Assembly (NCBI RefSeq): GCF_012849055.1
Contig: NZ_CP051677.1
Location: 4,479,001 to 4,543,000 of the forward strand
Direction: 5' to 3'
Source of the DNA: Spirosoma rhododendri
Lineage (GTDB): Bacteria; Bacteroidota; Bacteroidia; Cytophagales; Spirosomataceae
Length of the DNA stretch: 64,000 bases
Part shown: piece after piece, positions 1 to 64,000 of the stretch
Position numbering within the stretch: the first letter of the stretch is position 1
How the letters are laid out: each line of letters starts with the position of its first letter
Made by a program: the position numbers and the translations under genes
The notes under the pieces: model-generated
Told to the model about the DNA's origin: nothing
What the model saw: only the letters and a program-made list of their open reading frames with translations
The model's database searches: none

Positions 1-411
1 AACGAAACCATCCGGCAGCGCACCTACGTAGCACTTGTCGAGGGGGTTCCGTCGCCGGAGCAGGGCAAAATAGAGTCGTACCTGCACGAGAGTAAAGCGC
101 TGATCGTCTACTCCAGCCAAAACCCCGACACCGGGCAACTCGCTATCACGAATTATAAGGTTGTCCGCGCTGCCAACGGCTATGCCCTGCTCGAACTCGA
201 ACTCGAAACAGGCCGCAAGAACCAGATACGGGTACATATGCAGGACATCAAGCACCCCATTGCGGGCGATTCCAAATACGGTGCTGAATCCGACCCCATC
301 GGTCGCCTGGGTTTGCACGCGGAAGTGCTGGCGTTTGAGCACCCCATCACGAAAGCTCCCATGCGGTTCGACGCCCCCATCCCAAAGGGCTTTCTGGCAG
401 TGCTGAAATAA
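1..411 (+). CDS. RluA-family 23S rRNA/tRNA pseudouridine synthase, C-terminal part (5' end outside window)
   Basis: The reading frame is open from the first base and gives 136 residues before the TAA at 409-411. The fragment carries the C-terminal half of the RluA-type catalytic fold: 'LELETGRKNQIRVHM', then 'HPIAGDSKYG' and 'LGLHAEVLAFEHP', the usual conserved blocks that follow the catalytic aspartate. The catalytic HRLD-type motif must lie upstream of the window. RluA enzymes isomerise specific uridines in rRNA or tRNA; which site is modified cannot be told from this part. The gene converges on the glycosyltransferase at 516-1199, with an imperfect hairpin between them. The family call is secure; the subfamily is not resolved. 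Confidence 0.9.
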   Translation, partial: NETIRQRTYVALVEGVPSPEQGKIESYLHESKALIVYSSQNPDTGQLAITNYKVVRAANGYALLELELETGRKNQIRVHMQDIKHPIAGDSKYGAESDPIGRLGLHAEVLAFEHPITKAPMRFDAPIPKGFLAVLK

Positions 412-426
412 CGGGGCACGGTATGA

Positions 427-510
427 AGTTTACGGTTTTCAGTAGTCGGTTTACGAGTGTGCGAATGCACTAGCCAGCACCGTAAACCGAATACTGTAAA
501 CTGTAAACCG
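427..510. terminator. Imperfect inverted repeat between convergent genes (TTTACGG-type)
   Basis: The arms at about 427-455 and 481-508 are near-complementary and are built from GTTTACGG/CGTAAACC-like phrases. The repeat lies exactly between the 3' ends of two convergent genes, so a bidirectional terminator is the simplest reading. It also belongs by look to the TTAAAC-phrase family at 5218-5330 and 48144-48233. Confidence 0.5.
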
Positions 511-515
511 TAGAC

Positions 516-1199
516 CTACTGTACAAACCGGTATTTCACCAGTACCCAGATGGCTTCGATACCGTCGAACCAGGAAATTTTCTTGCCTTCTTCGATCGAT
601 CGCGGGTAGTAGTTGATTGGCAATTCGTGAATACGGACACCCCGCTTCGCCACTTTCGCCGTTACCTCGGGGCAAAACTCGAAGCCGTTGCATTCGAGCG
701 GAATTGATTGCAGAAACTTCGAATCGAATACCTTGTAACAGGTCGGTTCGTCGGTCAGGCGCTGGCTGTAGAGCAGATTCGTAAGCCAGGTAACAATTTG
801 TCCGCCCAGGTAAAAGCTGAAGTACGAATGGCGATTCTCAGGTTTCAGAAAGCGTGACCCGTAGATGACCTTCTCCCGTCCGGCTACGATGGGCTCAATC
901 AGTTTGACATAATCCTGCGGTTCGTACTCCAGGTCAGCATCCTGTATAATGGCGATGTCGCCCTGAATGTGCTGAATGGCCGTTCGGATGGCTGCGCCCT
1001 TACCCTGATTGTGCGTGTGGTGAATGACCCGTACGTTGGGCACGGCGTTATACGTAGCCAACCGTTCACGGGTGCCATCTGTCGACCCATCGTCGACGAT
1101 GATAATCTCTTTCTCCAACGGTACCGCCTGTATTTTCTCGATTATAGCGTCGATCGATTTTATTTCGTTGTAGGCGGGAATCAGAACAGACAAAAGCAT
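516..1199 (-). CDS. GT2-family glycosyltransferase (dolichol/polyprenyl-phosphate sugar synthase-like)
   Basis: 227 residues, the usual size of a soluble GT-A transferase of the DPM1 type. Visible blocks are 'LIPAYNE' (about 6-12), the nucleotide-binding 'VDDGSTDGT' (about 35-43), 'GKGAAIRTAI' (about 67-76) and the metal-binding 'QDADLEY' (about 86-92). There is no membrane anchor. Family knowledge: such enzymes move a sugar from a nucleotide donor to a polyprenyl phosphate or a cell-wall/glycan acceptor in the cytoplasm. The upstream gene (1247-2707) codes for a GT39-like membrane protein with only 47 bases between them, so the two probably form an operon in which this enzyme makes the lipid-linked sugar that the membrane partner uses. 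That coupling is inference. Confidence 0.88.
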   Translation of the reverse strand: MLLSVLIPAYNEIKSIDAIIEKIQAVPLEKEIIIVDDGSTDGTRERLATYNAVPNVRVIHHTHNQGKGAAIRTAIQHIQGDIAIIQDADLEYEPQDYVKLIEPIVAGREKVIYGSRFLKPENRHSYFSFYLGGQIVTWLTNLLYSQRLTDEPTCYKVFDSKFLQSIPLECNGFEFCPEVTAKVAKRGVRIHELPINYYPRSIEEGKKISWFDGIEAIWVLVKYRFVQ

Positions 1200-1246
1200 A
1201 GGGAGGTATTACGAAAATGCAATCTAAAAAAAACAGGGAGATTCAA

Positions 1247-2707
1247 TCATTTACGAACCCAATACTTCATCAGAAAAGTAGAATCGGTACCGGGACGAAA
1301 ATAGCGATCGAGCCCCTCTCGCAACTGACGTAGCGCGTATACGTTGGCGGGTTTCTGCGCGGCTGTGCTGTCGTCGATTACGTGCGCCCGGTTGTCGATG
1401 ATGATTAGTTTCAAACTCGTATCGGCCAGGGCGCGGGCGTACGTGTCCGGGTGCTGATCGATGTAGTGTGTCGTCTGCATCTCGGTATTGATAAACGGCA
1501 CGTTTGGCACAACGTCGGATAGAAAATACAGCATCATCGCATTGTCGAAGATCAGCGCTTTCCCCCCCGGCCCCACCTGCTGCCGGATAAAACCGGCGTT
1601 GTACACTTCGCCCCGGTAGTCGGCCAGTTGCGTAAACCGCCGAACGGCATCGGGTCGGTACAGCCACAAGCCAGCACCCAGCCCGATCACCAGCACCACC
1701 GCCCCGGCTATAGCCACGCGCGGTAACCGGTTCAACTCCCACGATTGATTCGTCAGAAACCGATCGATCAGAAAACCGAGATGGACGTTGAAAAACACGG
1801 CAGCGGGGAAAAAGTAGTGGCTGGCCTGCGTCTTCAGCAGCGACGCGCAGGCGAACACGCCCAGCAGCAGCGCCAGCCACAACGCGGGCGTCTGCGCGTA
1901 CTGACGTCGGTACGGCGGCAACCACACCAGCACCAGCGACACGGCCAGCAAGCCCAGCAGCCAGCTTAGTTTCACCAAAAACTTGGCCAGAAATAAAGTA
2001 TGCGACGGGTAGCCACCAAACGGGTAAATATATGTCCACTCGATATGCGGGTTCAGTCGGCCGGTGGCGTAGAAATAGGTTGCCGACAGGCCCAGCGGCA
2101 GCAGAAAGCCCAGCAGCGTCAGGAGCCCCCGCCCCACCATCCGGCCGAACGTCTGATGGCCCGTTAGCCAGAGCAGGGTGAGATAGCCCGCGAAACCGAC
2201 CATGTAGAAAGCCGCCACGCTTTTGAAGCACATACCGACGCCCAGCAACGCGCCCGCGCCCAGCCAACGCCAGCTAGCGCGTCCGCCGTTGCGGATTACC
2301 AGTCCGAAGGCCAGCAAACCCGTCAGCGCGATCCAGCTTTCGGGTTCCAGAAAATTCATTTCGGTGAAAAAGCACGTCAGTGCCGTCAGCCCAGCGCCCA
2401 GCGCAGCCGCCCGGTTGCCCAACTGCCGAACAGCCCAGTAAGCCGACACTACCACCGACATCGCCAGCAACGTTATCAGCAACGAAATACTGACGTGATT
2501 ATAGCCGCCCAGCAGCCCCAGCAGCACGTGGGTCGACGAATAGATCAGGTACGATTTCGACGGGATAAAGTCGTATAAGGCCCGGTGTTCATCCAGCGAA
2601 CGGGCGACGTACAGATATTCCGTCGCGTCGTAGCCGTAGCCTGAGTTGTAGGCAAAGACAAAAAAAACCAGACCAAACAGCGCCAGTGCCGGTAGTAGTC
2701 GAAGCAT
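1247..2707 (-). CDS. Polytopic membrane protein, GT39/ArnT-like glycosyltransferase
   Basis: 486 residues with about ten or more hydrophobic segments and a soluble C-terminal domain of about 130 residues. The N-terminal loop carries an acidic motif ('YGYDATEYLYVARSL') at the place where polyprenyl-phosphate-dependent mannosyl/arabinosyl transferases have their catalytic acidic residue. It is followed by a 'KSYLIYSSTHVLLGLL' segment resembling the second conserved GT39 block. The protein should sit in the inner membrane and use a lipid-linked sugar on the periplasmic side. Its neighbour downstream is a GT2 enzyme that could supply the donor. The exact substrate is unknown. The start at 2707 is the first ATG and directly precedes a hydrophobic helix. 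Confidence 0.75.
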   Translation of the reverse strand: MLRLLPALALFGLVFFVFAYNSGYGYDATEYLYVARSLDEHRALYDFIPSKSYLIYSSTHVLLGLLGGYNHVSISLLITLLAMSVVVSAYWAVRQLGNRAAALGAGLTALTCFFTEMNFLEPESWIALTGLLAFGLVIRNGGRASWRWLGAGALLGVGMCFKSVAAFYMVGFAGYLTLLWLTGHQTFGRMVGRGLLTLLGFLLPLGLSATYFYATGRLNPHIEWTYIYPFGGYPSHTLFLAKFLVKLSWLLGLLAVSLVLVWLPPYRRQYAQTPALWLALLLGVFACASLLKTQASHYFFPAAVFFNVHLGFLIDRFLTNQSWELNRLPRVAIAGAVVLVIGLGAGLWLYRPDAVRRFTQLADYRGEVYNAGFIRQQVGPGGKALIFDNAMMLYFLSDVVPNVPFINTEMQTTHYIDQHPDTYARALADTSLKLIIIDNRAHVIDDSTAAQKPANVYALRQLREGLDRYFRPGTDSTFLMKYWVRK

Positions 2708-2930
2708 AGTTAACAGTCAAAATTTCAAAAATCCGCAGCGTCTGGACTTTGTAACCAGTCAGTGTAGCCCGGACGTGGATCGCTCCAGCGCACCGGTCTA
2801 GGCTACACCTTGTCGTCTGCACCTTCCAGGTGTGGACGGGCGCGACAGCGACCAAAAAGCTGCCGTCTTACGTAGTTGCTCTATCGGGAAGGGCTATCAA
2901 GTTCTGATTAACAATACCCTCCGCCCCCTG
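2708..2930. other. Gene-free stretch upstream of the GT39/GT2 operon with short hairpins
   Basis: I see no convincing gene. It contains a GTGTAGCC/GGCTACAC inverted repeat (about 2763-2809) and a smaller CACCT/AGGTG hairpin near 2820-2835. The promoter of the minus-strand operon should be here, but I could not pick out a clear -7/-33 pair. Confidence 0.4.
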
Positions 2931-3115
2931 AGAGGTTGTTTGGGGAATGAATTTTTGTCATCCCGACGACAGGAGGGATCCGCTCCGGCGGCCCGGTCCG
3001 GTAACCGGCGTTTTCTTGCCCCTAGCGAACCGGGCCGCCGGAGCGGATCCCTCCTGTCGTCGGGATGACAAAAAAGGCAATTTTGACCCGGATCATGCTT
3101 CCCCAAACAACCTCT
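2931..3115. repeat. GTCATCCCGA hairpin element, copy 1, with a nested outer inverted repeat
   Basis: Perfect 46-base arms at 2952-2997 and 3029-3074 with a 31-base loop; the outer end reads TTTTTGTCATCCCGACGAC. A second, perfect 16-bp inverted repeat flanks it (2931-2946 and 3100-3115, AGAGGTTGTTTGGGGA and its complement). The same GTCATCCCGA...GGAGGGATC signature recurs at 10446-10540 and 36485-36569. This looks like a REP/MITE-type dispersed element. No transposase lies nearby. Confidence 0.8.
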
Positions 3116-3230
3116 GAAGGGGGAGAAACTCATTCGCGGGACGCTCTCCCTTCAGGGGGCGGGGGTAAACAGCCTGAACCCTTACAGCCTCCGAATCTGA
3201 ACCCACGCTTTGGAGTCCAGACTACACAGT

Positions 3231-4427
3231 CTACGCCGTAATAACCGCGCGGCTTTGACCGACCGGGCGGAGGTTAGCCAGGCAGCGTACCAGCAAGGTC
3301 ATCGGAAACAGCACGTCGACCCCGCCCGGCACTGTCGACAGGAACATCCCCACGATTATCAGCAGCCCCGTAAAGGCAAAGTACCGCGACCGCCGGGCAT
3401 TCGTTGCGTTCTTGTTCGTCGCCCAGAAAATCAGCGGCAGATGGTACGGAGCTAGGTAGAGCAGCGTCGGATTCCAGGTCGTGACGCCGTGGTCGGTACC
3501 TACCCAGAGCAGGAGCAAAAACCAGCCCAGGAACCCTACCACGCCAAACAGCCACAAATCGAGCCGCCGACTAACATAGCCCCGCTGATACTGCCGGACA
3601 GTCGCAAAAACAATCACCAGCCCCAGCACGGCGAATACCACCGTCGGGTCGAAGATGATGGGTACCTGCTGCCGGAAAGTCGTTGCCGCCTGAGACAGCG
3701 TTTTATCCTCGGCTACAAACGGCTGTGTAACGCCGTTCGGCTGCCGGATCGTGGCGCGGGCCAGCTGATCGTGGACGTTATTGGGCAAATACATCGCGTG
3801 CCAGCCGTCGGTTTGCTCGTCGGCCGGGCGACCGATGGCCAGGTTCATCCCCAGCTTCGCCCACGGCTTCTCACCCAGATAATCGTTCATCCAGTCGCGG
3901 TACGACTTACCCGTCATCACCGTCGCCGACGGAATCAGCAGGCTGTCGCCACAGGCTTCGACCAGTTTGTCGCGGGGGCGCGTGGCACAGTTGTCGTAGA
4001 AAAACTTGTACTGATACGTCCGGTTTTCGGGCAGCATGTTGGTTTCCAGCACCTGAAACACCCGTTGCCGCTGCGAGGCCGACAGGTTCAGCACCTGCTC
4101 CCGCACCGACCGGTTCTCCTGCTGATAGGCGTACATGAACAGGTACATATCGTAGGCGTCGATGTAGTACGGCAGCGTTCCGCGCAGGAATTTCACGTAG
4201 AAATTATCTTCCGTAAACCGGAAACCGCCCCAGCCGTAGGTACGGTCGAGGTTGAGCGCGGGGTCGTAGACGCGGATGGCCGTATGCCCAAACACCGAGT
4301 ACAGCTCCTCACCCGGCCCTGCCGTCAGCAGACTGATCCGCGCACCCGGCGACAGCGTCTGCGCGTTGGTCAGCGACGCACTTAGCAGCACCACTACGAA
4401 CAGCAGCAAGCGGGCGGCACTACTCAT
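3231..4427 (-). CDS. DUF4105-family membrane protein with signal peptide
   Basis: 398 residues from the chosen ATG at 4427. That ATG overlaps the rsmI stop by eight bases (ATGAGTAG), the typical arrangement for coupled translation; an ATG at 4439 would add four residues and is also possible. The protein begins with a signal peptide ending near 'SASLTNA'. A soluble domain follows with the DUF4105 hallmarks 'GPGEELYSVFGHTAIRVYD' and 'YDNCATRPRD', and about four transmembrane helices lie in the last 130 residues. The conserved Cys and His suggest an NlpC/P60-like fold, but no activity has been shown that I know of. It lies at the end of the rsmI transcript; the functional link is unknown. Confidence 0.82.
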   Translation of the reverse strand: MSSAARLLLFVVVLLSASLTNAQTLSPGARISLLTAGPGEELYSVFGHTAIRVYDPALNLDRTYGWGGFRFTEDNFYVKFLRGTLPYYIDAYDMYLFMYAYQQENRSVREQVLNLSASQRQRVFQVLETNMLPENRTYQYKFFYDNCATRPRDKLVEACGDSLLIPSATVMTGKSYRDWMNDYLGEKPWAKLGMNLAIGRPADEQTDGWHAMYLPNNVHDQLARATIRQPNGVTQPFVAEDKTLSQAATTFRQQVPIIFDPTVVFAVLGLVIVFATVRQYQRGYVSRRLDLWLFGVVGFLGWFLLLLWVGTDHGVTTWNPTLLYLAPYHLPLIFWATNKNATNARRSRYFAFTGLLIIVGMFLSTVPGGVDVLFPMTLLVRCLANLRPVGQSRAVITA

Positions 4428-5151
4428 CGTCTTCCTCATCGGTTTCGTCGGCGTACTTGTTGCGACGCCCTTTATTTTTCTCAGGCTCTTTCCCCTGAAC
4501 GCAGATAACCAGCTCACCTTTGATTGTTTTTTCGCCAAAATAAGTAATGAGTTCCGATAACGGCCCGCGCCGGTTTTCCTCGAACAGCTTCGTCAGCTCG
4601 CGCGACACACTGGCCGGACGGTCGGCCCCGAACAGCTCGGCAAACTGCCCCAGCGTCTTCAGCAGGCGGTGGGGCGACTCGTAGAACACCATCGTCCGCT
4701 CCTCGTCGGCCAGTTCGCCCAGCCGTGTCTGCCGCCCTTTTTTGTGGGGCAAAAAGCCCTCGAACGTAAACCGGTCCGTCGGCAAACCCGAGTTGACCAG
4801 CGCGGGTACGAAGGCCGTTGCGCCGGGCAGGCACTCGACCACGATGTCGTGCTGCACACAGGCCCGCACCAGCAGAAAGCCGGGGTCGGAGATGCCGGGC
4901 GTACCCGCGTCGGAGATTAGCGCGAAGCTTTTACCCGCCTTCAACTGCTCGATGAGCCGCTGTACGGTCTGGTGTTCGTTGAAAATATGATAACTCTGCA
5001 ACGGCTTGCTGATGGCGAGGTGTTTCAGCAGCACCCCCGACGTGCGGGTGTCTTCGGCCAGAATCACGTCGACCGATTTAAGCACGTTGATCGCCCGGAG
5101 GGTAATGTCGTCCAGATTCCCGATGGGTGTCGGCACCAGATACAATTTCAT
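4420..5151 (-). CDS. rsmI: 16S rRNA (cytidine-1402 2'-O)-methyltransferase
   Basis: 243 residues, close to the family length. It shows the tetrapyrrole-methylase fold motifs special to RsmI: 'LVPTPIGNLDDITLRA' at residues 4-19, 'AEDTRTSGVLLKH', 'LISDAGTPGISDPG' and 'GFLPHKKGRQ'. The enzyme uses SAM to methylate the ribose of C1402 in the decoding centre of the small subunit. The C-terminus ends in a highly acidic tail (TDEEDDE), and the DUF4105 gene starts within its last codons. The upstream region has a TAACTTGC sequence just before the ATG that resembles the Bacteroidetes -7 element, which would imply a very short leader. Confidence 0.95.
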   Translation of the reverse strand: MKLYLVPTPIGNLDDITLRAINVLKSVDVILAEDTRTSGVLLKHLAISKPLQSYHIFNEHQTVQRLIEQLKAGKSFALISDAGTPGISDPGFLLVRACVQHDIVVECLPGATAFVPALVNSGLPTDRFTFEGFLPHKKGRQTRLGELADEERTMVFYESPHRLLKTLGQFAELFGADRPASVSRELTKLFEENRRGPLSELITYFGEKTIKGELVICVQGKEPEKNKGRRNKYADETDEEDDE

Positions 5152-5217
5152 GCCCGCAAGTTAACAGCTTTGCCCCGCTGGATGGTGATATTTTTGGTTG
5201 TGCGGCCTTTAGAGGTT

Positions 5218-5330
5218 GATGTTTACCGTTCAATGTCCAATGTTTAAAGTTGGTCTGTCACCCGGATTTGTGTTTTAGGACCGTCGCCCTCACACGCCAA
5301 CATTGACCGTTAAACGTCAGACCTTAAACC
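5218..5330. repeat. TTAAAC-phrase imperfect inverted repeat between divergent genes
   Basis: The segment 5218-5238 (GATGTTTACCGTTCAATGTCC) is nearly complementary to 5298-5318, and further TTTAAAG/CTTTAAAC-like phrases surround it. It lies between divergent rsmI and the GH5 gene, so it is not a simple terminator. It shares its phrases with 427-510 and 48144-48233. Confidence 0.55.
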
Positions 5331-5338
5331 CACGATTC

Positions 5339-6379
5339 ATGCGCTCTATCTTCCTCTCCCTCCTGCTCAGCCTGTTGATGCTGACGGCGAACGCTCAACG
5401 ATGGACGGCCCAGCAGGCCAACGACTGGTACAAAACACAACCCTTTCTGGTGGGGGCCAATTTCATCCCCAGCACCGCCATCAATCAGCTTGAAATGTGG
5501 CAGGCCGACACCTTCGACCCGGCTACCATCGACAAAGAACTCGGCTACGCGGAAGGCATCGGCATGAACGTCATGCGCGTGTTTCTGCACAATCTGGTCT
5601 GGGAACAGGACGCCGAAGGGTTCAAAAAGCGCATCGACCAGTTTCTGCAAATCGCCGACAAGCACCACATCAAGATCATGTTCGTGCTGTTCGACTCGTG
5701 CTGGAACGACGACCCGCAGCTGGGCAAGCAGCCCGCGCCCGTGACGGGGAAACACAACTCGGGTTGGGTACGCGCCCCCGGCACCAAACGCCTGTTCGAT
5801 TCGCGCACCTGGGCCGGACTGGAGCAGTACACGAAGGGCGTGCTGACCGCCTTCGCCAGCGACAAGCGCGTGCTGGTGTGGGACCTGTTTAACGAACCCA
5901 GCAACAACGGCTACAACGACGCCGTGGTGCCGCTGCTAACCAAAACGTTTGCGTGGGCGCAGGCTGCCCGCCCGTCGCAGCCGATTACCGCTGGCTGGTG
6001 GAACGATCACGAACTCTCCAACGACATCATGTTTGGTCAGTCGGACATTATCACGTTCCATAACTACAACGAAGCCCCCAAGCTGGAAGCGCAGATCATC
6101 GACCTGCAAAAACGGTTCGGCCGCCCGCTGATCTGCACCGAATACATGGCCCGCACCCGCAACAGCACGTTCCAGAGTAGCCTGCCCATTTTCAAGAAAT
6201 ACAAAGTCGGCGCGATCAACTGGGGACTGGTAAAGGGCAAGACTAACACCATCTACGCCTGGAACGCCCCCATGCCCGACGGTAAGGAGCCGCCCGTCTG
6301 GTTCCACGACATCTTCCGCCCCGACGGCTCCGTCTTCGACCCCGCCGAAACCGCGTTGATTAAACAGATAGCTAAGTAG
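5339..6379 (+). CDS. Secreted GH5-like glycoside hydrolase (cellulase/mannanase superfamily)
   Basis: 346 residues from the ATG at 5339, which is followed at once by a signal peptide (MRSIFLSLLLSLLMLTANA). An earlier in-frame ATG at 5303 would put a charged stretch in front of the signal peptide and is less likely. The TIM-barrel shows the acid/base 'WDLFNEPSNN' (Glu186), 'ITFHNYNE' and the nucleophile block 'LICTEYMAR' (Glu268), the arrangement of clan GH-A family 5. It should hydrolyse a beta-linked plant or microbial polysaccharide outside the cytoplasm; the substrate is not clear. It stands alone, with a hairpin 15 bases after the stop. Confidence 0.85.
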   Translation: MRSIFLSLLLSLLMLTANAQRWTAQQANDWYKTQPFLVGANFIPSTAINQLEMWQADTFDPATIDKELGYAEGIGMNVMRVFLHNLVWEQDAEGFKKRIDQFLQIADKHHIKIMFVLFDSCWNDDPQLGKQPAPVTGKHNSGWVRAPGTKRLFDSRTWAGLEQYTKGVLTAFASDKRVLVWDLFNEPSNNGYNDAVVPLLTKTFAWAQAARPSQPITAGWWNDHELSNDIMFGQSDIITFHNYNEAPKLEAQIIDLQKRFGRPLICTEYMARTRNSTFQSSLPIFKKYKVGAINWGLVKGKTNTIYAWNAPMPDGKEPPVWFHDIFRPDGSVFDPAETALIKQIAK

Positions 6380-6393
6380 ATGATCGTCTTCGT

Positions 6394-6438
6394 CCACAGC
6401 GATTGATACCGGCCTTACCGAATAATCAATCGCTGTGG
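6394..6438 (+). terminator. Stem-loop after the GH5 gene
   Basis: A perfect 14-bp stem (CCACAGCGATTGAT at 6394-6407 with its complement at 6425-6438) and a 17-base loop, 15 bases after the stop codon. The following T content is weak, so it may act as a transcript-stabilising hairpin rather than a strong terminator. Confidence 0.6.
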
Positions 6439-6764
6439 GTTATTATCATTTGTTAATGTACCATTGTGACAAGACGTACAGTTCAGGTACGCACATACAG
6501 CAAAACTACGGAACTACAATTAGCTAATAACTAACAACTCATAGTTCACCAGATATCAGTACAATAACATGTTGTGTGTTTCTCAAAGCAGCGCTTCCAT
6601 TTTGCGACAGGTGAAATAATTGAGTTGGTCGGCTCTGAAAAATCGAGCGGGTCAGTCGAGACGTGAAGAACGTCCTGCTAAGTAAGGGCTAGCGGTATAA
6701 TACAACAAACATTTTCTCTGTTCTATTTCTTGACCATTAGAAAAACCACTTAAAACAAAATAAT
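6439..6764. other. Gene-free stretch ahead of the A/T-rich islet
   Basis: No gene is seen. The composition shifts from GC-rich to A/T-rich across it. CTAATAACTAACAACTCATAGTTC-like phrases occur near 6520-6545, and A/T-rich sequence directly before the start at 6765 should hold the promoter of the islet genes. Confidence 0.4.
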
Positions 6765-7097
6765 ATGTTCAAAAATACCTTTTCATTTGAATGTCGTATC
6801 AGAAGGTCTGAGTACGGTATAAGCGCCATTATTTATGCCTTTGCAGCTGTGATTATAAATGTCATTATGCAAGCAGGTGAAGGGGCAGCACTCATAGGAA
6901 TAGCATATATTCCTTTATTGTGGTTTCTGTGGTCGCAGGGTGCGAAAAGGTGTCACGATAGGGGTAACAGCGGCTGGTATCAAATTATCCCTTTCTACGG
7001 ACTTTGGATGTTATTCGCCGACGGCCAAGCCGGCACCAACGAATATGGGCCTAATCCCAAAGGCATAGGGGAACAAATACAGAACACTAATGTTTGA
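6765..7097 (+). CDS. DUF805 family inner-membrane protein
   Basis: 110 residues with an N-terminal 'FSFECRIRRSEYG' block (the DUF805 'GR.sR.eyW' region), two or three hydrophobic helices and the family motif 'AKRCHDRGNSGWYQIIPF' near residue 62, ending in a soluble '...GTNEYGPNPKG' tail that is also family-typical. DUF805 proteins are small membrane proteins without a proven activity. The gene opens a three-gene run in which each gene overlaps the next (8 bases to the gene at 7090), so it is very likely an operon. Its composition is intermediate between the GC-rich surroundings and the A/T-rich genes that follow. Confidence 0.85.
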   Translation: MFKNTFSFECRIRRSEYGISAIIYAFAAVIINVIMQAGEGAALIGIAYIPLLWFLWSQGAKRCHDRGNSGWYQIIPFYGLWMLFADGQAGTNEYGPNPKGIGEQIQNTNV

Positions 7098-7611
7098 GAA
7101 AACGCTAGCGTTATTTGTCGTATTGTTCGTATGGTTTGGATTTGTTTTTGGACAAACAAATCCAAACCATGTCAGAGTCAGCGGATACACAAGAAAAGAT
7201 GGAACTTATGTTCAGCCGTATTTTCGTACTGCTCCAAACGCAACTAACAGAGATAATTTCTCCACAACGGGTAATATAAATCCATATACAGGTAAGCCAG
7301 GCTGGATTGAGCCAGACAGTAGGTATAGTACCTTTTACTATAATACATACACTTATCCTTCTGCGAGTAATAAAAGCAGATATGTAATAAACTCAACAGA
7401 ACCTCCTAAGTATAGAGATAGAACTTATGTTGAAGACGAATATGGTAAGTACTCCTGTTATCTAATTCCGAAAGATAAGAGAACATTTAATATCTACGAT
7501 ATGAGCGATAATTTAATTCTATATTTGGTCGTGAATCATAGAGGTGACTGGAGAATATTTGACAGTAATTTAATTTATATCAAGACAATTTTTGTAACAA
7601 CGGAAAAATGA
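7090..7611 (+). CDS. Secreted protein of unknown function (A/T-rich islet)
   Basis: 173 residues: a signal peptide (MFEKTLALFVVLFVWFGFVFG), then 'NHVRVSGYTRKDGTYVQPYF' and 'NINPYTGKPGW'. This N-terminal pattern is seen in many small secreted proteins, often near mobile or interbacterial-competition genes. The C-terminal half has no motif I recognise, but repeated Tyr/Asp strands suggest a beta-rich fold. The start overlaps the DUF805 gene by 8 bases and the stop overlaps the next start (ATGA at 7608-7611). Codon use is A/T-rich, unlike the neighbouring GC-rich genes, which points to recent transfer. Function unknown. Confidence 0.7.
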   Translation: MFEKTLALFVVLFVWFGFVFGQTNPNHVRVSGYTRKDGTYVQPYFRTAPNATNRDNFSTTGNINPYTGKPGWIEPDSRYSTFYYNTYTYPSASNKSRYVINSTEPPKYRDRTYVEDEYGKYSCYLIPKDKRTFNIYDMSDNLILYLVVNHRGDWRIFDSNLIYIKTIFVTTEK

Positions 7612-8696
7612 AGACGTATTGCATCTTATTTTCAATACTCATCGCCTTTAACTGTTCTGCTCAGACTTATTATGCAAGTCCCCTCGGATTCAAAATAAAT
7701 TTTGACAAGACTTGGAAAAGAGTTCCAAAGGAAATTTTACAAAAAAAATTGAACGACATAAAACAACTAGTAGAATATCGCGAAGATGTTCAATTTGACG
7801 CTTGCTATCAAAAAATTGGTAATGCAGATATGGATTATCCTTACATATTGTTTAAAAATATTCATGCTGCTACTGATAATGAAACTGCTATAAAAAAAGT
7901 CCAAGAGTATTTTACAAGCAAGTCTACCTTTGAAAAAACAGTGCAAAATATGGTCAATGGAAAGTTTGGCCTTGAACTCACAGTGGGCAAAAACTATTAT
8001 GATGCTCAAAACAAAATTTTAATACTCACGTACGATATTGGAATTAGTATCAAAGGAAATTTAGTTGGAATGTTTGCTTTCTATTTTGGAAAAAAAGCTA
8101 GCCTCATGACTTATTGCTACAGCTACAAAGATGAGTTTAAGTACGACCAGAAAGAATTCATAAATATTGTTTATTCAATAGAAGATAAAGGCATGGTAAC
8201 AGATATGTCACACTACACTCAAAAACACGACATAGCTGTAAAATACTACAACGATGGTAAGATGCAATCTGAAAACGAAAATAGACAAGAAGCCATACGT
8301 CTATACACAAAAGCAATTGAAAATTATCCAGTTGAAGATACATACATGAAATCCGAAGCCTTATACAATCGTGGCTTAAACAAACGCTATATTAATGATT
8401 ATAAAGGAGCTATTGCTGATTATACGCAAGCGATTAAACACCGACCTAATTACTTTAAGGCATACAATAATCGCGGATATGCTAAACTTTTACTTGAAGA
8501 TTATACAGGTGCTATCATAGATTTTACAATGACAATAAAATATGATAATTACAATACAGAGTTTTCCAGTATGGCATTAGGGAATAGAGGGATTGCCAAA
8601 GTATTTTTAGGTCAAGATGGGTGTTTGGACTTAAAAAAATCGATTGAGTTAGGTAATCAAAACGCTCATAAATTTTACAATGAATACTGTAAATAG
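7608..8696 (+). CDS. Secreted TPR-repeat protein (A/T-rich islet)
   Basis: 362 residues with a signal peptide ending near 'FNCSAQ'. A middle region of about 190 residues has no family I recognise. From about residue 205 three tetratricopeptide repeats are visible, each with the 'A(I/A)xxYTxAIxxxP' pattern ('AIRLYTKAIENYP', 'AIADYTQAIKHRP', 'AIIDFTMTIKYDN'). TPRs mediate protein-protein contacts. The N-terminal part resembles the PsbP/Hsp-like domains that often precede TPRs in envelope proteins, but this is weak. It is the third gene of the overlapping run. A sampled 60-base line (7741-7800) has 18 G+C (30%), against 35 of 60 (58%) in a sampled line at 5881-5940. Confidence 0.75.
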   Translation: MKTYCILFSILIAFNCSAQTYYASPLGFKINFDKTWKRVPKEILQKKLNDIKQLVEYREDVQFDACYQKIGNADMDYPYILFKNIHAATDNETAIKKVQEYFTSKSTFEKTVQNMVNGKFGLELTVGKNYYDAQNKILILTYDIGISIKGNLVGMFAFYFGKKASLMTYCYSYKDEFKYDQKEFINIVYSIEDKGMVTDMSHYTQKHDIAVKYYNDGKMQSENENRQEAIRLYTKAIENYPVEDTYMKSEALYNRGLNKRYINDYKGAIADYTQAIKHRPNYFKAYNNRGYAKLLLEDYTGAIIDFTMTIKYDNYNTEFSSMALGNRGIAKVFLGQDGCLDLKKSIELGNQNAHKFYNEYCK

Positions 8697-9061
8697 TAAC
8701 GCAAATTCAGCACCTCATAAAAAAACACTGAGTGACATCGTGTAATTTGAGTCAGCGGATCCGAATTAAGGTGAATTCGAATCGCAACTTGGTATGTAGG
8801 TGTCAATGAATTGGAGAGGTTCAGTTGTATGAGGTTGTTGAATTCGTTTGGCGTGGGCAACATCCCCCCTGACAGGATGCTTGCCGGGTATATGATGTTT
8901 GCAGCCCAACCGGCTATGTGTGTTTAGGCTCCGTACAGTCGCTATCGGCCCTATTGGCGTTGAGTGAACATAACGTAACGCATCAATTTGGCCCATTGCT
9001 GCATAAAAGTCGCTTCGTTCACATTAATCAAAAACGGCAATAACCAAACTCCCACAATTCA
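8697..9061. other. Gene-free stretch after the A/T-rich islet
   Basis: No gene with support. The G+C content rises again within it. Short open frames on the minus strand (for example 8766-8996) look like chance. It could hold the right-hand junction of the islet, but I see no direct repeat that would prove an insertion. Confidence 0.35.
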
Positions 9062-9262
9062 ATGAAAGATTGCAAAGTTGAAGCCCTGATTTATTACACG
9101 AAAGTAACGCTTGACTCCGAGCACATACTCAAGGCATCTAAAGAGGAAATTCAGGAGAAGCTGGATGAATACACGGCCAAAGGCTACCGGCTAACGTCGA
9201 CAACATCGACCAATTTTGGCTTTGCTATTTACATCTATCTGTTTTTTGAAAAGGACGTCTAG
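9062..9262 (+). CDS. Small protein, DUF4177-like (weak)
   Basis: 66 residues. The pattern is an N-terminal strand ('KVEALIYYTKV'), one charged amphipathic helix ('KEEIQEKLDEYTAKGYRL') and two C-terminal strands ending 'FAIYIYLFFEKD'. This matches the layout of DUF4177-type small proteins, whose helix ends in a 'Gw.l' motif; here it reads 'GYRL'. The ATG directly follows an A/T-rich stretch, and the next gene (GNAT) starts 18 bases after the stop, so the two may be co-transcribed. No function is known. Confidence 0.5.
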   Translation: MKDCKVEALIYYTKVTLDSEHILKASKEEIQEKLDEYTAKGYRLTSTTSTNFGFAIYIYLFFEKDV

Positions 9263-9280
9263 TAGTCTTTTCCGCACACC

Positions 9281-9808
9281 ATGCAACTGGCTGTAGACTT
9301 CGACCTGCGCCCCTGGACAATGGATGATTTGGGTAGTCTGGTCAGCTACGCCAACAATCCGCGCATTGCCCGGAACATGACCGACAAGTTTCCGCATCCC
9401 TACACGGAAGCCGATGGGTTGTCCTTTATCGAATTTGCCACGGCTGACAGTTCGGCGCACATCTTCGCCATTGACGTTGCGGGCGAAGCGGTCGGCGGCA
9501 TTGGCGTTCATCCGCAACCGGATATTCACCGGAAGAACGCGGAACTTGGCTATTGGCTGGCTGAGCCTTTCTGGGGCAAGGGTATCATCAGTGCAGCCAT
9601 AAAACGGGCAGTCGACGTTGCTTTTGAGACGTACGACATAGACAGAATTTTTGCCCGGCCCTTCGGCACGAACGTAGCGTCGCAGCGCGTGCTTCAGAAG
9701 AACGGTTTTGTGCTGGAAGCTCAGTTCAGGGGGACGCTCTATAAGAATGGGGAGTACCTCGATGAGTTGATTTATGCGCTAAGGCGGCCCAACTGGAAGC
9801 CTGATTGA
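9281..9808 (+). CDS. GNAT-family N-acetyltransferase (RimJ/RimL type)
   Basis: 175 residues, full length for the RimJ/RimL branch. Visible are 'FDLRPWTMDDLGSL' at the start, the central strand 'AVGGIGVHPQPDIHRKNAELGYWL', the acetyl-CoA pyrophosphate loop region 'PFWGKGIISAAIKRAV' and the C-terminal 'NVASQRVLQKNGFVLEAQFRG', all typical of this family. It transfers an acetyl group from acetyl-CoA to an N-terminal or free amine; the acceptor (ribosomal protein, antibiotic or metabolite) cannot be told. It may share a transcript with the 66-residue protein upstream. Confidence 0.9.
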   Translation: MQLAVDFDLRPWTMDDLGSLVSYANNPRIARNMTDKFPHPYTEADGLSFIEFATADSSAHIFAIDVAGEAVGGIGVHPQPDIHRKNAELGYWLAEPFWGKGIISAAIKRAVDVAFETYDIDRIFARPFGTNVASQRVLQKNGFVLEAQFRGTLYKNGEYLDELIYALRRPNWKPD

Positions 9809-10011
9809 TGGCTTTTCGACCTGATCGGTACGCCGTATCTACACCCGTCAACGTATCAATTGTATCTGACTTAGAGCGACTTTTGCTCGTTACTGCTGGC
9901 TGTTGCACAGAATGGACAGCACCGCAATCAAACAAACTATGGCGCTATGTCGTTTCGTTTGGGTTTTAAACGCATTCAAAACAAATCTCATCACCATCAT
10001 TCGACACGAAT

Positions 10012-10332
10012 ATGAAACTGAACATGCTCTTCGCCCTTGGTTTGTGTGCAGCCCTTACCACTGGTGCTTCGGCGCAGGACGACAAAGCCGTCAAGGAAGC
10101 CCGGAAAGCGGAAACACGGCGGGATGTCAAAAAGGTAGGCGACAAAGTTGAAAACGGCGTGGCCGATGGCGCGCACGCGGTCGGTACGGCTGGCCGGGCT
10201 GTAGGGAAAGCGGGCAAGGCTACCGGAAAAGCTGTGGCCAATGGTGCTAAGGCAACCGGCCGGGCCGTGACCAAAGCAACGAAAGCTACTGGTCGCGCGA
10301 TCAGTGGTGAAGCCAAGAAAGTTGAGAACTAG
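10012..10332 (+). CDS. Small secreted Ala/Lys/Gly-repeat protein (LEA-like)
   Basis: 106 residues. A signal peptide ends at 'TTGASA', followed by a charged segment (DDKAVKEARKAETRRDVKK). Then comes an imperfect tandem repeat of about seven residues built on 'GKA(T/V)GKA', 'GRAV' and 'TKATKATG', running to the C-terminus. There are no cysteines and no globular domain. Such Lys/Ala/Gly-rich amphipathic repeats resemble late-embryogenesis-abundant or histone-H1-like tails, but here the signal peptide puts the protein in the envelope. A role in desiccation or in binding anionic envelope polymers would be a guess. It is a single gene followed by a stem-loop. Confidence 0.75.
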   Translation: MKLNMLFALGLCAALTTGASAQDDKAVKEARKAETRRDVKKVGDKVENGVADGAHAVGTAGRAVGKAGKATGKAVANGAKATGRAVTKATKATGRAISGEAKKVEN

Positions 10333-10387
10333 GCTAGTTCCTACGCTTATCCGCGTGTCGAGGTAGCCGTTGGTTTGTCAACCACGA

Positions 10388-10430
10388 CAGGGGTTTCAGT
10401 AAGTACGTAACGTACTCGCTGAAACCCCTG
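10388..10430 (+). terminator. Stem-loop after the 106-residue protein gene
   Basis: CAGGGGTTTCAG at 10388-10399 pairs with 10419-10430; the loop itself contains an AGTACG/CGTACT mini-palindrome. It is followed by CCCGTTTT, a short T-run, so an intrinsic terminator is plausible. Confidence 0.6.
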
Positions 10431-10445
10431 CCCGTTTTGGGGCAT

Positions 10446-10540
10446 TTTTCTGTCATCCCGAGCCTGCGAGGGATCTTAGGGTGCTGGCCGAACAATCCTC
10501 ACCTGGCGAAGATCCCTCGCAGGCTTGGGATGACAGAAAA
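10446..10540. repeat. GTCATCCCGA hairpin element, copy 2
   Basis: Arms of 32 bases at 10446-10477 and 10509-10540 with one mismatch, starting TTTTCTGTCATCCCGAGCC and ending at the conserved GGGATCTT. A further partial right arm (GGGATGACAAAA) follows at about 10544-10556. It is the same family as 2952-3074 and 36485-36569. Confidence 0.8.
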
Positions 10541-10644
10541 AGGCGGGATGACAAAATCCTTTCGTATTTTCCTGACGGTCAGTAGCGAAGGGATCTATAC
10601 GGGAAAAGCCAAAACCCCGGCTATGACTCTGCGGTTAGGTGGGC

Positions 10645-11181
10645 ATGAACGCCATAGACACGCTAACCTATACAGTTACTGAACTCATCAATCAGGGGCA
10701 GCCCCCCGGTCCTACGCTCGACGCGATTGTCGCCTGCGTGGGGCAATCACTAGATGCAGACCGGTGCTTCCTGTATGTCCGTCGGCCTGCGTTGGGGCTG
10801 GGCCGCACGGCGTTTTGCTGGCGCAGGAGTGCAGACATCCCCACTAAAAACACGATTCAGCCCCAGTGGCAAGCCGACACCACGGACCTGCCCAACGAAG
10901 ACCCGCTGATCCGAGCTGGGTTGGCCATGAAGCCTTCGGTGTACGTTGATGATGTGGAAGCTGCCGGTCCGCAGGTGCTGAACCGGCAGTTTGAGCAGGA
11001 AACATTCGGTCACCGGGCGTTAATTCACGCCCACATTCAGAAAGACGGGCAACTGTGGGGCATCTTGCAGCCCTGTATGTTCGATGGTCCGCGCCACTGG
11101 ACGGCGCCCGAAAAGGAACAGATCGAGGCTATCCTCCCCCGCCTGCAACCACTAATCGCGGCCTACGTGGTATCTGCCTGA
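10645..11181 (+). CDS. Single-domain GAF protein
   Basis: 178 residues from the ATG at 10645 (a GTG six bases upstream is an alternative). It consists of little more than one GAF domain: an N-terminal helix 'LINQGQPPGPTLDAIVACVG', then 'LDADRCFLYVR' and 'HRALIHAHIQKDGQLWGIL', and a final 'WTAPEKEQIEAILPRL' helix typical of the GAF end. GAF domains bind small ligands or chromophores. There is no output domain, so it would act as a stand-alone sensor or as a partner of a kinase elsewhere. No signal peptide. Confidence 0.8.
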   Translation: MNAIDTLTYTVTELINQGQPPGPTLDAIVACVGQSLDADRCFLYVRRPALGLGRTAFCWRRSADIPTKNTIQPQWQADTTDLPNEDPLIRAGLAMKPSVYVDDVEAAGPQVLNRQFEQETFGHRALIHAHIQKDGQLWGILQPCMFDGPRHWTAPEKEQIEAILPRLQPLIAAYVVSA

Positions 11182-11192
11182 TCGGCGCTACC

Positions 11193-11954
11193 TCACACCC
11201 ATAACTGATTCGCAGCGGTCAGGATAATTGGCTGCTTGTCGGTGACGACGATGGTGTGTTCGTGCTGCACGGCCAGGCTGTCTTTGGCGACCAATGTCCA
11301 GCCGTCGCCCTTCTCCTGCGCGTACGACGCTTTGGTCGACAAAAACGTCTCAATTGCCACCACGGAGTGCTTCCGAAACCGCGTTTTGTTGGCCCGGTCG
11401 TAGTAGCACAGAATCTCGTGCGGCTCTTCGTGCAGGCTCCGCCCGACGCCGTGCCCCGACAGGTTTTTGATAACCCGGTACCCACTTTTCTTCGCTTCCG
11501 TTTCAATCAGTCGACCGATCTCAGCGATTTGTACGCCCCCCCGGATATGGCTGATCGCTTTGGCCAGAATGCGCTTCGACGCTTCGACCAGTTCACCGCG
11601 CTGATGAATATCCTGCCCCAGCACAAACGACCCGCCGTTATCCGACCAATAGCCGTTCAGCTCGGCCGACACGTCAATATTAACCAGATCGCCCTCCTGC
11701 AAAAACCGCCTGGCCGACGGGATACCGTGGCAGACTTCGTCATTTACACTGATACAGGTCCAGCCGGGAAAGCCGTAGGTGAGTTTGGGGGCCGACCGGG
11801 CACCGTACTGTTGCAGCAGTTGCCGCCCGTACTGATCCAAGGCAAACGTCGACATACCGGGTCGGGCGTACTCCTGCATGCCTTTGAGAGTCAGGCCAAC
11901 AATCTGGCTAATTGCCTGCATCCCGAGCAGGTCTTCCTCTGATTTTAACGACAT
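11193..11954 (-). CDS. map: Type I methionine aminopeptidase
   Basis: 253 residues, normal for type I MetAP. The metal and substrate residues are all visible: His in 'NDEVCHGIPS', Asp in 'VNIDVSAELNGYWSDNGG' (both aspartates), His in 'SGHGVGRSLHEEPHE', Glu in 'AIETFLS' and Glu in 'QHEHTIVV'. The enzyme removes the initiator methionine from nascent proteins in the cytoplasm. It is not in the usual ribosomal operon (secY-map-infA), so it may be a second copy; this cannot be judged from the window. It is convergent with the GAF gene and divergent from the AraC regulator. Confidence 0.93.
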   Translation of the reverse strand: MSLKSEEDLLGMQAISQIVGLTLKGMQEYARPGMSTFALDQYGRQLLQQYGARSAPKLTYGFPGWTCISVNDEVCHGIPSARRFLQEGDLVNIDVSAELNGYWSDNGGSFVLGQDIHQRGELVEASKRILAKAISHIRGGVQIAEIGRLIETEAKKSGYRVIKNLSGHGVGRSLHEEPHEILCYYDRANKTRFRKHSVVAIETFLSTKASYAQEKGDGWTLVAKDSLAVQHEHTIVVTDKQPIILTAANQLWV

Positions 11955-12147
11955 AACGTTGTGCGTTTGTTTTTAGCCAGCTTCTGCGCAACACAGCTAC
12001 AGCAACTGGCGATCTTAACGGTGGAGCCAAGGTGACGGCAAAGTAATCGCCGTTCAGGCAGTGGTAATTCAGTAACAGTCGGATCAATCAACCAATTCCG
12101 GCGCGTCGTCACGGTTATCTTTCCATCTACAACAATGAGTTGATTCC

Positions 12148-12180
12148 TTGCCTGGCATACCCCACAAATGCCTACATTTA
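12148..12180 (+). promoter_or_regulatory. Candidate promoter of the AraC-family gene
   Basis: TTG at 12148-12150 and TACATTTA at 12173-12180, 22 bases apart, match the Bacteroidetes TTG-N(about 20)-TAnnTTTG pattern except for the last base. It ends four bases before the ATG, implying a leaderless message. Confidence 0.35.
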
Positions 12181-12184
12181 GGTT

Positions 12185-13072
12185 ATGCAAGTACTTAGCG
12201 CGAGGGTGCCGGTACCGGTTTATCCGCTGGAACTGGATGAAGTCGGGCATCCGCAATTCAGGCTGTACCACTACGAGGGGAGTATGCCCAATCTGTCCGA
12301 ATTGCTTGTCCCGCATCGGAAAGACCATTATCTGCTGGTGTTCGTCAAGCATGCGGTTGGGCGGCAATGGATCGATATGACGCCCTACGTGCTTCAGGAC
12401 AACACCATCTACTTTGTCGGTCCCGAACAGGTTATTGTCAAGGAAGAACTGAGTCAGGCGTGGAGCGAGGGGATCGCGTTTACGGCTGAGTTTCTGTCGC
12501 TTCAGGAAAACGCGTCGCTGCGTAACCTGCCCTTGATTCAGAATCCGCAGAACGGACATGAATTGCGACTCACAGACGCGGACGTTCGTTTCGTCGAGGA
12601 TATACTGGATCAGATCAATCGGGAGTATCGACAACCCGGCGACTGGCAACAGCGCATGCTTGGCGCGTACCTGACGGTGCTGCTCACCTACCTGAGCCGT
12701 TTGTATACCGAGCAGTTTCCGGCCACCGAGACCTCCGCCGACACTCTGCTGCTAAAGCAATTCCAGGCCAAAGTCGACACTCATTTTCAGCAGGTACATG
12801 AAGTAAGCGAGTATGCGGCCATGCTCAACCTGTCGGCGGGGTACTTGAGCGAGGTCGTGAAAGAGCAGAGCGGCAAACCAGCTATCAAGCACATCCACGA
12901 CCGCCTGATTCTGGAGGCCCGGCGTCTGCTGTTTCACACCGAACAGGCACTGAAAGAAATCGCCTACGAACTTGGCTTTGCCGATGCCTCGTACTTCAGC
13001 CGGTTCTTCAAACGCGAAACGGGCGTGACCCCGGCCGAGTACCGCAGCAACATCCGTAAAATGTACCAGTAA
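12185..13072 (+). CDS. AraC-family transcriptional regulator
   Basis: 295 residues: an N-terminal cupin-like sensing domain (about 1-170, with 'FVGPEQVIVKEELSQAWSEG') and a C-terminal pair of helix-turn-helix motifs. The signature is 'LKEIAYELGFADASYFSRFFKRETGVTPAEYR' in full, of which 'GFADASYFSRFFKRETG' is the most diagnostic. It is likely a ligand-controlled activator. The next gene on the same strand is an SDR reductase with its own -7 element 39 bases after the stop. AraC next to SDR is a common pairing in which the regulator controls the reductase. Ligand and targets are unknown. Confidence 0.9.
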   Translation: MQVLSARVPVPVYPLELDEVGHPQFRLYHYEGSMPNLSELLVPHRKDHYLLVFVKHAVGRQWIDMTPYVLQDNTIYFVGPEQVIVKEELSQAWSEGIAFTAEFLSLQENASLRNLPLIQNPQNGHELRLTDADVRFVEDILDQINREYRQPGDWQQRMLGAYLTVLLTYLSRLYTEQFPATETSADTLLLKQFQAKVDTHFQQVHEVSEYAAMLNLSAGYLSEVVKEQSGKPAIKHIHDRLILEARRLLFHTEQALKEIAYELGFADASYFSRFFKRETGVTPAEYRSNIRKMYQ

Positions 13073-13111
13073 TGCCGTAGAATGTGTTCCAGCCGTGCGT
13101 GACCCGCCTGG

Positions 13112-13119
13112 TACCTTTG
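13112..13119 (+). promoter_or_regulatory. TACCTTTG -7 element of the SDR gene
   Basis: An exact match to the Bacteroidetes -7 consensus TAnnTTTG, 22 bases before the ATG. No clear TTG is seen 19-21 bases upstream, so the promoter may depend on an activator such as the neighbouring AraC protein (inference). Confidence 0.45.
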
Positions 13120-13141
13120 TCCCGTTAACAAACGCAACACG

Positions 13142-13879
13142 ATGAAAACAGTATTGATAACGGGAGCCAACAAAAGTATCGGCTTCGAAACGGCCCGGCA
13201 ACTACTTCAGCTCGGCTACTATGTCTACCTGGGTAGCCGCGATCTGGCAAAGGGACAACAGGCCGTCGATCAGTTACAGGCCGACGGGCTAACGCAGGTC
13301 GAACCCATCGCAATCGACGTCGACGACCCGCAATCGGTGCAGTCGGCCCGCGATGTGCTGGGTCAGAAAACGGCCGTGCTGGACGTGCTGATTAACAACG
13401 CTGGTATCTCTGGCAGCGTAACAGCAGGCCCACTAGCAACAGACCTCAGCGAGTTCCGGCAGGTGCTCGACACCAACTTCTTCGGGGTCATTCAGGTGAC
13501 GCAGGCGTTTGCCGATCTGCTGCATCAGTCGCCGGAGCCGCGCATTGTCAACGTCACGTCGGGGCTTGGGTCGCTCACCCGGCAGAGTGATCCGTCATGG
13601 GTTTATTACGGCATTACGCCAGCGGCCTATGTCGCGTCGAAAGCAGCCCTCAACGCCTACACCATTGCCCTCGCTAACCACCTGCGCGACACGCCGTTCA
13701 AGGTTAACGCCGTCGATCCGGGCTATACCGCAACGGATTTCAATCACCACTCCGGCCCCGGTACCGTGCCCGATGCAGCTGCCCGAGTCGTTAAAGCCGC
13801 CACCCTGGGACCGGACGGCCCCACAGGTCAGTTCTACAGCGACGACAACGCCCCAGACACCGGCATCAGCCCGTGGTAA
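13142..13879 (+). CDS. Short-chain dehydrogenase/reductase
   Basis: 245 residues with the classical SDR elements: the dinucleotide-binding 'TGANKSIG' (7-14), 'NNAG' (85-88), a serine in 'IVNVTSGLGS' and the catalytic pair Tyr163/Lys167 in 'AYVASKAAL'. The Rossmann glycine pattern TGxxxxIG, with an Arg ('LGSRDLAKG') after the second strand, suggests NADP(H). It oxidises or reduces an alcohol/carbonyl substrate that cannot be named. It follows the AraC regulator and ends in a strong hairpin terminator. Confidence 0.9.
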   Translation: MKTVLITGANKSIGFETARQLLQLGYYVYLGSRDLAKGQQAVDQLQADGLTQVEPIAIDVDDPQSVQSARDVLGQKTAVLDVLINNAGISGSVTAGPLATDLSEFRQVLDTNFFGVIQVTQAFADLLHQSPEPRIVNVTSGLGSLTRQSDPSWVYYGITPAAYVASKAALNAYTIALANHLRDTPFKVNAVDPGYTATDFNHHSGPGTVPDAAARVVKAATLGPDGPTGQFYSDDNAPDTGISPW

Positions 13880-13899
13880 TACCTATCGTTATAAACGTC

Positions 13900-13934
13900 A
13901 AAATGCCCGATGCGCTAACGTATCGGGCATTTTT
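13900..13934. terminator. Bidirectional intrinsic terminator between convergent genes
   Basis: AAAATGCCCGAT at 13900-13911 pairs with ATCGGGCATTTTT at 13922-13934; T-runs are present on both strands. It serves the SDR gene (+) and the small gene ending at 13988 (-). Confidence 0.8.
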
Positions 13935-13987
13935 GCTTGGTGACAGTTCCGTTATGGAGCTAGTATAGTCTACGCTCCACCATGACG

Positions 13988-14149
13988 CTACGCCTTGGCA
14001 GGACTGGTTGACGCGGTAGACGGTCGGTTCGTTTTCGCTTTGTAAGCGCGAATGAACGCACTGATAGACCGGCGTTCTTCATCGTTCGGCTGACGGTTGA
14101 CGACTTCTACGTCTACCTCTTCGATTAACTTTGGACGTTTCGGCTTCAT
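13988..14149 (-). CDS. 53-residue protein, downstream partner of the GNAT-like protein (possible antitoxin)
   Basis: The ATG at 14149-14147 overlaps the TGA of the upstream gene (14148-14146) in an ATGA junction, and the frame ends at a TAG (13990-13988). The product is MKPKRPKLIEEVDVEVVNRQ followed by 'PNDEERRSISAFIRAYKAKT' and a Ser/Thr/Ala tail. It has a charged N-terminus and one amphipathic helix ('ERRSISAFIRAYKAK'). The coupled start, the small size and the charge are what one expects of an antitoxin or adaptor bound to the larger partner. That role is inference; I know no experimental data. Confidence 0.65.
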   Translation of the reverse strand: MKPKRPKLIEEVDVEVVNRQPNDEERRSISAFIRAYKAKTNRPSTASTSPAKA

Positions 14150-14676
14150 AAGTAATTCTTTATTAACTGACTAGCAGCCTTCGTATCAACAAACATTCGT
14201 ACTGAATTGCCCAGCCGCTGCGCTCCCAGCAAATCCCGGTAGTGACTGACCAATTTTGTCTTAGACTCGAAGACGATAAATCCATCGTACCCCTTGTCGA
14301 ACGACTCCTGACAAATAATGGCAAACAAGTTACCGGCTACCCCCTGATACAAACGGTTTTCGCCCCGATTAAACGAAGCAGACTCAACCAGGTTGACAAA
14401 CATGTGGTCGCCAAAATCAGAGCAGCTAATCAAACCTTGTATAACAGCTGGGTTTTCTCTGGTGGTTAGCTTGTAAACAACCCGCTCAGCGGTTTTGATC
14501 TCTTTCTTCCAATCGAACAACCAGAACTTCTTTTGCAAAAGCGGCAGATCGTCTTTTGTGATGCGGAAAAAAGTGGTCTGAAATTGTTCCTTACTGATAC
14601 GGTTTGTAATCAACTTGCTTACGGCGGATAGTAACAAAGTACGAACAAATGAGCTACGCGCTGACTCAGCAAGCAA
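14146..14676 (-). CDS. GNAT-fold-like protein of a conserved two-gene pair (function unknown)
   Basis: 176 residues. The C-terminal two thirds shows an acetyltransferase-like layout: 'AVIQGLISC' strand, 'NLVESASFNRGENRLYQGVAG' (acidic residue and a GVxG loop where acetyl-CoA pyrophosphate would sit), 'GYDGFIVFESKTKLVSHYRDLLGAQRLGNSVRMFVDT'-like end, with 'HYRDLLGA' the most GNAT-like part. I recall similar Bacteroidetes proteins paired with a small gene, but cannot name a family. The start at 14676 is the first ATG; the true start could be a little inside. It is translationally coupled to the 53-residue gene. A toxin-antitoxin or protein-modification module is possible. Confidence 0.6.
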   Translation of the reverse strand: MLAESARSSFVRTLLLSAVSKLITNRISKEQFQTTFFRITKDDLPLLQKKFWLFDWKKEIKTAERVVYKLTTRENPAVIQGLISCSDFGDHMFVNLVESASFNRGENRLYQGVAGNLFAIICQESFDKGYDGFIVFESKTKLVSHYRDLLGAQRLGNSVRMFVDTKAASQLIKNYL

Positions 14677-14709
14677 TATATTTCATTTATTCGCTTGTGT
14701 CGAATAAAT

Positions 14710-14735
14710 CTGTCTGGTCTGATTTTCCCAGACAG
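14710..14735. promoter_or_regulatory. 8-bp inverted repeat between divergent genes
   Basis: CTGTCTGG (14710-14717) and CCAGACAG (14728-14735) with a 10-base spacer, located 14 bases before the DUF1593 start and 34 bases upstream of the minus-strand GNAT-like start. Possibly an operator or a leader hairpin. Confidence 0.35.
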
Positions 14736-14748
14736 GCTATCCCCATCT

Positions 14749-16167
14749 ATGCAACGCACCGCTACGCTCCTTTTTCTCCTTTTCCTGCTCACTCATCAAG
14801 CTATTCAGGCCCAGCCATCTGCAAAACGACGCGTTGTCGTACTGACCGACATCGAAGCCGACCCCGACGATGCCGAGTCGATGGTTCGCTTTCTGACTTA
14901 TGCCAACGAGTGGGACGTTGAGGGGTTGATCGCGACGACGTCTATTCACCAGAAAAGTCGCGTTGCGCCGGAGAGCATCCGCAAAATACTGTCGGCGTAT
15001 GGTACCGTGCAGCCTAATCTGTTGAAGCATGCGCCCGGCTTCCCGTCCGCGCAACAGTTGCTGACGAAAGTAAAGCAGGGTTTGCCCGTCTACGGCATGG
15101 CTGGCGTCGGGGCCGGGCACGATTCCGAAGGCTCGGACTGGATTGTGCGGGTGCTAAAACAGGCGGACCCGCGACCGGTCTGGTTTTCGGTATGGGGTGG
15201 CCCAAACGTGCTGGCGCAGGCGCTCTGGAAAATTCAGCAAACCGAAACGCCGATTAACGCCAGTCGACTGTACCAGAAAGTACGCATCTACACGATCTCC
15301 GATCAGGACGATTCGGGGCCGTGGATTCGCAAGACATTTCCAGCCATATTTTACGTCGTAACGCCCGGCTACAACTACGCCGACGCGACCTGGCTGGGCA
15401 TGTCGTTTCCGTTTCCGGGTTCCAACGCCGACGTCATCTCGGCCGACTGGCTGGCAAAGTATATTCAGCAGAGCCACGGTCCGTTGGGCGCGGCCTATCC
15501 CGACGTGGCCTACGGTATGGAAGGCGATAGCCCGGCGTTTCTCGGTCTGATTCCCAACGGCCTGAACAATCCCGAACGGCCCGACTACGGCGGCTGGGGC
15601 GGTCGCTACACGTTTTACAAACCTGATTTTCGCGATTCCAACACCGGCCGGTTCCGGCGCGACAACTGGCCCAAAGACGAGCCCGAAACGCGCCCGATCT
15701 GGACAAATACGGCAGACTCTGTAACGGGGCAGGATAAGCAGCGATACGGCAGTCCGCAGGCAACGATCTGGCGGTGGCGGCAGGCGTTTCAGAACGATTT
15801 TGCCGCCCGGATGGCGTGGTGTACCAAGGCGTACGCAGCCTGCAATCATCCACCCGTCCCCCGGTTGGCGACGCCCGATTCGTTCACGGTGAAGTCGGGC
15901 GAGACGTTCCACCTCAACGCCGATGGCACCACTGACCCCGACGGCGATTCGATGAGCTATCTGTGGTTTCAGTACCCGGAAGCCGGTACGTATCCCGGTC
16001 AGGTCAGTACCCGCCCCTACGCACCCAATCTGTACGACCTGCCCATGACGGCCCCGTCAGTTACGAGTCCGCAAACGATTCACTTCATTTTGCAGGTAAC
16101 CGACAAGGGCACCCCCGCCCTGACCCGCTACAAACGGGTTATCGTGACGGTAGTGCCCGGTAACTAG
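14749..16167 (+). CDS. Secreted DUF1593 protein (nucleoside-hydrolase-like fold)
   Basis: 472 residues from the ATG at 14749, which begins a signal peptide (MQRTATLLFLLFLLTHQAIQA); an upstream in-frame ATG at 14695 would only add a poor leader. The mature N-terminus 'VVVLTDIEADPDDAESMVRF' contains the DxxxDxDD calcium-binding pattern of nucleoside hydrolases. It is followed by 'LIATTSIHQ' and a C-terminal beta-sandwich from about residue 375 ('LNADGTTDPDGDSMSYLW'), the usual DUF1593 architecture. Substrates of this family are not settled; the context of secreted glycosidases suggests a sugar or glycoconjugate. It converges on the GH16 gene. Confidence 0.85.
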   Translation: MQRTATLLFLLFLLTHQAIQAQPSAKRRVVVLTDIEADPDDAESMVRFLTYANEWDVEGLIATTSIHQKSRVAPESIRKILSAYGTVQPNLLKHAPGFPSAQQLLTKVKQGLPVYGMAGVGAGHDSEGSDWIVRVLKQADPRPVWFSVWGGPNVLAQALWKIQQTETPINASRLYQKVRIYTISDQDDSGPWIRKTFPAIFYVVTPGYNYADATWLGMSFPFPGSNADVISADWLAKYIQQSHGPLGAAYPDVAYGMEGDSPAFLGLIPNGLNNPERPDYGGWGGRYTFYKPDFRDSNTGRFRRDNWPKDEPETRPIWTNTADSVTGQDKQRYGSPQATIWRWRQAFQNDFAARMAWCTKAYAACNHPPVPRLATPDSFTVKSGETFHLNADGTTDPDGDSMSYLWFQYPEAGTYPGQVSTRPYAPNLYDLPMTAPSVTSPQTIHFILQVTDKGTPALTRYKRVIVTVVPGN

Positions 16168-16218
16168 TGTCTCACACATCGGAGCGCCGACCGGCACCCT
16201 GCTGTTTGAGACAATTCA

Positions 16219-17103
16219 TTATTGATAAACGCGGACGTAGTCGATTTCGTAGCGCGAGGGGAACGCGGTAGACGATGGGTCGCCACCGTTATCGCCACCG
16301 ATGGCGAGGTTGAGCATCACGTAATGCGGCTGTTTGAACGGGTTGATACCCGATCCATCGCCGTTGATTGTTTCGCTGAGTTTAACCGTATTCAGCACCC
16401 GCCCGTCGACCGATAGCTGAATCTGCTGCTCGTCCCAGTCCATTCGCCAGACGTGAAACTGATCGGCCCAGTTGGGGTCGTTCATCTCGGTGATGGGTAG
16501 TTTGGAACTGCGCCAGTTGGCCGTCCAGCGTTTGTTGGTGCCCCAGGCTACGTTAGCCAGCAAAGCACCCCGGTAATATTCCATGATGTCGATTTCGCCG
16601 TTCGAGGGCCACTCTCCTTTGGTACCCAATGTCCAGAAGGCAGGCCACAACCCCGACTGCGTCCGAATCCGCGCCCGCATTTCAAACCGGCCGTACTGCC
16701 AGCTTTGCAACCCCTCAGTTTTCAAACTGGCCGCTGTGTACTGAATCGTCTGGCGGTTGGTGCGCCAGTCGGAACTACCCGCTTTATAGTTGGGGTTGGC
16801 CTGCTGCGTCCGGCGTCCTTCGATCACGAGCATGCCGTTCTGGCAGAACGCGTTGTCGGTCTGGTACCATTGCAGTTCGTTGTTGCGCACAAACCCGGTT
16901 TCGTACGCCCAGTTCTTACTGTCGGGACGGCCGTCCTGATTAAACTCATCGGACCATACCAGTTTCGGCGTTGAGTCGGCGGGGACGGGTGTGGGCTGAA
17001 CGACACTGGTCCCGCTTGTGCAGCTTGTTGCTAAGCCGGTGGCCAGCCAGCCGATACTCACCAGCGCTGTAACCAGCCCAATTTGTGCCAATTGATTTTT
17101 CAT
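16219..17103 (-). CDS. GH16 beta-glucanase/laminarinase-like enzyme (probable lipoprotein)
   Basis: 294 residues. The GH16 active site is intact: 'WPSNGEIDIMEYYRG' with nucleophile Glu170, Asp172 and acid/base Glu175. The mature N-terminus 'KLVWSDEFNQDGRPDSKNW' and the C-terminal 'YEIDYVRVYQ' are also typical. The N-terminal segment has a hydrophobic stretch ending at Cys28 (LATSC), a weak lipobox, so the enzyme is probably anchored to the outer membrane. It should cut beta-1,3 or mixed-linkage glucans, or a related beta-glycan. It lies downstream of the GH43 gene on the same strand with a 193-base gap that holds a hairpin, so a shared transcript is uncertain. Confidence 0.9.
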   Translation of the reverse strand: MKNQLAQIGLVTALVSIGWLATGLATSCTSGTSVVQPTPVPADSTPKLVWSDEFNQDGRPDSKNWAYETGFVRNNELQWYQTDNAFCQNGMLVIEGRRTQQANPNYKAGSSDWRTNRQTIQYTAASLKTEGLQSWQYGRFEMRARIRTQSGLWPAFWTLGTKGEWPSNGEIDIMEYYRGALLANVAWGTNKRWTANWRSSKLPITEMNDPNWADQFHVWRMDWDEQQIQLSVDGRVLNTVKLSETINGDGSGINPFKQPHYVMLNLAIGGDNGGDPSSTAFPSRYEIDYVRVYQ

Positions 17104-17193
17104 ACGTCAAGTCAGTTTACGGTTAGTTCAGCGCGTGTCATGCACGGCGGTCTACTTAAATGACTTGCCCAAAATAGGGGTATACAGCGCTCT

Positions 17194-17270
17194 CATCGCC
17201 CTGACAGCAGGCGGGTTCTTCAGGAATGGGTATTTCTTCCAACGAAAAACCCGCCTGCCATCGGGACGAC
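17194..17270. repeat. Decayed GTCATCCCGA-type hairpin, probable copy 4
   Basis: An 11-bp perfect core (17207-17217 and 17248-17258, GCAGGCGGGTT) is extended outward by TCGCCCTGACA on the left and ATCGGGACGAC on the right, close to the GTCGGGACGAC arm end of the copy at 36485-36569. The mismatches suggest an old copy between the GH43 and GH16 genes. Confidence 0.5.
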
Positions 17271-17296
17271 ACGAATGCGATTTTCACCACTTCGCG

Positions 17297-18304
17297 CTAG
17301 CGTATTGGTCGGCGGCTGACGCCTTCTTTCGTGATTTTCACCGGCTTGATCGATCCATCAGCGGCAAACTCCATCCGGTCGATGCAGGTTTCGCGGTGGT
17401 TGCCGTCGGTTTCGGTCAGCGGCCGACGGTGGTAGACAATATACCAGTCATCCGTTGACCCGCTTGGTACCTGGATGACGGAGTGGTGGCCTGCGCCCCT
17501 GGCAACGGTCGGGTCCTGCTGGAGAATTTTACCGACGCGCTTGAACGGTCCGAACGGTGAATCGGCGACGGCGTAGGCAACGGAATAATCCGGTCCGGTC
17601 CAGCCCCCCTCCGACCACATGAAGTAGTATTTGCCGTTGCGGATAAACATAAACGGCCCCTCGACGTAGCCTTCCGGGGTAATCTCATGGAACGTTTTCC
17701 CATCGGGGAACGGCAGAAAACCGGTGAAGTCAGGTTTGAGTTTGGCGATGTTGCAATGCCGCCAGCCGCCGTAGATCAGGTAATACTGCCCGTCTTTGTC
17801 ATGAAAAACGAACTGATCGATGGGCTGCGCGCCGTTGTGAAACTTGTCGATCAGCGGCTTGCCGAGATAGTCGCGGAACGGACCTTCGGGTTTGTCGGCC
17901 ACGGCCACACCGATGCCGCCCCGCTCCTGATCGTTCTGGATGTCGTTGGCCCCGAAGAACAGGTAGTACTTGCCGCCTTTCTCCGTAATCGACGGTGCCC
18001 ACATCGCCCGCTTCGCCCATTTGATACTCGTCGTGTCGACGATGCGCGGATGCTTGGTCCACGTTACCAGATCGGGCGACGAGAAGGCGTCCATGAACAC
18101 CTGCTGGTTGTAGGGGGCCGAATAGGTCGGGTAAATCCAGTACTGCTTGTTGAAAACAATACCTTCGGGGTCGGCGTACCAGCCCGGGAAAACCGGATTT
18201 CCGGCGGTGGTTTTGGTGGCCGACGGGCTGGCGGTTTGCGCCGTGGCGGTAAGCGTTGTCAGCCCCAAGAGGGCGATCAGGGTTCGTTGAGCAAGTGACT
18301 GCAT
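17297..18304 (-). CDS. Secreted GH43-family glycosidase (arabinofuranosidase/xylosidase-like)
   Basis: 335 residues from the ATG at 18304, chosen because a signal peptide (to 'TLTATA') follows at once; a longer frame to 18370 adds a charged leader. The three catalytic acids of the five-bladed propeller are in place: Asp45 in 'PGWYADPEGI', Asp163 in 'QPIDQFVF' and Glu215 in 'YVEGPFMF'. GH43 enzymes remove arabinose, xylose or galactose units from hemicelluloses. It is upstream of the GH16 gene, and both face the T9SS operon side of the window. The substrate class is inferred only from the family. Confidence 0.9.
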   Translation of the reverse strand: MQSLAQRTLIALLGLTTLTATAQTASPSATKTTAGNPVFPGWYADPEGIVFNKQYWIYPTYSAPYNQQVFMDAFSSPDLVTWTKHPRIVDTTSIKWAKRAMWAPSITEKGGKYYLFFGANDIQNDQERGGIGVAVADKPEGPFRDYLGKPLIDKFHNGAQPIDQFVFHDKDGQYYLIYGGWRHCNIAKLKPDFTGFLPFPDGKTFHEITPEGYVEGPFMFIRNGKYYFMWSEGGWTGPDYSVAYAVADSPFGPFKRVGKILQQDPTVARGAGHHSVIQVPSGSTDDWYIVYHRRPLTETDGNHRETCIDRMEFAADGSIKPVKITKEGVSRRPIR

Positions 18305-18452
18305 TCGAAAACGTTGCGTTTTTTCAGGTTCTTCGCTCCCAATAAGGCAATTTCTTTCCGAAACTACCACGCAACCGGCTTCTCCGTTTTACATACCGCT
18401 GGTACGCAACGCTGAAAACTAGTAAATGGCGTGGTAGCAGAGCCACAGCACC

Positions 18453-18911
18453 CTATTCAGGAACGAGGCCGTACTGGTTAAGCGAATTACCCGTTTTGCG
18501 GCTTTCGGCGGTACGCTCCAGCTTCAGCGACGCGCTCGTAGGCACCTCCACGATGTAGTACTCGATGGTGCCGCCCGTGTTGGTCGGTCGGGGGTTCAGG
18601 TCAGCCAGAATCAGGCGTTGATTGTTGGTTGAGATAGTCCAGGTACCAGTCAGCAGCCGCCCGTCGATATCCGTCAGCTTCGCCACACCGGGCTGACTCA
18701 GATCGAGCCGGAAGCTGGCGTAGCCGGGCTTCGTGTTGCTGCTTCCCCCCTGCGTGTAGACCAGTACGTCGCCCTCTTTCACGGTCTGCGCCCGCCAGAT
18801 ACGCCCCAGCTGATCGGTGATCGACGCGACGGGTTTGGGGTGACAACCGAGCAGCAGACTCAGTACTACGAGCCCAGCCAGTTGAATCAACTGTGTTTGA
18901 TTTGGTTTCAT
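18453..18911 (-). CDS. Small lipoprotein, last gene of the surface operon
   Basis: 152 residues with a clear lipoprotein signal (hydrophobic run ending 'LLLGC', Cys at about 23). The mature part is beta-rich: 'TDQLGRIWRAQTVKEGDVLVYTQGG', 'LTGTWTISTNNQRLILAD' and 'YYIVEVPTSASLKLE', resembling the lipocalin-like small domains that often accompany surface proteins in Bacteroidota. Its start overlaps the stop of the FN3/CTD gene by four bases (18908-18911), so it is the translationally coupled sixth gene of the 33353-18453 operon. Being an outer-membrane lipoprotein, it could anchor or cap the secreted partners (inference). Confidence 0.75.
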   Translation of the reverse strand: MKPNQTQLIQLAGLVVLSLLLGCHPKPVASITDQLGRIWRAQTVKEGDVLVYTQGGSSNTKPGYASFRLDLSQPGVAKLTDIDGRLLTGTWTISTNNQRLILADLNPRPTNTGGTIEYYIVEVPTSASLKLERTAESRKTGNSLNQYGLVPE

Positions 18912-21900
18912 GGCAGCAGGATTCGTTTTGTCAGTTTACGCCCGTCGGCAACAAGGTGGACCAGGTAAGTTCCCGTCGGAAGGTGGTTCAGGTCGTAGTG
19001 CCAGCGGGCAGTGGGGCGTACCAGCCGATTATCGGTTAGAACCGATTGCCCGGTCTGGGTCAGCAGCTGTACCGTTGTCGACAGTGTCGAAAACCAGTTG
19101 GTGACGACGTTCAGTGCACGGTCGCTGACGTACAGTTCCGTGTGGGTATCCAGTTCGTCCTCCACGGCAATTATCACTTCGTTGATCCGGGCCGACGCGA
19201 CGTTGGAATAGCCGGAATTCCCCGCCGTATTGATGGCCTTGATGCGGTAGTAGTAGATCGTGAACTCGGTCAGGCCGGGGTCGACGTAGCTCGTGACAGC
19301 CGCCGGCACCTGCTTAATTTCCACAAATGGGCCGTTCGCGCTGGTCGCCCGTTCGATACTGATTGTCACGGCTTTGGGCGATACAGCCGTCCAGTTGAGT
19401 CGGATCTGATCATAGTCCTGCACCAGTGCCGTCAGGTCGGTGGGCGACGCAGGTGGTGCCAACGGCGTCGTGACGCAAACCGCATCGGCATAGCCCGATG
19501 GACCAGCCGCGTTTATGGCCCGGATGCGGTAGCAGTACTGCGTCGCGTCAGTCAGGTTGTTGTCGGTGTAGGTGGTGGCGTTGGCGGCAATGTCGGCGAC
19601 TTTGGTGAATGTGCCGGTGGCGCTGCTGCTGCGTTCAAGTTGAAAACTGCTTTCGTTGTTGCTCAGGTCGGCCCAGGCGAGTGCGACCTGCGTGGGCGAC
19701 GTGGCCGTGGCCGTCAACCGGGCAGGGGCAGCGGGGGGCACATCGGGGGTGGTGGCATCGGCAACGGCCGAATAGGCCGACAAACCCACCGCATTTTTCG
19801 CCCGAATCCGGTAGTAATAACGGGTATTGGGCGTCAGTCCAGTGTTCTGGTAAGTCGTCACGTTCGCACCGAGATCGGCGATTTTGGTAAACGTCGTGCC
19901 GTCGATTGAGCGTTCGATTTCAAAACCCGTTTCGTTATCCGACAAATCCGCCCAGGCCAGGTCTATCTGCGTGTTCGACGTAGCCGTGGCCGTCAGCCGG
20001 GCCGGTGCAGCGGGCGGACTGTCGGGGGTCGTTGCATCGGCGGTGTTGGAATAGTCTGATGAGCCAGCCGCATTCACGGCCCGGATTCGGTAGAAATAGC
20101 GAGTGCGGGGGCTGAGGTTGGGATCGCTATAGGTGGTGGCATTGGCCGCAACGTCGGCAATTTTCGTCCAGCCATCGCTCCCGTTCGGGCTCCGCTCGAG
20201 TTGAAAACCGCTTTCGTTGCCCGACAGGTCGGCCCACTGCAAATTGATCTGGCTGAACGATGCCGCCGTGGCCGATAGCCGGGCAGGAGCGGCCGGTGGC
20301 GCGTCGGGTGTGAGGGCGTTGGCGACGGCCGAATACGGGCCGGCACCGCTGGCGTTGGTCGCCCGGATGCGGTAGTAGTAACGGGTATTCGGCGTTCGTC
20401 CCTGATCGGCATAGCTCGTTGCATCGCCCGGCAGGCTGGCGATCTGCGCCCAGCCATCGTTCCCATTGGGGCTCCGTTCGACCAGCACATTCGTTGCCGT
20501 AGCAACCGCAGACCAGCTTAGGTTGATCTGGGTGGTCGATACCGCCGTAGCTACCAGATTCTGCGGAGCGGCCGGTGGCCCAGCAGGCGTCGTCGCATCA
20601 ACAACGCTCGAATAGCCCGATACCCCCGCTGCGTTAACAGCCCGAAGCCGATAGAAATACTTCGTCTGCGGCTGCACCGTATTATCGGTGTAAGTTGTCG
20701 CGTTGGCTGCTACGTCAGCTAGTTTGGCCCAGTTGCTGCCGTCAGGGCTGCGCTCCAGTTGAAACCCGATCTGATTGGCCGAGCCAGCCGCCCATTGCAG
20801 ACTGATCTGATTGTAAGCCACTGACGTAATTACGAGCCGGGCCGGTGCAGCGGGTGGACTATCGGGCGTAGTCGCGTCGGCGGTGTTGGAGTAACCGCCC
20901 GGCGCACCGGCTGCGTTCAGCGCACGAATCCGGTAAAAATAGCGCGTGTTCGGCGTTAGGTTTTGGTCGCTGTATGTTGTGGCGGTACTGGCGGGGTCTG
21001 CTATCTTCGTCCAGCTGTCGTTTCCGTTCGAGCTACGTTCCAGTTGGTAACCCGACGCGCCCGACACGCCCGACCAGCTGAGATTGATCTGCGTGGTCGA
21101 CACAGCCGTTGCAGCCAGATTCTGGGGCACCCCGGCCGGAGCAGCCGGTGTCGTCGCGCATTGCGTGTCGGTGTAGCCGCTCGGCCCTACCCCGTTCACG
21201 GCCCGCACCCTGTAGCAATATTGCGTACTGCCCGACAGACCATTATCGCTGTAGGTCGTAGCGTTCGCACCGAGGTCAGCAATTTTGATGAACGTACCGC
21301 TGCTGTTCGGTGCCCGTTCGATCTGAAAACCCGTTTCATTGTCCGACAAATCCGCCCATTGCAAATTGATCTGACTACTGCTCACGGCATTCACGCTCAG
21401 CCGGGCGGGGGCGTTCGGTGCCGTAGGTGCCGGGGCTTTGGTCGTGCCACAGGCTTCGTTGCTGTAGCCCGAATACAGACCCGCGCTGTTCTTTGCCCGT
21501 ACTTTATAGCAGTACTGCGTGTTGGCCGACAAGTTGTTGTCGGTAAAAATCTTCTGCCCGAAATCAGCCTGAACAACCGTGTACGTCCCGCCCGCGCTGT
21601 TGGCCCGCGAAATCTCGAACGTGACCGGTACGACATTGACATCCTGCCAGAACACCTGTAGCTGACTGGTCGAGACAGCCGATACCGTTGCCCCCGAGGG
21701 CGTAACGGGGGGCGTTGGTGCGGGGGCCGTCGTAGTAGCGCAGGCTACGTTTGAGTAGTCCGATGTGCCGCCCGGTCCCCGCGCCCGGACCCGGTAGCAG
21801 TACTGGGTCCCGCTGCTCAGTCCGCCATCGTCGTAAGTCGGTGTCCGGCTATACGGCACGACAGCCACCTGCGTGTACGACCCGCCCGCCGACGCAGCCC

Positions 21901-22354
21901 GTTCGAGCAGAAAGTCGGTGGCGCTTCCGGCACCGGGGTTGATCCAGGTCAGGCGAATGGCCGAGGTCGACAGGGTGGCAGCGCCGAGACCGGTGGGCGT
22001 CGTTGGGGGTGTGGCGGGAGTCGTCACGGTTACTTCAGCGGAGTAACCCGTAGCGGCACCCGTTGCCACAATAGCCCGAACCCGGTAGGTATACGACCCG
22101 CTGCCCTGCACGGAATTGTCGGTGTAGGTCGTAGCATTGGCAGCGGCCTCCCCTACCTTTGTGAAGCTGGTGAAGTCTTTCCGCTCGATCTCGAATTTGG
22201 ATTCGTTCGTCGCATTGTCTTTCCAGGTCAGCACCACCCGGTTATAGGCCGGTGCCGAGCCTGCCAGATTCGACGGCGCGTTGGATTGGGCAGACAGGCG
22301 GAATGCGGTTGCCAGCAACAAAGCCAGCAACCAGAAGCGTGTGGATAGATTCAT
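18908..22354 (-). CDS. Secreted 11x fibronectin type III protein with T9SS C-terminal sorting domain
   Basis: 1148 residues: signal peptide to about residue 22, then eleven fibronectin type III domains of about 90-95 residues (to about 1057). Most begin 'APPAAPARLxATA', continue with 'INLQWADLSxNExGFxLERS' and end with 'RYFYRIRAxNAAG'. A final 89-residue C-terminal domain ('TVQLLTQTGQSVL', 'NHLPTGTYLVHLVADGRKLT', ending 'KRILLP') is a type A T9SS sorting signal, by which the protein would be exported across the outer membrane and left on the surface or released. FN3 arrays serve as spacers or binding surfaces. The gene starts two bases after the frameshifted FN3 gene and overlaps the lipoprotein gene. 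The near-identical domains suggest recent internal duplication. Confidence 0.9.
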   Translation of the reverse strand: MNLSTRFWLLALLLATAFRLSAQSNAPSNLAGSAPAYNRVVLTWKDNATNESKFEIERKDFTSFTKVGEAAANATTYTDNSVQGSGSYTYRVRAIVATGAATGYSAEVTVTTPATPPTTPTGLGAATLSTSAIRLTWINPGAGSATDFLLERAASAGGSYTQVAVVPYSRTPTYDDGGLSSGTQYCYRVRARGPGGTSDYSNVACATTTAPAPTPPVTPSGATVSAVSTSQLQVFWQDVNVVPVTFEISRANSAGGTYTVVQADFGQKIFTDNNLSANTQYCYKVRAKNSAGLYSGYSNEACGTTKAPAPTAPNAPARLSVNAVSSSQINLQWADLSDNETGFQIERAPNSSGTFIKIADLGANATTYSDNGLSGSTQYCYRVRAVNGVGPSGYTDTQCATTPAAPAGVPQNLAATAVSTTQINLSWSGVSGASGYQLERSSNGNDSWTKIADPASTATTYSDQNLTPNTRYFYRIRALNAAGAPGGYSNTADATTPDSPPAAPARLVITSVAYNQISLQWAAGSANQIGFQLERSPDGSNWAKLADVAANATTYTDNTVQPQTKYFYRLRAVNAAGVSGYSSVVDATTPAGPPAAPQNLVATAVSTTQINLSWSAVATATNVLVERSPNGNDGWAQIASLPGDATSYADQGRTPNTRYYYRIRATNASGAGPYSAVANALTPDAPPAAPARLSATAASFSQINLQWADLSGNESGFQLERSPNGSDGWTKIADVAANATTYSDPNLSPRTRYFYRIRAVNAAGSSDYSNTADATTPDSPPAAPARLTATATSNTQIDLAWADLSDNETGFEIERSIDGTTFTKIADLGANVTTYQNTGLTPNTRYYYRIRAKNAVGLSAYSAVADATTPDVPPAAPARLTATATSPTQVALAWADLSNNESSFQLERSSSATGTFTKVADIAANATTYTDNNLTDATQYCYRIRAINAAGPSGYADAVCVTTPLAPPASPTDLTALVQDYDQIRLNWTAVSPKAVTISIERATSANGPFVEIKQVPAAVTSYVDPGLTEFTIYYYRIKAINTAGNSGYSNVASARINEVIIAVEDELDTHTELYVSDRALNVVTNWFSTLSTTVQLLTQTGQSVLTDNRLVRPTARWHYDLNHLPTGTYLVHLVADGRKLTKRILLP
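19183..22282 (-). repeat. Tandem FN3-coding units (eleven)
   Basis: DNA-level tandem repeats of roughly 275-285 bp, one per FN3 domain. Neighbouring units in the middle (about 19900-21100) share long near-identical stretches such as the codons for 'PPAAPARL' and 'NATTYxD'. Such a layout favours unequal recombination and repeat-number change. Confidence 0.75.
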
Positions 22355-22356
22355 GG

Positions 22357-24484
22357 CTAGTTGACGTTGATAGTTACCCGGTTCGACAGCCCCGACTCAC
22401 GCCCGTCCTGGTAGATCGCCTTGACGGCGTATTCGTATTGCCCCGGCGGCACAGTCTTATCAGTGAATGTCAGTTCGCGGTTGACGGACTCGTACGAGCG
22501 CAGCGAACTGGCACCCGTCGCCCGGTAGATGATGAAGCGGGCGTACGGATCGGGGTGTTGCCAGCGCAACGCTACCGTTCGACCATCGGCCCCGACCTGC
22601 GCCACCAACTGCCGGGCCGACCGGGGAATAGCCCGTAACGTATTGACAGTTGAGCGGAAACGACGCGGGCGATGCCAACCCCGCCGAATCGACCGCCATC
22701 AGCATATAGCTGTACGGCGCGTCGGGCTTTACCTGCTGATCGGCGTAGCTGTCCTGCTGGGGGGTCAGTTTGGCCAGTTCGCGCCAGTTTTCCGTCGCGG
22801 CTCCCCGCCGGTACAACACCTGTTCCTGCACATCCTGACTGATGCTGGGTGTCCAGCGCACCACAATGGCCGTGTCGCTGGCTACGAAGTCGCTGATGAC
22901 CGGGCTGCTGGGCGGTACTTTGTCAGGGCGAGCCAGTTCGAGAATATCGGGTGGCGGGCTGGGGTTGTAGTTTTTATCGTAGGCTACAACCCGGTAATAC
23001 AGCTTTTTCGTCAGTGTGCTCAGCGTCGTTTGGTCGTCGTACACGCTGGTGGGCAGGTAATCGCTGGTGCGGTTGGTGAACACGTGATCGCGCTGGTTTG
23101 CCATCAGCACCGCATAGCCCAGCAGGTCCGGCTCCGCGTTGGGGTCCCACACCAGCCGCACATAACCGGTCGTGTCGATATAACCCTGCACGTTTTTAGG
23201 CTTCGCCGGGCCTGTCACATCTTTAAAAGTGCAGTAAGCCGCCATCGACGGACTGGCGTTTTTGGCCGTATCGAGCGCGACAACTTTGTAAAATGTTTTC
23301 CCATACGGATTCGCCGTTTCATCGATGTACTCCCGGACGGTTTTGCCCAACACCTGCTTCGTCAGCGGACTGACCGGGCTTTTTTCGTCGTTGCCCCGCG
23401 CAATGATGTACCCGGCAAAATCAGACGGCAGCGCCGACTGCTCCCACGTAATGCGGACTTTGCTACCGCCGAGGTGTTTGGCCTGCACATTCCGGGCTGC
23501 GGTGGGCGGGGTCAGGTCGATGCCCTGCGCCGTGATGACGGGCGACGGCACGCTGCGCTCCCCGAACGGGGAAATGCCAACAACGCGGTACTGATACCGG
23601 ACGTAGTTTCGCTGCAACGAATCGACATAGCTGTACAACGCCTGCTCCGACTGCACGGGTGCCTGTGTGTACGGCAGTCGGTTTAGCCGCCGGTAGGTGC
23701 GCCCGCCATCGGCCGAACGCTCGACGTAGTACGCCGAAAACAGTTCGTCGCTCACCTGCCTATCCCAAACGAGCCGAACGATTTTGTCGAGCTGCTCGGC
23801 CCGGACGCTGGGCATGGGTGGGCGCACATACGACCCCACATTGCTGACCATTACTTTCTGCTCATCAACCGATAGAAAACGGCCATCGTAGCGGGGGGTC
23901 AGGTAATAGAAATACTGCGTGCCTTTCTTCACCGCCCGGTCGATGTAGCCAAGCCCCAGCCCTTCGGCATGGCGCGCATTTTCGTCGGCCAGCAGCAGCA
24001 GCAGCAACATCAGCTGAAAATCGTCCTGCGTTTTCTGCTGTACCAGCTTGTCGAGCGTAACGGCATCGTTGGCTGATTTGAGCACGCTGTTTTTACCGTG
24101 TGCCAGCTGCGCGCAGGCCGCAGCCAGACTGTCGGTGCGGGGGCTGCGCTGCTTCCATTCGTCGAGCGTCCAGCCCCGGACGTCCTTCTGAAAATCCAGG
24201 TGCAGCCGTCCATCCGCGCCAAGGCTGCGCCGGGTCAGAATGTAGCCGCCGTTTCGGTTGATTTCGCGAAAGAGAATAACGCTGTGCGGTGCCCAGCGGA
24301 CCACGACCGAGTCGCCGAACGCCCGGCCAATTGCCGACAGCTCAAAGTGCGTGTCGGCGCGGGCCGTTGCCGACCCAGCCGCCGGACGCGTGGTTGTCGG
24401 TGCCGCCTGACGCTGCGGACGCTGCGCCAGTAAGGATGCACCCGACAGACCGATAAGCAAGACTAGTAGACAGACTGATTTCAT
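22357..24484 (-). pseudogene. Secreted fibronectin type III protein with a +1 frameshift near 22650
   Basis: The frame from 24484 (signal peptide to 'ASLLAQ') runs well into the protein but leaves the conserved FN3 frame after 'SPASFPL' and would end at 22460. The correct continuation is in the next frame and ends at 22357 with '...ESGLSNRVTINVN'. Removing one T of the TT at 22650-22651 (one A on the coding strand) restores '...PASFPLTVNTLRAIPRSARQ' and gives a 708-residue protein, with four or five FN3-like domains from about residue 200. An N-terminal domain of about 190 residues has no family I know. It stands between the 376-residue gene (25-base gap) and the 11xFN3 gene (2-base gap). The extra base may be a real mutation or an assembly error. 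Confidence 0.8.
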
Positions 24485-24509
24485 AGCAGTATTGGTCGAA
24501 GGCGAATGG

Positions 24510-25640
24510 TCAGTGGATGATGACCGGCGGGTCGTTGTTTTTCTTGTCTTTCGATGAATCGTTACCCGACGAATTGGTAGGCGTAATAACGATTTTGCTG
24601 GGGTCGGGAACGGTTACCAGGCCAATGCCAGAGAACCCATTTCCAATGTTTGTCGCCATGTTGAGCAGGGATGGCGACGGAAAGGGCAACAACCCGTTGT
24701 CAATGGCAAACCTATCAACATAGCGGTCGCCGGTACCGTCCTCACTGACCACGTCGGAGGCCAACGTTGCCCCCGGTAATTGCTTGAGGTAGAAGGCAAT
24801 CGACGATCCCGGCTTGGTTTGTTTCCAGTAGTAACCACCCTTGATCTGGTTAAACTGATTAAACAGTTTGCTAACCTGATCGCTATTCGGCCCCGCCCCA
24901 CCCGACGGTTTTCCGGTCGTTCCCAGCGTTTCGGTCTGCTTGATTTTACTCAGCACGTAAGCCACGCAGTCTTTCGCCGTATCACGGATTCGGTCTTTCC
25001 CCCGGCTGGGATCGCTGCCCGCCGAAGCCATGTACATCGTGTTGGGATTGTACTGCGCAATTGTCGGTTCGCCCGATGCCGTGGCGGCTCGTTGCAGGTC
25101 GCTCGAAAAGTATAGAACCCGATAATCGTCATTCAGCGACATGAAATAATCCGTGTAAAAACCCACCGTGAACGACTCGGTGATGCTTTTCATGAATTTC
25201 TCACGGGCTTCTGGACTCATACTTTTGGGTTGGCCCGTCTGCGTACCTACGGCCAAATGGTACTCATACGTCAGTCCGCCCGCAATGCCGATCAACTGGT
25301 CGATCAGCTCCTTTCGCAGTGGATAGGTATCGTTCAGCGTCGAAAGCATCACATCGACATTATCCTCTAACCGTTCGACGTAGACCTTGTAGATCGGCGC
25401 ATTCAGGAACATCACACCGTATTTGCCCGGCTGACTGCTGATTGCCTGTCCGCCCAACGCCATGCTCTGTGTTTTCTGGCCAAATCCGTCCGCTGTGACG
25501 TTCTTGTTGACCGCGTTATTCATATCGGCAGTGGTCATTTTCAGGCCAGCCTGCGCCCGGCCATCGCTGCCCGACCAGCCCCAGACGATCAGCGTAAGCA
25601 GGGCCGCAACCAATTGATGCATCATCGTTCTCATTGCCAT
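24510..25640 (-). CDS. Secreted protein of unknown function in the surface operon
   Basis: 376 residues with an N-terminal signal peptide ('ALLTLIVWGWSGSDGRAQA'). The mature part begins 'GLKMTTADMNNAVNKNVTADGFG'. The rest is polar with an Asn/Ser-rich, proline-containing tail (PTNSSGNDSSKDKKNNDPP). I see no known domain and no T9SS sorting motif. Its ATG shares one base with the stop of the giant gene (TGATG at 25640), so the two are translationally coupled. Conserved-looking stretches are 'QPGKYGVMFLNAPIYKVYVERLEDNVD' (middle of it 'VMFLNAPIYKVYVERL') and 'YTDYFMSLNDDYRVLYFSSD'. A structural partner of the giant protein is the best contextual guess. Confidence 0.75.
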   Translation of the reverse strand: MAMRTMMHQLVAALLTLIVWGWSGSDGRAQAGLKMTTADMNNAVNKNVTADGFGQKTQSMALGGQAISSQPGKYGVMFLNAPIYKVYVERLEDNVDVMLSTLNDTYPLRKELIDQLIGIAGGLTYEYHLAVGTQTGQPKSMSPEAREKFMKSITESFTVGFYTDYFMSLNDDYRVLYFSSDLQRAATASGEPTIAQYNPNTMYMASAGSDPSRGKDRIRDTAKDCVAYVLSKIKQTETLGTTGKPSGGAGPNSDQVSKLFNQFNQIKGGYYWKQTKPGSSIAFYLKQLPGATLASDVVSEDGTGDRYVDRFAIDNGLLPFPSPSLLNMATNIGNGFSGIGLVTVPDPSKIVITPTNSSGNDSSKDKKNNDPPVIIH

Positions 25641-28600
25641 CAGTTCTTGAGGTAAGCGTTCATACTGGACTTCGACAGGGGCGGCTGCGGTTTGTCGAAC
25701 CCACCCTGGTTGACGAGCACCACCTGCCGCATCAGCGTCTCATAGTCGACCACGCCGTAGCTCGTATTGGCCGCCGTCTTGAACAGGATATCCTGACTGG
25801 CATTCTTGTAGGCCGAGATACCATCGATTAGCCCCAGCATTGGCTTTACAAATTCAGCAAACCAGGGGTTGGAGGTGTCCAGCACCTTCTGCAACACGAG
25901 CGGGGGCAGGTAACTCCCGTTAGGCAGCTTCTTCCAGAGCAGTTCGTAACTGTCGAAACCCTCGGCCCCCTGCATCGGTATGGTGTATGCTTCGATGGTC
26001 GACGTCCGCACTGTTTTTTGCTCGGTCAACAGGAAGGGGCTCGCTTTCAGCTTCTCCGCCAGCGTACCGTACTGACTGGTCTGGAAATAATAGCTGTAAA
26101 CGGGCTGTTCCAGCTGCGTTTTCACGTCGACCACTTCGTCGCTTTTACCCTTGCCCAGCTTGATGTCGTTCATGGCCCCGGCCTGCTGGCTGGTTATTTT
26201 CATTCCGGTAGCAGTCCCCAGTTTACCGCCATTTGTCTGCTGAGTGGCCTGATCGGCATAGGCACCGTTGTAGCTCTGCGCCAACCCGTTGATACTGGCC
26301 GATTTTGATCCTAACCCGGCACCCGGCTTCGTGGATACGGTGGCCGTTCCGAACCCGAACTCCGCCGACTGCCCACCGAAATAGTTGGCTTCCAGTGCCT
26401 TGCGGATTTTCCCTTTTTGAGCGGCAATGATTTTTGTTTGTTCGGCCACCAGCGCGTCGGTCGGTTCGCGGAACACTTCGAGCCGGTACAGGGTCTTTTT
26501 CTGGAGGAAATTAGGCGGAATGCCAAACCGTAGCATCTTCCCATCGAACTGCGCGTTGGGATTCGTCCAGACCGTGCTGGGGTCTTTTTTGTCGAACTTC
26601 CCGCCTTTCAGTGCCGTGTACCGAACACTTAGCCGGTAAAACTTGTCGGTCTGAATGTTGTTGAGGCAGCAGCCAAAGTTGCTCGACAGCTCGACGTAGC
26701 CGAAAATCCCCGCGTCGTTGATAGTCAGATAACGCTGCCCTTCGAACGGGTACGAGTACGCTACCGACGGCACTTCCCCATCCTGACTAAGCGAACTAAC
26801 ACACTCGCCCGTCGTGAAGGTGCTTGACTTTGTTTCCGTAATAAGCTGATTTTTGTAGGAATAAGGTTCGTACTTGTTCGTACCCGTATTCAGCAGGTTG
26901 ACGCCCAGCGTCAGCGAAACGCTTAGTTTGGTATTGGGCGGCAGGGTAGCATCGCGGAAGAAGCTGACGTTGAAATTACCGCCCCCGTCGGGGTCGCTGC
27001 CGAAGCGGAGCCGTCCGTCGTTATTGACGGTACACTTCGATTGCGGGTCCGTCGACAGCGCCGTCGTAACGAAGGGGTTCGCCGGGGTACCGCTGGTAAA
27101 ATCGAGTCGGAACGTACGGAAGCTGGCAATGGGCTGTTTCGATTCAGGATCAACATCGTTAATCTGAATGAGGGTCCGGACGGGGTAGCTGAACTCGGCA
27201 TAATACGGTGCAATCACCGACACATTCGTGCCTCCATTTTCGGGCGTCATCCCTGAAATGAGCGGCAGGTCAGCAAAGGGGTTTGGCTGCTCAAATTCGG
27301 GTTTGCACTGCCCGTCTTTGTTGTACCACAACTCAAACGTGGTACTGCCTTTGATGCGCCCGCCCAGTGCCCGGTAGCGCAGCAGAATACTGCCGTGCAG
27401 CCAGACCGGGTTTACCATACCACCTTCCAGCAGGGCCGTCGCCTGTAGTTTGAGCAGTTCCAGATAGCCCGTATAAATCCAGACGTCGATCTCGATGCCC
27501 AGCGTCAGACGCATATCCGCGTACATCTGCCCGTTGGCGTACCAGCCATTGATACCGGGCACCTCGCCACCCGCGCAGGGTGCCGTCACTTTTTGCAGGG
27601 CGAAATCGAAGCCGAGCGCCACGTGGTAGTCGGCCCGGAACGGCCCGAACGACGGGTGCCCATCAGCCACAAACCCGGCCCCAAACGCTAACGCATCCGA
27701 CCCGGCCGGTTGACCACCATGATAGCCGAGGGCTTTCAGGTCAGCCTCGGAAATACCCCAGGGCGGTGGTGGCAACTTATCGATGCCGGTTGGCTTCAGG
27801 TTGTTGTACATCACGAAGTACGATCCGAAACCCACGCTCCCCAGTTCGCTGAGTTTAACCTCCAGCTTTATTCGTTGCGAGTTGGCAAAGCAATCATCAG
27901 CGTTGCCGCAGGGCGTCGCGTCGGGCAGACCGAGGTAGAAATACCAGCCGCCTGGTTTCTTCTGGTCGTCTGTCAGCTTAGCACTAGCATCCCCTAGAGC
28001 ACCTGGAAAGGTAACGTGCATACCCATATCGCCCTTGCCCGTGATGGTCAGGGCGCTGGTACCAGCGGGCTGGTAGCTCATCGTCAGCGCGAACTTGCTG
28101 TCGAAGAATCCCTGATCGAAATTGACGTCGATGTAACCGTCGCCCTTTGCCAGCGCCTTGTCCGGTTCAGGGCCGAGCAGGGTGGCCGTCAGGTCGAGCC
28201 GCAGGTCGCTCAGGTGAAAGCCGTTGTCGGTACGCACCGTTGCGGCCATTACGCCGGTCATGTCGAGCAGGTCTCTCCGCTGTAGGGTCACTTCTACGGC
28301 TACCTCGAAACCCGTATGATCTTTACTGGGTGTATACCCAATCTGGCTAGGTTTGCCCGGAGCACCCGGCTGCGTTTCCTTCACCATGTTGTGGAAGGCA
28401 CCACCGCCAAAGCCCGCCAGCGACAGCGGTGTGCCGGGAATCGGTATCGGCGTGGGCAGTTCCGCCAGTCCGCCCACCTGCCAGTAGCGGAAGCCATTGA
28501 CCCGCCCGAAATAGCCCTGTAGTTTCATGGCCGCGCCCAGCACCGCCACCCGCATATCGCCTTTGAAACCATCACCGTACTTGGGGTTGCTTTCCGCATC

Positions 28601-31600
28601 AAAAAACACCGCCGACCCGTCGATACGCATGAAACTCAGGGAACCGTGAATACCGACCGAATCGACGCCGACTTTATCGAGACCCCAGTTTGGCCGTTTC
28701 CCGGCACCGAAGGCAATGGTAAAGCGCACGTAGGGCGAAACGGCCGCGTGAACATTCCCCTCCATCAGGGTGATGTCGCCGGTAAATTTGAAATCATACT
28801 TTCCCGGATTACCCGTAACCGTCGTCAGGCTGACGCCTTTGATCGTGACGGGAAAGCCTTCGTTGTCGGCATCAGCGAGCAGTGATTTCTGGGGCGACGC
28901 AAACGACGAGTTAAACTTACCGGGCGTGAAATAGCTTTTACCGTCAGGAGGTGAACTTTGCAGCTCCATCCCCTCGATGGTCATGCCCGGCGATACTATT
29001 TTGGCATTGACACTCAGCCTGGCGTTGAGCGTAACCGTCGCGTTGAACGCGCCGTCTTTGTTGCCCTTGTTGCCGACCGTGATGTTCGTACCCTTGAGCA
29101 CCGATAGTTTGGCCGCCCAGATTGCTACGCTCGCTTCTTCTTTCGGCGCGACGATCTGGAACTGATAAGCCAGTCCACTACCGGGTTTTTCGTCCTTCGA
29201 TAGGGTACAGGTATACGGCCAGATGGACGACTTTTCTACCTGCGTTTCGTCGGTGTCGTCGGTGTATTTGAAAATCGGCATCACGACCCGCCCAGCCAGT
29301 CGGGCCTCCTTAAACGCGCTGGTGAACAGATTCAGCCGCAGCGTATCGGCCGAGCAGTACCAGCCGTCCAGCGACCCGGCACCCAGCTTGATAATGGGCG
29401 TGGCGTTGATAAGTCCGGTGAAACCGTTATCATCATAGATCAGGTTGTCGACCGTTAGTACTGTCGGCTCGCCCTTGTTCAGCGATTTCAGCACTGTCGT
29501 CGTCACCTTCAGCTTCGGGAAGAACAGACCCGTCCACTCGTTGCCGGGTTTCTGCCCTTTTTGCGGGTAGTCGCCGGGCAGTTTGGCCGTATGCTCGTCT
29601 GGCGCTTCGTCGGGTGATTCGGACTGATCGTAGATACCCTGCTGCCCATCCATCGAAAAGATAAAATCGCGGGAAAGCTTGTCGACGTAGAAATCCGGGA
29701 ACGACACCCGGGCGGTCCAGTCGTTGAGGTCGGCTTTCGGCGAATCGTAGACCAGCGAGAAGGCAACATCTTTGTCTTTATTGGCTCCGCTTGCTTCTTT
29801 CAGGCCGGCCAGTTTCAAATCGGCGAGGATATGTATGGACTTGAACGCCCATTCTTTCAGGTTGACGCTGGTAATCTTCGTAAAGTCAAGATTACCAAGG
29901 GCTTTGTCGTTGACATTGGTGGAGGCTCCCTTGAACGTCAGCGAAGGAGGAACGGGTGTATCCAGACCGAGGTACAACGTCATGTCGCCACACATAGCCT
30001 TACCGGGGCTTAGACAAACTTTCGTTGCACTCAGCGGCAATCCACCGAAGCTGGCTTTGGCAACTTTAAACCACGTTACCGCATCGAAATAGGCCTGCGC
30101 CGGTTCAAAAACGACGTTCGTAATGGCAACGTCGACCGCCGACATGTACACACCCAGCGGCATTTCCCAGCCCGCGCTGTTCTTCGACGCCAGTACGTCG
30201 TTTTTGATGTCGCTGATTTTCTGCGCGATTTTTTTGACGTCATTCGGTTTCAGCGACAGGGCACTAAAATCGGGCTTGTCATAGTCAGGGAGCAGACCAG
30301 CATTCTGGTTGAGCAACCCACGGGCGATACCCGCGACAGCCTGCCCCGCGCTGTTGCACTGCACCTTGTCGAGTTTGACGCGCAGCTTGATGTACCCACC
30401 GCCAACGTACGGCAACTGCACAGTACCGCTGCCATTGATCCGTTGATTTTCGTCGAGACTGACGTTGGTCAAATCAACTGTAAAGCCCGCGATGGTGAGT
30501 TGCTTTTTGTTGACAACCGTCTTGTTGTCGTCGACACTACCCACAGTTACCCCCGGTGGCGTTTTGCAGGAGCAGTTCGTAATTTTCTGTTCGTAGGGAG
30601 TCGACTGCGGGGAAATTTTGCTGGCTACCGCCGTCGCCCCTTCCGGTGGCGTGTCCTCCCCCACCAGGCCGGGCAGCGGGATCAGCTTGCCGGGTGTCTG
30701 TACCAGTTCAAGGCCCGGCGTTTTGGTCAGCGGGGGCAGGCCGGTGCCGTAGGTGAATGAGCAGACGGGCGCTTTGCCGTCGTTCAGAAAATGCAGCTTA
30801 CCGCTCCGGTCGATGGCCTGCACGCGCCAGGCGTAGCGTTTGCCCAGTTGCAGGGGCGGCTGCGTGGGGCCGTACAGAAACGTGCTCGTCCGTAAGCCGC
30901 GCACTTCTACACCCGACCGGGGCAGGGCCACCGCGTCGATAAATACGTTCGGGTCAACGTCGGCCTGCGGCAGCTCGACCACGCGCAGAGTGTACTCCAC
31001 CGACACGGGCGATACACCCGCCGGGGGCGTCCAGGTAAACACCATCGCCTGCGGATTCGTCGCCGTCACTTCCGCGTCGCAAAGGGGCGCAATCAGAATG
31101 GGCGGCTCGACGGACCGGACGGTGATCGGGGCCGAGCAGCCAATCGGAAACTCCGCCGACAGGGGTTGGCCGAAAGGCACGGCAGCGGTGTTGGTCGCCG
31201 TTTCGTTGAACGCCCGAATGCAAAGCTGGTAGGTGCCGTCGGGCAGCGGCAGACCCCGCGCCAGTAAGTTTTTGTCGATACCCGTCACCTCCACCTGATT
31301 CAGATCGAACAAGCCTTCGAGGTCGTTACGGCTCAGCAGTGTTTGCCCCGGCGGCACCGTCAGCGGGCGCGGTGGGCGGTAGTTGGCCGACGTACGAATC
31401 TCGATACCGTTGTCGCCGGTCAGTTGCCCGGCCAGCCGAATCTGGTAGGTGCTGCGGCTAGTGTTGATGATGAACACGCGCACCTGCTGCCCCGCGCCGG
31501 GATAGTCCTGCAAATAGGCACTGTAGGGCGGCAGCACGCTGACCTGCACTTGCAGCGGGAAGGTTTGCGCCCACCCGGTCAGGGCGGTCAGCAGGAGTCC

Positions 31601-31654
31601 GAAGACAACCAGCCAACCCCACTGCCGGGCGAACGACTGTCGATTGCGTAGCAT
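25640..31654 (-). CDS. Giant secreted protein (2004 aa), TANFOR-like N-terminus
   Basis: The start at 31654 (MLRNRQSFARQWGWLVVFGL) precedes a signal peptide ending 'LTGWAQ'; an ATG at 31678 is an alternative overlapping the upstream stop. The mature N-terminus (PLQVQVSVLPPYSAYLQDYP) resembles what I remember of the TANFOR domain of Tannerella and Cytophaga surface proteins. An Ig/FN3-like segment follows (to about residue 330, 'MVFTWTPPAG'), a Cys pair ('NCSCKTPPG'), then more than 1000 residues of beta-rich sequence with many short 'xxxGxxxV' strands and no recognised catalytic motif, and a final alpha/beta tail. No T9SS sorting domain is visible at its C-terminus. It sits between the beta-barrel gene (7-base gap) and the 376-residue gene (1-base overlap). 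An assembly or adhesin scaffold is the likely role (inference). Confidence 0.8.
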   Translation of the reverse strand: MLRNRQSFARQWGWLVVFGLLLTALTGWAQTFPLQVQVSVLPPYSAYLQDYPGAGQQVRVFIINTSRSTYQIRLAGQLTGDNGIEIRTSANYRPPRPLTVPPGQTLLSRNDLEGLFDLNQVEVTGIDKNLLARGLPLPDGTYQLCIRAFNETATNTAAVPFGQPLSAEFPIGCSAPITVRSVEPPILIAPLCDAEVTATNPQAMVFTWTPPAGVSPVSVEYTLRVVELPQADVDPNVFIDAVALPRSGVEVRGLRTSTFLYGPTQPPLQLGKRYAWRVQAIDRSGKLHFLNDGKAPVCSFTYGTGLPPLTKTPGLELVQTPGKLIPLPGLVGEDTPPEGATAVASKISPQSTPYEQKITNCSCKTPPGVTVGSVDDNKTVVNKKQLTIAGFTVDLTNVSLDENQRINGSGTVQLPYVGGGYIKLRVKLDKVQCNSAGQAVAGIARGLLNQNAGLLPDYDKPDFSALSLKPNDVKKIAQKISDIKNDVLASKNSAGWEMPLGVYMSAVDVAITNVVFEPAQAYFDAVTWFKVAKASFGGLPLSATKVCLSPGKAMCGDMTLYLGLDTPVPPSLTFKGASTNVNDKALGNLDFTKITSVNLKEWAFKSIHILADLKLAGLKEASGANKDKDVAFSLVYDSPKADLNDWTARVSFPDFYVDKLSRDFIFSMDGQQGIYDQSESPDEAPDEHTAKLPGDYPQKGQKPGNEWTGLFFPKLKVTTTVLKSLNKGEPTVLTVDNLIYDDNGFTGLINATPIIKLGAGSLDGWYCSADTLRLNLFTSAFKEARLAGRVVMPIFKYTDDTDETQVEKSSIWPYTCTLSKDEKPGSGLAYQFQIVAPKEEASVAIWAAKLSVLKGTNITVGNKGNKDGAFNATVTLNARLSVNAKIVSPGMTIEGMELQSSPPDGKSYFTPGKFNSSFASPQKSLLADADNEGFPVTIKGVSLTTVTGNPGKYDFKFTGDITLMEGNVHAAVSPYVRFTIAFGAGKRPNWGLDKVGVDSVGIHGSLSFMRIDGSAVFFDAESNPKYGDGFKGDMRVAVLGAAMKLQGYFGRVNGFRYWQVGGLAELPTPIPIPGTPLSLAGFGGGAFHNMVKETQPGAPGKPSQIGYTPSKDHTGFEVAVEVTLQRRDLLDMTGVMAATVRTDNGFHLSDLRLDLTATLLGPEPDKALAKGDGYIDVNFDQGFFDSKFALTMSYQPAGTSALTITGKGDMGMHVTFPGALGDASAKLTDDQKKPGGWYFYLGLPDATPCGNADDCFANSQRIKLEVKLSELGSVGFGSYFVMYNNLKPTGIDKLPPPPWGISEADLKALGYHGGQPAGSDALAFGAGFVADGHPSFGPFRADYHVALGFDFALQKVTAPCAGGEVPGINGWYANGQMYADMRLTLGIEIDVWIYTGYLELLKLQATALLEGGMVNPVWLHGSILLRYRALGGRIKGSTTFELWYNKDGQCKPEFEQPNPFADLPLISGMTPENGGTNVSVIAPYYAEFSYPVRTLIQINDVDPESKQPIASFRTFRLDFTSGTPANPFVTTALSTDPQSKCTVNNDGRLRFGSDPDGGGNFNVSFFRDATLPPNTKLSVSLTLGVNLLNTGTNKYEPYSYKNQLITETKSSTFTTGECVSSLSQDGEVPSVAYSYPFEGQRYLTINDAGIFGYVELSSNFGCCLNNIQTDKFYRLSVRYTALKGGKFDKKDPSTVWTNPNAQFDGKMLRFGIPPNFLQKKTLYRLEVFREPTDALVAEQTKIIAAQKGKIRKALEANYFGGQSAEFGFGTATVSTKPGAGLGSKSASINGLAQSYNGAYADQATQQTNGGKLGTATGMKITSQQAGAMNDIKLGKGKSDEVVDVKTQLEQPVYSYYFQTSQYGTLAEKLKASPFLLTEQKTVRTSTIEAYTIPMQGAEGFDSYELLWKKLPNGSYLPPLVLQKVLDTSNPWFAEFVKPMLGLIDGISAYKNASQDILFKTAANTSYGVVDYETLMRQVVLVNQGGFDKPQPPLSKSSMNAYLKN

Positions 31655-31661
31655 GGTGTGG

Positions 31662-33353
31662 TTAGAAAGAAATGCCATAGCCGAGGTTCGCTCTGAGTTC
31701 GTTGAACGTCTGTGACTGAATGCCCGTGTTTGAGTTGAGGTAGTTGGCCGACAGGCTGATTGTCTGCCGCTTAGCGACCTGGTAGCCCGCATTGGCCGTA
31801 ACGGTCAGCACCTTGCCCGTCAGGCCAGCCTGTTGATTGACGAGGTAGCTGGCGGTGGCCGAAGTGGTCAGTTTTTTCTCGAAAAAAGCCTGCGTCGCGC
31901 CCAGCGTCGGGCCGAAAAACCGGACCGTCTGATTGGTGTCGCCGACGGCAATGGGCAGTTGCGTCTGCGTGTACGACAGCATCCCGTTGATCCCCCAGCC
32001 GGTCGTGGTCTGCTGGTAGAAATAGCCCAGATTCAGGTTGGTATTCGTGTTCTCCGTCTGATTGGCGGTGTTGGCGTTCAGGTCGCTGAGTTTCTGGTAG
32101 GTCGTCGTCAGCGTAAAAACCTGCATGACGTCGTCTTTCTGAAGCGTGTACCGCCCGTTGACGGTGGCCGAGAGGTTGTTCTGCGATAGCCGGAGCGTAT
32201 CGATCAGCGGCCGTAACCCCGCCTGCTGACTGATGCCGTAATTCGATAGCTGCACGTCGACACCGTAGGCCGTAGCAGGGTTATACGACACGACGAGCGA
32301 CCCGATTTTCCGGCCCGTCCGCGCGTTTTTGTTCCCGGCCAGATTGTCGAACTGAATGCCGTAGCTGCCCGACAGCCGAAGTTTCCCGTCGATCAGGGTC
32401 AGGTTGGGCGCGATGGCGTAACTTTCGATGTCGGACTGGAAATAGTACGCACCCATCGTCTGAAAATTCGGATCGATGCGCTTGTACTGGAGTTTGATAC
32501 CCGCGTTGCCCCCCCGATAACCAACTGCCGCCTGCGTTGCCTGCGTCAGCTGCGTTGAGAGCCGGGGGGTGAACAGCTTGCCGAACAGGCGCGTAGCCGG
32601 GTTGCTGCCTTCGGTCGATACGAGGGTGGCCCGGATGTCGCGGGTATAGGCACTGACGGCCTCGTCCAGTTCGACGGTAATGTGTTTCAGAATCAGCAAC
32701 CGGGTGGTCAGGCCCACGACCAGATTTTCGGCGGGGACGACGGTCTGGGTCAGCGACTGGGGTTGCGACGCTATTGAGGCCGAATCGTCTTTGGCCCGCA
32801 GCATAATCAGGTCGACGTAGTTGCCGGGTTTGCCGTAACCGACTTTCACGGCATAGCCCGTGCGCTGATAGGCCGGGATGATGTCGGGTTCGGCGAGGTT
32901 GCTGGAAATGGCTTTGTTGAACCGGCCGTAGACTGCCCCCAGCCGAAGCTTACCGGGGTTCAGTTCGACACCCCCGCCCAGAAACGTGTGTCCGGCCAGC
33001 GTAAAGGGTGAAAAGCTGACGTTGCGGTAGCCCGCGTGAACGGTCGCCCATTTGTAGGTCGGCGACACACCAAACTGGTTGAACGGTTGCCGGAAGCTGC
33101 TACCCTGATTGCCTAGTACCGCCGAGAACGGCAGCGAGATACCGCCAGGAAGTGCCACCGTAACGGCCCCGCTGATGCCAAACGGCGACGCCTGATTCCG
33201 GGCGGCAATGCCATCGGCGGCATAGAAGCCCGCGTAGGCATTCAGCCCCCCCGACACCTTCACCGGCAACGGTCGCCGGTCGGGTGCCGACTGTGCCCAG
33301 AGTGGTCGACTAAGCAGGAGCAGGAAGCCAGTAAGCAGTAGAGTTGAGCGCAT
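31662..33353 (-). CDS. Outer-membrane beta-barrel protein, first gene of the surface operon
   Basis: 563 residues with a signal peptide (ending 'SRPLWAQ') and a mature part made of about twenty alternating amphipathic strands ('TYKWATVHAGYRNVSFSPF', 'GRKIGSLVVSYNPATAYGVDV', 'LTVTANAGYQVAKRQTISLSA'). The C-terminus 'LRANLGYGISF' ends in Phe after an aromatic pattern, the usual outer-membrane signal. It is not a TonB-dependent receptor (no plug domain) and does not match PorP/SprF in an obvious way. As the first gene of a six-gene operon it may form the pore or base for the secreted proteins encoded downstream. Upstream at 33436-33475 is an element also found before the response regulator gene. 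Confidence 0.8.
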   Translation of the reverse strand: MRSTLLLTGFLLLLSRPLWAQSAPDRRPLPVKVSGGLNAYAGFYAADGIAARNQASPFGISGAVTVALPGGISLPFSAVLGNQGSSFRQPFNQFGVSPTYKWATVHAGYRNVSFSPFTLAGHTFLGGGVELNPGKLRLGAVYGRFNKAISSNLAEPDIIPAYQRTGYAVKVGYGKPGNYVDLIMLRAKDDSASIASQPQSLTQTVVPAENLVVGLTTRLLILKHITVELDEAVSAYTRDIRATLVSTEGSNPATRLFGKLFTPRLSTQLTQATQAAVGYRGGNAGIKLQYKRIDPNFQTMGAYYFQSDIESYAIAPNLTLIDGKLRLSGSYGIQFDNLAGNKNARTGRKIGSLVVSYNPATAYGVDVQLSNYGISQQAGLRPLIDTLRLSQNNLSATVNGRYTLQKDDVMQVFTLTTTYQKLSDLNANTANQTENTNTNLNLGYFYQQTTTGWGINGMLSYTQTQLPIAVGDTNQTVRFFGPTLGATQAFFEKKLTTSATASYLVNQQAGLTGKVLTVTANAGYQVAKRQTISLSANYLNSNTGIQSQTFNELRANLGYGISF

Positions 33354-33650
33354 ACATCAGTCGGTCAGGGAGTCCGGTGGATTCACGCTGCTTAGTCGAA
33401 GAGCGCCGAATCACGGAAACAAACCTACTGGTAATCAGCCCGTTGCACAATCGGATAAATGTATGACCGACTCCGCACCTGTTCACCTGTTAGCAATTGA
33501 CAGTCAACAGGTTACACCATCATTCTGTACTACGCCCGGCCGTACGTTTATACGGTAGAATCGGTAAGAATCCGGGGTATGCCTGCGTAGAAACCCGCAC
33601 AGCCAACTATGCACAGTGAGGGCGACAGATACTGTATCGTATGCGTGGCA
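33354..33650. other. Regulatory stretch upstream of the surface operon
   Basis: 297 bases without a gene. It holds the element shared with the response-regulator promoter region (33436-33475), an ACCTGTT/AACAGGT inverted repeat (33485-33491 and 33506-33512) and a CCGTA/TACGG mini-hairpin near 33541-33556. Confidence 0.5.
33436..33475 (-). promoter_or_regulatory. Element shared with the response-regulator upstream region, site 1
   Basis: CAGCCCG followed by AATCGGATAAATGTATGACC and GACTCCG. It aligns to 42981-43022 with the core AATCGGATAA(A/G)T(G/A)TATGAC and the end ACTCCG conserved. The core is about 96-122 bases upstream of the beta-barrel gene start. On the coding strand it contains TACATTTA, similar to a -7 element, so it may be a promoter plus activator site. 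Confidence 0.55.
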
Positions 33651-34229
33651 CTAATCGTTCAGCCCCTTTACGTCGAGAATATCAGGAATGCATTTCTCGA
33701 TACGCGACTCCCGCGTTTTAGCCTGTTTGGGCGCGGCAAAATGCAGCAGATAAGCGCGTTGGCGCCCGGGTGTCAGGGCAGCAAAGGCGGTTTTTAGCGC
33801 AGCGTTCCCGTCCAGCTGACGCTGAAATTCGTCGGGGACGGCATAGTCGGCTGGTTGTTTGAGACTGACCTTTGCGCCCGCTTTTTCCAGCTCGATGGCT
33901 TCGTACAGATAAGCTTTCACAGTGTCACGCAGCGGGGTCAGTTGCTGCACGTTCGTAAACCGAATCTGGCGGCTTGCCTGCGTGTTTTCGGTCTGCTGAA
34001 TCAGTATGCCAGCCGGATCAGCCAGGAGAACCCCTTTGACAAACAGGAGCGCGCAATAGTCTTTAAAGACGTGCATCAGCACCACGTTACTGCCTCGATA
34101 CGTGTAGCAGGGAACACCCCATTTTATGGTTTCCTCGACCGGACAATCGAGCACGATAGTCCGTAGAGCCGTTAGTTCCTGATGCCACTGTCTGGCGTTA
34201 TCGATGTACTCGTCTACGGCTGGATTCAT
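33651..34229 (-). CDS. YdeI/OmdA-family protein with DUF1801 domain
   Basis: 192 residues. The N-terminal part has the DUF1801 pattern ('ETIKWGVPCYTYRGSNVVLM'). The C-terminal part has the YdeI (OmpD-associated) signature 'PDEFQRQLDGNAALKTAFAALTPGRQRAYLLHF' with 'RESRIEKCIPDIL' at the end, of which 'LTPGRQRAYLLHF' is the strongest block. These soluble proteins have no firmly established biochemical role; links to cell-envelope stress and peptide resistance are reported for the YdeI part in enterobacteria. It is a single gene, transcribed divergently from nothing nearby. Confidence 0.85.
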   Translation of the reverse strand: MNPAVDEYIDNARQWHQELTALRTIVLDCPVEETIKWGVPCYTYRGSNVVLMHVFKDYCALLFVKGVLLADPAGILIQQTENTQASRQIRFTNVQQLTPLRDTVKAYLYEAIELEKAGAKVSLKQPADYAVPDEFQRQLDGNAALKTAFAALTPGRQRAYLLHFAAPKQAKTRESRIEKCIPDILDVKGLND

Positions 34230-34290
34230 AATGTATCAGACAACGAATTTTGGTGAATTTCGAGAGGATGTGACTGAAAACGGGGCTGAC

Positions 34291-36375
34291 CTAGCGCCCC
34301 GTCTGGGTAGTCGACAAGTTGCTTTTTAGGTATTGGTCGAACCAGCTGAGGTAGCGCACGAGCCGGTCCTGCTGGTAGCTGGGCGTGGTGATGCCGTGGA
34401 ACTGGTTGGGGTAAATGATGAGCTGCGTCGGTATGCCGAGCGTTTGCAGAGCCTGATACATCTGTTCGCTACCCGCCACCGGCACGTTGAAATCTTTCTC
34501 GCTGGCCATAAACATCGTGGGCGTTTTGATGCGGTCGGCTTTCAGAAACGGGTACGACACCTTGAGCCATTTGTCGAGGTTTTTCCAGGGCAGGCCCAGC
34601 TCGTTTTCATACTGATTGACGTACTGATCGCTGCCGTACATGGTCAGTTGCAGTGAACTACCCGCCCCGCTCGCAGCGGCTTTGAAGCGCGTGTCGGACG
34701 CGATGACGTAGTTGGTCAGGATACCGCCGTAACTCCAGCCGCCAATGCCAAGCCGGGCAGGGTCGGCGGTGCCTTTCTGGACAAGAGCATCGGCCGCACC
34801 CAGAATGTCGAGTACTTCTTTGTTGCCCCAGTCGCCGTAGATCGCTTTGGTGTAGTCGATGCCGCGCCCGTTGCTGCCCCGGTAGTTAACGCCCACCACC
34901 GCGTAGCCACCGCCCGCCAGCACCTGCCGCGTCAGATCGAAGCCGTAGGTATCCTGGCTAACGGGGCCGCCGTGGATGTAGAAAATGGCGGGCAATTTCC
35001 CGGCCGGGCCGTTTGGCGGCATAAACAGCAGGCTCGACACCTGCGCCCCGTCTTTGCTGCGTGAGGTGTAGCCCGTTACGGTCGACAGCAGCAGGGGTGC
35101 CACAAAGTCGTTCTGTACGGTCGTCAGTCGGCGGGTGGTGCCAGATTCAAGAGCATAGACTTCGGTGGGCAACTGCGGCTCACTCATCAGCGTTACCCAG
35201 CCACCCTTCGGGTTGGGTTCGAGGTCGGCGAAGGCGCGGTCACCGGTGGTAAGGTAGGTCATTTTACCATCCGCCACGCGGTATTCGGCGACGTGTGTTC
35301 GGCGGTCGTCGTCGACCAGGATGCCCACCATCTGCCCATCGGCCGACCAGCGAGCGTTGCGAATCGGCCGGTCAAGCGGAAGCGACAGCAGGCGGGGTTG
35401 TGGCACGGTCGTGGTGCTGCCGTCGACGGCGACGAGGGCCAGCACCGGCTGATCGTACATGATGAAATTAGTCGATGCCGTCGAGCGCAGATACGCCAGT
35501 TGCTTGCCGTCGGGACTCCAGACCGCACCACCGTCGCGACCCGGCCAGTTGGTAAGCTGACGCGGCTGCGCACCCGACCGGGCGGCTATGACGTAGACGT
35601 CTGTATTTTCGTTTTTGTCGGGGTCGGTGCTGCGGTTGCTGGTAAAGGCCAGTTGCGTTTCGTCGGGCGACCAGGCCGGGGCCGTTTCGTCGTACACGCC
35701 TTTCGTCAGCGTATCCAGCGTTTTCGTAGCCACGTCGAACACGTAGAGGTGCATGGGTCGACGGTCGAGGTAGCCTTTCATGTCGGCCTTGAACTGATGC
35801 CGGTCCATGACGTAGGGTGTACGAATTTTGGTCTTGGCCGAGTCCGAATAGTCCTTATCCTGAATCACCAGCGCGATTTTCCGGCCCGACGGCGACCATT
35901 CGTATTCTTCCAGATCACCCTTCAGATCAGTGAGTTTTTTGGCTTCGCCCCCGCGCCGGTCCATCAGCCAGAGCTGTGCACCGGTGGCCGTACCGGGCGC
36001 ACCGCTGCGACCCGACAAGAACGACAGGTACTTACCATCGGGACTCCAGCGGGGTGTCGATTCGCCGTCGGGGCTGTTTGTGAGCTGCACTGATTCTTTA
36101 CCGTCCCAGCTGACCATCCAGATATCGGGGTTGCGCTTGTCTTTGCTCGCGTCTACCCCCGACTGCACAAACGCGACCCATTTCCCATCGGGCGACACTT
36201 GTGGGTCGGCGACGGATTGCAGCCGCATAACGTCGGCCGGGCGGATTGGTCGTTTAGTGGTGGTTGTCGTTGCTGAAGCGGGGCGGGTGCTGGTTGCGGA
36301 CGTAGGTGGCGTCGACTGTGCCAGCGCGGTTGATGCAAGCAGCAGGGCGCTGAGGAAGGTAGCGGGTGTCGTCAT
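34291..36375 (-). CDS. Secreted S9-family peptidase (dipeptidyl/acylaminoacyl peptidase-like)
   Basis: 694 residues from the ATG at 36375, which starts a signal peptide (MTTPATFLSALLLASTALA); the frame is open further to 36492 but that part contains no signal. A WD40-like beta-propeller with repeated 'WSPDGKYLSFLSG' and 'WSPDETQLAFTSN' units fills about residues 45-430. The alpha/beta hydrolase domain carries Ser548 in 'GGWSYGG', Asp628 in 'ASEKDFNVPV' and His660 in 'PNQFHGI'. It should cleave peptides in the periplasm, probably from the N-terminus or after an acylated residue. A GTCATCCCGA repeat lies directly upstream, between this gene and the OmpA gene. Confidence 0.93.
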   Translation of the reverse strand: MTTPATFLSALLLASTALAQSTPPTSATSTRPASATTTTTKRPIRPADVMRLQSVADPQVSPDGKWVAFVQSGVDASKDKRNPDIWMVSWDGKESVQLTNSPDGESTPRWSPDGKYLSFLSGRSGAPGTATGAQLWLMDRRGGEAKKLTDLKGDLEEYEWSPSGRKIALVIQDKDYSDSAKTKIRTPYVMDRHQFKADMKGYLDRRPMHLYVFDVATKTLDTLTKGVYDETAPAWSPDETQLAFTSNRSTDPDKNENTDVYVIAARSGAQPRQLTNWPGRDGGAVWSPDGKQLAYLRSTASTNFIMYDQPVLALVAVDGSTTTVPQPRLLSLPLDRPIRNARWSADGQMVGILVDDDRRTHVAEYRVADGKMTYLTTGDRAFADLEPNPKGGWVTLMSEPQLPTEVYALESGTTRRLTTVQNDFVAPLLLSTVTGYTSRSKDGAQVSSLLFMPPNGPAGKLPAIFYIHGGPVSQDTYGFDLTRQVLAGGGYAVVGVNYRGSNGRGIDYTKAIYGDWGNKEVLDILGAADALVQKGTADPARLGIGGWSYGGILTNYVIASDTRFKAAASGAGSSLQLTMYGSDQYVNQYENELGLPWKNLDKWLKVSYPFLKADRIKTPTMFMASEKDFNVPVAGSEQMYQALQTLGIPTQLIIYPNQFHGITTPSYQQDRLVRYLSWFDQYLKSNLSTTQTGR

Positions 36376-36484
36376 AGTTTCGAGCGTGTTCAGAGGGCGG
36401 CTCCGAAACCCTGAAAATACGCGACTTCTCCACGCGCTGCAAATTTGACGGCTTCTTAACAGCTGACGACAGTGATTGACCGAC

Positions 36485-36569
36485 TTTGTCATCCCGACGG
36501 AGGAGGGATCTTCGGTAGCCAGTAGATCTTGTTACCTACCGAAGATCCCTCCTGCGTCGGGACGACAAA
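36485..36569. repeat. GTCATCCCGA hairpin element, copy 3
   Basis: Arms of 34 bases at 36485-36518 and 36536-36569 with two mismatches (TTTGTCATCCCGACGGAGGA... and its complement), loop of 17 bases. It has the same outer and inner signature (GGAGGGATCTTC) as the copies at 2952 and 10446. Confidence 0.8.
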
Positions 36570-36643
36570 AATGCGTTGAAAGCACCCTGTCAGTAAGCCA
36601 CTTAGAATTACGCCCACTGCCTTAACAAGCAGCAAAACAGGGG

Positions 36644-37693
36644 TTACGGACGGCTGAATTGAATAATGACCCGACGGTTCCGGGCTTTTTCCGCTTCCGA
36701 ATCGCCCGGCGAAACCAGCGCGTTACCGCCCTGCCAATCAACCCGCAGTCGGGCGTCGGCGATACCCTGATTTTTCAAATAACCGGCGACCAGTTTGGCC
36801 CTGAATTCCGACAGGGTCAGGTTTAGTTTCTGCTCGCCCACGTGGTCAGTGTAGCCCGTTACGTGAGCGAGTAGTTGCGGTTGATTCTTCATCAGCCGGG
36901 CGACCGAATCAAGCGACGCTTTAGTTTCCGGCGTTAGCTCATACCGGCTCTGATCGAAATAAACAGTCGCAGTGCTGGGCGCGGCCTTCTCGACCCGCTT
37001 TTCATCGGTCGGCTTGTCAGGTACTGGCTTCGCTGGCGCGTCGGGGCGCACTTCCAGAAACGTCAGTCCCTTGTTGAGTGTAAACGCTTTGTCGATCAGT
37101 ACCCGGCCATCCGTTGTCGATACGAGTGCCTGATATGGGCCGGGTTGTGCCCCTTCGAACGTCAACGATCGTATTATTTTACCTTTCCTGAATGTAGTGT
37201 TCAAACCGGGCGGTACGCGATACCCGTGAGCGGAAATAGCCAATGTTCTAGCCTTCTGTCGATCTGTTGGATCGACCGTATATTTGACATCTACGTCGTC
37301 GGGCAGATCGTTACTCACGATCAGTTGATCCGCCTGTCGAACCGCCACCGAATCCTGTTTGCCCATGGTGATTCCCACTCGGAAATCAGCCTTTCGAGTA
37401 GGGTTGTTTACAAACGCTACGGGCAAGGTAACCGTGCGGTAATTTGGGCTGGTAAACGAGATCGACGTAGCCGAGAGCGGCAACAGAATACGAAACCGGC
37501 CGTCTTCGTCACTTTGCCCCAGTCGGGTTCGGCCCGTTCCCGACATCGCGTAGATTTCTACGGGCAGATACACCGCCGTAGTCAGGTCATGGCATACGCC
37601 CGACACGTGAATTGACTCAATCGACGTATCGGGTTGTACCGGCTGGCCGAACCAACCAATCAAATAAAGCGAGAGCAGTAACAGGTTCATCAT
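36644..37693 (-). CDS. OmpA-family peptidoglycan-associating protein with N-terminal carboxypeptidase-like domain
   Basis: 349 residues: an N-terminal hydrophobic signal (MMNLLLLSLYLIGWFG), a beta-sandwich like a CarboxypepD_reg domain ('VSGVCHDLTTAVYLPVEIYAM...GRFRILLP'), a linker, and a C-terminal OmpA domain. The latter shows 'VYFDQSRYELTPETKASLD', 'HVTGYTDHVGEQKLNLTLS' and 'GDSEAEKARNRRVIIQ'; the Asp and Arg that bind diaminopimelate are present. It should tie the outer membrane to peptidoglycan. Such proteins are common in gliding Cytophagales. It stands alone between two monocistronic genes. Confidence 0.9.
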   Translation of the reverse strand: MMNLLLLSLYLIGWFGQPVQPDTSIESIHVSGVCHDLTTAVYLPVEIYAMSGTGRTRLGQSDEDGRFRILLPLSATSISFTSPNYRTVTLPVAFVNNPTRKADFRVGITMGKQDSVAVRQADQLIVSNDLPDDVDVKYTVDPTDRQKARTLAISAHGYRVPPGLNTTFRKGKIIRSLTFEGAQPGPYQALVSTTDGRVLIDKAFTLNKGLTFLEVRPDAPAKPVPDKPTDEKRVEKAAPSTATVYFDQSRYELTPETKASLDSVARLMKNQPQLLAHVTGYTDHVGEQKLNLTLSEFRAKLVAGYLKNQGIADARLRVDWQGGNALVSPGDSEAEKARNRRVIIQFSRP

Positions 37694-37717
37694 ATTCAGT
37701 TGGCTAACCCCTGGTTT

Positions 37718-39292
37718 TCACTTCACCACCCGCTGTAAATCCAGGTCCTGGAAGTCGAAGCTGAAATCGGTCAGGGGAGAGATAGGCTTCATGCTGATGG
37801 CCACGGGGTTGCGTTTTCCATCCAGTTTGACGGTCATGTAGGCATCGGCATCGAAGCTGCGGTCGTTCCACTTGACAATGAAGGTGTTGTCCTTGTATGG
37901 CAATACTTCCCCGACCAGCTTTGGCGAGCGCACCGCCCGAAACCACCAGCGGTTATGTTGCTGACTCAGCACAACGTCGCCAAACCAGCGGTCGCGGTAC
38001 GTACCCACGTAGGGAGCGAAGTCGATCGTCGTCATATTGGCTTTCTGCGCTGACGCAATCGCGGTCCAGACCGACCGGGTGACACTGTCAGCCTCCGCTT
38101 GCCCTTTACGCTCCCGATTGCGCAGTCGGCCAATCCAATCAGTCGGGGGCAGGCCGAGATAAGCATCCTTGATGGTATTGGTAACCGACGAAAAAGCCGC
38201 GCCCGACTGCTGATTGGTGAAGACCAGAATACCCAGCCGCAGTTCAGGAATGAGCATCACCTGAGTGACATTGCCCGGCAGCCCACCCGTGTGCGACACC
38301 TGTTTGTAGCCCTTTACGTCACTCAGAAACCAGCCCAGTCCATAGGCAGCAAAATGCGTGTTATAGGGTGGTATCGGCGTAGGCGACACGTCGATGATCG
38401 TTTGTGGTTTCCACATTTCAGCCTGGTTTTGCGCGCTGAACAGCCGTTGCCCGTTACCGTATCGACCGCCATCGAGCTGCGCCAGTACCCATTGACTCAT
38501 GTCGGCAACGCTCGCGTTAATTCCCCCAGCCGCATCGCCCACCTTCATCGAAAACCGGCTGATAACCCGGACGGTACCGTCGACGGGTGCGTGTACGTCG
38601 ATCACATTGCTTTTGTCGGGAAGGCGTTCGAACGAACCGGCACTATGGGTCATTTGCAGGGGTTTCATCAGTCGTTCTTCCACGAATGCGGCCCAGCTCT
38701 TACCACTCACCCGCTCGATCACCTCACCGGCGACCATGTAAAGCAGGTTATCATAGTCGTATTTTGTTCGGAAGCCCGACACCGGTTTCATGTATTGAAA
38801 GCTGCGCAGGACGTCGGTAATCGTGAAGCTGCTGGAGTCCGGGAAAAACATCAGGTCGCCCGCGCCCAGCCCCAGGCCGCTGCGGTGGGTCAGCAGATCG
38901 CGGATGGTGAACGCGTCAGTTACGTAGGCGTTGTACATCCGAAACTCCGGAATGTGCTTCGTCACCTTGTCGTCCCAGGTCAGTTTTCCTTCGTCGATCA
39001 GGATAGCCAATGCAGCCGCCGTAAACGCTTTGGAGTTGGATGCGATGCCAAACAACGTGTTTTCATCGACTGGCTGTTGGGTGTTGAGCGATCGAACGCC
39101 ATACCCTTTCCTATGCACGACGTTTCCGTCCTTAATCACCGCTATAGCCATGCCCGGCACATTGAACGTTGTCAGGGCGCGTTGGGCCAGCGTGTCGATC
39201 TGAGCCGACGTCAGCGGGTTCACCTGAGCAGTAGCCGTGCTAATCCAGACGCAGAGACAGCCCAGCAGGGTAACAAGCGAAACGGTTTTCAT
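37718..39292 (-). CDS. Secreted serine hydrolase of the beta-lactamase/AmpC fold with C-terminal DUF3471
   Basis: 524 residues from the ATG at 39292, selected for its signal peptide (to 'STATAQ'). The active-site motifs are S-x-x-K in 'GIASNSKAF' (Ser85, Lys88) and Y-x-N in 'KYDYDNLLY' (Tyr180), with a later 'HTGGLPG' in place of the KTG box, as in esterases and D-aminopeptidases of this fold. Residues about 430-520 form a DUF3471-like lipocalin domain ('YVGTYRDRWFGDVVLS'). It should be periplasmic; whether it acts on D-amino peptides or esters is open. It is not a true resistance enzyme on this evidence. Confidence 0.88.
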   Translation of the reverse strand: MKTVSLVTLLGCLCVWISTATAQVNPLTSAQIDTLAQRALTTFNVPGMAIAVIKDGNVVHRKGYGVRSLNTQQPVDENTLFGIASNSKAFTAAALAILIDEGKLTWDDKVTKHIPEFRMYNAYVTDAFTIRDLLTHRSGLGLGAGDLMFFPDSSSFTITDVLRSFQYMKPVSGFRTKYDYDNLLYMVAGEVIERVSGKSWAAFVEERLMKPLQMTHSAGSFERLPDKSNVIDVHAPVDGTVRVISRFSMKVGDAAGGINASVADMSQWVLAQLDGGRYGNGQRLFSAQNQAEMWKPQTIIDVSPTPIPPYNTHFAAYGLGWFLSDVKGYKQVSHTGGLPGNVTQVMLIPELRLGILVFTNQQSGAAFSSVTNTIKDAYLGLPPTDWIGRLRNRERKGQAEADSVTRSVWTAIASAQKANMTTIDFAPYVGTYRDRWFGDVVLSQQHNRWWFRAVRSPKLVGEVLPYKDNTFIVKWNDRSFDADAYMTVKLDGKRNPVAISMKPISPLTDFSFDFQDLDLQRVVK

Positions 39293-39393
39293 GGTGGTCA
39301 GTTTGTAAACGGCAGAGAGCCGTTGTCTACACACGGCGGTTAGACAACGGCTTCACAGATGCCTTGTAAATAAACGAATTAATGCAATCGTCC

Positions 39394-41472
39394 CTACTCG
39401 GTTGTTGGATTTCGCAGCGTTGGCAATCGGTGAAGGTCAGCCGTTCGTAGCTTGCCGATATGCGCCGTCAGCATCGGTTTCAGGGCCGGGTCGACGCAGT
39501 AGGTCCGCGACAGTTCAAATGCATGAATAGCCTCAGCGCGGGCGTTACGTTTGGCGTACAGGTTGCCCAGTTCCCAGTTCATAAACGCGCTTTTGGGATA
39601 CAGCTTCATGGCAGCGGCCATAAACCGGATCGCGCTGGTCGTATCGTGGTTTTTATCGACGAAGAGCGCTTTGTAGCCTTTGCTACCCAGCCACATAGCG
39701 CGGACGTTGGGCAGGTAAAAGCGGCCCCGATACACCAGCAGATTCCCCATCCGGGTTACGGGTCGCGCCTTTCGAAACACAGCCATCTGGTTGTCAACAT
39801 CGTATGGGTTAGGGCTTAAATCCCCCGTGGCTAAAAAGAACGTGCCGGCTACATTAACCGACTGATAGCGACTACTATCCTGGTCAGGATTTTCGCCGAT
39901 CCAGTGCAGTCCGTAACGTTGCTTTTCAGCCCGGCGCATACTATACCAGATGAACGGCACCTCCCCCGTCGGTTTCAGGTGGCGGTTATAATACTGTGTC
40001 AGTTCGCCCGACCGTTGCGTTAGATCGACACCCTCGTCATTGAAGTAATGGTAACTATCAGCCGATCCGCCCGCCAGTTCGTTGAAGTATTCCCAGGGTC
40101 GTACCGCAGGTATTGCCGTCAGCAAAGCCGCACCAGCCGCCAGCACGACCGGAACCCGATACCAGACACCGTGCTGAAACGCGTACCAGACAGCCAACGC
40201 GCCCAGCACGGCCAGCAGCGGCAACAGCGACAGGGCATGACGGACACCCCCATACGTCGAACCCGTTGCCAGTGCCAGCCAGAACAGGCCAAACAGTACC
40301 CCCAGCGCAGCCAATGGCGGCAGTACCGACACCGGCAGCTTTCGCAGACATACCAGCACCAGCCCGGCCAGTGTCAGTACGAGCAGGCCGAGCGGCAATT
40401 TGGCTCCCCAGATGCCGGGCGCATAGTAGAACGGCGCGCGGTTCAGATACGACTGCCCGAAGGCGAAGGCCGGAAACGGTCGCCCTTCAACGCCCGCCCG
40501 GAAGGTGTCGGCCAGCCCCCACAGGTACGATGCTGGCAACAGGTGCGCGTCGGCCAGACTGTGCAGCATCGTTTTCGACAGGGGCGACTGAATATCGTCG
40601 ATTTTGGTGGCCAGCGGTCGGTTGAAAAATTCACCCTCCGCCCGGCTGTCGCGATACCGGAAGCCGTAAAAACCCCACAGCACCACCACCGCTCCAATCA
40701 GTACCCCGGCAACCATGCCCAGCCGCCCGGCGCGACGCCCCAGCGGCTCCCGCCCGACGAACGCCATCACGACACCGAGCAACCCAACGCCAATGACCGT
40801 GATGACGGCCGAATGCTTGGCCGCCAGTGCCAGCCCCAGACAAGCGGCCGTCACGAGCAGGTCAGCCGGTTGCCACGACCGGAACGCCCGGACGGCTACG
40901 AGCATAGCCGCGCTCGACGCCAGCGCCACGGGCAGGTCGGTCATGACCACGGGCAGGTGAGCCGCGACGGTTGGATCAATCACCAAATAAGCCAACGTTA
41001 GCAGTGCAATCACCGGACCCAGCGTTTGCCGGGCCATGACGGTAAATAGCAGTAGCAGCAGACCGTTCAGGGCAAACATCGCCCAGCGAGCCTGCTGCTG
41101 CACCGCCACCGGGTCGTTGGTCAGGTACACGTTTTCCTCGGCAAACCGCCGTTCCTCCCGTTTGTCGTTGAGGGCCTTGAACGGCGGCAGTTTGTAGCCA
41201 TTCAGCAGTACAACTTCGCCAACCCACAGTTTGGTCAGGGGTGGGTGTTCTGGGTTGATGCGGAACGAACCGGTACCGGCATACGACGCGCCAGCCATGA
41301 TGTGGTAGGCTTCGTCAAGCGTGAAGGTGTCGAGCCGGGTCGCCCAGTTCGAGCGCAGTACGCCACCGACGATCAACAGCAGGGCAACGAGCCAGAACAA
41401 AAACGGGCGATGCGTAAGCGGAGTCCGACGCACGGCCACTGGCCGTACAGATTCAGTAGTAATGGTTGACAT
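39394..41472 (-). CDS. GT39-family membrane glycosyltransferase with C-terminal TPR-like segment
   Basis: 692 residues with about eleven to thirteen transmembrane helices in the first 430 residues. The first periplasmic loop has the catalytic-type acidic pair ('LDEAYHIMAGASY') and the conserved 'NPEHPPLTKL' block of protein O-mannosyl/arabinosyl transferases. The C-terminal region (about 560-690) is soluble and ends in helical TPR-like repeats ('AIHAFELSRTYCVDPALKP'), an addition also seen in bacterial surface-glycosylation enzymes. A polyprenyl-phosphate sugar would be the donor; the acceptor may be protein or lipid. It is a separate gene from the GT39 protein at 1247-2707. Confidence 0.82.
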   Translation of the reverse strand: MSTITTESVRPVAVRRTPLTHRPFLFWLVALLLIVGGVLRSNWATRLDTFTLDEAYHIMAGASYAGTGSFRINPEHPPLTKLWVGEVVLLNGYKLPPFKALNDKREERRFAEENVYLTNDPVAVQQQARWAMFALNGLLLLLFTVMARQTLGPVIALLTLAYLVIDPTVAAHLPVVMTDLPVALASSAAMLVAVRAFRSWQPADLLVTAACLGLALAAKHSAVITVIGVGLLGVVMAFVGREPLGRRAGRLGMVAGVLIGAVVVLWGFYGFRYRDSRAEGEFFNRPLATKIDDIQSPLSKTMLHSLADAHLLPASYLWGLADTFRAGVEGRPFPAFAFGQSYLNRAPFYYAPGIWGAKLPLGLLVLTLAGLVLVCLRKLPVSVLPPLAALGVLFGLFWLALATGSTYGGVRHALSLLPLLAVLGALAVWYAFQHGVWYRVPVVLAAGAALLTAIPAVRPWEYFNELAGGSADSYHYFNDEGVDLTQRSGELTQYYNRHLKPTGEVPFIWYSMRRAEKQRYGLHWIGENPDQDSSRYQSVNVAGTFFLATGDLSPNPYDVDNQMAVFRKARPVTRMGNLLVYRGRFYLPNVRAMWLGSKGYKALFVDKNHDTTSAIRFMAAAMKLYPKSAFMNWELGNLYAKRNARAEAIHAFELSRTYCVDPALKPMLTAHIGKLRTADLHRLPTLRNPTTE

Positions 41473-41574
41473 GACTGGTTGTGGTGTGGTTTTAAAAAAA
41501 GAAGTGCGTACAAAAACTGACTGGGTTTCGTCTGTATCCGGCTGCGGAGAAGTGCCGTTTCGCCCGGAAGTCGC

Positions 41575-42291
41575 TTACGGCTCCAGCGTTACCTGCATGA
41601 CCTGCACCACCGGATCGAGCCGTTGCAGTGGTGCCAGAGACGACATAAATTCACCGTCGCCCATCACGGCTTCGTAGTCTTTCTGCTGGGCAGACGTCAT
41701 TGTCGGTGGCGGGCCGAGCGTCATGGCCAGCAACGACCGACCGCCCTTTTCCAGCCGCCCGCCCTGCCAGTCGGAAACGTTTCCGCCGTAGTCCCAGCCG
41801 AAGCCCCACAGTCGGAACGGCTTGCCGTTTCGTCGTTCCAGTTCGTGCAGCGTCGTGCCGATACGCAGCCCATCAGCGGTCGTCCAGCGCGTCGGTTTTG
41901 GGTTGGGCAACAGGTTGCCATCGATATCGGTCAGTGTCGGCCGGATCAGCACCAGTTCGGGATGCTGCCGCTGCGACGAGTCGCGGTACAGAATCTGCGC
42001 TTCGTCGGCGGTGCCCTTGTAGAGCGTCGTACCGATGAACACCTCCCCTTCCGCGCCGTAGACCGTGTCGCCCGTCGTAACAACCGACGCGCCCAGCAAG
42101 CGAAGCAACTCCGATTCCGAGGTCGAATAATGAATTAGTCCGGCGCGCTGACCGGGCACGATCCGAAAATCATTGACCGGCCCGGCGGTATCCCGGTCAG
42201 CGGTCGACGGTGTAGTCGTATTTCTACTGGAGTCCTCCGGTTGACAGGCCCACAACAATATCGGCAGGCCGATGAGCAACAGCCGTATCAT
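41575..42291 (-). CDS. Lipoprotein overlapping the response-regulator gene
   Basis: 238 residues with a lipobox ('LLWAC', Cys at about 16) and a Ser/Thr-rich linker. The mature domain has 'HYSTSESELLRLLGASVV', 'RIGTTLHELERRNGKPFRLWG' and 'LRIGTTLHELE', reminiscent of proteins that respond to or buffer small ligands, but I recognise no named family. Its ATG overlaps the response-regulator stop by four bases (42288-42291), so it is translationally coupled to the regulator. It may be a signal-input or feedback protein of that two-component system (inference). Confidence 0.75.
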   Translation of the reverse strand: MIRLLLIGLPILLWACQPEDSSRNTTTPSTADRDTAGPVNDFRIVPGQRAGLIHYSTSESELLRLLGASVVTTGDTVYGAEGEVFIGTTLYKGTADEAQILYRDSSQRQHPELVLIRPTLTDIDGNLLPNPKPTRWTTADGLRIGTTLHELERRNGKPFRLWGFGWDYGGNVSDWQGGRLEKGGRSLLAMTLGPPPTMTSAQQKDYEAVMGDGEFMSSLAPLQRLDPVVQVMQVTLEP

Positions 42292-42920
42292 TTGAACATG
42301 CCCGTTTTCAATGCCTTCGCAACCGCTTCCGATTTGGAATTGACGTGCAGCTTGTCATAGATATTGACGATGTGTGTCCGGACGGTTCCCATGCTGATCT
42401 GGCAATGGAACGCGATCAATTTGTAGCTATCGCCCTCGACCAGCCGGTACAGCACATCGCGCTCTTTTTCGGTCAGGGCGTAGGGATTCGTGTTGGTCGT
42501 TGGGGTTTGGAACGCCTGCAATACTTTCAGCGCAATCGACGGCGTCATGGCGGCCCCGCCCGTCATCACCTCCCGAATCGCGTCGATGATTTTGTCGGCG
42601 GGGGTTTTCTTGAGCAGGTAGCCCACCGCCCCCGCCGAGATAGCCGCGAAGATGCGTTCGACATCCTCAAACACGGTCAGCATCAGAATCTTGGGCCGGG
42701 TCGTTTGCTGGCGAATCAGATTTACCGCTTCAATACCCGTCCGGCCCGGCATGTCGATGTCCATCAGAATCACGTCGGGCTCATCGCGCTGTACGCACCA
42801 AACCGCGTCGAGCGCGTCGGGGTACGTTCCCGTCACAATCAGATCGTCGGTAGCGTCGAATACCAGCGCGAGCGTTTCGCGGAGCGACTTGTTATCGTCA
42901 AAAATAGTGATGCGGATCAT
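42288..42920 (-). CDS. NarL/LuxR-type response regulator
   Basis: 210 residues. Receiver domain at 1-120 with phospho-acceptor Asp54 in 'VILMDIDMPG', Asp8/Asp9 in 'IFDDN' and the Lys of 'LLKKT'. LuxR helix-turn-helix at about 145-205 ('LTEKERDVLYRLVEGDSYKL', 'MGTVRTHIVNIYDKLHVNSK'). It should bind DNA as a dimer once phosphorylated by the kinase encoded directly upstream (120-base gap). The gap holds an element that recurs upstream of the surface operon, so that operon is a candidate target. The lipoprotein gene overlaps its 3' end. Confidence 0.93.
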   Translation of the reverse strand: MIRITIFDDNKSLRETLALVFDATDDLIVTGTYPDALDAVWCVQRDEPDVILMDIDMPGRTGIEAVNLIRQQTTRPKILMLTVFEDVERIFAAISAGAVGYLLKKTPADKIIDAIREVMTGGAAMTPSIALKVLQAFQTPTTNTNPYALTEKERDVLYRLVEGDSYKLIAFHCQISMGTVRTHIVNIYDKLHVNSKSEAVAKALKTGMFK

Positions 42921-42980
42921 GGCTGAACGGGTGGAGTAGAACGGGTGCCGGATGCAGATCCGTCTGACAAAGCTACGGGA

Positions 42981-43022
42981 CAGCCCGATTCGTGTAAATC
43001 GGATAAGTATATGACAACTCCG
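42981..43022 (-). promoter_or_regulatory. Element shared with the surface-operon upstream region, site 2
   Basis: CAGCCCG, then a diverged spacer, AATCGGATAAGTATATGACA and ACTCCG, aligning to 33436-33475 with one gap and few mismatches. It lies in the kinase-to-regulator gap, about 77-102 bases upstream of the response-regulator start, in the same orientation relative to transcription as at 33436. This suggests autoregulation and shared control. Confidence 0.55.
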
Positions 43023-43040
43023 TTACAGCAAACCCGGCGC

Positions 43041-44990
43041 CTAGAGCGTAGCGGCCGTTAGCTCAAGTCGTGTCCCCTGCCCCGGCGTCGACTGTACGGT
43101 CAGCGTACCGCCCATGGCTATGGCCCGCTGCTGCATACTCTGCTGCCCGGTGCGGCTGCTGAGCTGATTGGTGTCGAAGCCGCGCCCGTTGTCTTCGAGC
43201 AGTACGGCGAACTGATCGCCCCGCCGTTCAAAACGCATCGTCGCCAGGGTGGCTTCGGAGTATTTAATCAGGTTGTTAATCGCTTCTTTGCCAATCAGGT
43301 ACAGGTTTCGGCGCACCTCCATCGACACGGGCAACTGCTCCAGCGATGGGTCGACGCTGAACGTAAAGGCAATCTGCTTCGACTCCATCAACGGCTGGGC
43401 GTATTCCTGCAACCGCATCACAATTCGTTGCAGCGAGTCGTTGCCGGGATTGATGGTCCAGATAATTTCGTCGATGGATTCCAGAATCTGGCGGGCGTCG
43501 ACGTAGATTTTCTGAACCATCCGCTGTGCCGTCTCAGGCCGGTTTTCACTCAGTAGCTTATCAGTATGGCCGCTCAGCAAGGAAATACTGCTGAGTGTAC
43601 TGCCCACCTCGTCGTGCAGGTCGTGGGCGATTCGCTGCCGCAGCCGCTGCGATTCTTCCAGCCGCTGCACCTTCGAGCGATTCAGTAGCCACGCGCTTAC
43701 GGCCCCACCCAGCAGCAGCAGCAGCAGACCACCGATCAGTCCGGCATTCCGTTGCCAGCGCACCTGCCGGGCTTCTTCCTGATCCAGCCGCTTGGCCTGC
43801 TGCAACAGCTGCGTTTCGCGCTGCAACAACTTGATACGAGCTTCTTTTTTCTCCGTCTCATACTGCGCCACCATCCGTTGCAGTTCAGCATTCGTGCGAA
43901 TAGCGATGGCCGAGTCGACCTGCCGATTTTTCTCCAGTTGGAAAGTATAGGCCAGCTGGTATTTGTTCTGAACGCCGTAGAGATCGGCCATCTGCTGCGT
44001 CAGCTTTTTCCGATCGTCTTTGTAGTCGTTGTCTTCGGCCAGCGTCATCGCCTTCTTCAGATAGGTTTCGGCCTGCACGTAGTCTTTCTGGGTCTGGTAG
44101 AGGCTGGCGATGGTGCCGTATACATGGCAAACGGCCAGTTTATTCTGCTGTTTTTCAGCAATAGCCAGGGAGCGACGGGCATATTCCAGCCCTTCGTCCG
44201 GTTTGTTCAGCAACCGCAACGAGGTAGCCATGCCGTCGAATACGTCGAACTGAAGCATGTCGAATTTTAGCTGCTCCGCCAGTTTCAACGACTCCCGCAG
44301 GTGCGGCATAGCCTGCTGGGGCTGATTCAGCGTGTTGTATAGTTCGCCGAGCTGATTTTCGAAAATGGCAATGCCGCGTGGGTCGCCCAGTTCGCGAAAC
44401 AGCACGCCCGCCTTCTGGTAGTAGGGCAACGCCTGTTCTTTCTTGCCCATTTTCACCAGTGCCCCCCCGATCAGCCGGTACACAACCGGAGACCGTGGGC
44501 GGAAGTCATGTTTCTCCTGCAACTGAATGGCCCGCAGTGCCGTCTGAAACACCATCGGCGCGTTACCCATCCGGTCGTAGCCAGCCGCCATGTTGCTCAG
44601 GAGTCCGCCGATAATTACGGGGGGCATATTGTGCTGATCGGCTATCTCCAGCGCCTTCTTCGAGTTCGCTATTGACTGCTCGTAGTTAGCCGACATAAGG
44701 TTCAGGATCGTCTTGCTGCGGTAGCCACGGATTACACCGTTCCAGTCACGGAGTCGGGTCGCCAGGTCGATCATCTGCTTACTCATCGAGTCGGCGCGGG
44801 CGTACTCGGATTTTTTGTAGATCATGTCGATGATCACCGGGTCCATCGCCCGCACGTAAGCCGTATCGACGGGCGCGTGCGTTTTCAGGTAACGCGCCGA
44901 CGAATCGACATTGCCCAGCTGCGCCTTTACTGACTGACTCAGTAACAGACCAGCCAAACCAGCCATCAGCAATCCGTAATAGTTTCTCAT
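43041..44990 (-). CDS. TPR-containing sensor histidine kinase (HisKA_3 family)
   Basis: 649 residues from the ATG at 44990 (a GTG nine bases upstream is an alternative). Signal peptide, then a periplasmic domain of about 350 residues with several tetratricopeptide repeats, a coiled coil (about 375-410), one transmembrane helix (about 415-437), a HisKA_3 helix with His459 in 'RIAHDLHDEVGSTLSSI', and a HATPase domain with N-box 'INNLIKYSEA' and G1 box 'EDNGRGFD' (about 599-606). This is the common TPR-sensor type of Bacteroidota, paired with NarL-like regulators. It senses an unknown envelope signal and should phosphorylate the regulator downstream. Confidence 0.93.
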   Translation of the reverse strand: MRNYYGLLMAGLAGLLLSQSVKAQLGNVDSSARYLKTHAPVDTAYVRAMDPVIIDMIYKKSEYARADSMSKQMIDLATRLRDWNGVIRGYRSKTILNLMSANYEQSIANSKKALEIADQHNMPPVIIGGLLSNMAAGYDRMGNAPMVFQTALRAIQLQEKHDFRPRSPVVYRLIGGALVKMGKKEQALPYYQKAGVLFRELGDPRGIAIFENQLGELYNTLNQPQQAMPHLRESLKLAEQLKFDMLQFDVFDGMATSLRLLNKPDEGLEYARRSLAIAEKQQNKLAVCHVYGTIASLYQTQKDYVQAETYLKKAMTLAEDNDYKDDRKKLTQQMADLYGVQNKYQLAYTFQLEKNRQVDSAIAIRTNAELQRMVAQYETEKKEARIKLLQRETQLLQQAKRLDQEEARQVRWQRNAGLIGGLLLLLLGGAVSAWLLNRSKVQRLEESQRLRQRIAHDLHDEVGSTLSSISLLSGHTDKLLSENRPETAQRMVQKIYVDARQILESIDEIIWTINPGNDSLQRIVMRLQEYAQPLMESKQIAFTFSVDPSLEQLPVSMEVRRNLYLIGKEAINNLIKYSEATLATMRFERRGDQFAVLLEDNGRGFDTNQLSSRTGQQSMQQRAIAMGGTLTVQSTPGQGTRLELTAATL

Positions 44991-45082
44991 TCCAGTCACG
45001 GTTTTTCACGAATTACCTGTTCCTGACGATCATCGCAATACCGCTTTATTATACGGCTGACAGACTTACAATACTGCAACAA

Positions 45083-45131
45083 AAACGCTCCCACAGCCAA
45101 CTCATCCATGAGTCGTGCTGCGGGAGCGTTT
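45083..45131 (-). terminator. Intrinsic terminator of the subtilase gene
   Basis: The stem AAACGCTCCC (45083-45092) with GGGAGCGTTT (45122-45131), extended by CAGC/GCTG inside and an ACTCAT/ATGAGT mini-palindrome in the loop. Read on the minus strand it ends in CGTTTTTGTTG, 34 bases after the subtilase stop. Confidence 0.8.
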
Positions 45132-45165
45132 GGGAAACAACTTGTTTTTGTAGAGACGCGACCAG

Positions 45166-46734
45166 TTACGGCCAGACGACCTCGATTACTTCTTTTTTCA
45201 GATCGACCGTCGTGCGGGCTTCGTGGCTGTCCCGGCGCAGGGTGATCTTGCCTTTCGCGACTTTCACGACCTCCTGCCGGATCACGTGCGTCGCATCTTT
45301 CTTGCGAAATACCGACACCGAGAGGTCGGTTGTTTCGACGGGTAATTCAATTGTTTTGCCGGTTGCTTTCACCAGCCGGGCGGTATTGGGCACCGGTTGA
45401 TTTTTGAGCAGCGCCAGTGCCCGCGACGCCAGCGGCACGCCGTAGCCCACGTAGTTATTGCCGTACGGGTACAAATGCGCCGATTTTTCAATAATCGCTA
45501 GTAGCTCCTTGTTCGACAGCTCGGGGCGGGCCTGCATCAGGCAGGCGGCAAAACCCGTAATCACCGGTGCCGACAGCGAGGTGCCGTAGAGCGAGAAACA
45601 GGCAACGTTGGGTTTCAGGTACGGCAACGGTTCGGGGCCGATGCTGCTGTAGCCGATGCGGTTCCAGTATTTGGCGTTGGTGGCCCCGACAGCCAGCACA
45701 CCCTGCGCGTCGGCGGGGGTGCTGATAATGCGCCAGCCCCGGTCCTCCCCTTCGTTACCCGCCGACACGATGATCAGCATTCCTTTCTTGTCGGCAGCCA
45801 GCTGCGCGGCCCGGCTAATCAGGCTCGTGTGGCCGTCCATTTCGCTGGTCTTGTAGTTCTCTTTCGGGTTGCTCATACCCCGCGCGTAACCCAGCGAGGT
45901 ATTTATCAGGCGCACGCCCAGGCTGTCCATCCACTCGATAGCCGCCACCCAGTTATCTTCTTCCCCCCGGTATTCGCGGTTGCCCTGATCGCTGCGGGCC
46001 AGGTAAAACGTCGCTTCGGTGGCCAGGCCGTACTGCCGGTTTTCCTGCAAATCATTCCCCGCGATGGCCGCCAGCACTTCCGTCCCGTGAAAATCTGACA
46101 TGGCATCGAGCGAGCGATACAATTCGACACCGGGGCGGTCACGGTGGACGTAGTCACGAATGGCGCGTATGCCTTTCCGGGCAAAAATTGGTTTAAGGGC
46201 GTTGGCCGAATCAGCTCCGAAATACCCGGCGTCGATTACCCCGATGGTCACGAACCGACCCGTCAGCCCGGCCTGTAGGAAGTCGGGAGCCTGAATCTGC
46301 GTCATAACCGGCGCGAGCTGCGATTGAACGGGCTCGTCGGCAGATTCCGCTGGCGAATGGCTCAGGCTGGATATAACCAGGTTTGGGTCAATCGACTGTA
46401 CGGCTTTGACGAACGGCATGAGTTGCACGCGTTTTACCTGTTCGGCCGTCAGGCGCGCCGATACGGCGTTAAGCCACCGCGACCGGCTCAGCGGGGTGAC
46501 ACCCGCGCTTGTCAGGGCGGTCAGGTAAGCGGGTGAAACGGGTCGGTCGGTGTCGTCGATGGTCAGGTGCTGCACCGCCCGCCGGTGCAGAGCCGCTGCC
46601 GACAACGCGGGGGCCGCACCCGGCTCTTTGGCCGTGAATAAAATCCAGTATTTGGGTGTTGGGTCGCTGACAGGGTCTGTAGCCCGCCCCAGAAAGGACA
46701 GACAAACCAGCAGCGCAGACAGGAAAAATCGCAT
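45166..46734 (-). CDS. Secreted S8 (subtilisin-like) serine protease
   Basis: 522 residues from the ATG at 46734, which opens a signal peptide (MRFFLSALLVCLSFLGRA); the frame is open to 46812 but the added stretch is basic with no signal. A propeptide-like region with 'WLNAVSARLTAEQVKRV' precedes the catalytic domain: Asp168 in 'VIDAGYF', His216 in 'DFHGTEV', oxyanion Asn327 in 'VSAGNEGE' and Ser386 in 'GTSLSAPV'. A C-terminal beta-domain of about 85 residues follows but it is not a clear T9SS sorting domain. It should act outside the cytoplasm. Head-to-head with the aminopeptidase P gene. Confidence 0.93.
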   Translation of the reverse strand: MRFFLSALLVCLSFLGRATDPVSDPTPKYWILFTAKEPGAAPALSAAALHRRAVQHLTIDDTDRPVSPAYLTALTSAGVTPLSRSRWLNAVSARLTAEQVKRVQLMPFVKAVQSIDPNLVISSLSHSPAESADEPVQSQLAPVMTQIQAPDFLQAGLTGRFVTIGVIDAGYFGADSANALKPIFARKGIRAIRDYVHRDRPGVELYRSLDAMSDFHGTEVLAAIAGNDLQENRQYGLATEATFYLARSDQGNREYRGEEDNWVAAIEWMDSLGVRLINTSLGYARGMSNPKENYKTSEMDGHTSLISRAAQLAADKKGMLIIVSAGNEGEDRGWRIISTPADAQGVLAVGATNAKYWNRIGYSSIGPEPLPYLKPNVACFSLYGTSLSAPVITGFAACLMQARPELSNKELLAIIEKSAHLYPYGNNYVGYGVPLASRALALLKNQPVPNTARLVKATGKTIELPVETTDLSVSVFRKKDATHVIRQEVVKVAKGKITLRRDSHEARTTVDLKKEVIEVVWP

Positions 46735-46847
46735 AAGCGCGGACGTACCGGGAAGAAAGGTTAAGCGGGGAGAACGGGCCGCAACTGTGGCGGCTTTTCG
46801 TTTCCTTTGCAAACGTAAACCCTAAACGGGGTTTCATCATTCCCGCT

Positions 46848-48143
46848 ATGCGTTATTTGCCCATCAACAACCAGCTTTTCGTCCGCAACCGCGAACGGCT
46901 CGCTTCATTACTCAAACCTAAATCGCTGGTCATCGTCAACGCCAACGACATCCTGCCAACCAATGCCGACGGCACGATGGCGTTTCGCCAGAACAACGAC
47001 CTGTTTTACCTGACGGGGGTCGATCAGGAAGAAACGCGCTTCCTGCTCTTTCCCGAACACCCCGACCCAAAATTCCGGGCGGTGCTGTTTCTGCGCGAAA
47101 CCAGTGAACTGATCGAAATCTGGGAAGGCCACAAGCTGACCAAAGCCGAAGCGGCACAAACCACCGGCCTGCCCGAATCGCAGATTTACTGGACGCATCA
47201 GTTTGAAACGATCTTCGCGCAGCTTGTCTTCGAAGCCGAGCACGTGTACCTCAACGCCAACGAGCATACCCGCGCCGACGTACAGGTGCAAACGCAGGAC
47301 GCCCGCTTCATCGAGCAGTTCCGCAACCGCTACCCGCTGCACCGGCTCGAACGGCTGGCTCCGCTGATGCACAACCTGCGGGCTATCAAGCAACCCGAAG
47401 AATTGCCCTTGCTGCAAACCGCCATCGACACGACCGACGCCATGTTCCGGCGGCTGCTGGGATTCGTGAAACCGGGCGTTTGGGAGTACGAAATCGAAGC
47501 GGAGATGATGCACGAGTTTCTGCGTCGTCGGTCGCGGGGAGCGGCCTACAACCCGATCATTGCGTCGGGGGCCAACGCCTGCGTACTGCACTACATCGAC
47601 AACAGCGCGCAGTGCAAAGACGGCGACGTGATTTTGCTGGACCTTGGTGCCGAGTACGCCAACTACAACGCCGACATGACCCGCTCAATCCCGGTCAATG
47701 GTCGGTTTACGCCCCGGCAGCGGGCCGTGTACGATGCCGTACTGCGGGTACTACGTGAATCGAGCGCGATGCTGAAGCCGGGCAATCTGTGGGATGAGTA
47801 CCACCGCGAAGTGGGCAAGGTGATGGAGTCGGAACTGATCGGACTGGGCCTGCTCGACCGCGATGCCGTAGCGGCACAGGACCCCGATGCACCCCTGTAC
47901 AAGAAATACTTCATGCACGGCACCTCACACTTCCTGGGTCTGGACGTGCACGACGTGGGCAACAAATACCGGCGGATGGAACCCGGCATGGTGTTCACCG
48001 TTGAACCGGGCATTTACATTCGCGAAGAAGGATTGGGTATCCGGCTGGAGAACAACGTGGTTATCACGGAAACCGGCAACACCGACCTGATGGCCAACAT
48101 CCCCATCGAAGCCGACGAAATTGAGGAGCTAATGAATCGGTAG
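46848..48143 (+). CDS. Xaa-Pro aminopeptidase (M24B, aminopeptidase P type)
   Basis: 431 residues, normal size. The N-terminal creatinase-like domain has 'FRQNNDLFYLTGVDQEET'. The pita-bread catalytic domain has the five metal ligands: Asp in 'LLDLGAEYANYNADMTRS' (both aspartates), His in 'HGTSHFLGLDVHD', Glu in 'TVEPGIYI' and Glu in 'ENNVVITE'. It removes an N-terminal residue in front of proline in the cytoplasm. The gene ends in a long perfect hairpin (48144-48233) that also covers the 3' end of the convergent TetR gene. Confidence 0.93.
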   Translation: MRYLPINNQLFVRNRERLASLLKPKSLVIVNANDILPTNADGTMAFRQNNDLFYLTGVDQEETRFLLFPEHPDPKFRAVLFLRETSELIEIWEGHKLTKAEAAQTTGLPESQIYWTHQFETIFAQLVFEAEHVYLNANEHTRADVQVQTQDARFIEQFRNRYPLHRLERLAPLMHNLRAIKQPEELPLLQTAIDTTDAMFRRLLGFVKPGVWEYEIEAEMMHEFLRRRSRGAAYNPIIASGANACVLHYIDNSAQCKDGDVILLDLGAEYANYNADMTRSIPVNGRFTPRQRAVYDAVLRVLRESSAMLKPGNLWDEYHREVGKVMESELIGLGLLDRDAVAAQDPDAPLYKKYFMHGTSHFLGLDVHDVGNKYRRMEPGMVFTVEPGIYIREEGLGIRLENNVVITETGNTDLMANIPIEADEIEELMNR

Positions 48144-48233
48144 GTTTAATGGTTAAGGTCTAAAGTGTAAGGTTTTACCGGTAGGCCCACTGGTGGCTAA
48201 CCAACCTTAAACTTTAGACCTTAACCATTAAAC
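48144..48233. terminator. Long TTAAAC-type hairpin between convergent genes
   Basis: The arms at 48144-48174 and 48203-48233 pair over 31 bases with one mismatch (23 perfect at the outer end). The sequence is composed of TTTAATGG, TTAAGG and CTAAAGT phrases. It lies between the stops of aminopeptidase P (+) and TetR (-) and probably ends transcription from both sides. It shares its phrases with 427-510 and 5218-5330. Confidence 0.7.
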
Positions 48234-48241
48234 ATCAACCC

Positions 48242-48892
48242 TTAAACCACCGACACCTTCTTGCTGGTTTCGAGTTCGAGGGCGATGTTGAGCCCGGCAT
48301 AGATACGCCGGATGGCCGTTTCCATACGCCCCCAGCCTTCGTCGGATTGCAGGTCGATGTCCATGATGCGTTCGTGTTGCGCACTCAGCAACACCATGTG
48401 CGTGACAGCCGACACCATCAGACTCGTGATCGCCATCGGGTCATAATCGGCGAATGGAGCAATTTTGTTAATCAGATTTTTGAACGACTCATTGCGAAAA
48501 GCCGCCAGCCGCTGCGCCAGTTCGGTAGCGCCGTGGGTCATTTCCCACCGAATCAGCTCCTGCGACGATTTGCGGGCGCGAAACTCCTGCATGAACTGAA
48601 TTGTGTAGTCGGACCAGAGTTTGCTCCGAATTTCGGGCGACGGCGATTCGGGGGCCGTTTCCAGGAACTTCTCGTTAAAAATAGACAGAAAAAAGCCGCG
48701 TTGAACGTAGGCTTCCAGCAGGCCGTTCCACCCACCGAAATATCTGTAGATCAATACCTTATTAACGTCCGCCCGTTCGGCAACCGCATTGATGCCCGCT
48801 TTTTCCGTACCACGTTCGGCCATCACTTCGCCCATGGCCCGCAGAATACGCTCCATGGTCAATTGTCGATTTCTGCGCTTAACAACTTTCAT
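48242..48892 (-). CDS. TetR/AcrR-family transcriptional regulator
   Basis: 216 residues. The N-terminal TetR helix-turn-helix (about 13-60) reads 'MERILRAMGEVMAERGTEKA' and 'VAERADVNKVLIYRYFGG', the last block being the recognition helix and conserved YFG. The C-terminal ligand-binding part is helical and not assignable. Two palindromes lie upstream of the start (48925-48948 and 48966-48979) and are candidate operators for autorepression. No adjacent gene is an obvious target; the upstream neighbours are the WapI-like genes, transcribed in the same direction. Confidence 0.9.
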   Translation of the reverse strand: MKVVKRRNRQLTMERILRAMGEVMAERGTEKAGINAVAERADVNKVLIYRYFGGWNGLLEAYVQRGFFLSIFNEKFLETAPESPSPEIRSKLWSDYTIQFMQEFRARKSSQELIRWEMTHGATELAQRLAAFRNESFKNLINKIAPFADYDPMAITSLMVSAVTHMVLLSAQHERIMDIDLQSDEGWGRMETAIRRIYAGLNIALELETSKKVSVV

Positions 48893-48924
48893 CCCTGCTG
48901 AGTTTTAATGGTTTAAGAGGTCAT

Positions 48925-48979
48925 AGCTGGATTACGGATGATCCAGCTTACCCAAAAAGAGGTTCACTAGCTAGCTAGT
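48925..48979 (-). promoter_or_regulatory. Two palindromes upstream of tetR (candidate operators)
   Basis: AGCTGGAT/ATCCAGCT with an 8-base spacer at 48925-48948, and the 14-bp perfect palindrome ACTAGCTAGCTAGT at 48966-48979. Both lie 33-87 bases upstream of the TetR start, the usual place for TetR-family autoregulation. Confidence 0.45.
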
Positions 48980-49026
48980 TAAGAAACAAATATGCCATTT
49001 ACGAATGATGTTACCAAGCGGTAACG

Positions 49027-49461
49027 TCATTCCTTGCCAACCAATCGATAAAATTGTTGCTGTAATTCATCGGCGGCCTGAAAAATCGCCTGTCGCTTGG
49101 TCAGCAACGGAATCCAGAAAGGTAGTAGAGAATTGAGGTGCCAGGCGGGTGTGAGTTCCTGATCGAGTTTGACCTGAAGCAGGCATTCATCGACGTCGGC
49201 CGTTACGCAGTCGAACGCCAGACTGGCGTCGCTGAAAAGCAGGCGGGGTATGAGTGTGTGCGGTTTGCCTGCCTGGCGCAACCAGTCGATAAGGTGTACG
49301 ACTTCGTTGGTATGCAGCAGTGTGCCTATTCCGGCCGATCGGCGCTGATGCCAGCCCGAGCGCACGGCCACTTCCAGCAGTGGCGGATCGTTGGCCTGTT
49401 GACCGTACTGAACACCGATCAGCTGCAATTCGAAAAAGCTTTGGTTACCAGTCAGCCGCAT
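49027..49461 (-). CDS. WapI-immunity-like protein, copy 1
   Basis: 144 residues, no signal peptide. It shares length and layout with the gene at 49558-49986: an N-terminal 'FELQLIGVQYGQ' strand, a helix around 'TNEVVHLIDWLRQ', a central 'RLLFSDASLAFD' strand, a 'LTPAWHL' block and a C-terminal helix ending 'LQQQFYRLVGKE'. This matches the WapI-type immunity protein pattern (strand 'ivGYq', a 'LlT.El..L..wL' helix, 'L.F.ePnL.f', a 'PPW' block). Immunity to a contact-dependent toxin is possible, but no toxin gene is near. It has no obvious own promoter, so it is probably read through from copy 2 despite the hairpin between them. Confidence 0.6.
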   Translation of the reverse strand: MRLTGNQSFFELQLIGVQYGQQANDPPLLEVAVRSGWHQRRSAGIGTLLHTNEVVHLIDWLRQAGKPHTLIPRLLFSDASLAFDCVTADVDECLLQVKLDQELTPAWHLNSLLPFWIPLLTKRQAIFQAADELQQQFYRLVGKE

Positions 49462-49474
49462 ATCTGTGTGTATA

Positions 49475-49516
49475 AAAACAACATAGCCTGACTCGATACT
49501 GGCAGAGTCAGGCTAT
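49475..49516 (-). terminator. Intrinsic terminator between the two WapI-like genes
   Basis: The stem ATAGCCTGACTC (49483-49494) pairs with 49505-49516. On the minus strand it is followed by TGTTGTTTTTA (49475-49482), a typical rho-independent terminator for the gene at 49558. Confidence 0.75.
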
Positions 49517-49557
49517 CTGATACTTATGTACGTAAATTTATGCGGTTCGGTTGCCTA

Positions 49558-49986
49558 CTACTCAGGATATGTGTCCAGCTGGGTAGACAACTCCTGAATA
49601 GCCTTCTCCAGCTGACTCTTGCTAAGCAGCATATCCATCTCCAGTGGAAAGTCGGGGTACTGGTGCCAGGTAGGTGTTATCGACTGACCGAACTGGATGT
49701 TCAACCGATACTGATCGTTAGGCAGCGCCATACCATCGACGGCCAGCCCCGGCTGTGCAAACAGCATCGATACCCGGTTGGCCGCTTTCGACGATAACGA
49801 TTTCAGCACATTAACCAGCCGCTGCACTTCCCAGGTGCGCATCGACGCAGCCTGGGTATCGGCCTGTTGCCGCCACATTGTCGAGATCCGGCACGACAGG
49901 TTGCTACGCTCCCGGTAATTGGCGGCCTGGGCAGCGTATCCCGTAATCGAAAGTTCGAAAGAGCCGGTGGAGGAGTTTAGTTTCAT
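49558..49986 (-). CDS. WapI-immunity-like protein, copy 2
   Basis: 142 residues. It aligns with copy 1 (49027) over the whole length: 'FELSITGYAAQAANYRE' (the 'GY' strand is closer to the family here), 'TWEVQRLVNVLKSL' (helix), 'VSMLFAQPGLAVDGM', 'ITPTWHQYPDFPLEMDM' and the C-terminal 'LEKAIQELSTQLDTYPE', which fits the 'L..aa..L..ql..FP' ending of WapI-type immunity proteins. The pair looks like an old tandem duplication with low identity. The promoter should be in the 50000-50100 gap; both genes run away from the carboxynorspermidine dehydrogenase gene. Confidence 0.6.
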   Translation of the reverse strand: MKLNSSTGSFELSITGYAAQAANYRERSNLSCRISTMWRQQADTQAASMRTWEVQRLVNVLKSLSSKAANRVSMLFAQPGLAVDGMALPNDQYRLNIQFGQSITPTWHQYPDFPLEMDMLLSKSQLEKAIQELSTQLDTYPE

Positions 49987-50159
49987 GGCTGACGTATAGA
50001 GAGAACAATCATTTACCTATCAATCAAATATAGTACTCAATTGTTTGGCGATCAAGCCCGTAAAAAGATAAGTCATTCGGTATCAGGCGATCTTTCGGTA
50101 AAACCTAGCCTATGGTCCGGGAAGCCAATTTGATAACATCCCCGGCCCGCTTCATTCGC

Positions 50160-50167
50160 TATCTTTG
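50160..50167 (+). promoter_or_regulatory. TATCTTTG -7 element of the saccharopine-dehydrogenase-family gene
   Basis: An exact TAnnTTTG match, 37 bases before the ATG at 50205. The best TTTG upstream (50129-50132) is 27 bases away, longer than the usual spacing, so only the -7 is supported. Confidence 0.45.
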
Positions 50168-50204
50168 CGGTCGAATTTTAGTTTATAACCAACCAGGCAA
50201 GTAC

Positions 50205-51413
50205 ATGGCAACAGTGCTCATTATTGGAGCAGGCGGGGTCGGCAGTGTTGTGGCGCACAAATGCGCGATGAACAGCGACGTATTTACAGACATTACACTG
50301 GCAAGCCGCACCAAAGCAAAATGCGACCGGATTGCAGCCGAGATTCAGGAGATGCACGGCGTAACGATTCAGACGGCGCAGGTCGATGCCGACAACGTCT
50401 CGGAAACGGTCGCGCTGATCCGGCAGGTCAATCCCAAACTTGTTATCAACGTCGCGCTGCCGTATCAGGATCTGCCGATCATGGATGCCTGTCTGGAAGC
50501 GGGGGTTCATTATATGGATACGGCCAACTACGAGCCGAAAGACGTAGCCAAGTTTGAATACAGCTGGCAGTGGGCTTACAAGGAGCGCTTTGAGCAGGCG
50601 GGGCTGATGGCCCTGCTCGGTTGCGGCTTCGACCCCGGCGCTACGCAGGTGTTTACGGCTTACGCCAATAAGCACCACTTCGACGAGATGCACTACCTCG
50701 ACATCGTCGATTGTAACGCGGGCAACCACGGCAAGGCATTCGCCACCAACTTCAACCCCGAAATCAACATCCGCGAGATCACGCAGCCGGGGCGTTACTG
50801 GGAGAATGGCGAATGGGTCGAGATTCCGGCCATGAGCATTCACAAGCCCATCGAGTACCCCGAAATCGGTCCCAAAGAATCGTACGTGCTGTACCACGAA
50901 GAGCTGGAGTCGCTGGTGAAGAACTTCCCGACGCTCAAGCGCGCCCGCTTCTGGATGACCTTCGGACAGGCGTACCTGACCCACCTGGAAGTACTCCAGA
51001 ACGTTGGCATGACCCGCATCGATTCGGTGAAGTTTCAGGGGATGGACATTGTACCGCTCGAATTCCTGAAAGCCGTGCTGCCCGCCCCCGATTCGCTGGG
51101 CGAAAACTACACGGGACAGACCAGCATCGGGTGCCAGATCAAAGGCGTGAAGGACGGCGCCGACCGGACGTATTTCATCTGGAACAACTGCGACCACGCT
51201 GAAACCTACAAGGAAGTACGCGGGCAGGCCGTCAGCTACACGACGGGCGTTCCGGCCATGATTGGGGCTATGCTGCTGCTGACGGGCGTCTGGATGAAAC
51301 CCGGCGTCTGGAACTGCGAAGAGCTTGATCCCGATCCGTTTATCAAGCAGATGAACAAGCAGGGGCTGCCCGTGCAGGAGCGTGTCGACATTACGCTGCC
51401 ACACGAATACTAA
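50205..51413 (+). CDS. Saccharopine-dehydrogenase-family protein, probable carboxynorspermidine synthase
   Basis: 402 residues from the ATG at 50205; the frame is open from 50112 but the Rossmann fold starts at 'MATVLIIGAGGVGSVVAHKC'. The protein carries an NAD(P)-binding GxGGVG, 'DVDADNVSETVALIRQVNP'-like second strand (core 'VNPKLVINVALPY'), 'YMDTANYEP' and a C-terminal 'ETYKEVRGQAVSYTTGVPA', all matching carboxynorspermidine dehydrogenase (homologue of Vibrio CANSDH) rather than true lysine-pathway enzymes. It joins aspartate semialdehyde and a diamine in the norspermidine/spermidine route. The partner decarboxylase probably begins at 63925. The polyamine role rests on sequence resemblance only. 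Confidence 0.82.
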   Translation: MATVLIIGAGGVGSVVAHKCAMNSDVFTDITLASRTKAKCDRIAAEIQEMHGVTIQTAQVDADNVSETVALIRQVNPKLVINVALPYQDLPIMDACLEAGVHYMDTANYEPKDVAKFEYSWQWAYKERFEQAGLMALLGCGFDPGATQVFTAYANKHHFDEMHYLDIVDCNAGNHGKAFATNFNPEINIREITQPGRYWENGEWVEIPAMSIHKPIEYPEIGPKESYVLYHEELESLVKNFPTLKRARFWMTFGQAYLTHLEVLQNVGMTRIDSVKFQGMDIVPLEFLKAVLPAPDSLGENYTGQTSIGCQIKGVKDGADRTYFIWNNCDHAETYKEVRGQAVSYTTGVPAMIGAMLLLTGVWMKPGVWNCEELDPDPFIKQMNKQGLPVQERVDITLPHEY

Positions 51414-51485
51414 ATAATCTTAATTTCATCGGTAGGGGTCAATTTTTTTACGACTTTTAGACGTCGTATAAATAGACTTCTACCG

Positions 51486-52289
51486 ATGAAACCTATCCTT
51501 ATTCTAAGTCTGCTCATCAGCGTTTCCAGCTTGGCCCAAAAAACTGACTCGCTGCGGGCTACCCCGGCCCAGCCTGCCCGAACGGGCTACGTTATCAGTC
51601 AGCAGGAACGGCAGCAGATGGTCGACATGGCTTCGGCACCGGGGATGGGCGTGGGCAACGTCCGCACCTTCGACCAGCGCTACGAGGGGTTGCGCGGCAC
51701 TCCGTATATGTTTCCCTACTGGGCCAAAGGGTACGTCGTGCTGACCACCGGCCAGCGCTACGACAAAGCCCGGATCAAGTACGACGCCTACCACCAGGAA
51801 CTGCTCATTACCCAGCCCCCCATCCGGCCCGACTCCATTCTGATCGACCGCGAACGGGTCAGCTGGTTCGTGATTCAGACGCCCGACAGCAACGGGGCCA
51901 TTCTGTTTCGGCGCTTTCCCGACCTGCGCGCGGCCGACGCCAATCTGAAAAACAGCTACTACCGCGTGCTATCCGACGGGCCGCACACACTGCTGCAACG
52001 CATTTCCAAAACGTTCCGGCCCGCCAGCTATCAGGGAACGTACTCCCGCGATGTTCGCTACGACGCGTTCGACAACAAAACGGATTATTACATTCTGAGC
52101 CCCGACCAACGGCTCAGCAAGGTAAAGCTGACGACCAAAAGTCTGCTGGCAGCCCTGACCGAAGACCTGTCGACGCAGAAAGCTCCCCGCAACCTCGACG
52201 ACCTGCGCAAGCAGACCGTCGGCAACGAAGCCCAGGCGGCTCAGTTTGTCAAAGACTTCGACGGCGGCAGCGGCACACCGTCTAACTAA
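51486..52289 (+). CDS. Secreted protein of unknown function, paralog A
   Basis: 267 residues with a signal peptide (MKPILILSLLISVSSLA). It shares blocks with the next gene: 'QRYEGLRGTPYMFPYWAKGY', 'KYDAYHQELLITQ', 'FPDLRAADANLKNSYYRVL', 'LLQRISKTFRPASYQGTYS' and 'VRYDAFDNKTDYYILSPDQRL'. I do not recognise the family; it looks restricted to Cytophagales-like bacteria. The predicted form is a soluble beta-rich protein in the periplasm or on the surface. The two genes are 38 bases apart in tandem, so a duplication and probably a shared transcript. Function unknown. Confidence 0.75.
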   Translation: MKPILILSLLISVSSLAQKTDSLRATPAQPARTGYVISQQERQQMVDMASAPGMGVGNVRTFDQRYEGLRGTPYMFPYWAKGYVVLTTGQRYDKARIKYDAYHQELLITQPPIRPDSILIDRERVSWFVIQTPDSNGAILFRRFPDLRAADANLKNSYYRVLSDGPHTLLQRISKTFRPASYQGTYSRDVRYDAFDNKTDYYILSPDQRLSKVKLTTKSLLAALTEDLSTQKAPRNLDDLRKQTVGNEAQAAQFVKDFDGGSGTPSN

Positions 52290-52327
52290 TTTTCCGACAT
52301 TGGTGGTCTAACGACATTCTATTATCC

Positions 52328-53059
52328 ATGCACCGTTTTTCATTCCTGTGTACGCTTGCCACCCTGCTGCTGAGCGGTTCGTTGACCATGGCTCAATCCG
52401 CCGACCCCACGGCCAGTTTGCGGCTGAACAACCTGTCGAGCCCCGGCGGCAGTCCACTGATTTTTCGCATCGATAACCGCTATGAAGGGCAGCACGGCAC
52501 GCCCTACCTGCTCGACACCTGGACGACGGGGCAGATAGCCCTGACCGATGGGCGGCAGTACAAGGAAGTGCCGCTGAAGTTCGATGCCTATCGGCAGGAA
52601 GTGCTGATGCTGCGCCCAAAACAGAACAACGACTCGATTATTATCGATAAGAACACGGTAAACCGGTTTCTGATCGCCGGACCCGATGGGCAGTCGTATC
52701 TGTTCGGCCGCTACCCGTCGGTACAGACAACCGATAACCTGCTGAAGAACGGGTATTTCCTGATTCTGTACACGGGCAAAAACGCCCTGCTCAAACGGAT
52801 TGCCAAGACGTTCAAGCCTGCTGATTTCAAGGGGGGATATTCCGCCAACGTTCGCTACGACGCCTACAGCGACGCCAATTCGTACTACCTGCTCAAGCCC
52901 GACCAGACACTGACCAAGCTTAAGCTCTCGAAAAAAGCCCTGCTGGAAGCCATGAACGACCGCGCCGACATGCTTGGCCCCTACGCCGACAAGGAAAAGC
53001 TGGACCTAAAAACCGAGGACGGGGCCATTGCGCTGGTGAAACAGTACGATACACTGTAA
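52328..53059 (+). CDS. Secreted protein of unknown function, paralog B
   Basis: 243 residues with a signal peptide ending 'SGSLTMAQ'. It is homologous to the gene at 51486: 'NRYEGQHGTPYLLDTWTTGQ', 'KFDAYRQEVLML', 'YPSVQTTDNLLKNGYF', 'LLKRIAKTFKPADFKGGYS', 'VRYDAYSDANSYYLLKPDQTL'. Compared with paralog A it lacks the C-terminal extension after the 'LLKPDQ' block. It converges on the DUF5009 gene (10 bases between stops), so the two transcripts may interfere. No known domain. Confidence 0.75.
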   Translation: MHRFSFLCTLATLLLSGSLTMAQSADPTASLRLNNLSSPGGSPLIFRIDNRYEGQHGTPYLLDTWTTGQIALTDGRQYKEVPLKFDAYRQEVLMLRPKQNNDSIIIDKNTVNRFLIAGPDGQSYLFGRYPSVQTTDNLLKNGYFLILYTGKNALLKRIAKTFKPADFKGGYSANVRYDAYSDANSYYLLKPDQTLTKLKLSKKALLEAMNDRADMLGPYADKEKLDLKTEDGAIALVKQYDTL

Positions 53060-53069
53060 GTAGTCAGGT

Positions 53070-54284
53070 TCACAGTTTCAAACGAACCCCCAACCGGTTA
53101 ATCCGGCCGGTGCCCCAAACGCACAGCAGCGCAAACAGCAGCGATTTTAGCAGACCAACGCTACCCGCCAGCAGCGCAAGCGGTAGGTGTAAGTGGGCCA
53201 GCACGACGATTGCGTACGCAAAATAGGGCATCAGATAACACAGCAGCGTATCGGTTCCGGCGGGTTTGATCACCCGAAACCAGTGCCCGTTGCCACCCAC
53301 ATCGACGAGCCAGTGCAGGGCTGTGAACGCCAGCAGCGTGAAGGCACTGCACAGAAACAACCAGGCCGGTGTTGCGCCCAGCTTCGCCAACCCCCAGATC
53401 GGACGGGTGTAAATTGACAAACCAATTAAGACAAGGCTGGCGATCACGAAGCCGATGGTCATAAGCCGAGTCCGGCCCCGTTCGACGCAGTAGCGAAAAA
53501 CGCTGGCCGTCAGCGCGCCACCCAACGTTAGTCCGGCCAATGTGCCGCCACTAATGGCGTCGGGGATGAGCCGAACGACCGGCGGCAACAGATTCGCTTT
53601 GGCGATCATACTCAGCGCGCAGAAGCCGACCCAGATCAGCGCCAGCACCGCGATCCGGTTACGGGCGATCAGCGTTGCCAGCGCTCCGGCCAGATACGAC
53701 CAACCGATCAGCCCGAGAATACCCCACCAATGCGGCTGAAACCGGCCAAGCGGTTCGCCACCCCGGTACACGACCGCCAGGGTCAGCAACACCAGCCAAC
53801 CTACGATTTTCAAGCCGATCAGTAGCGGCCGGGCAACCGATTTTGGGTAGCTGTTCCAGATCAGGATAAAGGCCCCGCAGGCCAGTATGTTCCAGACGAC
53901 CCGCTTCATTCCCGTTGCCGCTTCGTTGATATACTCACCATTGACCAGCCACAACCCCATCACCAGCAGGGCAAGCGTTCGGCTCAGGATATGCATCGCA
54001 ATCTGCCCGTCGGAATCACCCTTGCTGCGCCGGTGCTGAATGGCAAACGGAGCCGACAAGCCCACGATGAACAGAAAAGCCGGGAATACCACGTCGGCCA
54101 GCCCGATACCGTCGACCCCGCCCGGCACGTGCTCCAGCCAGGCGGGAATGGCCGTCAGCGACCATAAATCATTGACGAAGATCATCAGCACCGTCGTCAG
54201 GGCGCGCAGCACGTCGATCGAGTCGACGCGGGTAAGCAGTCGATGCGTTGGGGCGGCAGTGTTGGGTACAGACGTTGAGAGCAT
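53070..54284 (-). CDS. DUF5009/heparan-alpha-glucosaminide N-acetyltransferase-like membrane protein
   Basis: 404 residues with about ten to twelve transmembrane helices. The N-terminal half has 'SIDVLRALTTVLMIFVNDLW' and 'LADVVFPAFLFIVGLSAPF', the conserved DUF5009/HGSNAT catalytic-region blocks. It is thought to transfer acetyl groups from cytoplasmic acetyl-CoA to a sugar amine on the other side of the membrane. It is the last of three minus-strand genes (ThuA, GH9, DUF5009) with short gaps, next to a SusCD locus, so acetylation or trimming of a glucosamine-containing glycan is plausible. The specific substrate is not known. Confidence 0.85.
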   Translation of the reverse strand: MLSTSVPNTAAPTHRLLTRVDSIDVLRALTTVLMIFVNDLWSLTAIPAWLEHVPGGVDGIGLADVVFPAFLFIVGLSAPFAIQHRRSKGDSDGQIAMHILSRTLALLVMGLWLVNGEYINEAATGMKRVVWNILACGAFILIWNSYPKSVARPLLIGLKIVGWLVLLTLAVVYRGGEPLGRFQPHWWGILGLIGWSYLAGALATLIARNRIAVLALIWVGFCALSMIAKANLLPPVVRLIPDAISGGTLAGLTLGGALTASVFRYCVERGRTRLMTIGFVIASLVLIGLSIYTRPIWGLAKLGATPAWLFLCSAFTLLAFTALHWLVDVGGNGHWFRVIKPAGTDTLLCYLMPYFAYAIVVLAHLHLPLALLAGSVGLLKSLLFALLCVWGTGRINRLGVRLKL

Positions 54285-54302
54285 AGTCGTAGCGTTGAGT
54301 TG

Positions 54303-56168
54303 TCAGGGCGTGTTGACGGAGATAGCCAGCAGGTACCAGGCCGCGTGGGGCAACCATTGTTCGGCCCAGCGCCAGTCGTAGTCTTTGCCAGTCTGTTTGT
54401 AGGACAGGTTGAAATCGATGCCGTGCTCATCATTCAGCCCCGACGTAATGCCGTTGACGATACCACCGGGGGAGTTGGTGTACTCGAAGGTTCCGAAAAA
54501 ACCGTAGGCCGGGTTGTTATACCCTACCCCCTGCAACATGCAGGCGTCGAACGGGTTCAGGCCCAGAATCCAGTTGAGCTGATCGAGCGCGAACTGCTGC
54601 AACCGGTTCTGAAACGACTTATCATCGGCGAACAATGGAATCGCCAGCCGGGCGGCCGTCGCCATCGACCCCAGCCGCGCGTTTTCTCCCTGCCACCAGG
54701 GCGATGCTTCGCTGCCATGCGGAAAGAAAAACGCGCTTTTCCGGACGCCCAGCGTATCCTGCACCAGTTGCCGACTGTAGCCGAACGGATTCGTTACCTC
54801 GTGCGTAATCCACAGTTCGTGATCGAGTGACCGACGCGCTGCTGCTTTGATAAGCGACTGCGTTTCGGCCGGTGCCAATGCATAGTAATCCAGCAAACAA
54901 GCCAGCGGCAAACCCGCGTCAGACGGGTGAAAAAACGGCCGGTCCTGCGCGTCGACCCGCCAGTAATCGCGGTACTGCTTCCAGTTGGCCAGCCGATTGA
55001 TTAGTTGCCGGGCCCGCCTGTCGGCCACTTGCCGATACCGCTCCTGCTGCGTAGTCCGGTACAGTTCGGTGGCCGCGCTGAGGGCACAGTAGTCATCGAG
55101 CATGTTTTCGCGGCCGTCGTTGGTCATACTGGCATTATCCTTTTCCAGAAAGTCGAACGCGCGTTCGGCGGCAGCGAGGTAGGCTTTCCGGTCGTAATCG
55201 CCCGCGACACTGTCCGGGTATGCAGCGGCCATCGCCAATCCGGCAATGGCCAGCCCGCCCCCCGACCGGTAGCTGACCTGATAGCTGCGCCAATTGTCGT
55301 TGCTGATCCGGTCGTGGAACGACTGCTCTTTCGACTGCTTGATACGGTAGCTCTGCTGTTCGGGCTGAATGAGCCGGTCTTTTGCCAGCTTGCCCGGCCC
55401 CGGCGCCCCCACCGACCGGTAGAACGACCCGCCGGGAGCCTGTACCCGCACCAGATAATCGGCCCCGTACATGGCTTCGTCAAGCACCCGACGCAGGTAC
55501 TGTCGGAAATCGGTACCGGGTCGTTTCAGCAGTTGGCCGTGCGTTTTGAACAAACTCCATACCGTCAGGCTGATCTGCTGCGGGTTGAAGTACGACGAAA
55601 ACGACAGGTGCGACAGGTGTTTACCGTAATCGCCCGACGCGTCGTACCAGCCGCCGTGCGCGTCGACGGTGGTGGCTGTCGGCCCCGTGGTAAGCGGCAG
55701 GTGATGATCCGCTTTGTTGAGCAGGCCCGAACTGCGCTGCCCCTTGAAGTAGTAGATCAGGTCGGAGAGCGTATGCTGTTCCAGCACGTTACGCCCAACC
55801 TGAAACGGGTGCGACACGACCGAATTGTTCTTCGTAGCTACCCGCAACTGGTACGTCCCTTCGGTCGTGAACGGCGAAAAATCAAGCGTCCAGAACACCC
55901 CCATTTTCCACCGATCGACCGGACCGCTGTAGGTCGGCGCTCCCGTGTACACCACCGCACCAGTCTTACTATCGACCAGTTGAAACGCAGTAACAGGCAC
56001 TTGCTTATCGGCCATGACAACCGCCTGCTTGGGTCGGTTCTGTTCGTAACCAACCTGATTGGTCAGTATGCGCACGGACTGCGCCCAGCCGGTTGGCAAC
56101 CCACTGATGGCAAGAACGGCGCTAAGCAGGAAACGAGAAATTAGGGGACTCGCTCGGGTAATTTTCAT
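54303..56168 (-). CDS. GH9-family glycoside hydrolase with N-terminal Ig-like domain
   Basis: 621 residues from the ATG at 56168 (two bases after the ThuA stop); the frame is open to 56198 but that part is not signal-like. Signal peptide to about 30; N-terminal CelD-type Ig domain (about 31-125, 'LTNQVGYEQNRPKQAVV'); a catalytic (alpha/alpha)6 barrel with the nucleophile-base region 'AHGGWYDASGDYGKH' (Asp176, Asp180) and the acid Glu603 in 'WRWAEQWLPH'. GH9 enzymes are mostly endoglucanases, but Bacteroidota members also act on glucosamine-containing polymers. The link to ThuA and DUF5009 would fit the latter. Confidence 0.92.
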   Translation of the reverse strand: MKITRASPLISRFLLSAVLAISGLPTGWAQSVRILTNQVGYEQNRPKQAVVMADKQVPVTAFQLVDSKTGAVVYTGAPTYSGPVDRWKMGVFWTLDFSPFTTEGTYQLRVATKNNSVVSHPFQVGRNVLEQHTLSDLIYYFKGQRSSGLLNKADHHLPLTTGPTATTVDAHGGWYDASGDYGKHLSHLSFSSYFNPQQISLTVWSLFKTHGQLLKRPGTDFRQYLRRVLDEAMYGADYLVRVQAPGGSFYRSVGAPGPGKLAKDRLIQPEQQSYRIKQSKEQSFHDRISNDNWRSYQVSYRSGGGLAIAGLAMAAAYPDSVAGDYDRKAYLAAAERAFDFLEKDNASMTNDGRENMLDDYCALSAATELYRTTQQERYRQVADRRARQLINRLANWKQYRDYWRVDAQDRPFFHPSDAGLPLACLLDYYALAPAETQSLIKAAARRSLDHELWITHEVTNPFGYSRQLVQDTLGVRKSAFFFPHGSEASPWWQGENARLGSMATAARLAIPLFADDKSFQNRLQQFALDQLNWILGLNPFDACMLQGVGYNNPAYGFFGTFEYTNSPGGIVNGITSGLNDEHGIDFNLSYKQTGKDYDWRWAEQWLPHAAWYLLAISVNTP

Positions 56169-56170
56169 CA

Positions 56171-56962
56171 CTAATTCGACGGTGTTTGGGCCGCCCACCG
56201 GATGGCGTTGCGCACCATGGTGGTGTAGGCTGTGTTCTGAAACAAGGCGGGGTGGTGCCCCATGAAGAAATAGACGTTGCGCGCTTTGACCCGTTCGTTC
56301 GACCAGATTACCGGATGATCGCCCATCTTTTTCGGCGAATTGGGCTGGTATGTTGATTCATCGACAGCAGCCAGTACGTCGACGTTTGGGCGCGGGCTTT
56401 TGTCGTAGGTGTACCATTCCTCCCGCTCAATCGTGAACGAAGCTGGTACGTCCTGCATCATTGGATGCTGCCGGTTCTCGACCCGCACCGTAGCCGTGAC
56501 GAAGCTCGCAATATAATCTTTGTAGCGGATGCCGCCCATAAACTGCGAGAACCACGGCCACAGGGCATAGCCGTCGAACTCGCCCAGCAGACTGGCGTGG
56601 TGAAAGCCGATCCAACCACCCCGCCCCTGCTCTATGTACTCGACGAAAGCCGCTTTGGCCCGGTCTGTCCACCGGTAAGGCGGATAGTCCAGCTGGATGA
56701 ATAGCTGGTACTGTCGCAAAAATTGGCGGTCAATGGAATCGGTCGTTGTGATGTAATCGACGGAGAAGGACTGGTCCCGGCCGAGCGTCGACAGCCACGC
56801 TTTAGCCGCCAGCACAAACGGTTTGTGAACGCTCTCCGCTTCTGCGATGGCCAGCACCCGAACAGTTGGCTTTACCTGCGCCAGCGCACCAGTAGCCATC
56901 AGCAGCCAGGCAGTCACGATTACAGGCAGCAAACGGCCTGCTCGTCTGTTCGTTCGCTTCAT
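56171..56962 (-). CDS. Secreted ThuA-domain protein
   Basis: 263 residues with a signal peptide ending 'TGALAQ'. ThuA (trehalose-utilisation, GATase1-like) domain features are visible: 'RVLAIAEAESVHKPFVLAAK', 'GGWIGFHHASLLG', 'FTIEREEWYTYDKSPRP', 'PVIWSNERVKARNVYFFMGHH'. Such proteins are widespread next to Bacteroidota glycan genes, with no proven activity that I know of. It is the first gene of the three-gene minus-strand unit, and shares the 406-base intergenic region with the divergent SusC gene. Confidence 0.88.
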   Translation of the reverse strand: MKRTNRRAGRLLPVIVTAWLLMATGALAQVKPTVRVLAIAEAESVHKPFVLAAKAWLSTLGRDQSFSVDYITTTDSIDRQFLRQYQLFIQLDYPPYRWTDRAKAAFVEYIEQGRGGWIGFHHASLLGEFDGYALWPWFSQFMGGIRYKDYIASFVTATVRVENRQHPMMQDVPASFTIEREEWYTYDKSPRPNVDVLAAVDESTYQPNSPKKMGDHPVIWSNERVKARNVYFFMGHHPALFQNTAYTTMVRNAIRWAAQTPSN

Positions 56963-57368
56963 CGATATGTTGAGTCTACGTCGGTTAAAAGCAGCATTTC
57001 TGCTCTAACCTACTAGATCAGGGCTATGCAACAGGCTTCACCCCACGAAAAAAGCTGTTGGGTAGGTAGTATCGTGATACCCGGTGAATGTACAAAATTG
57101 CCCATCCGTCCCGGAATTACTTAGCTATTTACAGCAGAAGGACCTTGTATAGTACTTAATAATTATGCTCAAATCTGTTAATAACATAATATCTACATTC
57201 AAACTATACTATCGATTTTTTCGATCTACGTAGAATATTATGCCCCCAAAAGTATCATTTAACGAATTTTCTATTAGTAGTTTTTAAGACGTTTTTAATA
57301 GTCTTTAAATTTTTTACATAATTTTAACCTCAGCCAATTTTTACCCAACAGTTCAACAGAATGTCCGT
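56963..57368. other. A/T-rich regulatory stretch between divergent ThuA and SusC genes
   Basis: 406 bases without a gene. The part at about 57120-57360 is very A/T-rich (for example TTTTTAAGACGTTTTTAATAG near 57280-57300), typical of the promoter and leader of SusC-type genes. I could not settle a single -7/-33 pair. A small CATTGGG-free hairpin is not obvious; no attachment site seen. Confidence 0.45.
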
Positions 57369-60300
57369 ATGACAAAACATTTATTCGCGTGCTTACTAGG
57401 AATCTGGCTCGCAGGCTCAGCAGCCTACGGCCAGTCCCGGCGAATCACCGGGAAGGTTACCTCTGGAGAGGACGGCACCGACATTCCCGGCGCGTCGGTC
57501 GTCATTAAAGGAACAACAACCGGTGCTACTACCGACGCCGACGGGATGTACTCCATCAACGTACCCACTGAAAACGCCACGCTCGTATTCAGCTTTGTGG
57601 GTATGGTGTCCCGCGAAGTGCAGATCGGCAACCGGTCGGTACTCGACGTCGTGCTATCGTCGGACAACAAGCAGCTTCAGGAGGTAGTCATTACTGCTCA
57701 GGGTATCGCCCGCGAGAAGAAGGCACTCGGCTACGCCGTTACTGCCCTCGACAAGAAGCTGATCGAAGACCGCCCACAGGCCGATGTTGGCCGGATTTTG
57801 CAGGGCAAGATTCCGGGCGTTAACATCACGGCGACATCGGGCGTATCGGGAACGGGTACTAACATCACCATTCGCGGCTATTCGTCCATCACCGGTTCGA
57901 CGCAGCCCCTGTTTGTGGTCGACGGCGTACCGTTCAACTCGAACACCAACTCGCGTGACGGCTTTACGCAGGGTGGGCAGTCGGCATCGAGCCGCTTCCT
58001 GGACCTGGATCCCAACAACATCGAAAACGTTACCGTACTGAAAGGACTGGCCGCTACCGTAACCTACGGCGATCAGGGCCGTAACGGCGTTATTCTGGTC
58101 ACGACCAAAAACGGTACCCGCTCGGCCCGGCCGACGGAAGTATCCGTTACCCAGTCTTACTTCACCAACACAGCGCACCTGCCCACCTACCAGAACGATT
58201 ACGTGGGTGGTTTCCAGCAGAACCTGGGCTACTTCTTCAGCAACTTCGGCCCTACCCTGCCGGAAGCGTATGCTTACCCCTCGCAGAATACCAACACGGC
58301 CCTGACCAACCACCCCTACGCCTTTTTCAGTCTGGCGTCGCTGCGGGAGGCAATGGCTCCATACGTCTCGTCGCTGGGTAAGTATCAGATGCAGATTTAC
58401 CCCAACAACGTAAAGGATTTCTTCCGTACGGGTCAGGTAGCGACCACCTCGCTCAACCTGTCGGGTGGTGGCGAAAAGGTAAGCTACAACATCTCAGCGG
58501 GCTACCACAATGAGCAGGGCTACATCCCCAACAACGGCCTGCGCAAGCTAAACCTGGGCCTGGGTATCAACGCGCAGCTGAGCAAGAAAGTGAGCATCGT
58601 TACCTCGCTTAACTTCGCGAACACCGATCAGTTTTCGCCCCCGCTCAACGCCGGACAAGGCAACAACACGCTGGGTGGTTTCCCGTCGGTACTCGCCAAC
58701 GTAATGTATACCCCCCGGCAGGTCGATCTGATGGGCTGGCCTTACGAAAACCCCATCACGGGCGGGTCGGTCTATTTCCGCAGCGGCAACGACATCCCGA
58801 ACCCACGCTGGATTCTGGACAACTACAAGACGACGGGCGTTGTCAACCGTCTGTTTGCCTCGACATCGCTCACCTACGACATCGCCAAAGACCTGACGTT
58901 CCTGTACAAAGTCGGGCTGGACACGTACACGGAGAATCAGCAGTACATGTTCAATAAGGGCGGGGCTGACCTGGTCAACGGGTTTTATAACACCTTCGAC
59001 GTTCGGAACACCATCTGGGACAACAGCGCGATTCTGTCGTACACCAAACCCGTCAGCGACAAGTTTACGCTCTCGGCCCGGCTGGGTGCCAACATGCGGA
59101 ACGACCGCTACAACTCGACCTCGGTTACCAGTCAGAATCAGCTGGCCCGCAATCTGTTCCGGCACAACAATTTTATCGACAACGTAGCGTCAAACTACGC
59201 CAACGAGCAAACCCGGATCGGTATTTTCGGCGAAGTAACGGCTGATTTCAACAACTACCTGTTCCTGAACCTGGCCGGTCGTAACGACTGGACCTCGACG
59301 GTGGAAGTAGCCAACCGGGAGATTTTCTACCCCTCGGCCAGTCTGTCGTTCGTGCCTACCACGGCCTTCACGGGCTTGCAGGGGGGCGGTGTTCTGAACT
59401 TCCTCAAACTGCGCGCAGGCGTGGGTACGTCGGCGGGTTTCCCCTTCCCCTACAGCACCCGCAACGTGCTGAATCAGAGCGCCCGGGCGTGGCTGACATC
59501 AGCCGGCACGACGGTGCAGACGCACTCGGTCGACAACACATTGGGTAACCCCAACCTGATGCCGGAGCTGCATACCGAATACGAAGCGGGCGTGGAAGGT
59601 AAGATGTTCAACAACGTTCTGAACTTCGACCTGACGGTTTATCAGCGCAACACCAGCAACCTGATCACGTACAGCCCACTCGACGCATCGACGGGCTACA
59701 CCAACACGACGATCAACATCGGTAAGATTCGCAACGAAGGTATCGAGCTGAACCTGAGCGGGACGTTCTTCAAGACGGCGTCATTTGCCTGGACACCAAC
59801 GCTGGTTTTCTCGCGCAACCGCCCTAAAGTTCTCGATCTGGGTGGCACCTTGCAGGAAGTACAGGTGGCTGGTTTCGGCAGTTCGCTGGGTAACTACGCC
59901 GTGGTAGGTCAGCCCTTCAATGTGATCAAAGGTACGGGCTTCCGGCGCAACGAACAGGGCCAATACCTGATCGACGGTGGTGGCTACCTGTTGACGACGA
60001 CCTCGCCGGTTGTACTAGGCGATCCGAACCCGGCCTTCACGTCCAGCCTGATCAACAACTTCACTTACAAAGATCTGTCGCTGGAAGTGATGGTGGCCTA
60101 CCGTCACGGCGGTGCCATGTACTCGACAACGGCGGGTGCCCTGCTGGGTCGCGGTCTGACGATCGACAACGCGCTGGGGGTGGTATCGACCGGGCGCAGT
60201 CGATGATTATTCCCGGTGTTAAGCTGGCCGACGGCACACCGAACACGACGCAGATCACGGCTTCGGACTTCTACTTCAACAACTACTACTTCTTCGGCGA

Positions 60301-60574
60301 CGAAGGCCGTATCTACGACGGGTCGACGATCCGGTTGCAGGAAGTATCGCTGTCGTACCGGTTGCCCAAGCGGCTGCTGAACAAAGTCGGTATCAAGAGC
60401 GCGTCGTTCGCGCTGACGGGTAACAACCTCTGGTACCGGGCACTCTACTTCCCGAAGGGTCTCAACTTCGACACCGACAACCTCGGCCTGGGCGTCGGCA
60501 ACGGACTTGGTTTCGAGTTCCTGACGGGCCCCAGCTCCCGGCGGCTGGGCGGTACGCTGCGCCTGACGTTCTAA
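57369..60574 (+). pseudogene. SusC/RagA TonB-linked outer-membrane receptor, -1 frameshift near 60192
   Basis: The frame from 57369 codes for a signal peptide, a CarboxypepD_reg domain (about 25-105, 'ITGKVTSGEDGTDIPGASVV'), a plug ('PLFVVDGVPFNSNTNS', 'VTVLKGLAATVTYGDQGRNG') and most of the barrel. It breaks at TGA in 60204-60206 after 'DNALGVVSTGRSR'. The barrel continues in the next frame from 'QSMIIPGVKLADGTPNTTQI' to 60574 ('RRLGGTLRLTF', the C-terminal Phe). One base lost in the CGGGCG run at about 60191-60196 explains it; restored, the protein has 1068 residues. It would import a glycan with the SusD lipoprotein. As given, the receptor lacks its last strands and should not fold. Confidence 0.88.
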
Positions 60575-60640
60575 ATCGATTCGATTCCGAAGCGTAGCGA
60601 GCCTGTTACGCTTTGGGTCTACCTTAACAAGTCTTATCAA

Positions 60641-62289
60641 ATGCTAAAACGATATATAGGAGTCTCGTTACTGGCAGCTAGTCTGCTGGGGGTGGGTGCC
60701 TGCAAGCTCGATTTGCTCGACAATCCCAACGCTGTAACGACCAACAATACCGATATCAACTACCTACTCAACTCGATTGAGCTGACCTACCGGGATCACT
60801 TCGCCGGGGTGGGCGATTCGGGCATGCGCCTGACGCGGATGCTCAATCAGGGATCGGCGATCTACGACAATGCCGTGTCGCCGGGCAACTACGACGGCGT
60901 CTGGACAACGGCCTACGCGGGTCTGCTCACCGACGTCAAAACGCTTATCCCCATCGCGGAATCGCGGCAGCTGCTCGTTCATGCGGGTATCGCCCGGACG
61001 CTACGGGCGTCGACACTGGTGAACCTGGTCGATGCGTTCGGTGACGTGCCATACACGGAGGCTATCGACCCGACCAATTTCAACCCCAAAACCGACGGGG
61101 CGCATCGATTTACACGGCAGCGCTGGCCGAACTCGACAAAGCCATCGAGAATTTTTCGGCTACGTCGAGCACGGGTGCTTCCGGCGATCTGATCTTCGCT
61201 GGCTCAACCGATAGCTGGATTCGTACGGCCAACACGCTCAAGCTGAAGATTTACCTGAACCGCCGTCTGATCGACAAGTCAGGCTCGACCTCGGCGATTA
61301 ACACGCTGATCGCGGGTAACAAGCTGATCTCGACCAACGCGCAGAACTTCGTCTTCAAGTTCGGCTCGAACCTGACCAACCCCGACACACGGCACCCACG
61401 GTACGCCGGGCAGTATGGACCATCGGGCGGTGGCGACTACCAGTCGAACTCATACATGGGCACGATGTACTCGTCGAAGGGCTTCCCTGATCCCCGGATG
61501 CGGTTCTACTTCTACCGACAGACGGTACGCAACCCGACGGACGTCAACGTGCTGCGGTGTATCACCAACAATAAGCCATCGCATTACACCGATGCCGACG
61601 TATTCTGCCTGCCAACTAGTGTAGGGTACTGGGGTCGCGATCACCTGAGCAACGAGGGTATTCCACCAGATGGTCTGCTGCGTACGGCCTGGGGTGTGTA
61701 TCCGGCTGGCGGTCTGTACGACAACAACGCCGGGGTACCCGTATCGCTGGGTGCCGGTGCCGGTGGCGCGGGGATTCACCCGATGATGATGCGCTCGTTC
61801 GTTGATTTCATGCTTGCAGAATCAGCCCTGACACTCGGCACGACGGGTTCGGCCCGTGACCTGCTGAAATCAGGTATCGAGAAGTCGATGGCCGACGTAC
61901 GTACGATGGTACTCGGCACGACGGAAAGCGGCAAAATCAGTGCGTACGAATCAGACAACAAAATCGTATGGTCGGATGAAGTAACGAAGTACGTCAACGC
62001 CGTGCTGGCCCGTTACGACGCAGCCACCACCGACGATGCCCGGCTCAACGTAATCGGCACCGAGTACTGGCTGGCGCTCTACGGCAACGGTATCGAGTCG
62101 TACAACCTGTACCGCCGGACGGGCAAGCCCGCTAATCAGCAGCCCGCCCTCGATCCGAACCCCGGCAGCTTTGCCCGTTCGTACTACTACCCGGCTTCGT
62201 ACATCACCCGTAACGCCAACGCCAAGCAGAAAGCCGCCGTTACCGTGCCGGTGTTCTGGGACAACAACCCGACCAGTCTGTTCCGCTAG
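60641..62289 (+). pseudogene. SusD/RagB-like nutrient-binding lipoprotein, -1 frameshift near 61097
   Basis: The frame from 60641 codes for a lipoprotein signal ('LLGVGAC', Cys at about 21) and the SusD-like N-terminal TPR part ('AIYDNAVSPGNYDGVWTTAY', 'VNLVDAFGDVPYTEA'). It leaves the family frame after 'NFNPKTDG' and would stop at 61192. Adding one G to the GGGG at 61097-61100 gives 'DGGASIYTAALAELDKAIEN' and runs on to 62289, for a 549-residue protein of the SusD-like_2 type with '...GDYQSNSYMGTMYSSKGFPD' in the C-terminal half. It follows SusC by 66 bases and precedes a small lipoprotein. Both frameshifts in the pair are single-G losses in G runs. Confidence 0.87.
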
Positions 62290-62316
62290 GCCACTCTAAC
62301 TGATTCGCATCTGTTC

Positions 62317-62883
62317 ATGAAAAAGATCATATCCTTTTTGTTTGTCGGCCTCGCTATCGCGGCCTGTCAGACCGATATCGTCAGCCACCTCGACGACAAA
62401 ACGCTGGAAAACGGCGGCTATATGCGCACCGTTACCCCCTACCCTGTCAGCAACAGTACGTTCAGCGTCAGTAAGGCGAACCTGAGCGGCACAAAGCTGG
62501 AACTGGTGGCTGAGGCCGTAACGCCCAACTCTGGGGCGCTGTTCTCGTCCTACGATCTGTCGATTGCGTTTGTCGATGCAACGCCGAGCAATGGCACCAA
62601 GAGCGTCTCGGCCGTCGCCCTGAAATCGCTACCGTCGAGCAGCTTCGCCAAAGACGCCACAACGGGCTACCCACGTGCGACGCTGTCTATCACCGGCACC
62701 GAGGCACTGAACGCCGTGAAGCTGACGTCGGCCGACATTACCGCCACTGATTATTTCACCGTAACGGCGGTTATGAACCTGACCAATGGCAAGTCGTTTT
62801 CGGCGGCTAACACGGGCGTAAACATCACGGGGGGTGCTTTTTACAGCTCGCCCTTCACCTATCGCATCAACGTCGCGAACTAG
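62317..62883 (+). CDS. Lipoprotein, third gene of the SusCD locus
   Basis: 188 residues with a lipobox ('AIAAC', Cys17) and a mature beta-rich domain ('LVAEAVTPNSGALFSSYDLS', 'SITGTEALNAVKLTSADIT', ending 'YRINVAN'). It lies 27 bases after SusD, so it belongs to the same transcript. It probably works as a surface glycan-binding protein, as third genes of such loci often do, but I see no recognised carbohydrate-binding module. It is followed by a strong terminator. Confidence 0.75.
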   Translation: MKKIISFLFVGLAIAACQTDIVSHLDDKTLENGGYMRTVTPYPVSNSTFSVSKANLSGTKLELVAEAVTPNSGALFSSYDLSIAFVDATPSNGTKSVSAVALKSLPSSSFAKDATTGYPRATLSITGTEALNAVKLTSADITATDYFTVTAVMNLTNGKSFSAANTGVNITGGAFYSSPFTYRINVAN

Positions 62884-62901
62884 GTAGTTTTTGAGTGTAC
62901 G

Positions 62902-62939
62902 AAAAAGTCCGGCACCCACGTGGTCGCCGGACTTTTTTT
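62902..62939 (+). terminator. Intrinsic terminator of the SusCD operon
   Basis: AAAAAGTCCGGC (62902-62913) pairs with GCCGGACTTTTTTT (62926-62939): a GC-rich stem and a seven-T tail. It ends the susC-susD-lipoprotein transcript. Confidence 0.9.
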
Positions 62940-62997
62940 CGTTTATGGCTGTGCAATCGAACTGGTGCGTGCATCCATATGAGAAACCGTTTCTATC

Positions 62998-63435
62998 ATG
63001 GCTCGCTTCCAATTTGTTTCCCTACTTTTTTGCCTGCTGCTATGTATCAGCCAATTCGTATCTGCCCAGCAGGTTACAGCGCAGGATCTGCTGCTGCGCG
63101 AGCTTAAGCAGACGGGTGAAATTTACACCGTCGTTGAGAAACAGCCGACTTTTTCGGGCGGTCAGAACGCATTGCAACAATACCTCAGACAGCATCGGCG
63201 GTACCCCGAAGCAGCCCGTAAAGCTGGTATCTCGGGACGGGTATTTGTCGCATTCGTTGTGAATACGGATGGTAGTATTCAGGATGTAGAACTGCTCAAA
63301 GGCATTGGATTGGGGTGCGATGAAGAAGCGATTCGCCTTGTCAAGGGTATGCCGAAATGGATACCGGGTAGTCAATCTGGTAAAGCTATTCGCGTCAAAT
63401 ACAACCTTCCTATCGCTTTCGGACTGACCGAATAG
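62998..63435 (+). CDS. Secreted TonB C-terminal-domain protein, copy 1
   Basis: 145 residues with a signal peptide (MARFQFVSLLFCLLLCISQFVSAQ) and one TonB C-terminal domain ('YPEAARKAGISGRVFVAFVV', 'CDEEAIRLVKGMPKWIPG', 'VKYNLPIAF'). There is no N-terminal membrane helix apart from the cleavable signal, and no proline-rich linker, so it lacks the energy-coupling part and cannot be a normal TonB. It may be a periplasmic or outer-membrane adaptor. The next gene starts within 27 bases and is a paralog. Confidence 0.85.
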   Translation: MARFQFVSLLFCLLLCISQFVSAQQVTAQDLLLRELKQTGEIYTVVEKQPTFSGGQNALQQYLRQHRRYPEAARKAGISGRVFVAFVVNTDGSIQDVELLKGIGLGCDEEAIRLVKGMPKWIPGSQSGKAIRVKYNLPIAFGLTE

Positions 63436-63462
63436 ATGAACCATACGATCATGATTGGCTGC

Positions 63463-63888
63463 ATGAAACACAGCTGGCTGATGAGTTGTGTAATTGGTGG
63501 GTTCGCGTTACTTTCGTCCTGCTCGACCACGCTGTTACAGGTAACTCCGAATCCACCCGATCTAAGCATATATCTGTGTTCTATGGCAAACCGTAATCCT
63601 GAATTTCCCGGCGGTATCGACGCTTTGCTCGCTTACGTCGATCAGCACAGTACGTACCCAATCGAAGCTGCTCAGGCTGCTATTACCGGGAAGGTATTTA
63701 TCTCATTCATCGTCAGCAAAACTGGCGACGTCACCAACGTCAGCGTACTACAAGGGCTCGGCTACGGCTGCGACGAAGAAGCGGTTCGACTCGTTCGGGA
63801 AATGCCCCGCTGGATACCCGGCAAACAAAACGACGAGTACGTGAACGTAAAATACACCCTACCCGTATCATTCGGCACGGGGAATTAA
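63463..63888 (+). CDS. TonB C-terminal-domain lipoprotein, copy 2
   Basis: 141 residues from the ATG at 63463, chosen because it gives a lipoprotein signal ('LLSSC', Cys at about 20); the ATG at 63436, directly after the upstream stop, would add nine residues. The TonB-type domain is close to copy 1: 'FPGGIDALLAYVDQHSTYP', 'GKVFISFIVSKTGDVTNVSV', 'CDEEAVRLVREMPRWIPGKQ'. It is an outer-membrane lipoprotein version of the same fold. The pair looks like a tandem duplication. Function unknown. Confidence 0.82.
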   Translation: MKHSWLMSCVIGGFALLSSCSTTLLQVTPNPPDLSIYLCSMANRNPEFPGGIDALLAYVDQHSTYPIEAAQAAITGKVFISFIVSKTGDVTNVSVLQGLGYGCDEEAVRLVREMPRWIPGKQNDEYVNVKYTLPVSFGTGN

Positions 63889-63889
63889 C

Positions 63890-63920
63890 TTGGCAAGCCT
63901 TTGCGGCCTTCCTACCTTTG
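63890..63920 (+). promoter_or_regulatory. Promoter of the gene starting at 63925
   Basis: TTG at 63890-63892 and TACCTTTG at 63913-63920, 20 bases apart: a full match to the Bacteroidetes TTG-N(about 20)-TAnnTTTG promoter. The ATG follows four bases later, implying a leaderless transcript. Confidence 0.6.
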
Positions 63921-63924
63921 CGGT

Positions 63925-64000
63925 ATGAATTCGCCCCTGCTACAGTACCTCGACAATCCCACCGGAACGAGCATTCCCTCTCCCTGTTTCGTGCTCGAAG
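63925..64000 (+). CDS. N-terminal part of a probable carboxynorspermidine decarboxylase (3' end outside window)
   Basis: The first 25 residues read 'MNSPLLQYLDNPTGTSIPSP' then 'CFVLE'. The 'PSPCFVLE' block is the start typical of carboxynorspermidine decarboxylase (PLP-dependent, alanine racemase fold), which follows the dehydrogenase in the norspermidine/spermidine route. The dehydrogenase homologue is at 50205-51413. Only the first codons are in the window, so the call rests on one short motif and the pathway context. Confidence 0.5.
   Translation, partial: MNSPLLQYLDNPTGTSIPSPCFVLE

Follow-up and report, generated by a model that had tools for sequence, protein, structure and literature searches.

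A barrel and TANFOR-like pair followed by an exchangeable giant-protein cassette in Bacteroidota

Background

A 64,000-nucleotide stretch of the Spirosoma rhododendri genome, referred to below as the window, carries on its minus strand (18453-33353) six adjacent genes in the order barrel, giant, slot gene, FN3a, FN3b and lipoprotein. A sequence-only reading had suggested that they are the subunits of a surface fibre or adhesion machine, with a giant scaffold and a long spacer among them, and had matched the set to no named system. The question that the locus raises is whether these genes do form a fixed set and, if they do not, which of them belong together.

The family that proved most relevant is that of the TANFOR proteins, described in the main text of Jana, Salomon and Bosis (2020, PMC7073777) as Bacteroidetes polymorphic toxins that are enriched beside FN3 and T9SS-sorted neighbours and have their toxin either at the C-terminal end or encoded by the gene that follows. 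In that main text a T9SS route is suspected and not shown, the way in which TANFOR proteins cross the outer membrane is left open, and the words "barrel" and "porin" do not occur.

Results

All six genes were found on the minus strand of 18453-33353 in this 6.05-Mb genome, and an export signal is visible by eye in each of the six proteins, with an LLGC lipobox in the smallest. The barrel gene (31662-33353, 563 aa) is followed at a junction of +7 by that of the giant, whose 2004-residue form starts at 31654, and then by the slot gene (24510-25640), whose product looks exported and evolves fast, FN3a (22460-24484), FN3b (18908-22354, 1148 aa) and the small lipoprotein (18453-18911). Four of the junctions given earlier (+7, -1, +25 and -4 bases) are exact, whereas the remaining one, +2 between FN3a and FN3b, arose from reading across an apparent frameshift. 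The FN3a stop at 22460 and the FN3b start at 22354 are 105 bases apart, and a second frame, running down to 22357, encodes the C-terminus present in relatives, which together point to an apparent frameshift within 22357-22660, either a mutation or a sequencing error; FN3a has 674 aa here versus 699-745 aa in same-class Spirosoma orthologues. The eleven FN3 repeats claimed for FN3b were recovered as 11 fn3 stretches with Pfam, but its T9SS sorting domain, although real-looking, lies under the curated cut-offs (22.3 bits against 23 for TIGR04183, 18.3 against 27 for PF18962).

Neither the barrel nor the 376-residue protein matches any Pfam or NCBIfam model at E<=1, and in the six proteins the same two collections detected no carbohydrate-active family and no usher, chaperone or pilin family. 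Nothing within 16000-35000 reached the Rfam gathering thresholds, and a Bacteroidota promoter pattern had 0 matches in the window with 0.76 expected. The six-gene order recurs in four other loci (L071, L073, L074, L079), so that homologues are not scattered singly; this supports the idea that exported proteins, among them a barrel and one that is probably a T9SS substrate, share a conserved neighbourhood. An exported ORF on the same strand, glycosidase-like by eye, lies 82 bases downstream of the six genes (17297-18370); it is absent from the conserved order and was rejected as part of the set. One further locus (L075) appears to be in pieces, with a giant of 521 + 966 + 541 aa and fragmented FN3 genes, owing to decay or poor sequence.

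The model of the barrel has about 25-26 strands, the first of which begins at about residue 32, directly behind the signal peptide and with no preceding domain. Its nearest fold is MtrB of the Mtr complex, at 12% identity, and Foldseek also lists the FimD/PapC ushers, at 10-12%. All of these are very wide single-chain barrels, and the resemblance is one of shape only. No haem protein, chaperone or plug domain was seen at the locus. In chaperone-usher systems the usher barrel has a plug and end domains and is accompanied by chaperone and pilin genes. Among 57 barrels, no Pfam or NCBIfam family is common to more than two members at E<=0.1, and neither Omp85/POTRA nor PorP/SprF models of these collections matched; a single member has a weak T9SS_plug_1st match (E 0.0072). 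The nearest named relative of the window's barrel is that of Spirosoma oryzae, at 95%.

The sole curated match of the giant is to TANFOR (TIGR02542), over residues 83-204 of the 2050-aa ORF (E 8e-7, 29.1 bits). Scanned alone, the N-terminus scores 32.3 bits against a curated cut-off of 67, which was reached in 0 of the 395 genomes of a Bacteroidota phylum sample; as these scores fall short of it, the module, comprising a TANFOR-like and an FN3 part (30746-31654, residues ~1-303 of the 2004-residue form), is named TANFOR-like. At E<=0.01, TIGR02542 matches 32 of 46 module rows and 20 of 22 giants. The set can thus be tied to the TANFOR proteins of PMC7073777, contrary to the initial impression that it resembles no named system, although its score does not attain the cut-off curated for them.

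In 78 of 80 named loci, the best 80 of 156 barrels by likeness to the query, the gene directly downstream of the barrel encodes a TANFOR-like giant, the exceptions being L189 and L193; in all eight candidate fusions examined, the two are one chain, with the TANFOR-like module N-terminal to the barrel. In seven of the eight fusions the barrel profile match begins only at barrel position 98-109, which leaves the first barrel strands there unconfirmed. Sequence comparison thus shows the barrel and the TANFOR-like N-terminal module to be a conserved pair, sometimes made as one polypeptide. Taken with the recurrence of the six-gene order in the four loci named above, this places the arrangement far beyond chance. 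Genome searches gave the distribution: 8 of 104 module-bearing genomes have no detected barrel, and 65 sampled genomes have a barrel match but no TANFOR match. Of 95 strong TANFOR matches, 18 are without a barrel in 20 kb and 16 have one only at 3-20 kb, the distances being taken from the matches listed, so that the adjacency counts are lower bounds. In L102, L105, L106 and L111 a passenger of the window's type is a separate ORF without a TANFOR-like module; module and passenger can therefore be split.

The remainder of the giant behaves differently from the module. Only about the first 300-370 residues are constant, and what follows, the passenger (25640-30745 in the window, where a weak AF2 model makes it all-beta), is of several classes, that of the window being class B (= class II). 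Defined as BLAST groups with >40% of the passenger covered, the classes hold 33, 31 (the window's), 9, 5 and 1 of 79 giants, which come from the window, 8 chosen loci and 70 of the 80 named loci (complete giants >1200 aa). A barrel tree, made quickly and carrying long-branch warnings, was drawn for 80 loci (the same 70, the window and 9 others); on it the passenger group changes at least 24 times, the least possible being 4 and the shuffled mean 36. The picture of the giant as the scaffold of a fixed machine is therefore not supported. Most class changes replace the whole 1000-2300-residue passenger, not the tip alone.

Pairwise identities indicate which genes change together. Between loci with 80-100% barrel identity and passengers of the same group (n=74), mean identity is 86.6% for the barrel, 85.4% for the module, 60.3% for the passenger and 63.7% for FN3a; where the groups differ (n=38), the corresponding values are 84.8, 80.3, 27.4 and 26.4% (644 of 656 pairs used, shuffled baseline 23%). 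FN3b and the lipoprotein do not track the passenger group in Spirosoma: over 13 of 17 loci with hand-assigned classes (L070, L075, L082 and L084 left out), FN3b is 62.5% identical within groups and 61.5% between them, and the lipoprotein 60.2 and 68.2%, the same-class mean being lowered by L078, for which a wrong 159-aa gene was taken (the right one has 144 aa). One different-class Spirosoma pair has 55% identity at aligned passenger positions.

The edges of the exchange can be located in close relatives. Runella defluvii (L175) and R. limosa (L176) share 88-95% DNA identity over aligned positions up to about codon 370 of the giant and 94.7% from the FN3b start, with 5.5 and 8.2 kb unmatched between; in the Spirosoma pair L155/L072 the left DNA match stops within the giant gene, at about codon 315. 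Together with the group-wise identities, these breakpoints define the exchanged unit as passenger, slot gene and FN3a. Aligned sequences show a left flank, the barrel and the TANFOR-like module, that is constant, and a right flank, from FN3b onwards, that is constant in Spirosoma and Runella. By analogy with its relatives' swaps, the window's own cassette would span 22357-30745, its left edge approximate. G+C in the window is 56.4% for the passenger, 53.7% for the slot gene, 59.8% for the barrel, 64.5% for the TANFOR part, 60.6% for FN3a and 61.0% for FN3b, and in the Runella pair it is alike in cassette and left flank; base composition in the window and this pair does not clearly signal a foreign origin.

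Of the 31 loci in the group to which the window belongs, 14 have the slot gene; in the other groups it is present in 0 of 33, 1 of 9, 0 of 5 and 0 of 1. This patchiness indicates that the six genes are not one obligate set. Its products look exported and are very divergent, and their subfamilies cross-match weakly but repeatedly (L101 has no convincing link, L179 and L216 weak ones only), on which ground the idea of unrelated orphans was dropped. All 14 slot-positive giants end 35-123 residues past a tip domain, which in the window occupies 25778-26167 (residues 1876-2005 of the 2050-aa ORF). By a profile seeded from nine slot-positive giants, 15 of 22 slot-less giants have a tip (two weakly) and extend 161-361 residues further, the other seven having no detectable tip. 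The slot-family profile matches the tail of one slot-less giant, that of L072 (positions 88-333 of 339, E 9.5e-12), and no other slot-less tail at the test threshold. At least in L072, then, the slot protein amounts to a C-terminal module that the giant can carry or shed, and not to a spacer; the supposed orphan belongs to a fast-changing family.

The genome that carries the window encodes the T9SS component SprA (2272 bits). So, without exception, do the 104 genomes with the module and the 161 with the barrel, while in the sample as a whole the figure is 304 of 395. The genomes that lack SprA are clustered by descent (15 of the 20 listed, out of 91, belong to one family), so that the association is confounded by descent. 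No T9SS sorting domain (TIGR04183/TIGR04131) was detected in any of 22 giants at E<=0.01, nor in the window's giant at E<=1.

Discussion

We hold it to be probable, by a modest measure, that the locus encodes a constant outer-membrane stem carrying an exchangeable giant exported protein. All six proteins would leave the cytoplasm via Sec, and the barrel would insert into the outer membrane. The TANFOR-like module may then dock at the periplasmic side of the barrel or in its wide lumen; the module precedes the barrel in the fusions and barrel N-termini normally face the periplasm, which would fit such docking. Passenger and tip would thereby be displayed outside the cell, and T9SS would export at least FN3b. 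The barrel would thus dock or export the giant, and since T9SS is found in all carriers it may not itself be the exporter. Further points tell against this reading: module genomes with no detected barrel, strong TANFOR matches with no listed barrel close by, barrels that have no TANFOR-like neighbour, the unconfirmed first strands in the fusions, and a likeness to MtrB in shape only. Contact with other cells, in antagonism or recognition, is the most likely role of the exchanged part and would account for its repeated replacement; the overall pattern suggests that changeable proteins are shown to neighbouring cells. The original observation was mostly right, and what the machine reading misses is the constant stem with its exchangeable giant cassette.

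A known arrangement of a similar kind is two-partner secretion, including contact-dependent inhibition (CDI), where a barrel gene (TpsB, CdiB) stands beside that of a giant (TpsA, CdiA) whose N-terminal module is constant and whose C-terminal part varies. The present locus shares this organization, yet TpsB is a 16-stranded Omp85 barrel that carries POTRA domains, whereas the barrel described here has no Omp85/POTRA match, some 26 strands in the model and a first strand at about residue 32. A bolder version of our reading, which we advance tentatively and regard as possible though somewhat doubtful, is that barrel and TANFOR-like module constitute an undescribed outer-membrane secretion and display system of Bacteroidota, in which the module acts as address and plug for its own barrel and a cargo cassette (passenger, tip module and FN3 partner) is swapped by recombination.

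Several other readings bear on the same observations. A fixed six-subunit surface fibre or adhesion machine would fit the export signals, the FN3 arrays and the gene order conserved in Spirosoma, but the exchange of passenger, slot gene and FN3a behind a constant barrel and the uneven occurrence of the slot gene (14 of 31 loci in the window's class, 1 of 48 elsewhere) make it very unlikely. That the barrel is a nutrient-uptake porin, the other proteins binding its substrate at the surface, is exceedingly improbable: AlgE and OprD-family porins are among its structural neighbours in the VIA list, but the six proteins contain no carbohydrate-active family, and neither fusion to TANFOR nor cassette exchange is expected of a porin. 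We also regard it as improbable, though less so, that this is a classical TANFOR polymorphic toxin whose C-terminal module, here the slot protein, is delivered to competitors. The likeness is considerable, with a signal peptide followed by a TANFOR-like N-terminal domain, neighbours of the FN3 and T9SS types, genomes that bear T9SS, and a constant N-terminal part with an exchanged C-terminal one, a polymorphic-toxin feature; that part is sometimes a separate downstream gene, and the complementarity of slot gene and giant tail recalls the two toxin positions given in the main text of PMC7073777. In L111, a relative, a TANFOR-like protein (12246-18533) bears a pretoxin domain, PT-HINT; its gene lies downstream of those for a barrel, for a passenger-type giant that stands alone and for FN3a. 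Against this, Pfam and NCBIfam searches, which see described families only, detected no toxin domain among the proteins of the window, none in 22 whole giants (Pfam) and, apart from the PT-HINT of L111, none in 20 C-terminal pieces, nor were immunity families found. FN3a stands directly behind the slot gene with no small immunity-like gene between them or elsewhere beside the giant (FN3a itself co-varies with the passenger but is ~700 aa), and the slot protein carries its own signal peptide. TANFOR toxins further differ from the present proteins in that the latter score below the curated cut-off, have a barrel partner to which some are fused, and replace the whole passenger, together with FN3a.

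It is unlikely, if far from negligible, that the giant, though it has no classical sorting domain, is exported by T9SS through SprA and that the barrel, much as PorP/SprF shuttles do for type B substrates, only catches and anchors it afterwards. SprA occurs in all module and barrel genomes, FN3b has a T9SS-like tail, and cognate substrate-shuttle pairs in Flavobacterium, type B substrates with PorP/SprF shuttles, are described in PMC12618676, where a large exported protein is likewise tied genetically to its own barrel. The gene order there is the reverse, the shuttle gene coming immediately after that of its substrate, whereas the barrel gene here lies upstream; moreover, no sorting domain was detected in the 22 giants or in the window's, the barrel matches neither PorP/SprF nor any other family model of Pfam or NCBIfam, and the SprA link is confounded by descent.

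In the literature covered on TANFOR and related systems, which leaves aside preprints and most subscription papers, the pairing, the fusions and the exchange are undescribed. What appears new by that coverage is the pairing of a TANFOR-like module with a barrel, the co-exchange of passenger, slot gene and FN3a, and the fusion of a slot-family domain to a giant's tail. Because the barrel family has no domain model, it is invisible to a domain-based neighbourhood method. As the barrel gene lies directly upstream of TANFOR-like genes, and in some loci forms one reading frame with the TANFOR-like domain, the question of the outer-membrane route becomes testable by a single gene deletion; were the secretion and display reading true, it would also give TANFOR toxins their missing route. 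The cassette exchange and its mapped breakpoints separate the parts that have to be compatible with the stem from those that have to be compatible with one another. A comparison of Runella defluvii with R. limosa, a pair provided by nature, offers a way to learn what is recognised by the exchanged part.

Further members of the barrel family occur in other settings. The S. rhododendri genome has a second barrel, 40% identical, at C1:402-413 kb (L003/L089), followed by a giant of 2054 aa from the window's passenger group and by FN3a, and preceded by a 389-aa lipoprotein-like protein that is PKD-like by eye. Barrels 34-41% identical in L090, L091, L096, L098 and L193 have no TANFOR-like neighbour and adjoin conserved small proteins of ~147-194 aa, so that the barrel may be put to a different use there. 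In L138-L142 the barrel has a C-terminal extension of ~250 residues and is followed by a TANFOR-like giant and by genes for proteins of 164-263 aa, which could be immunity or tip genes.
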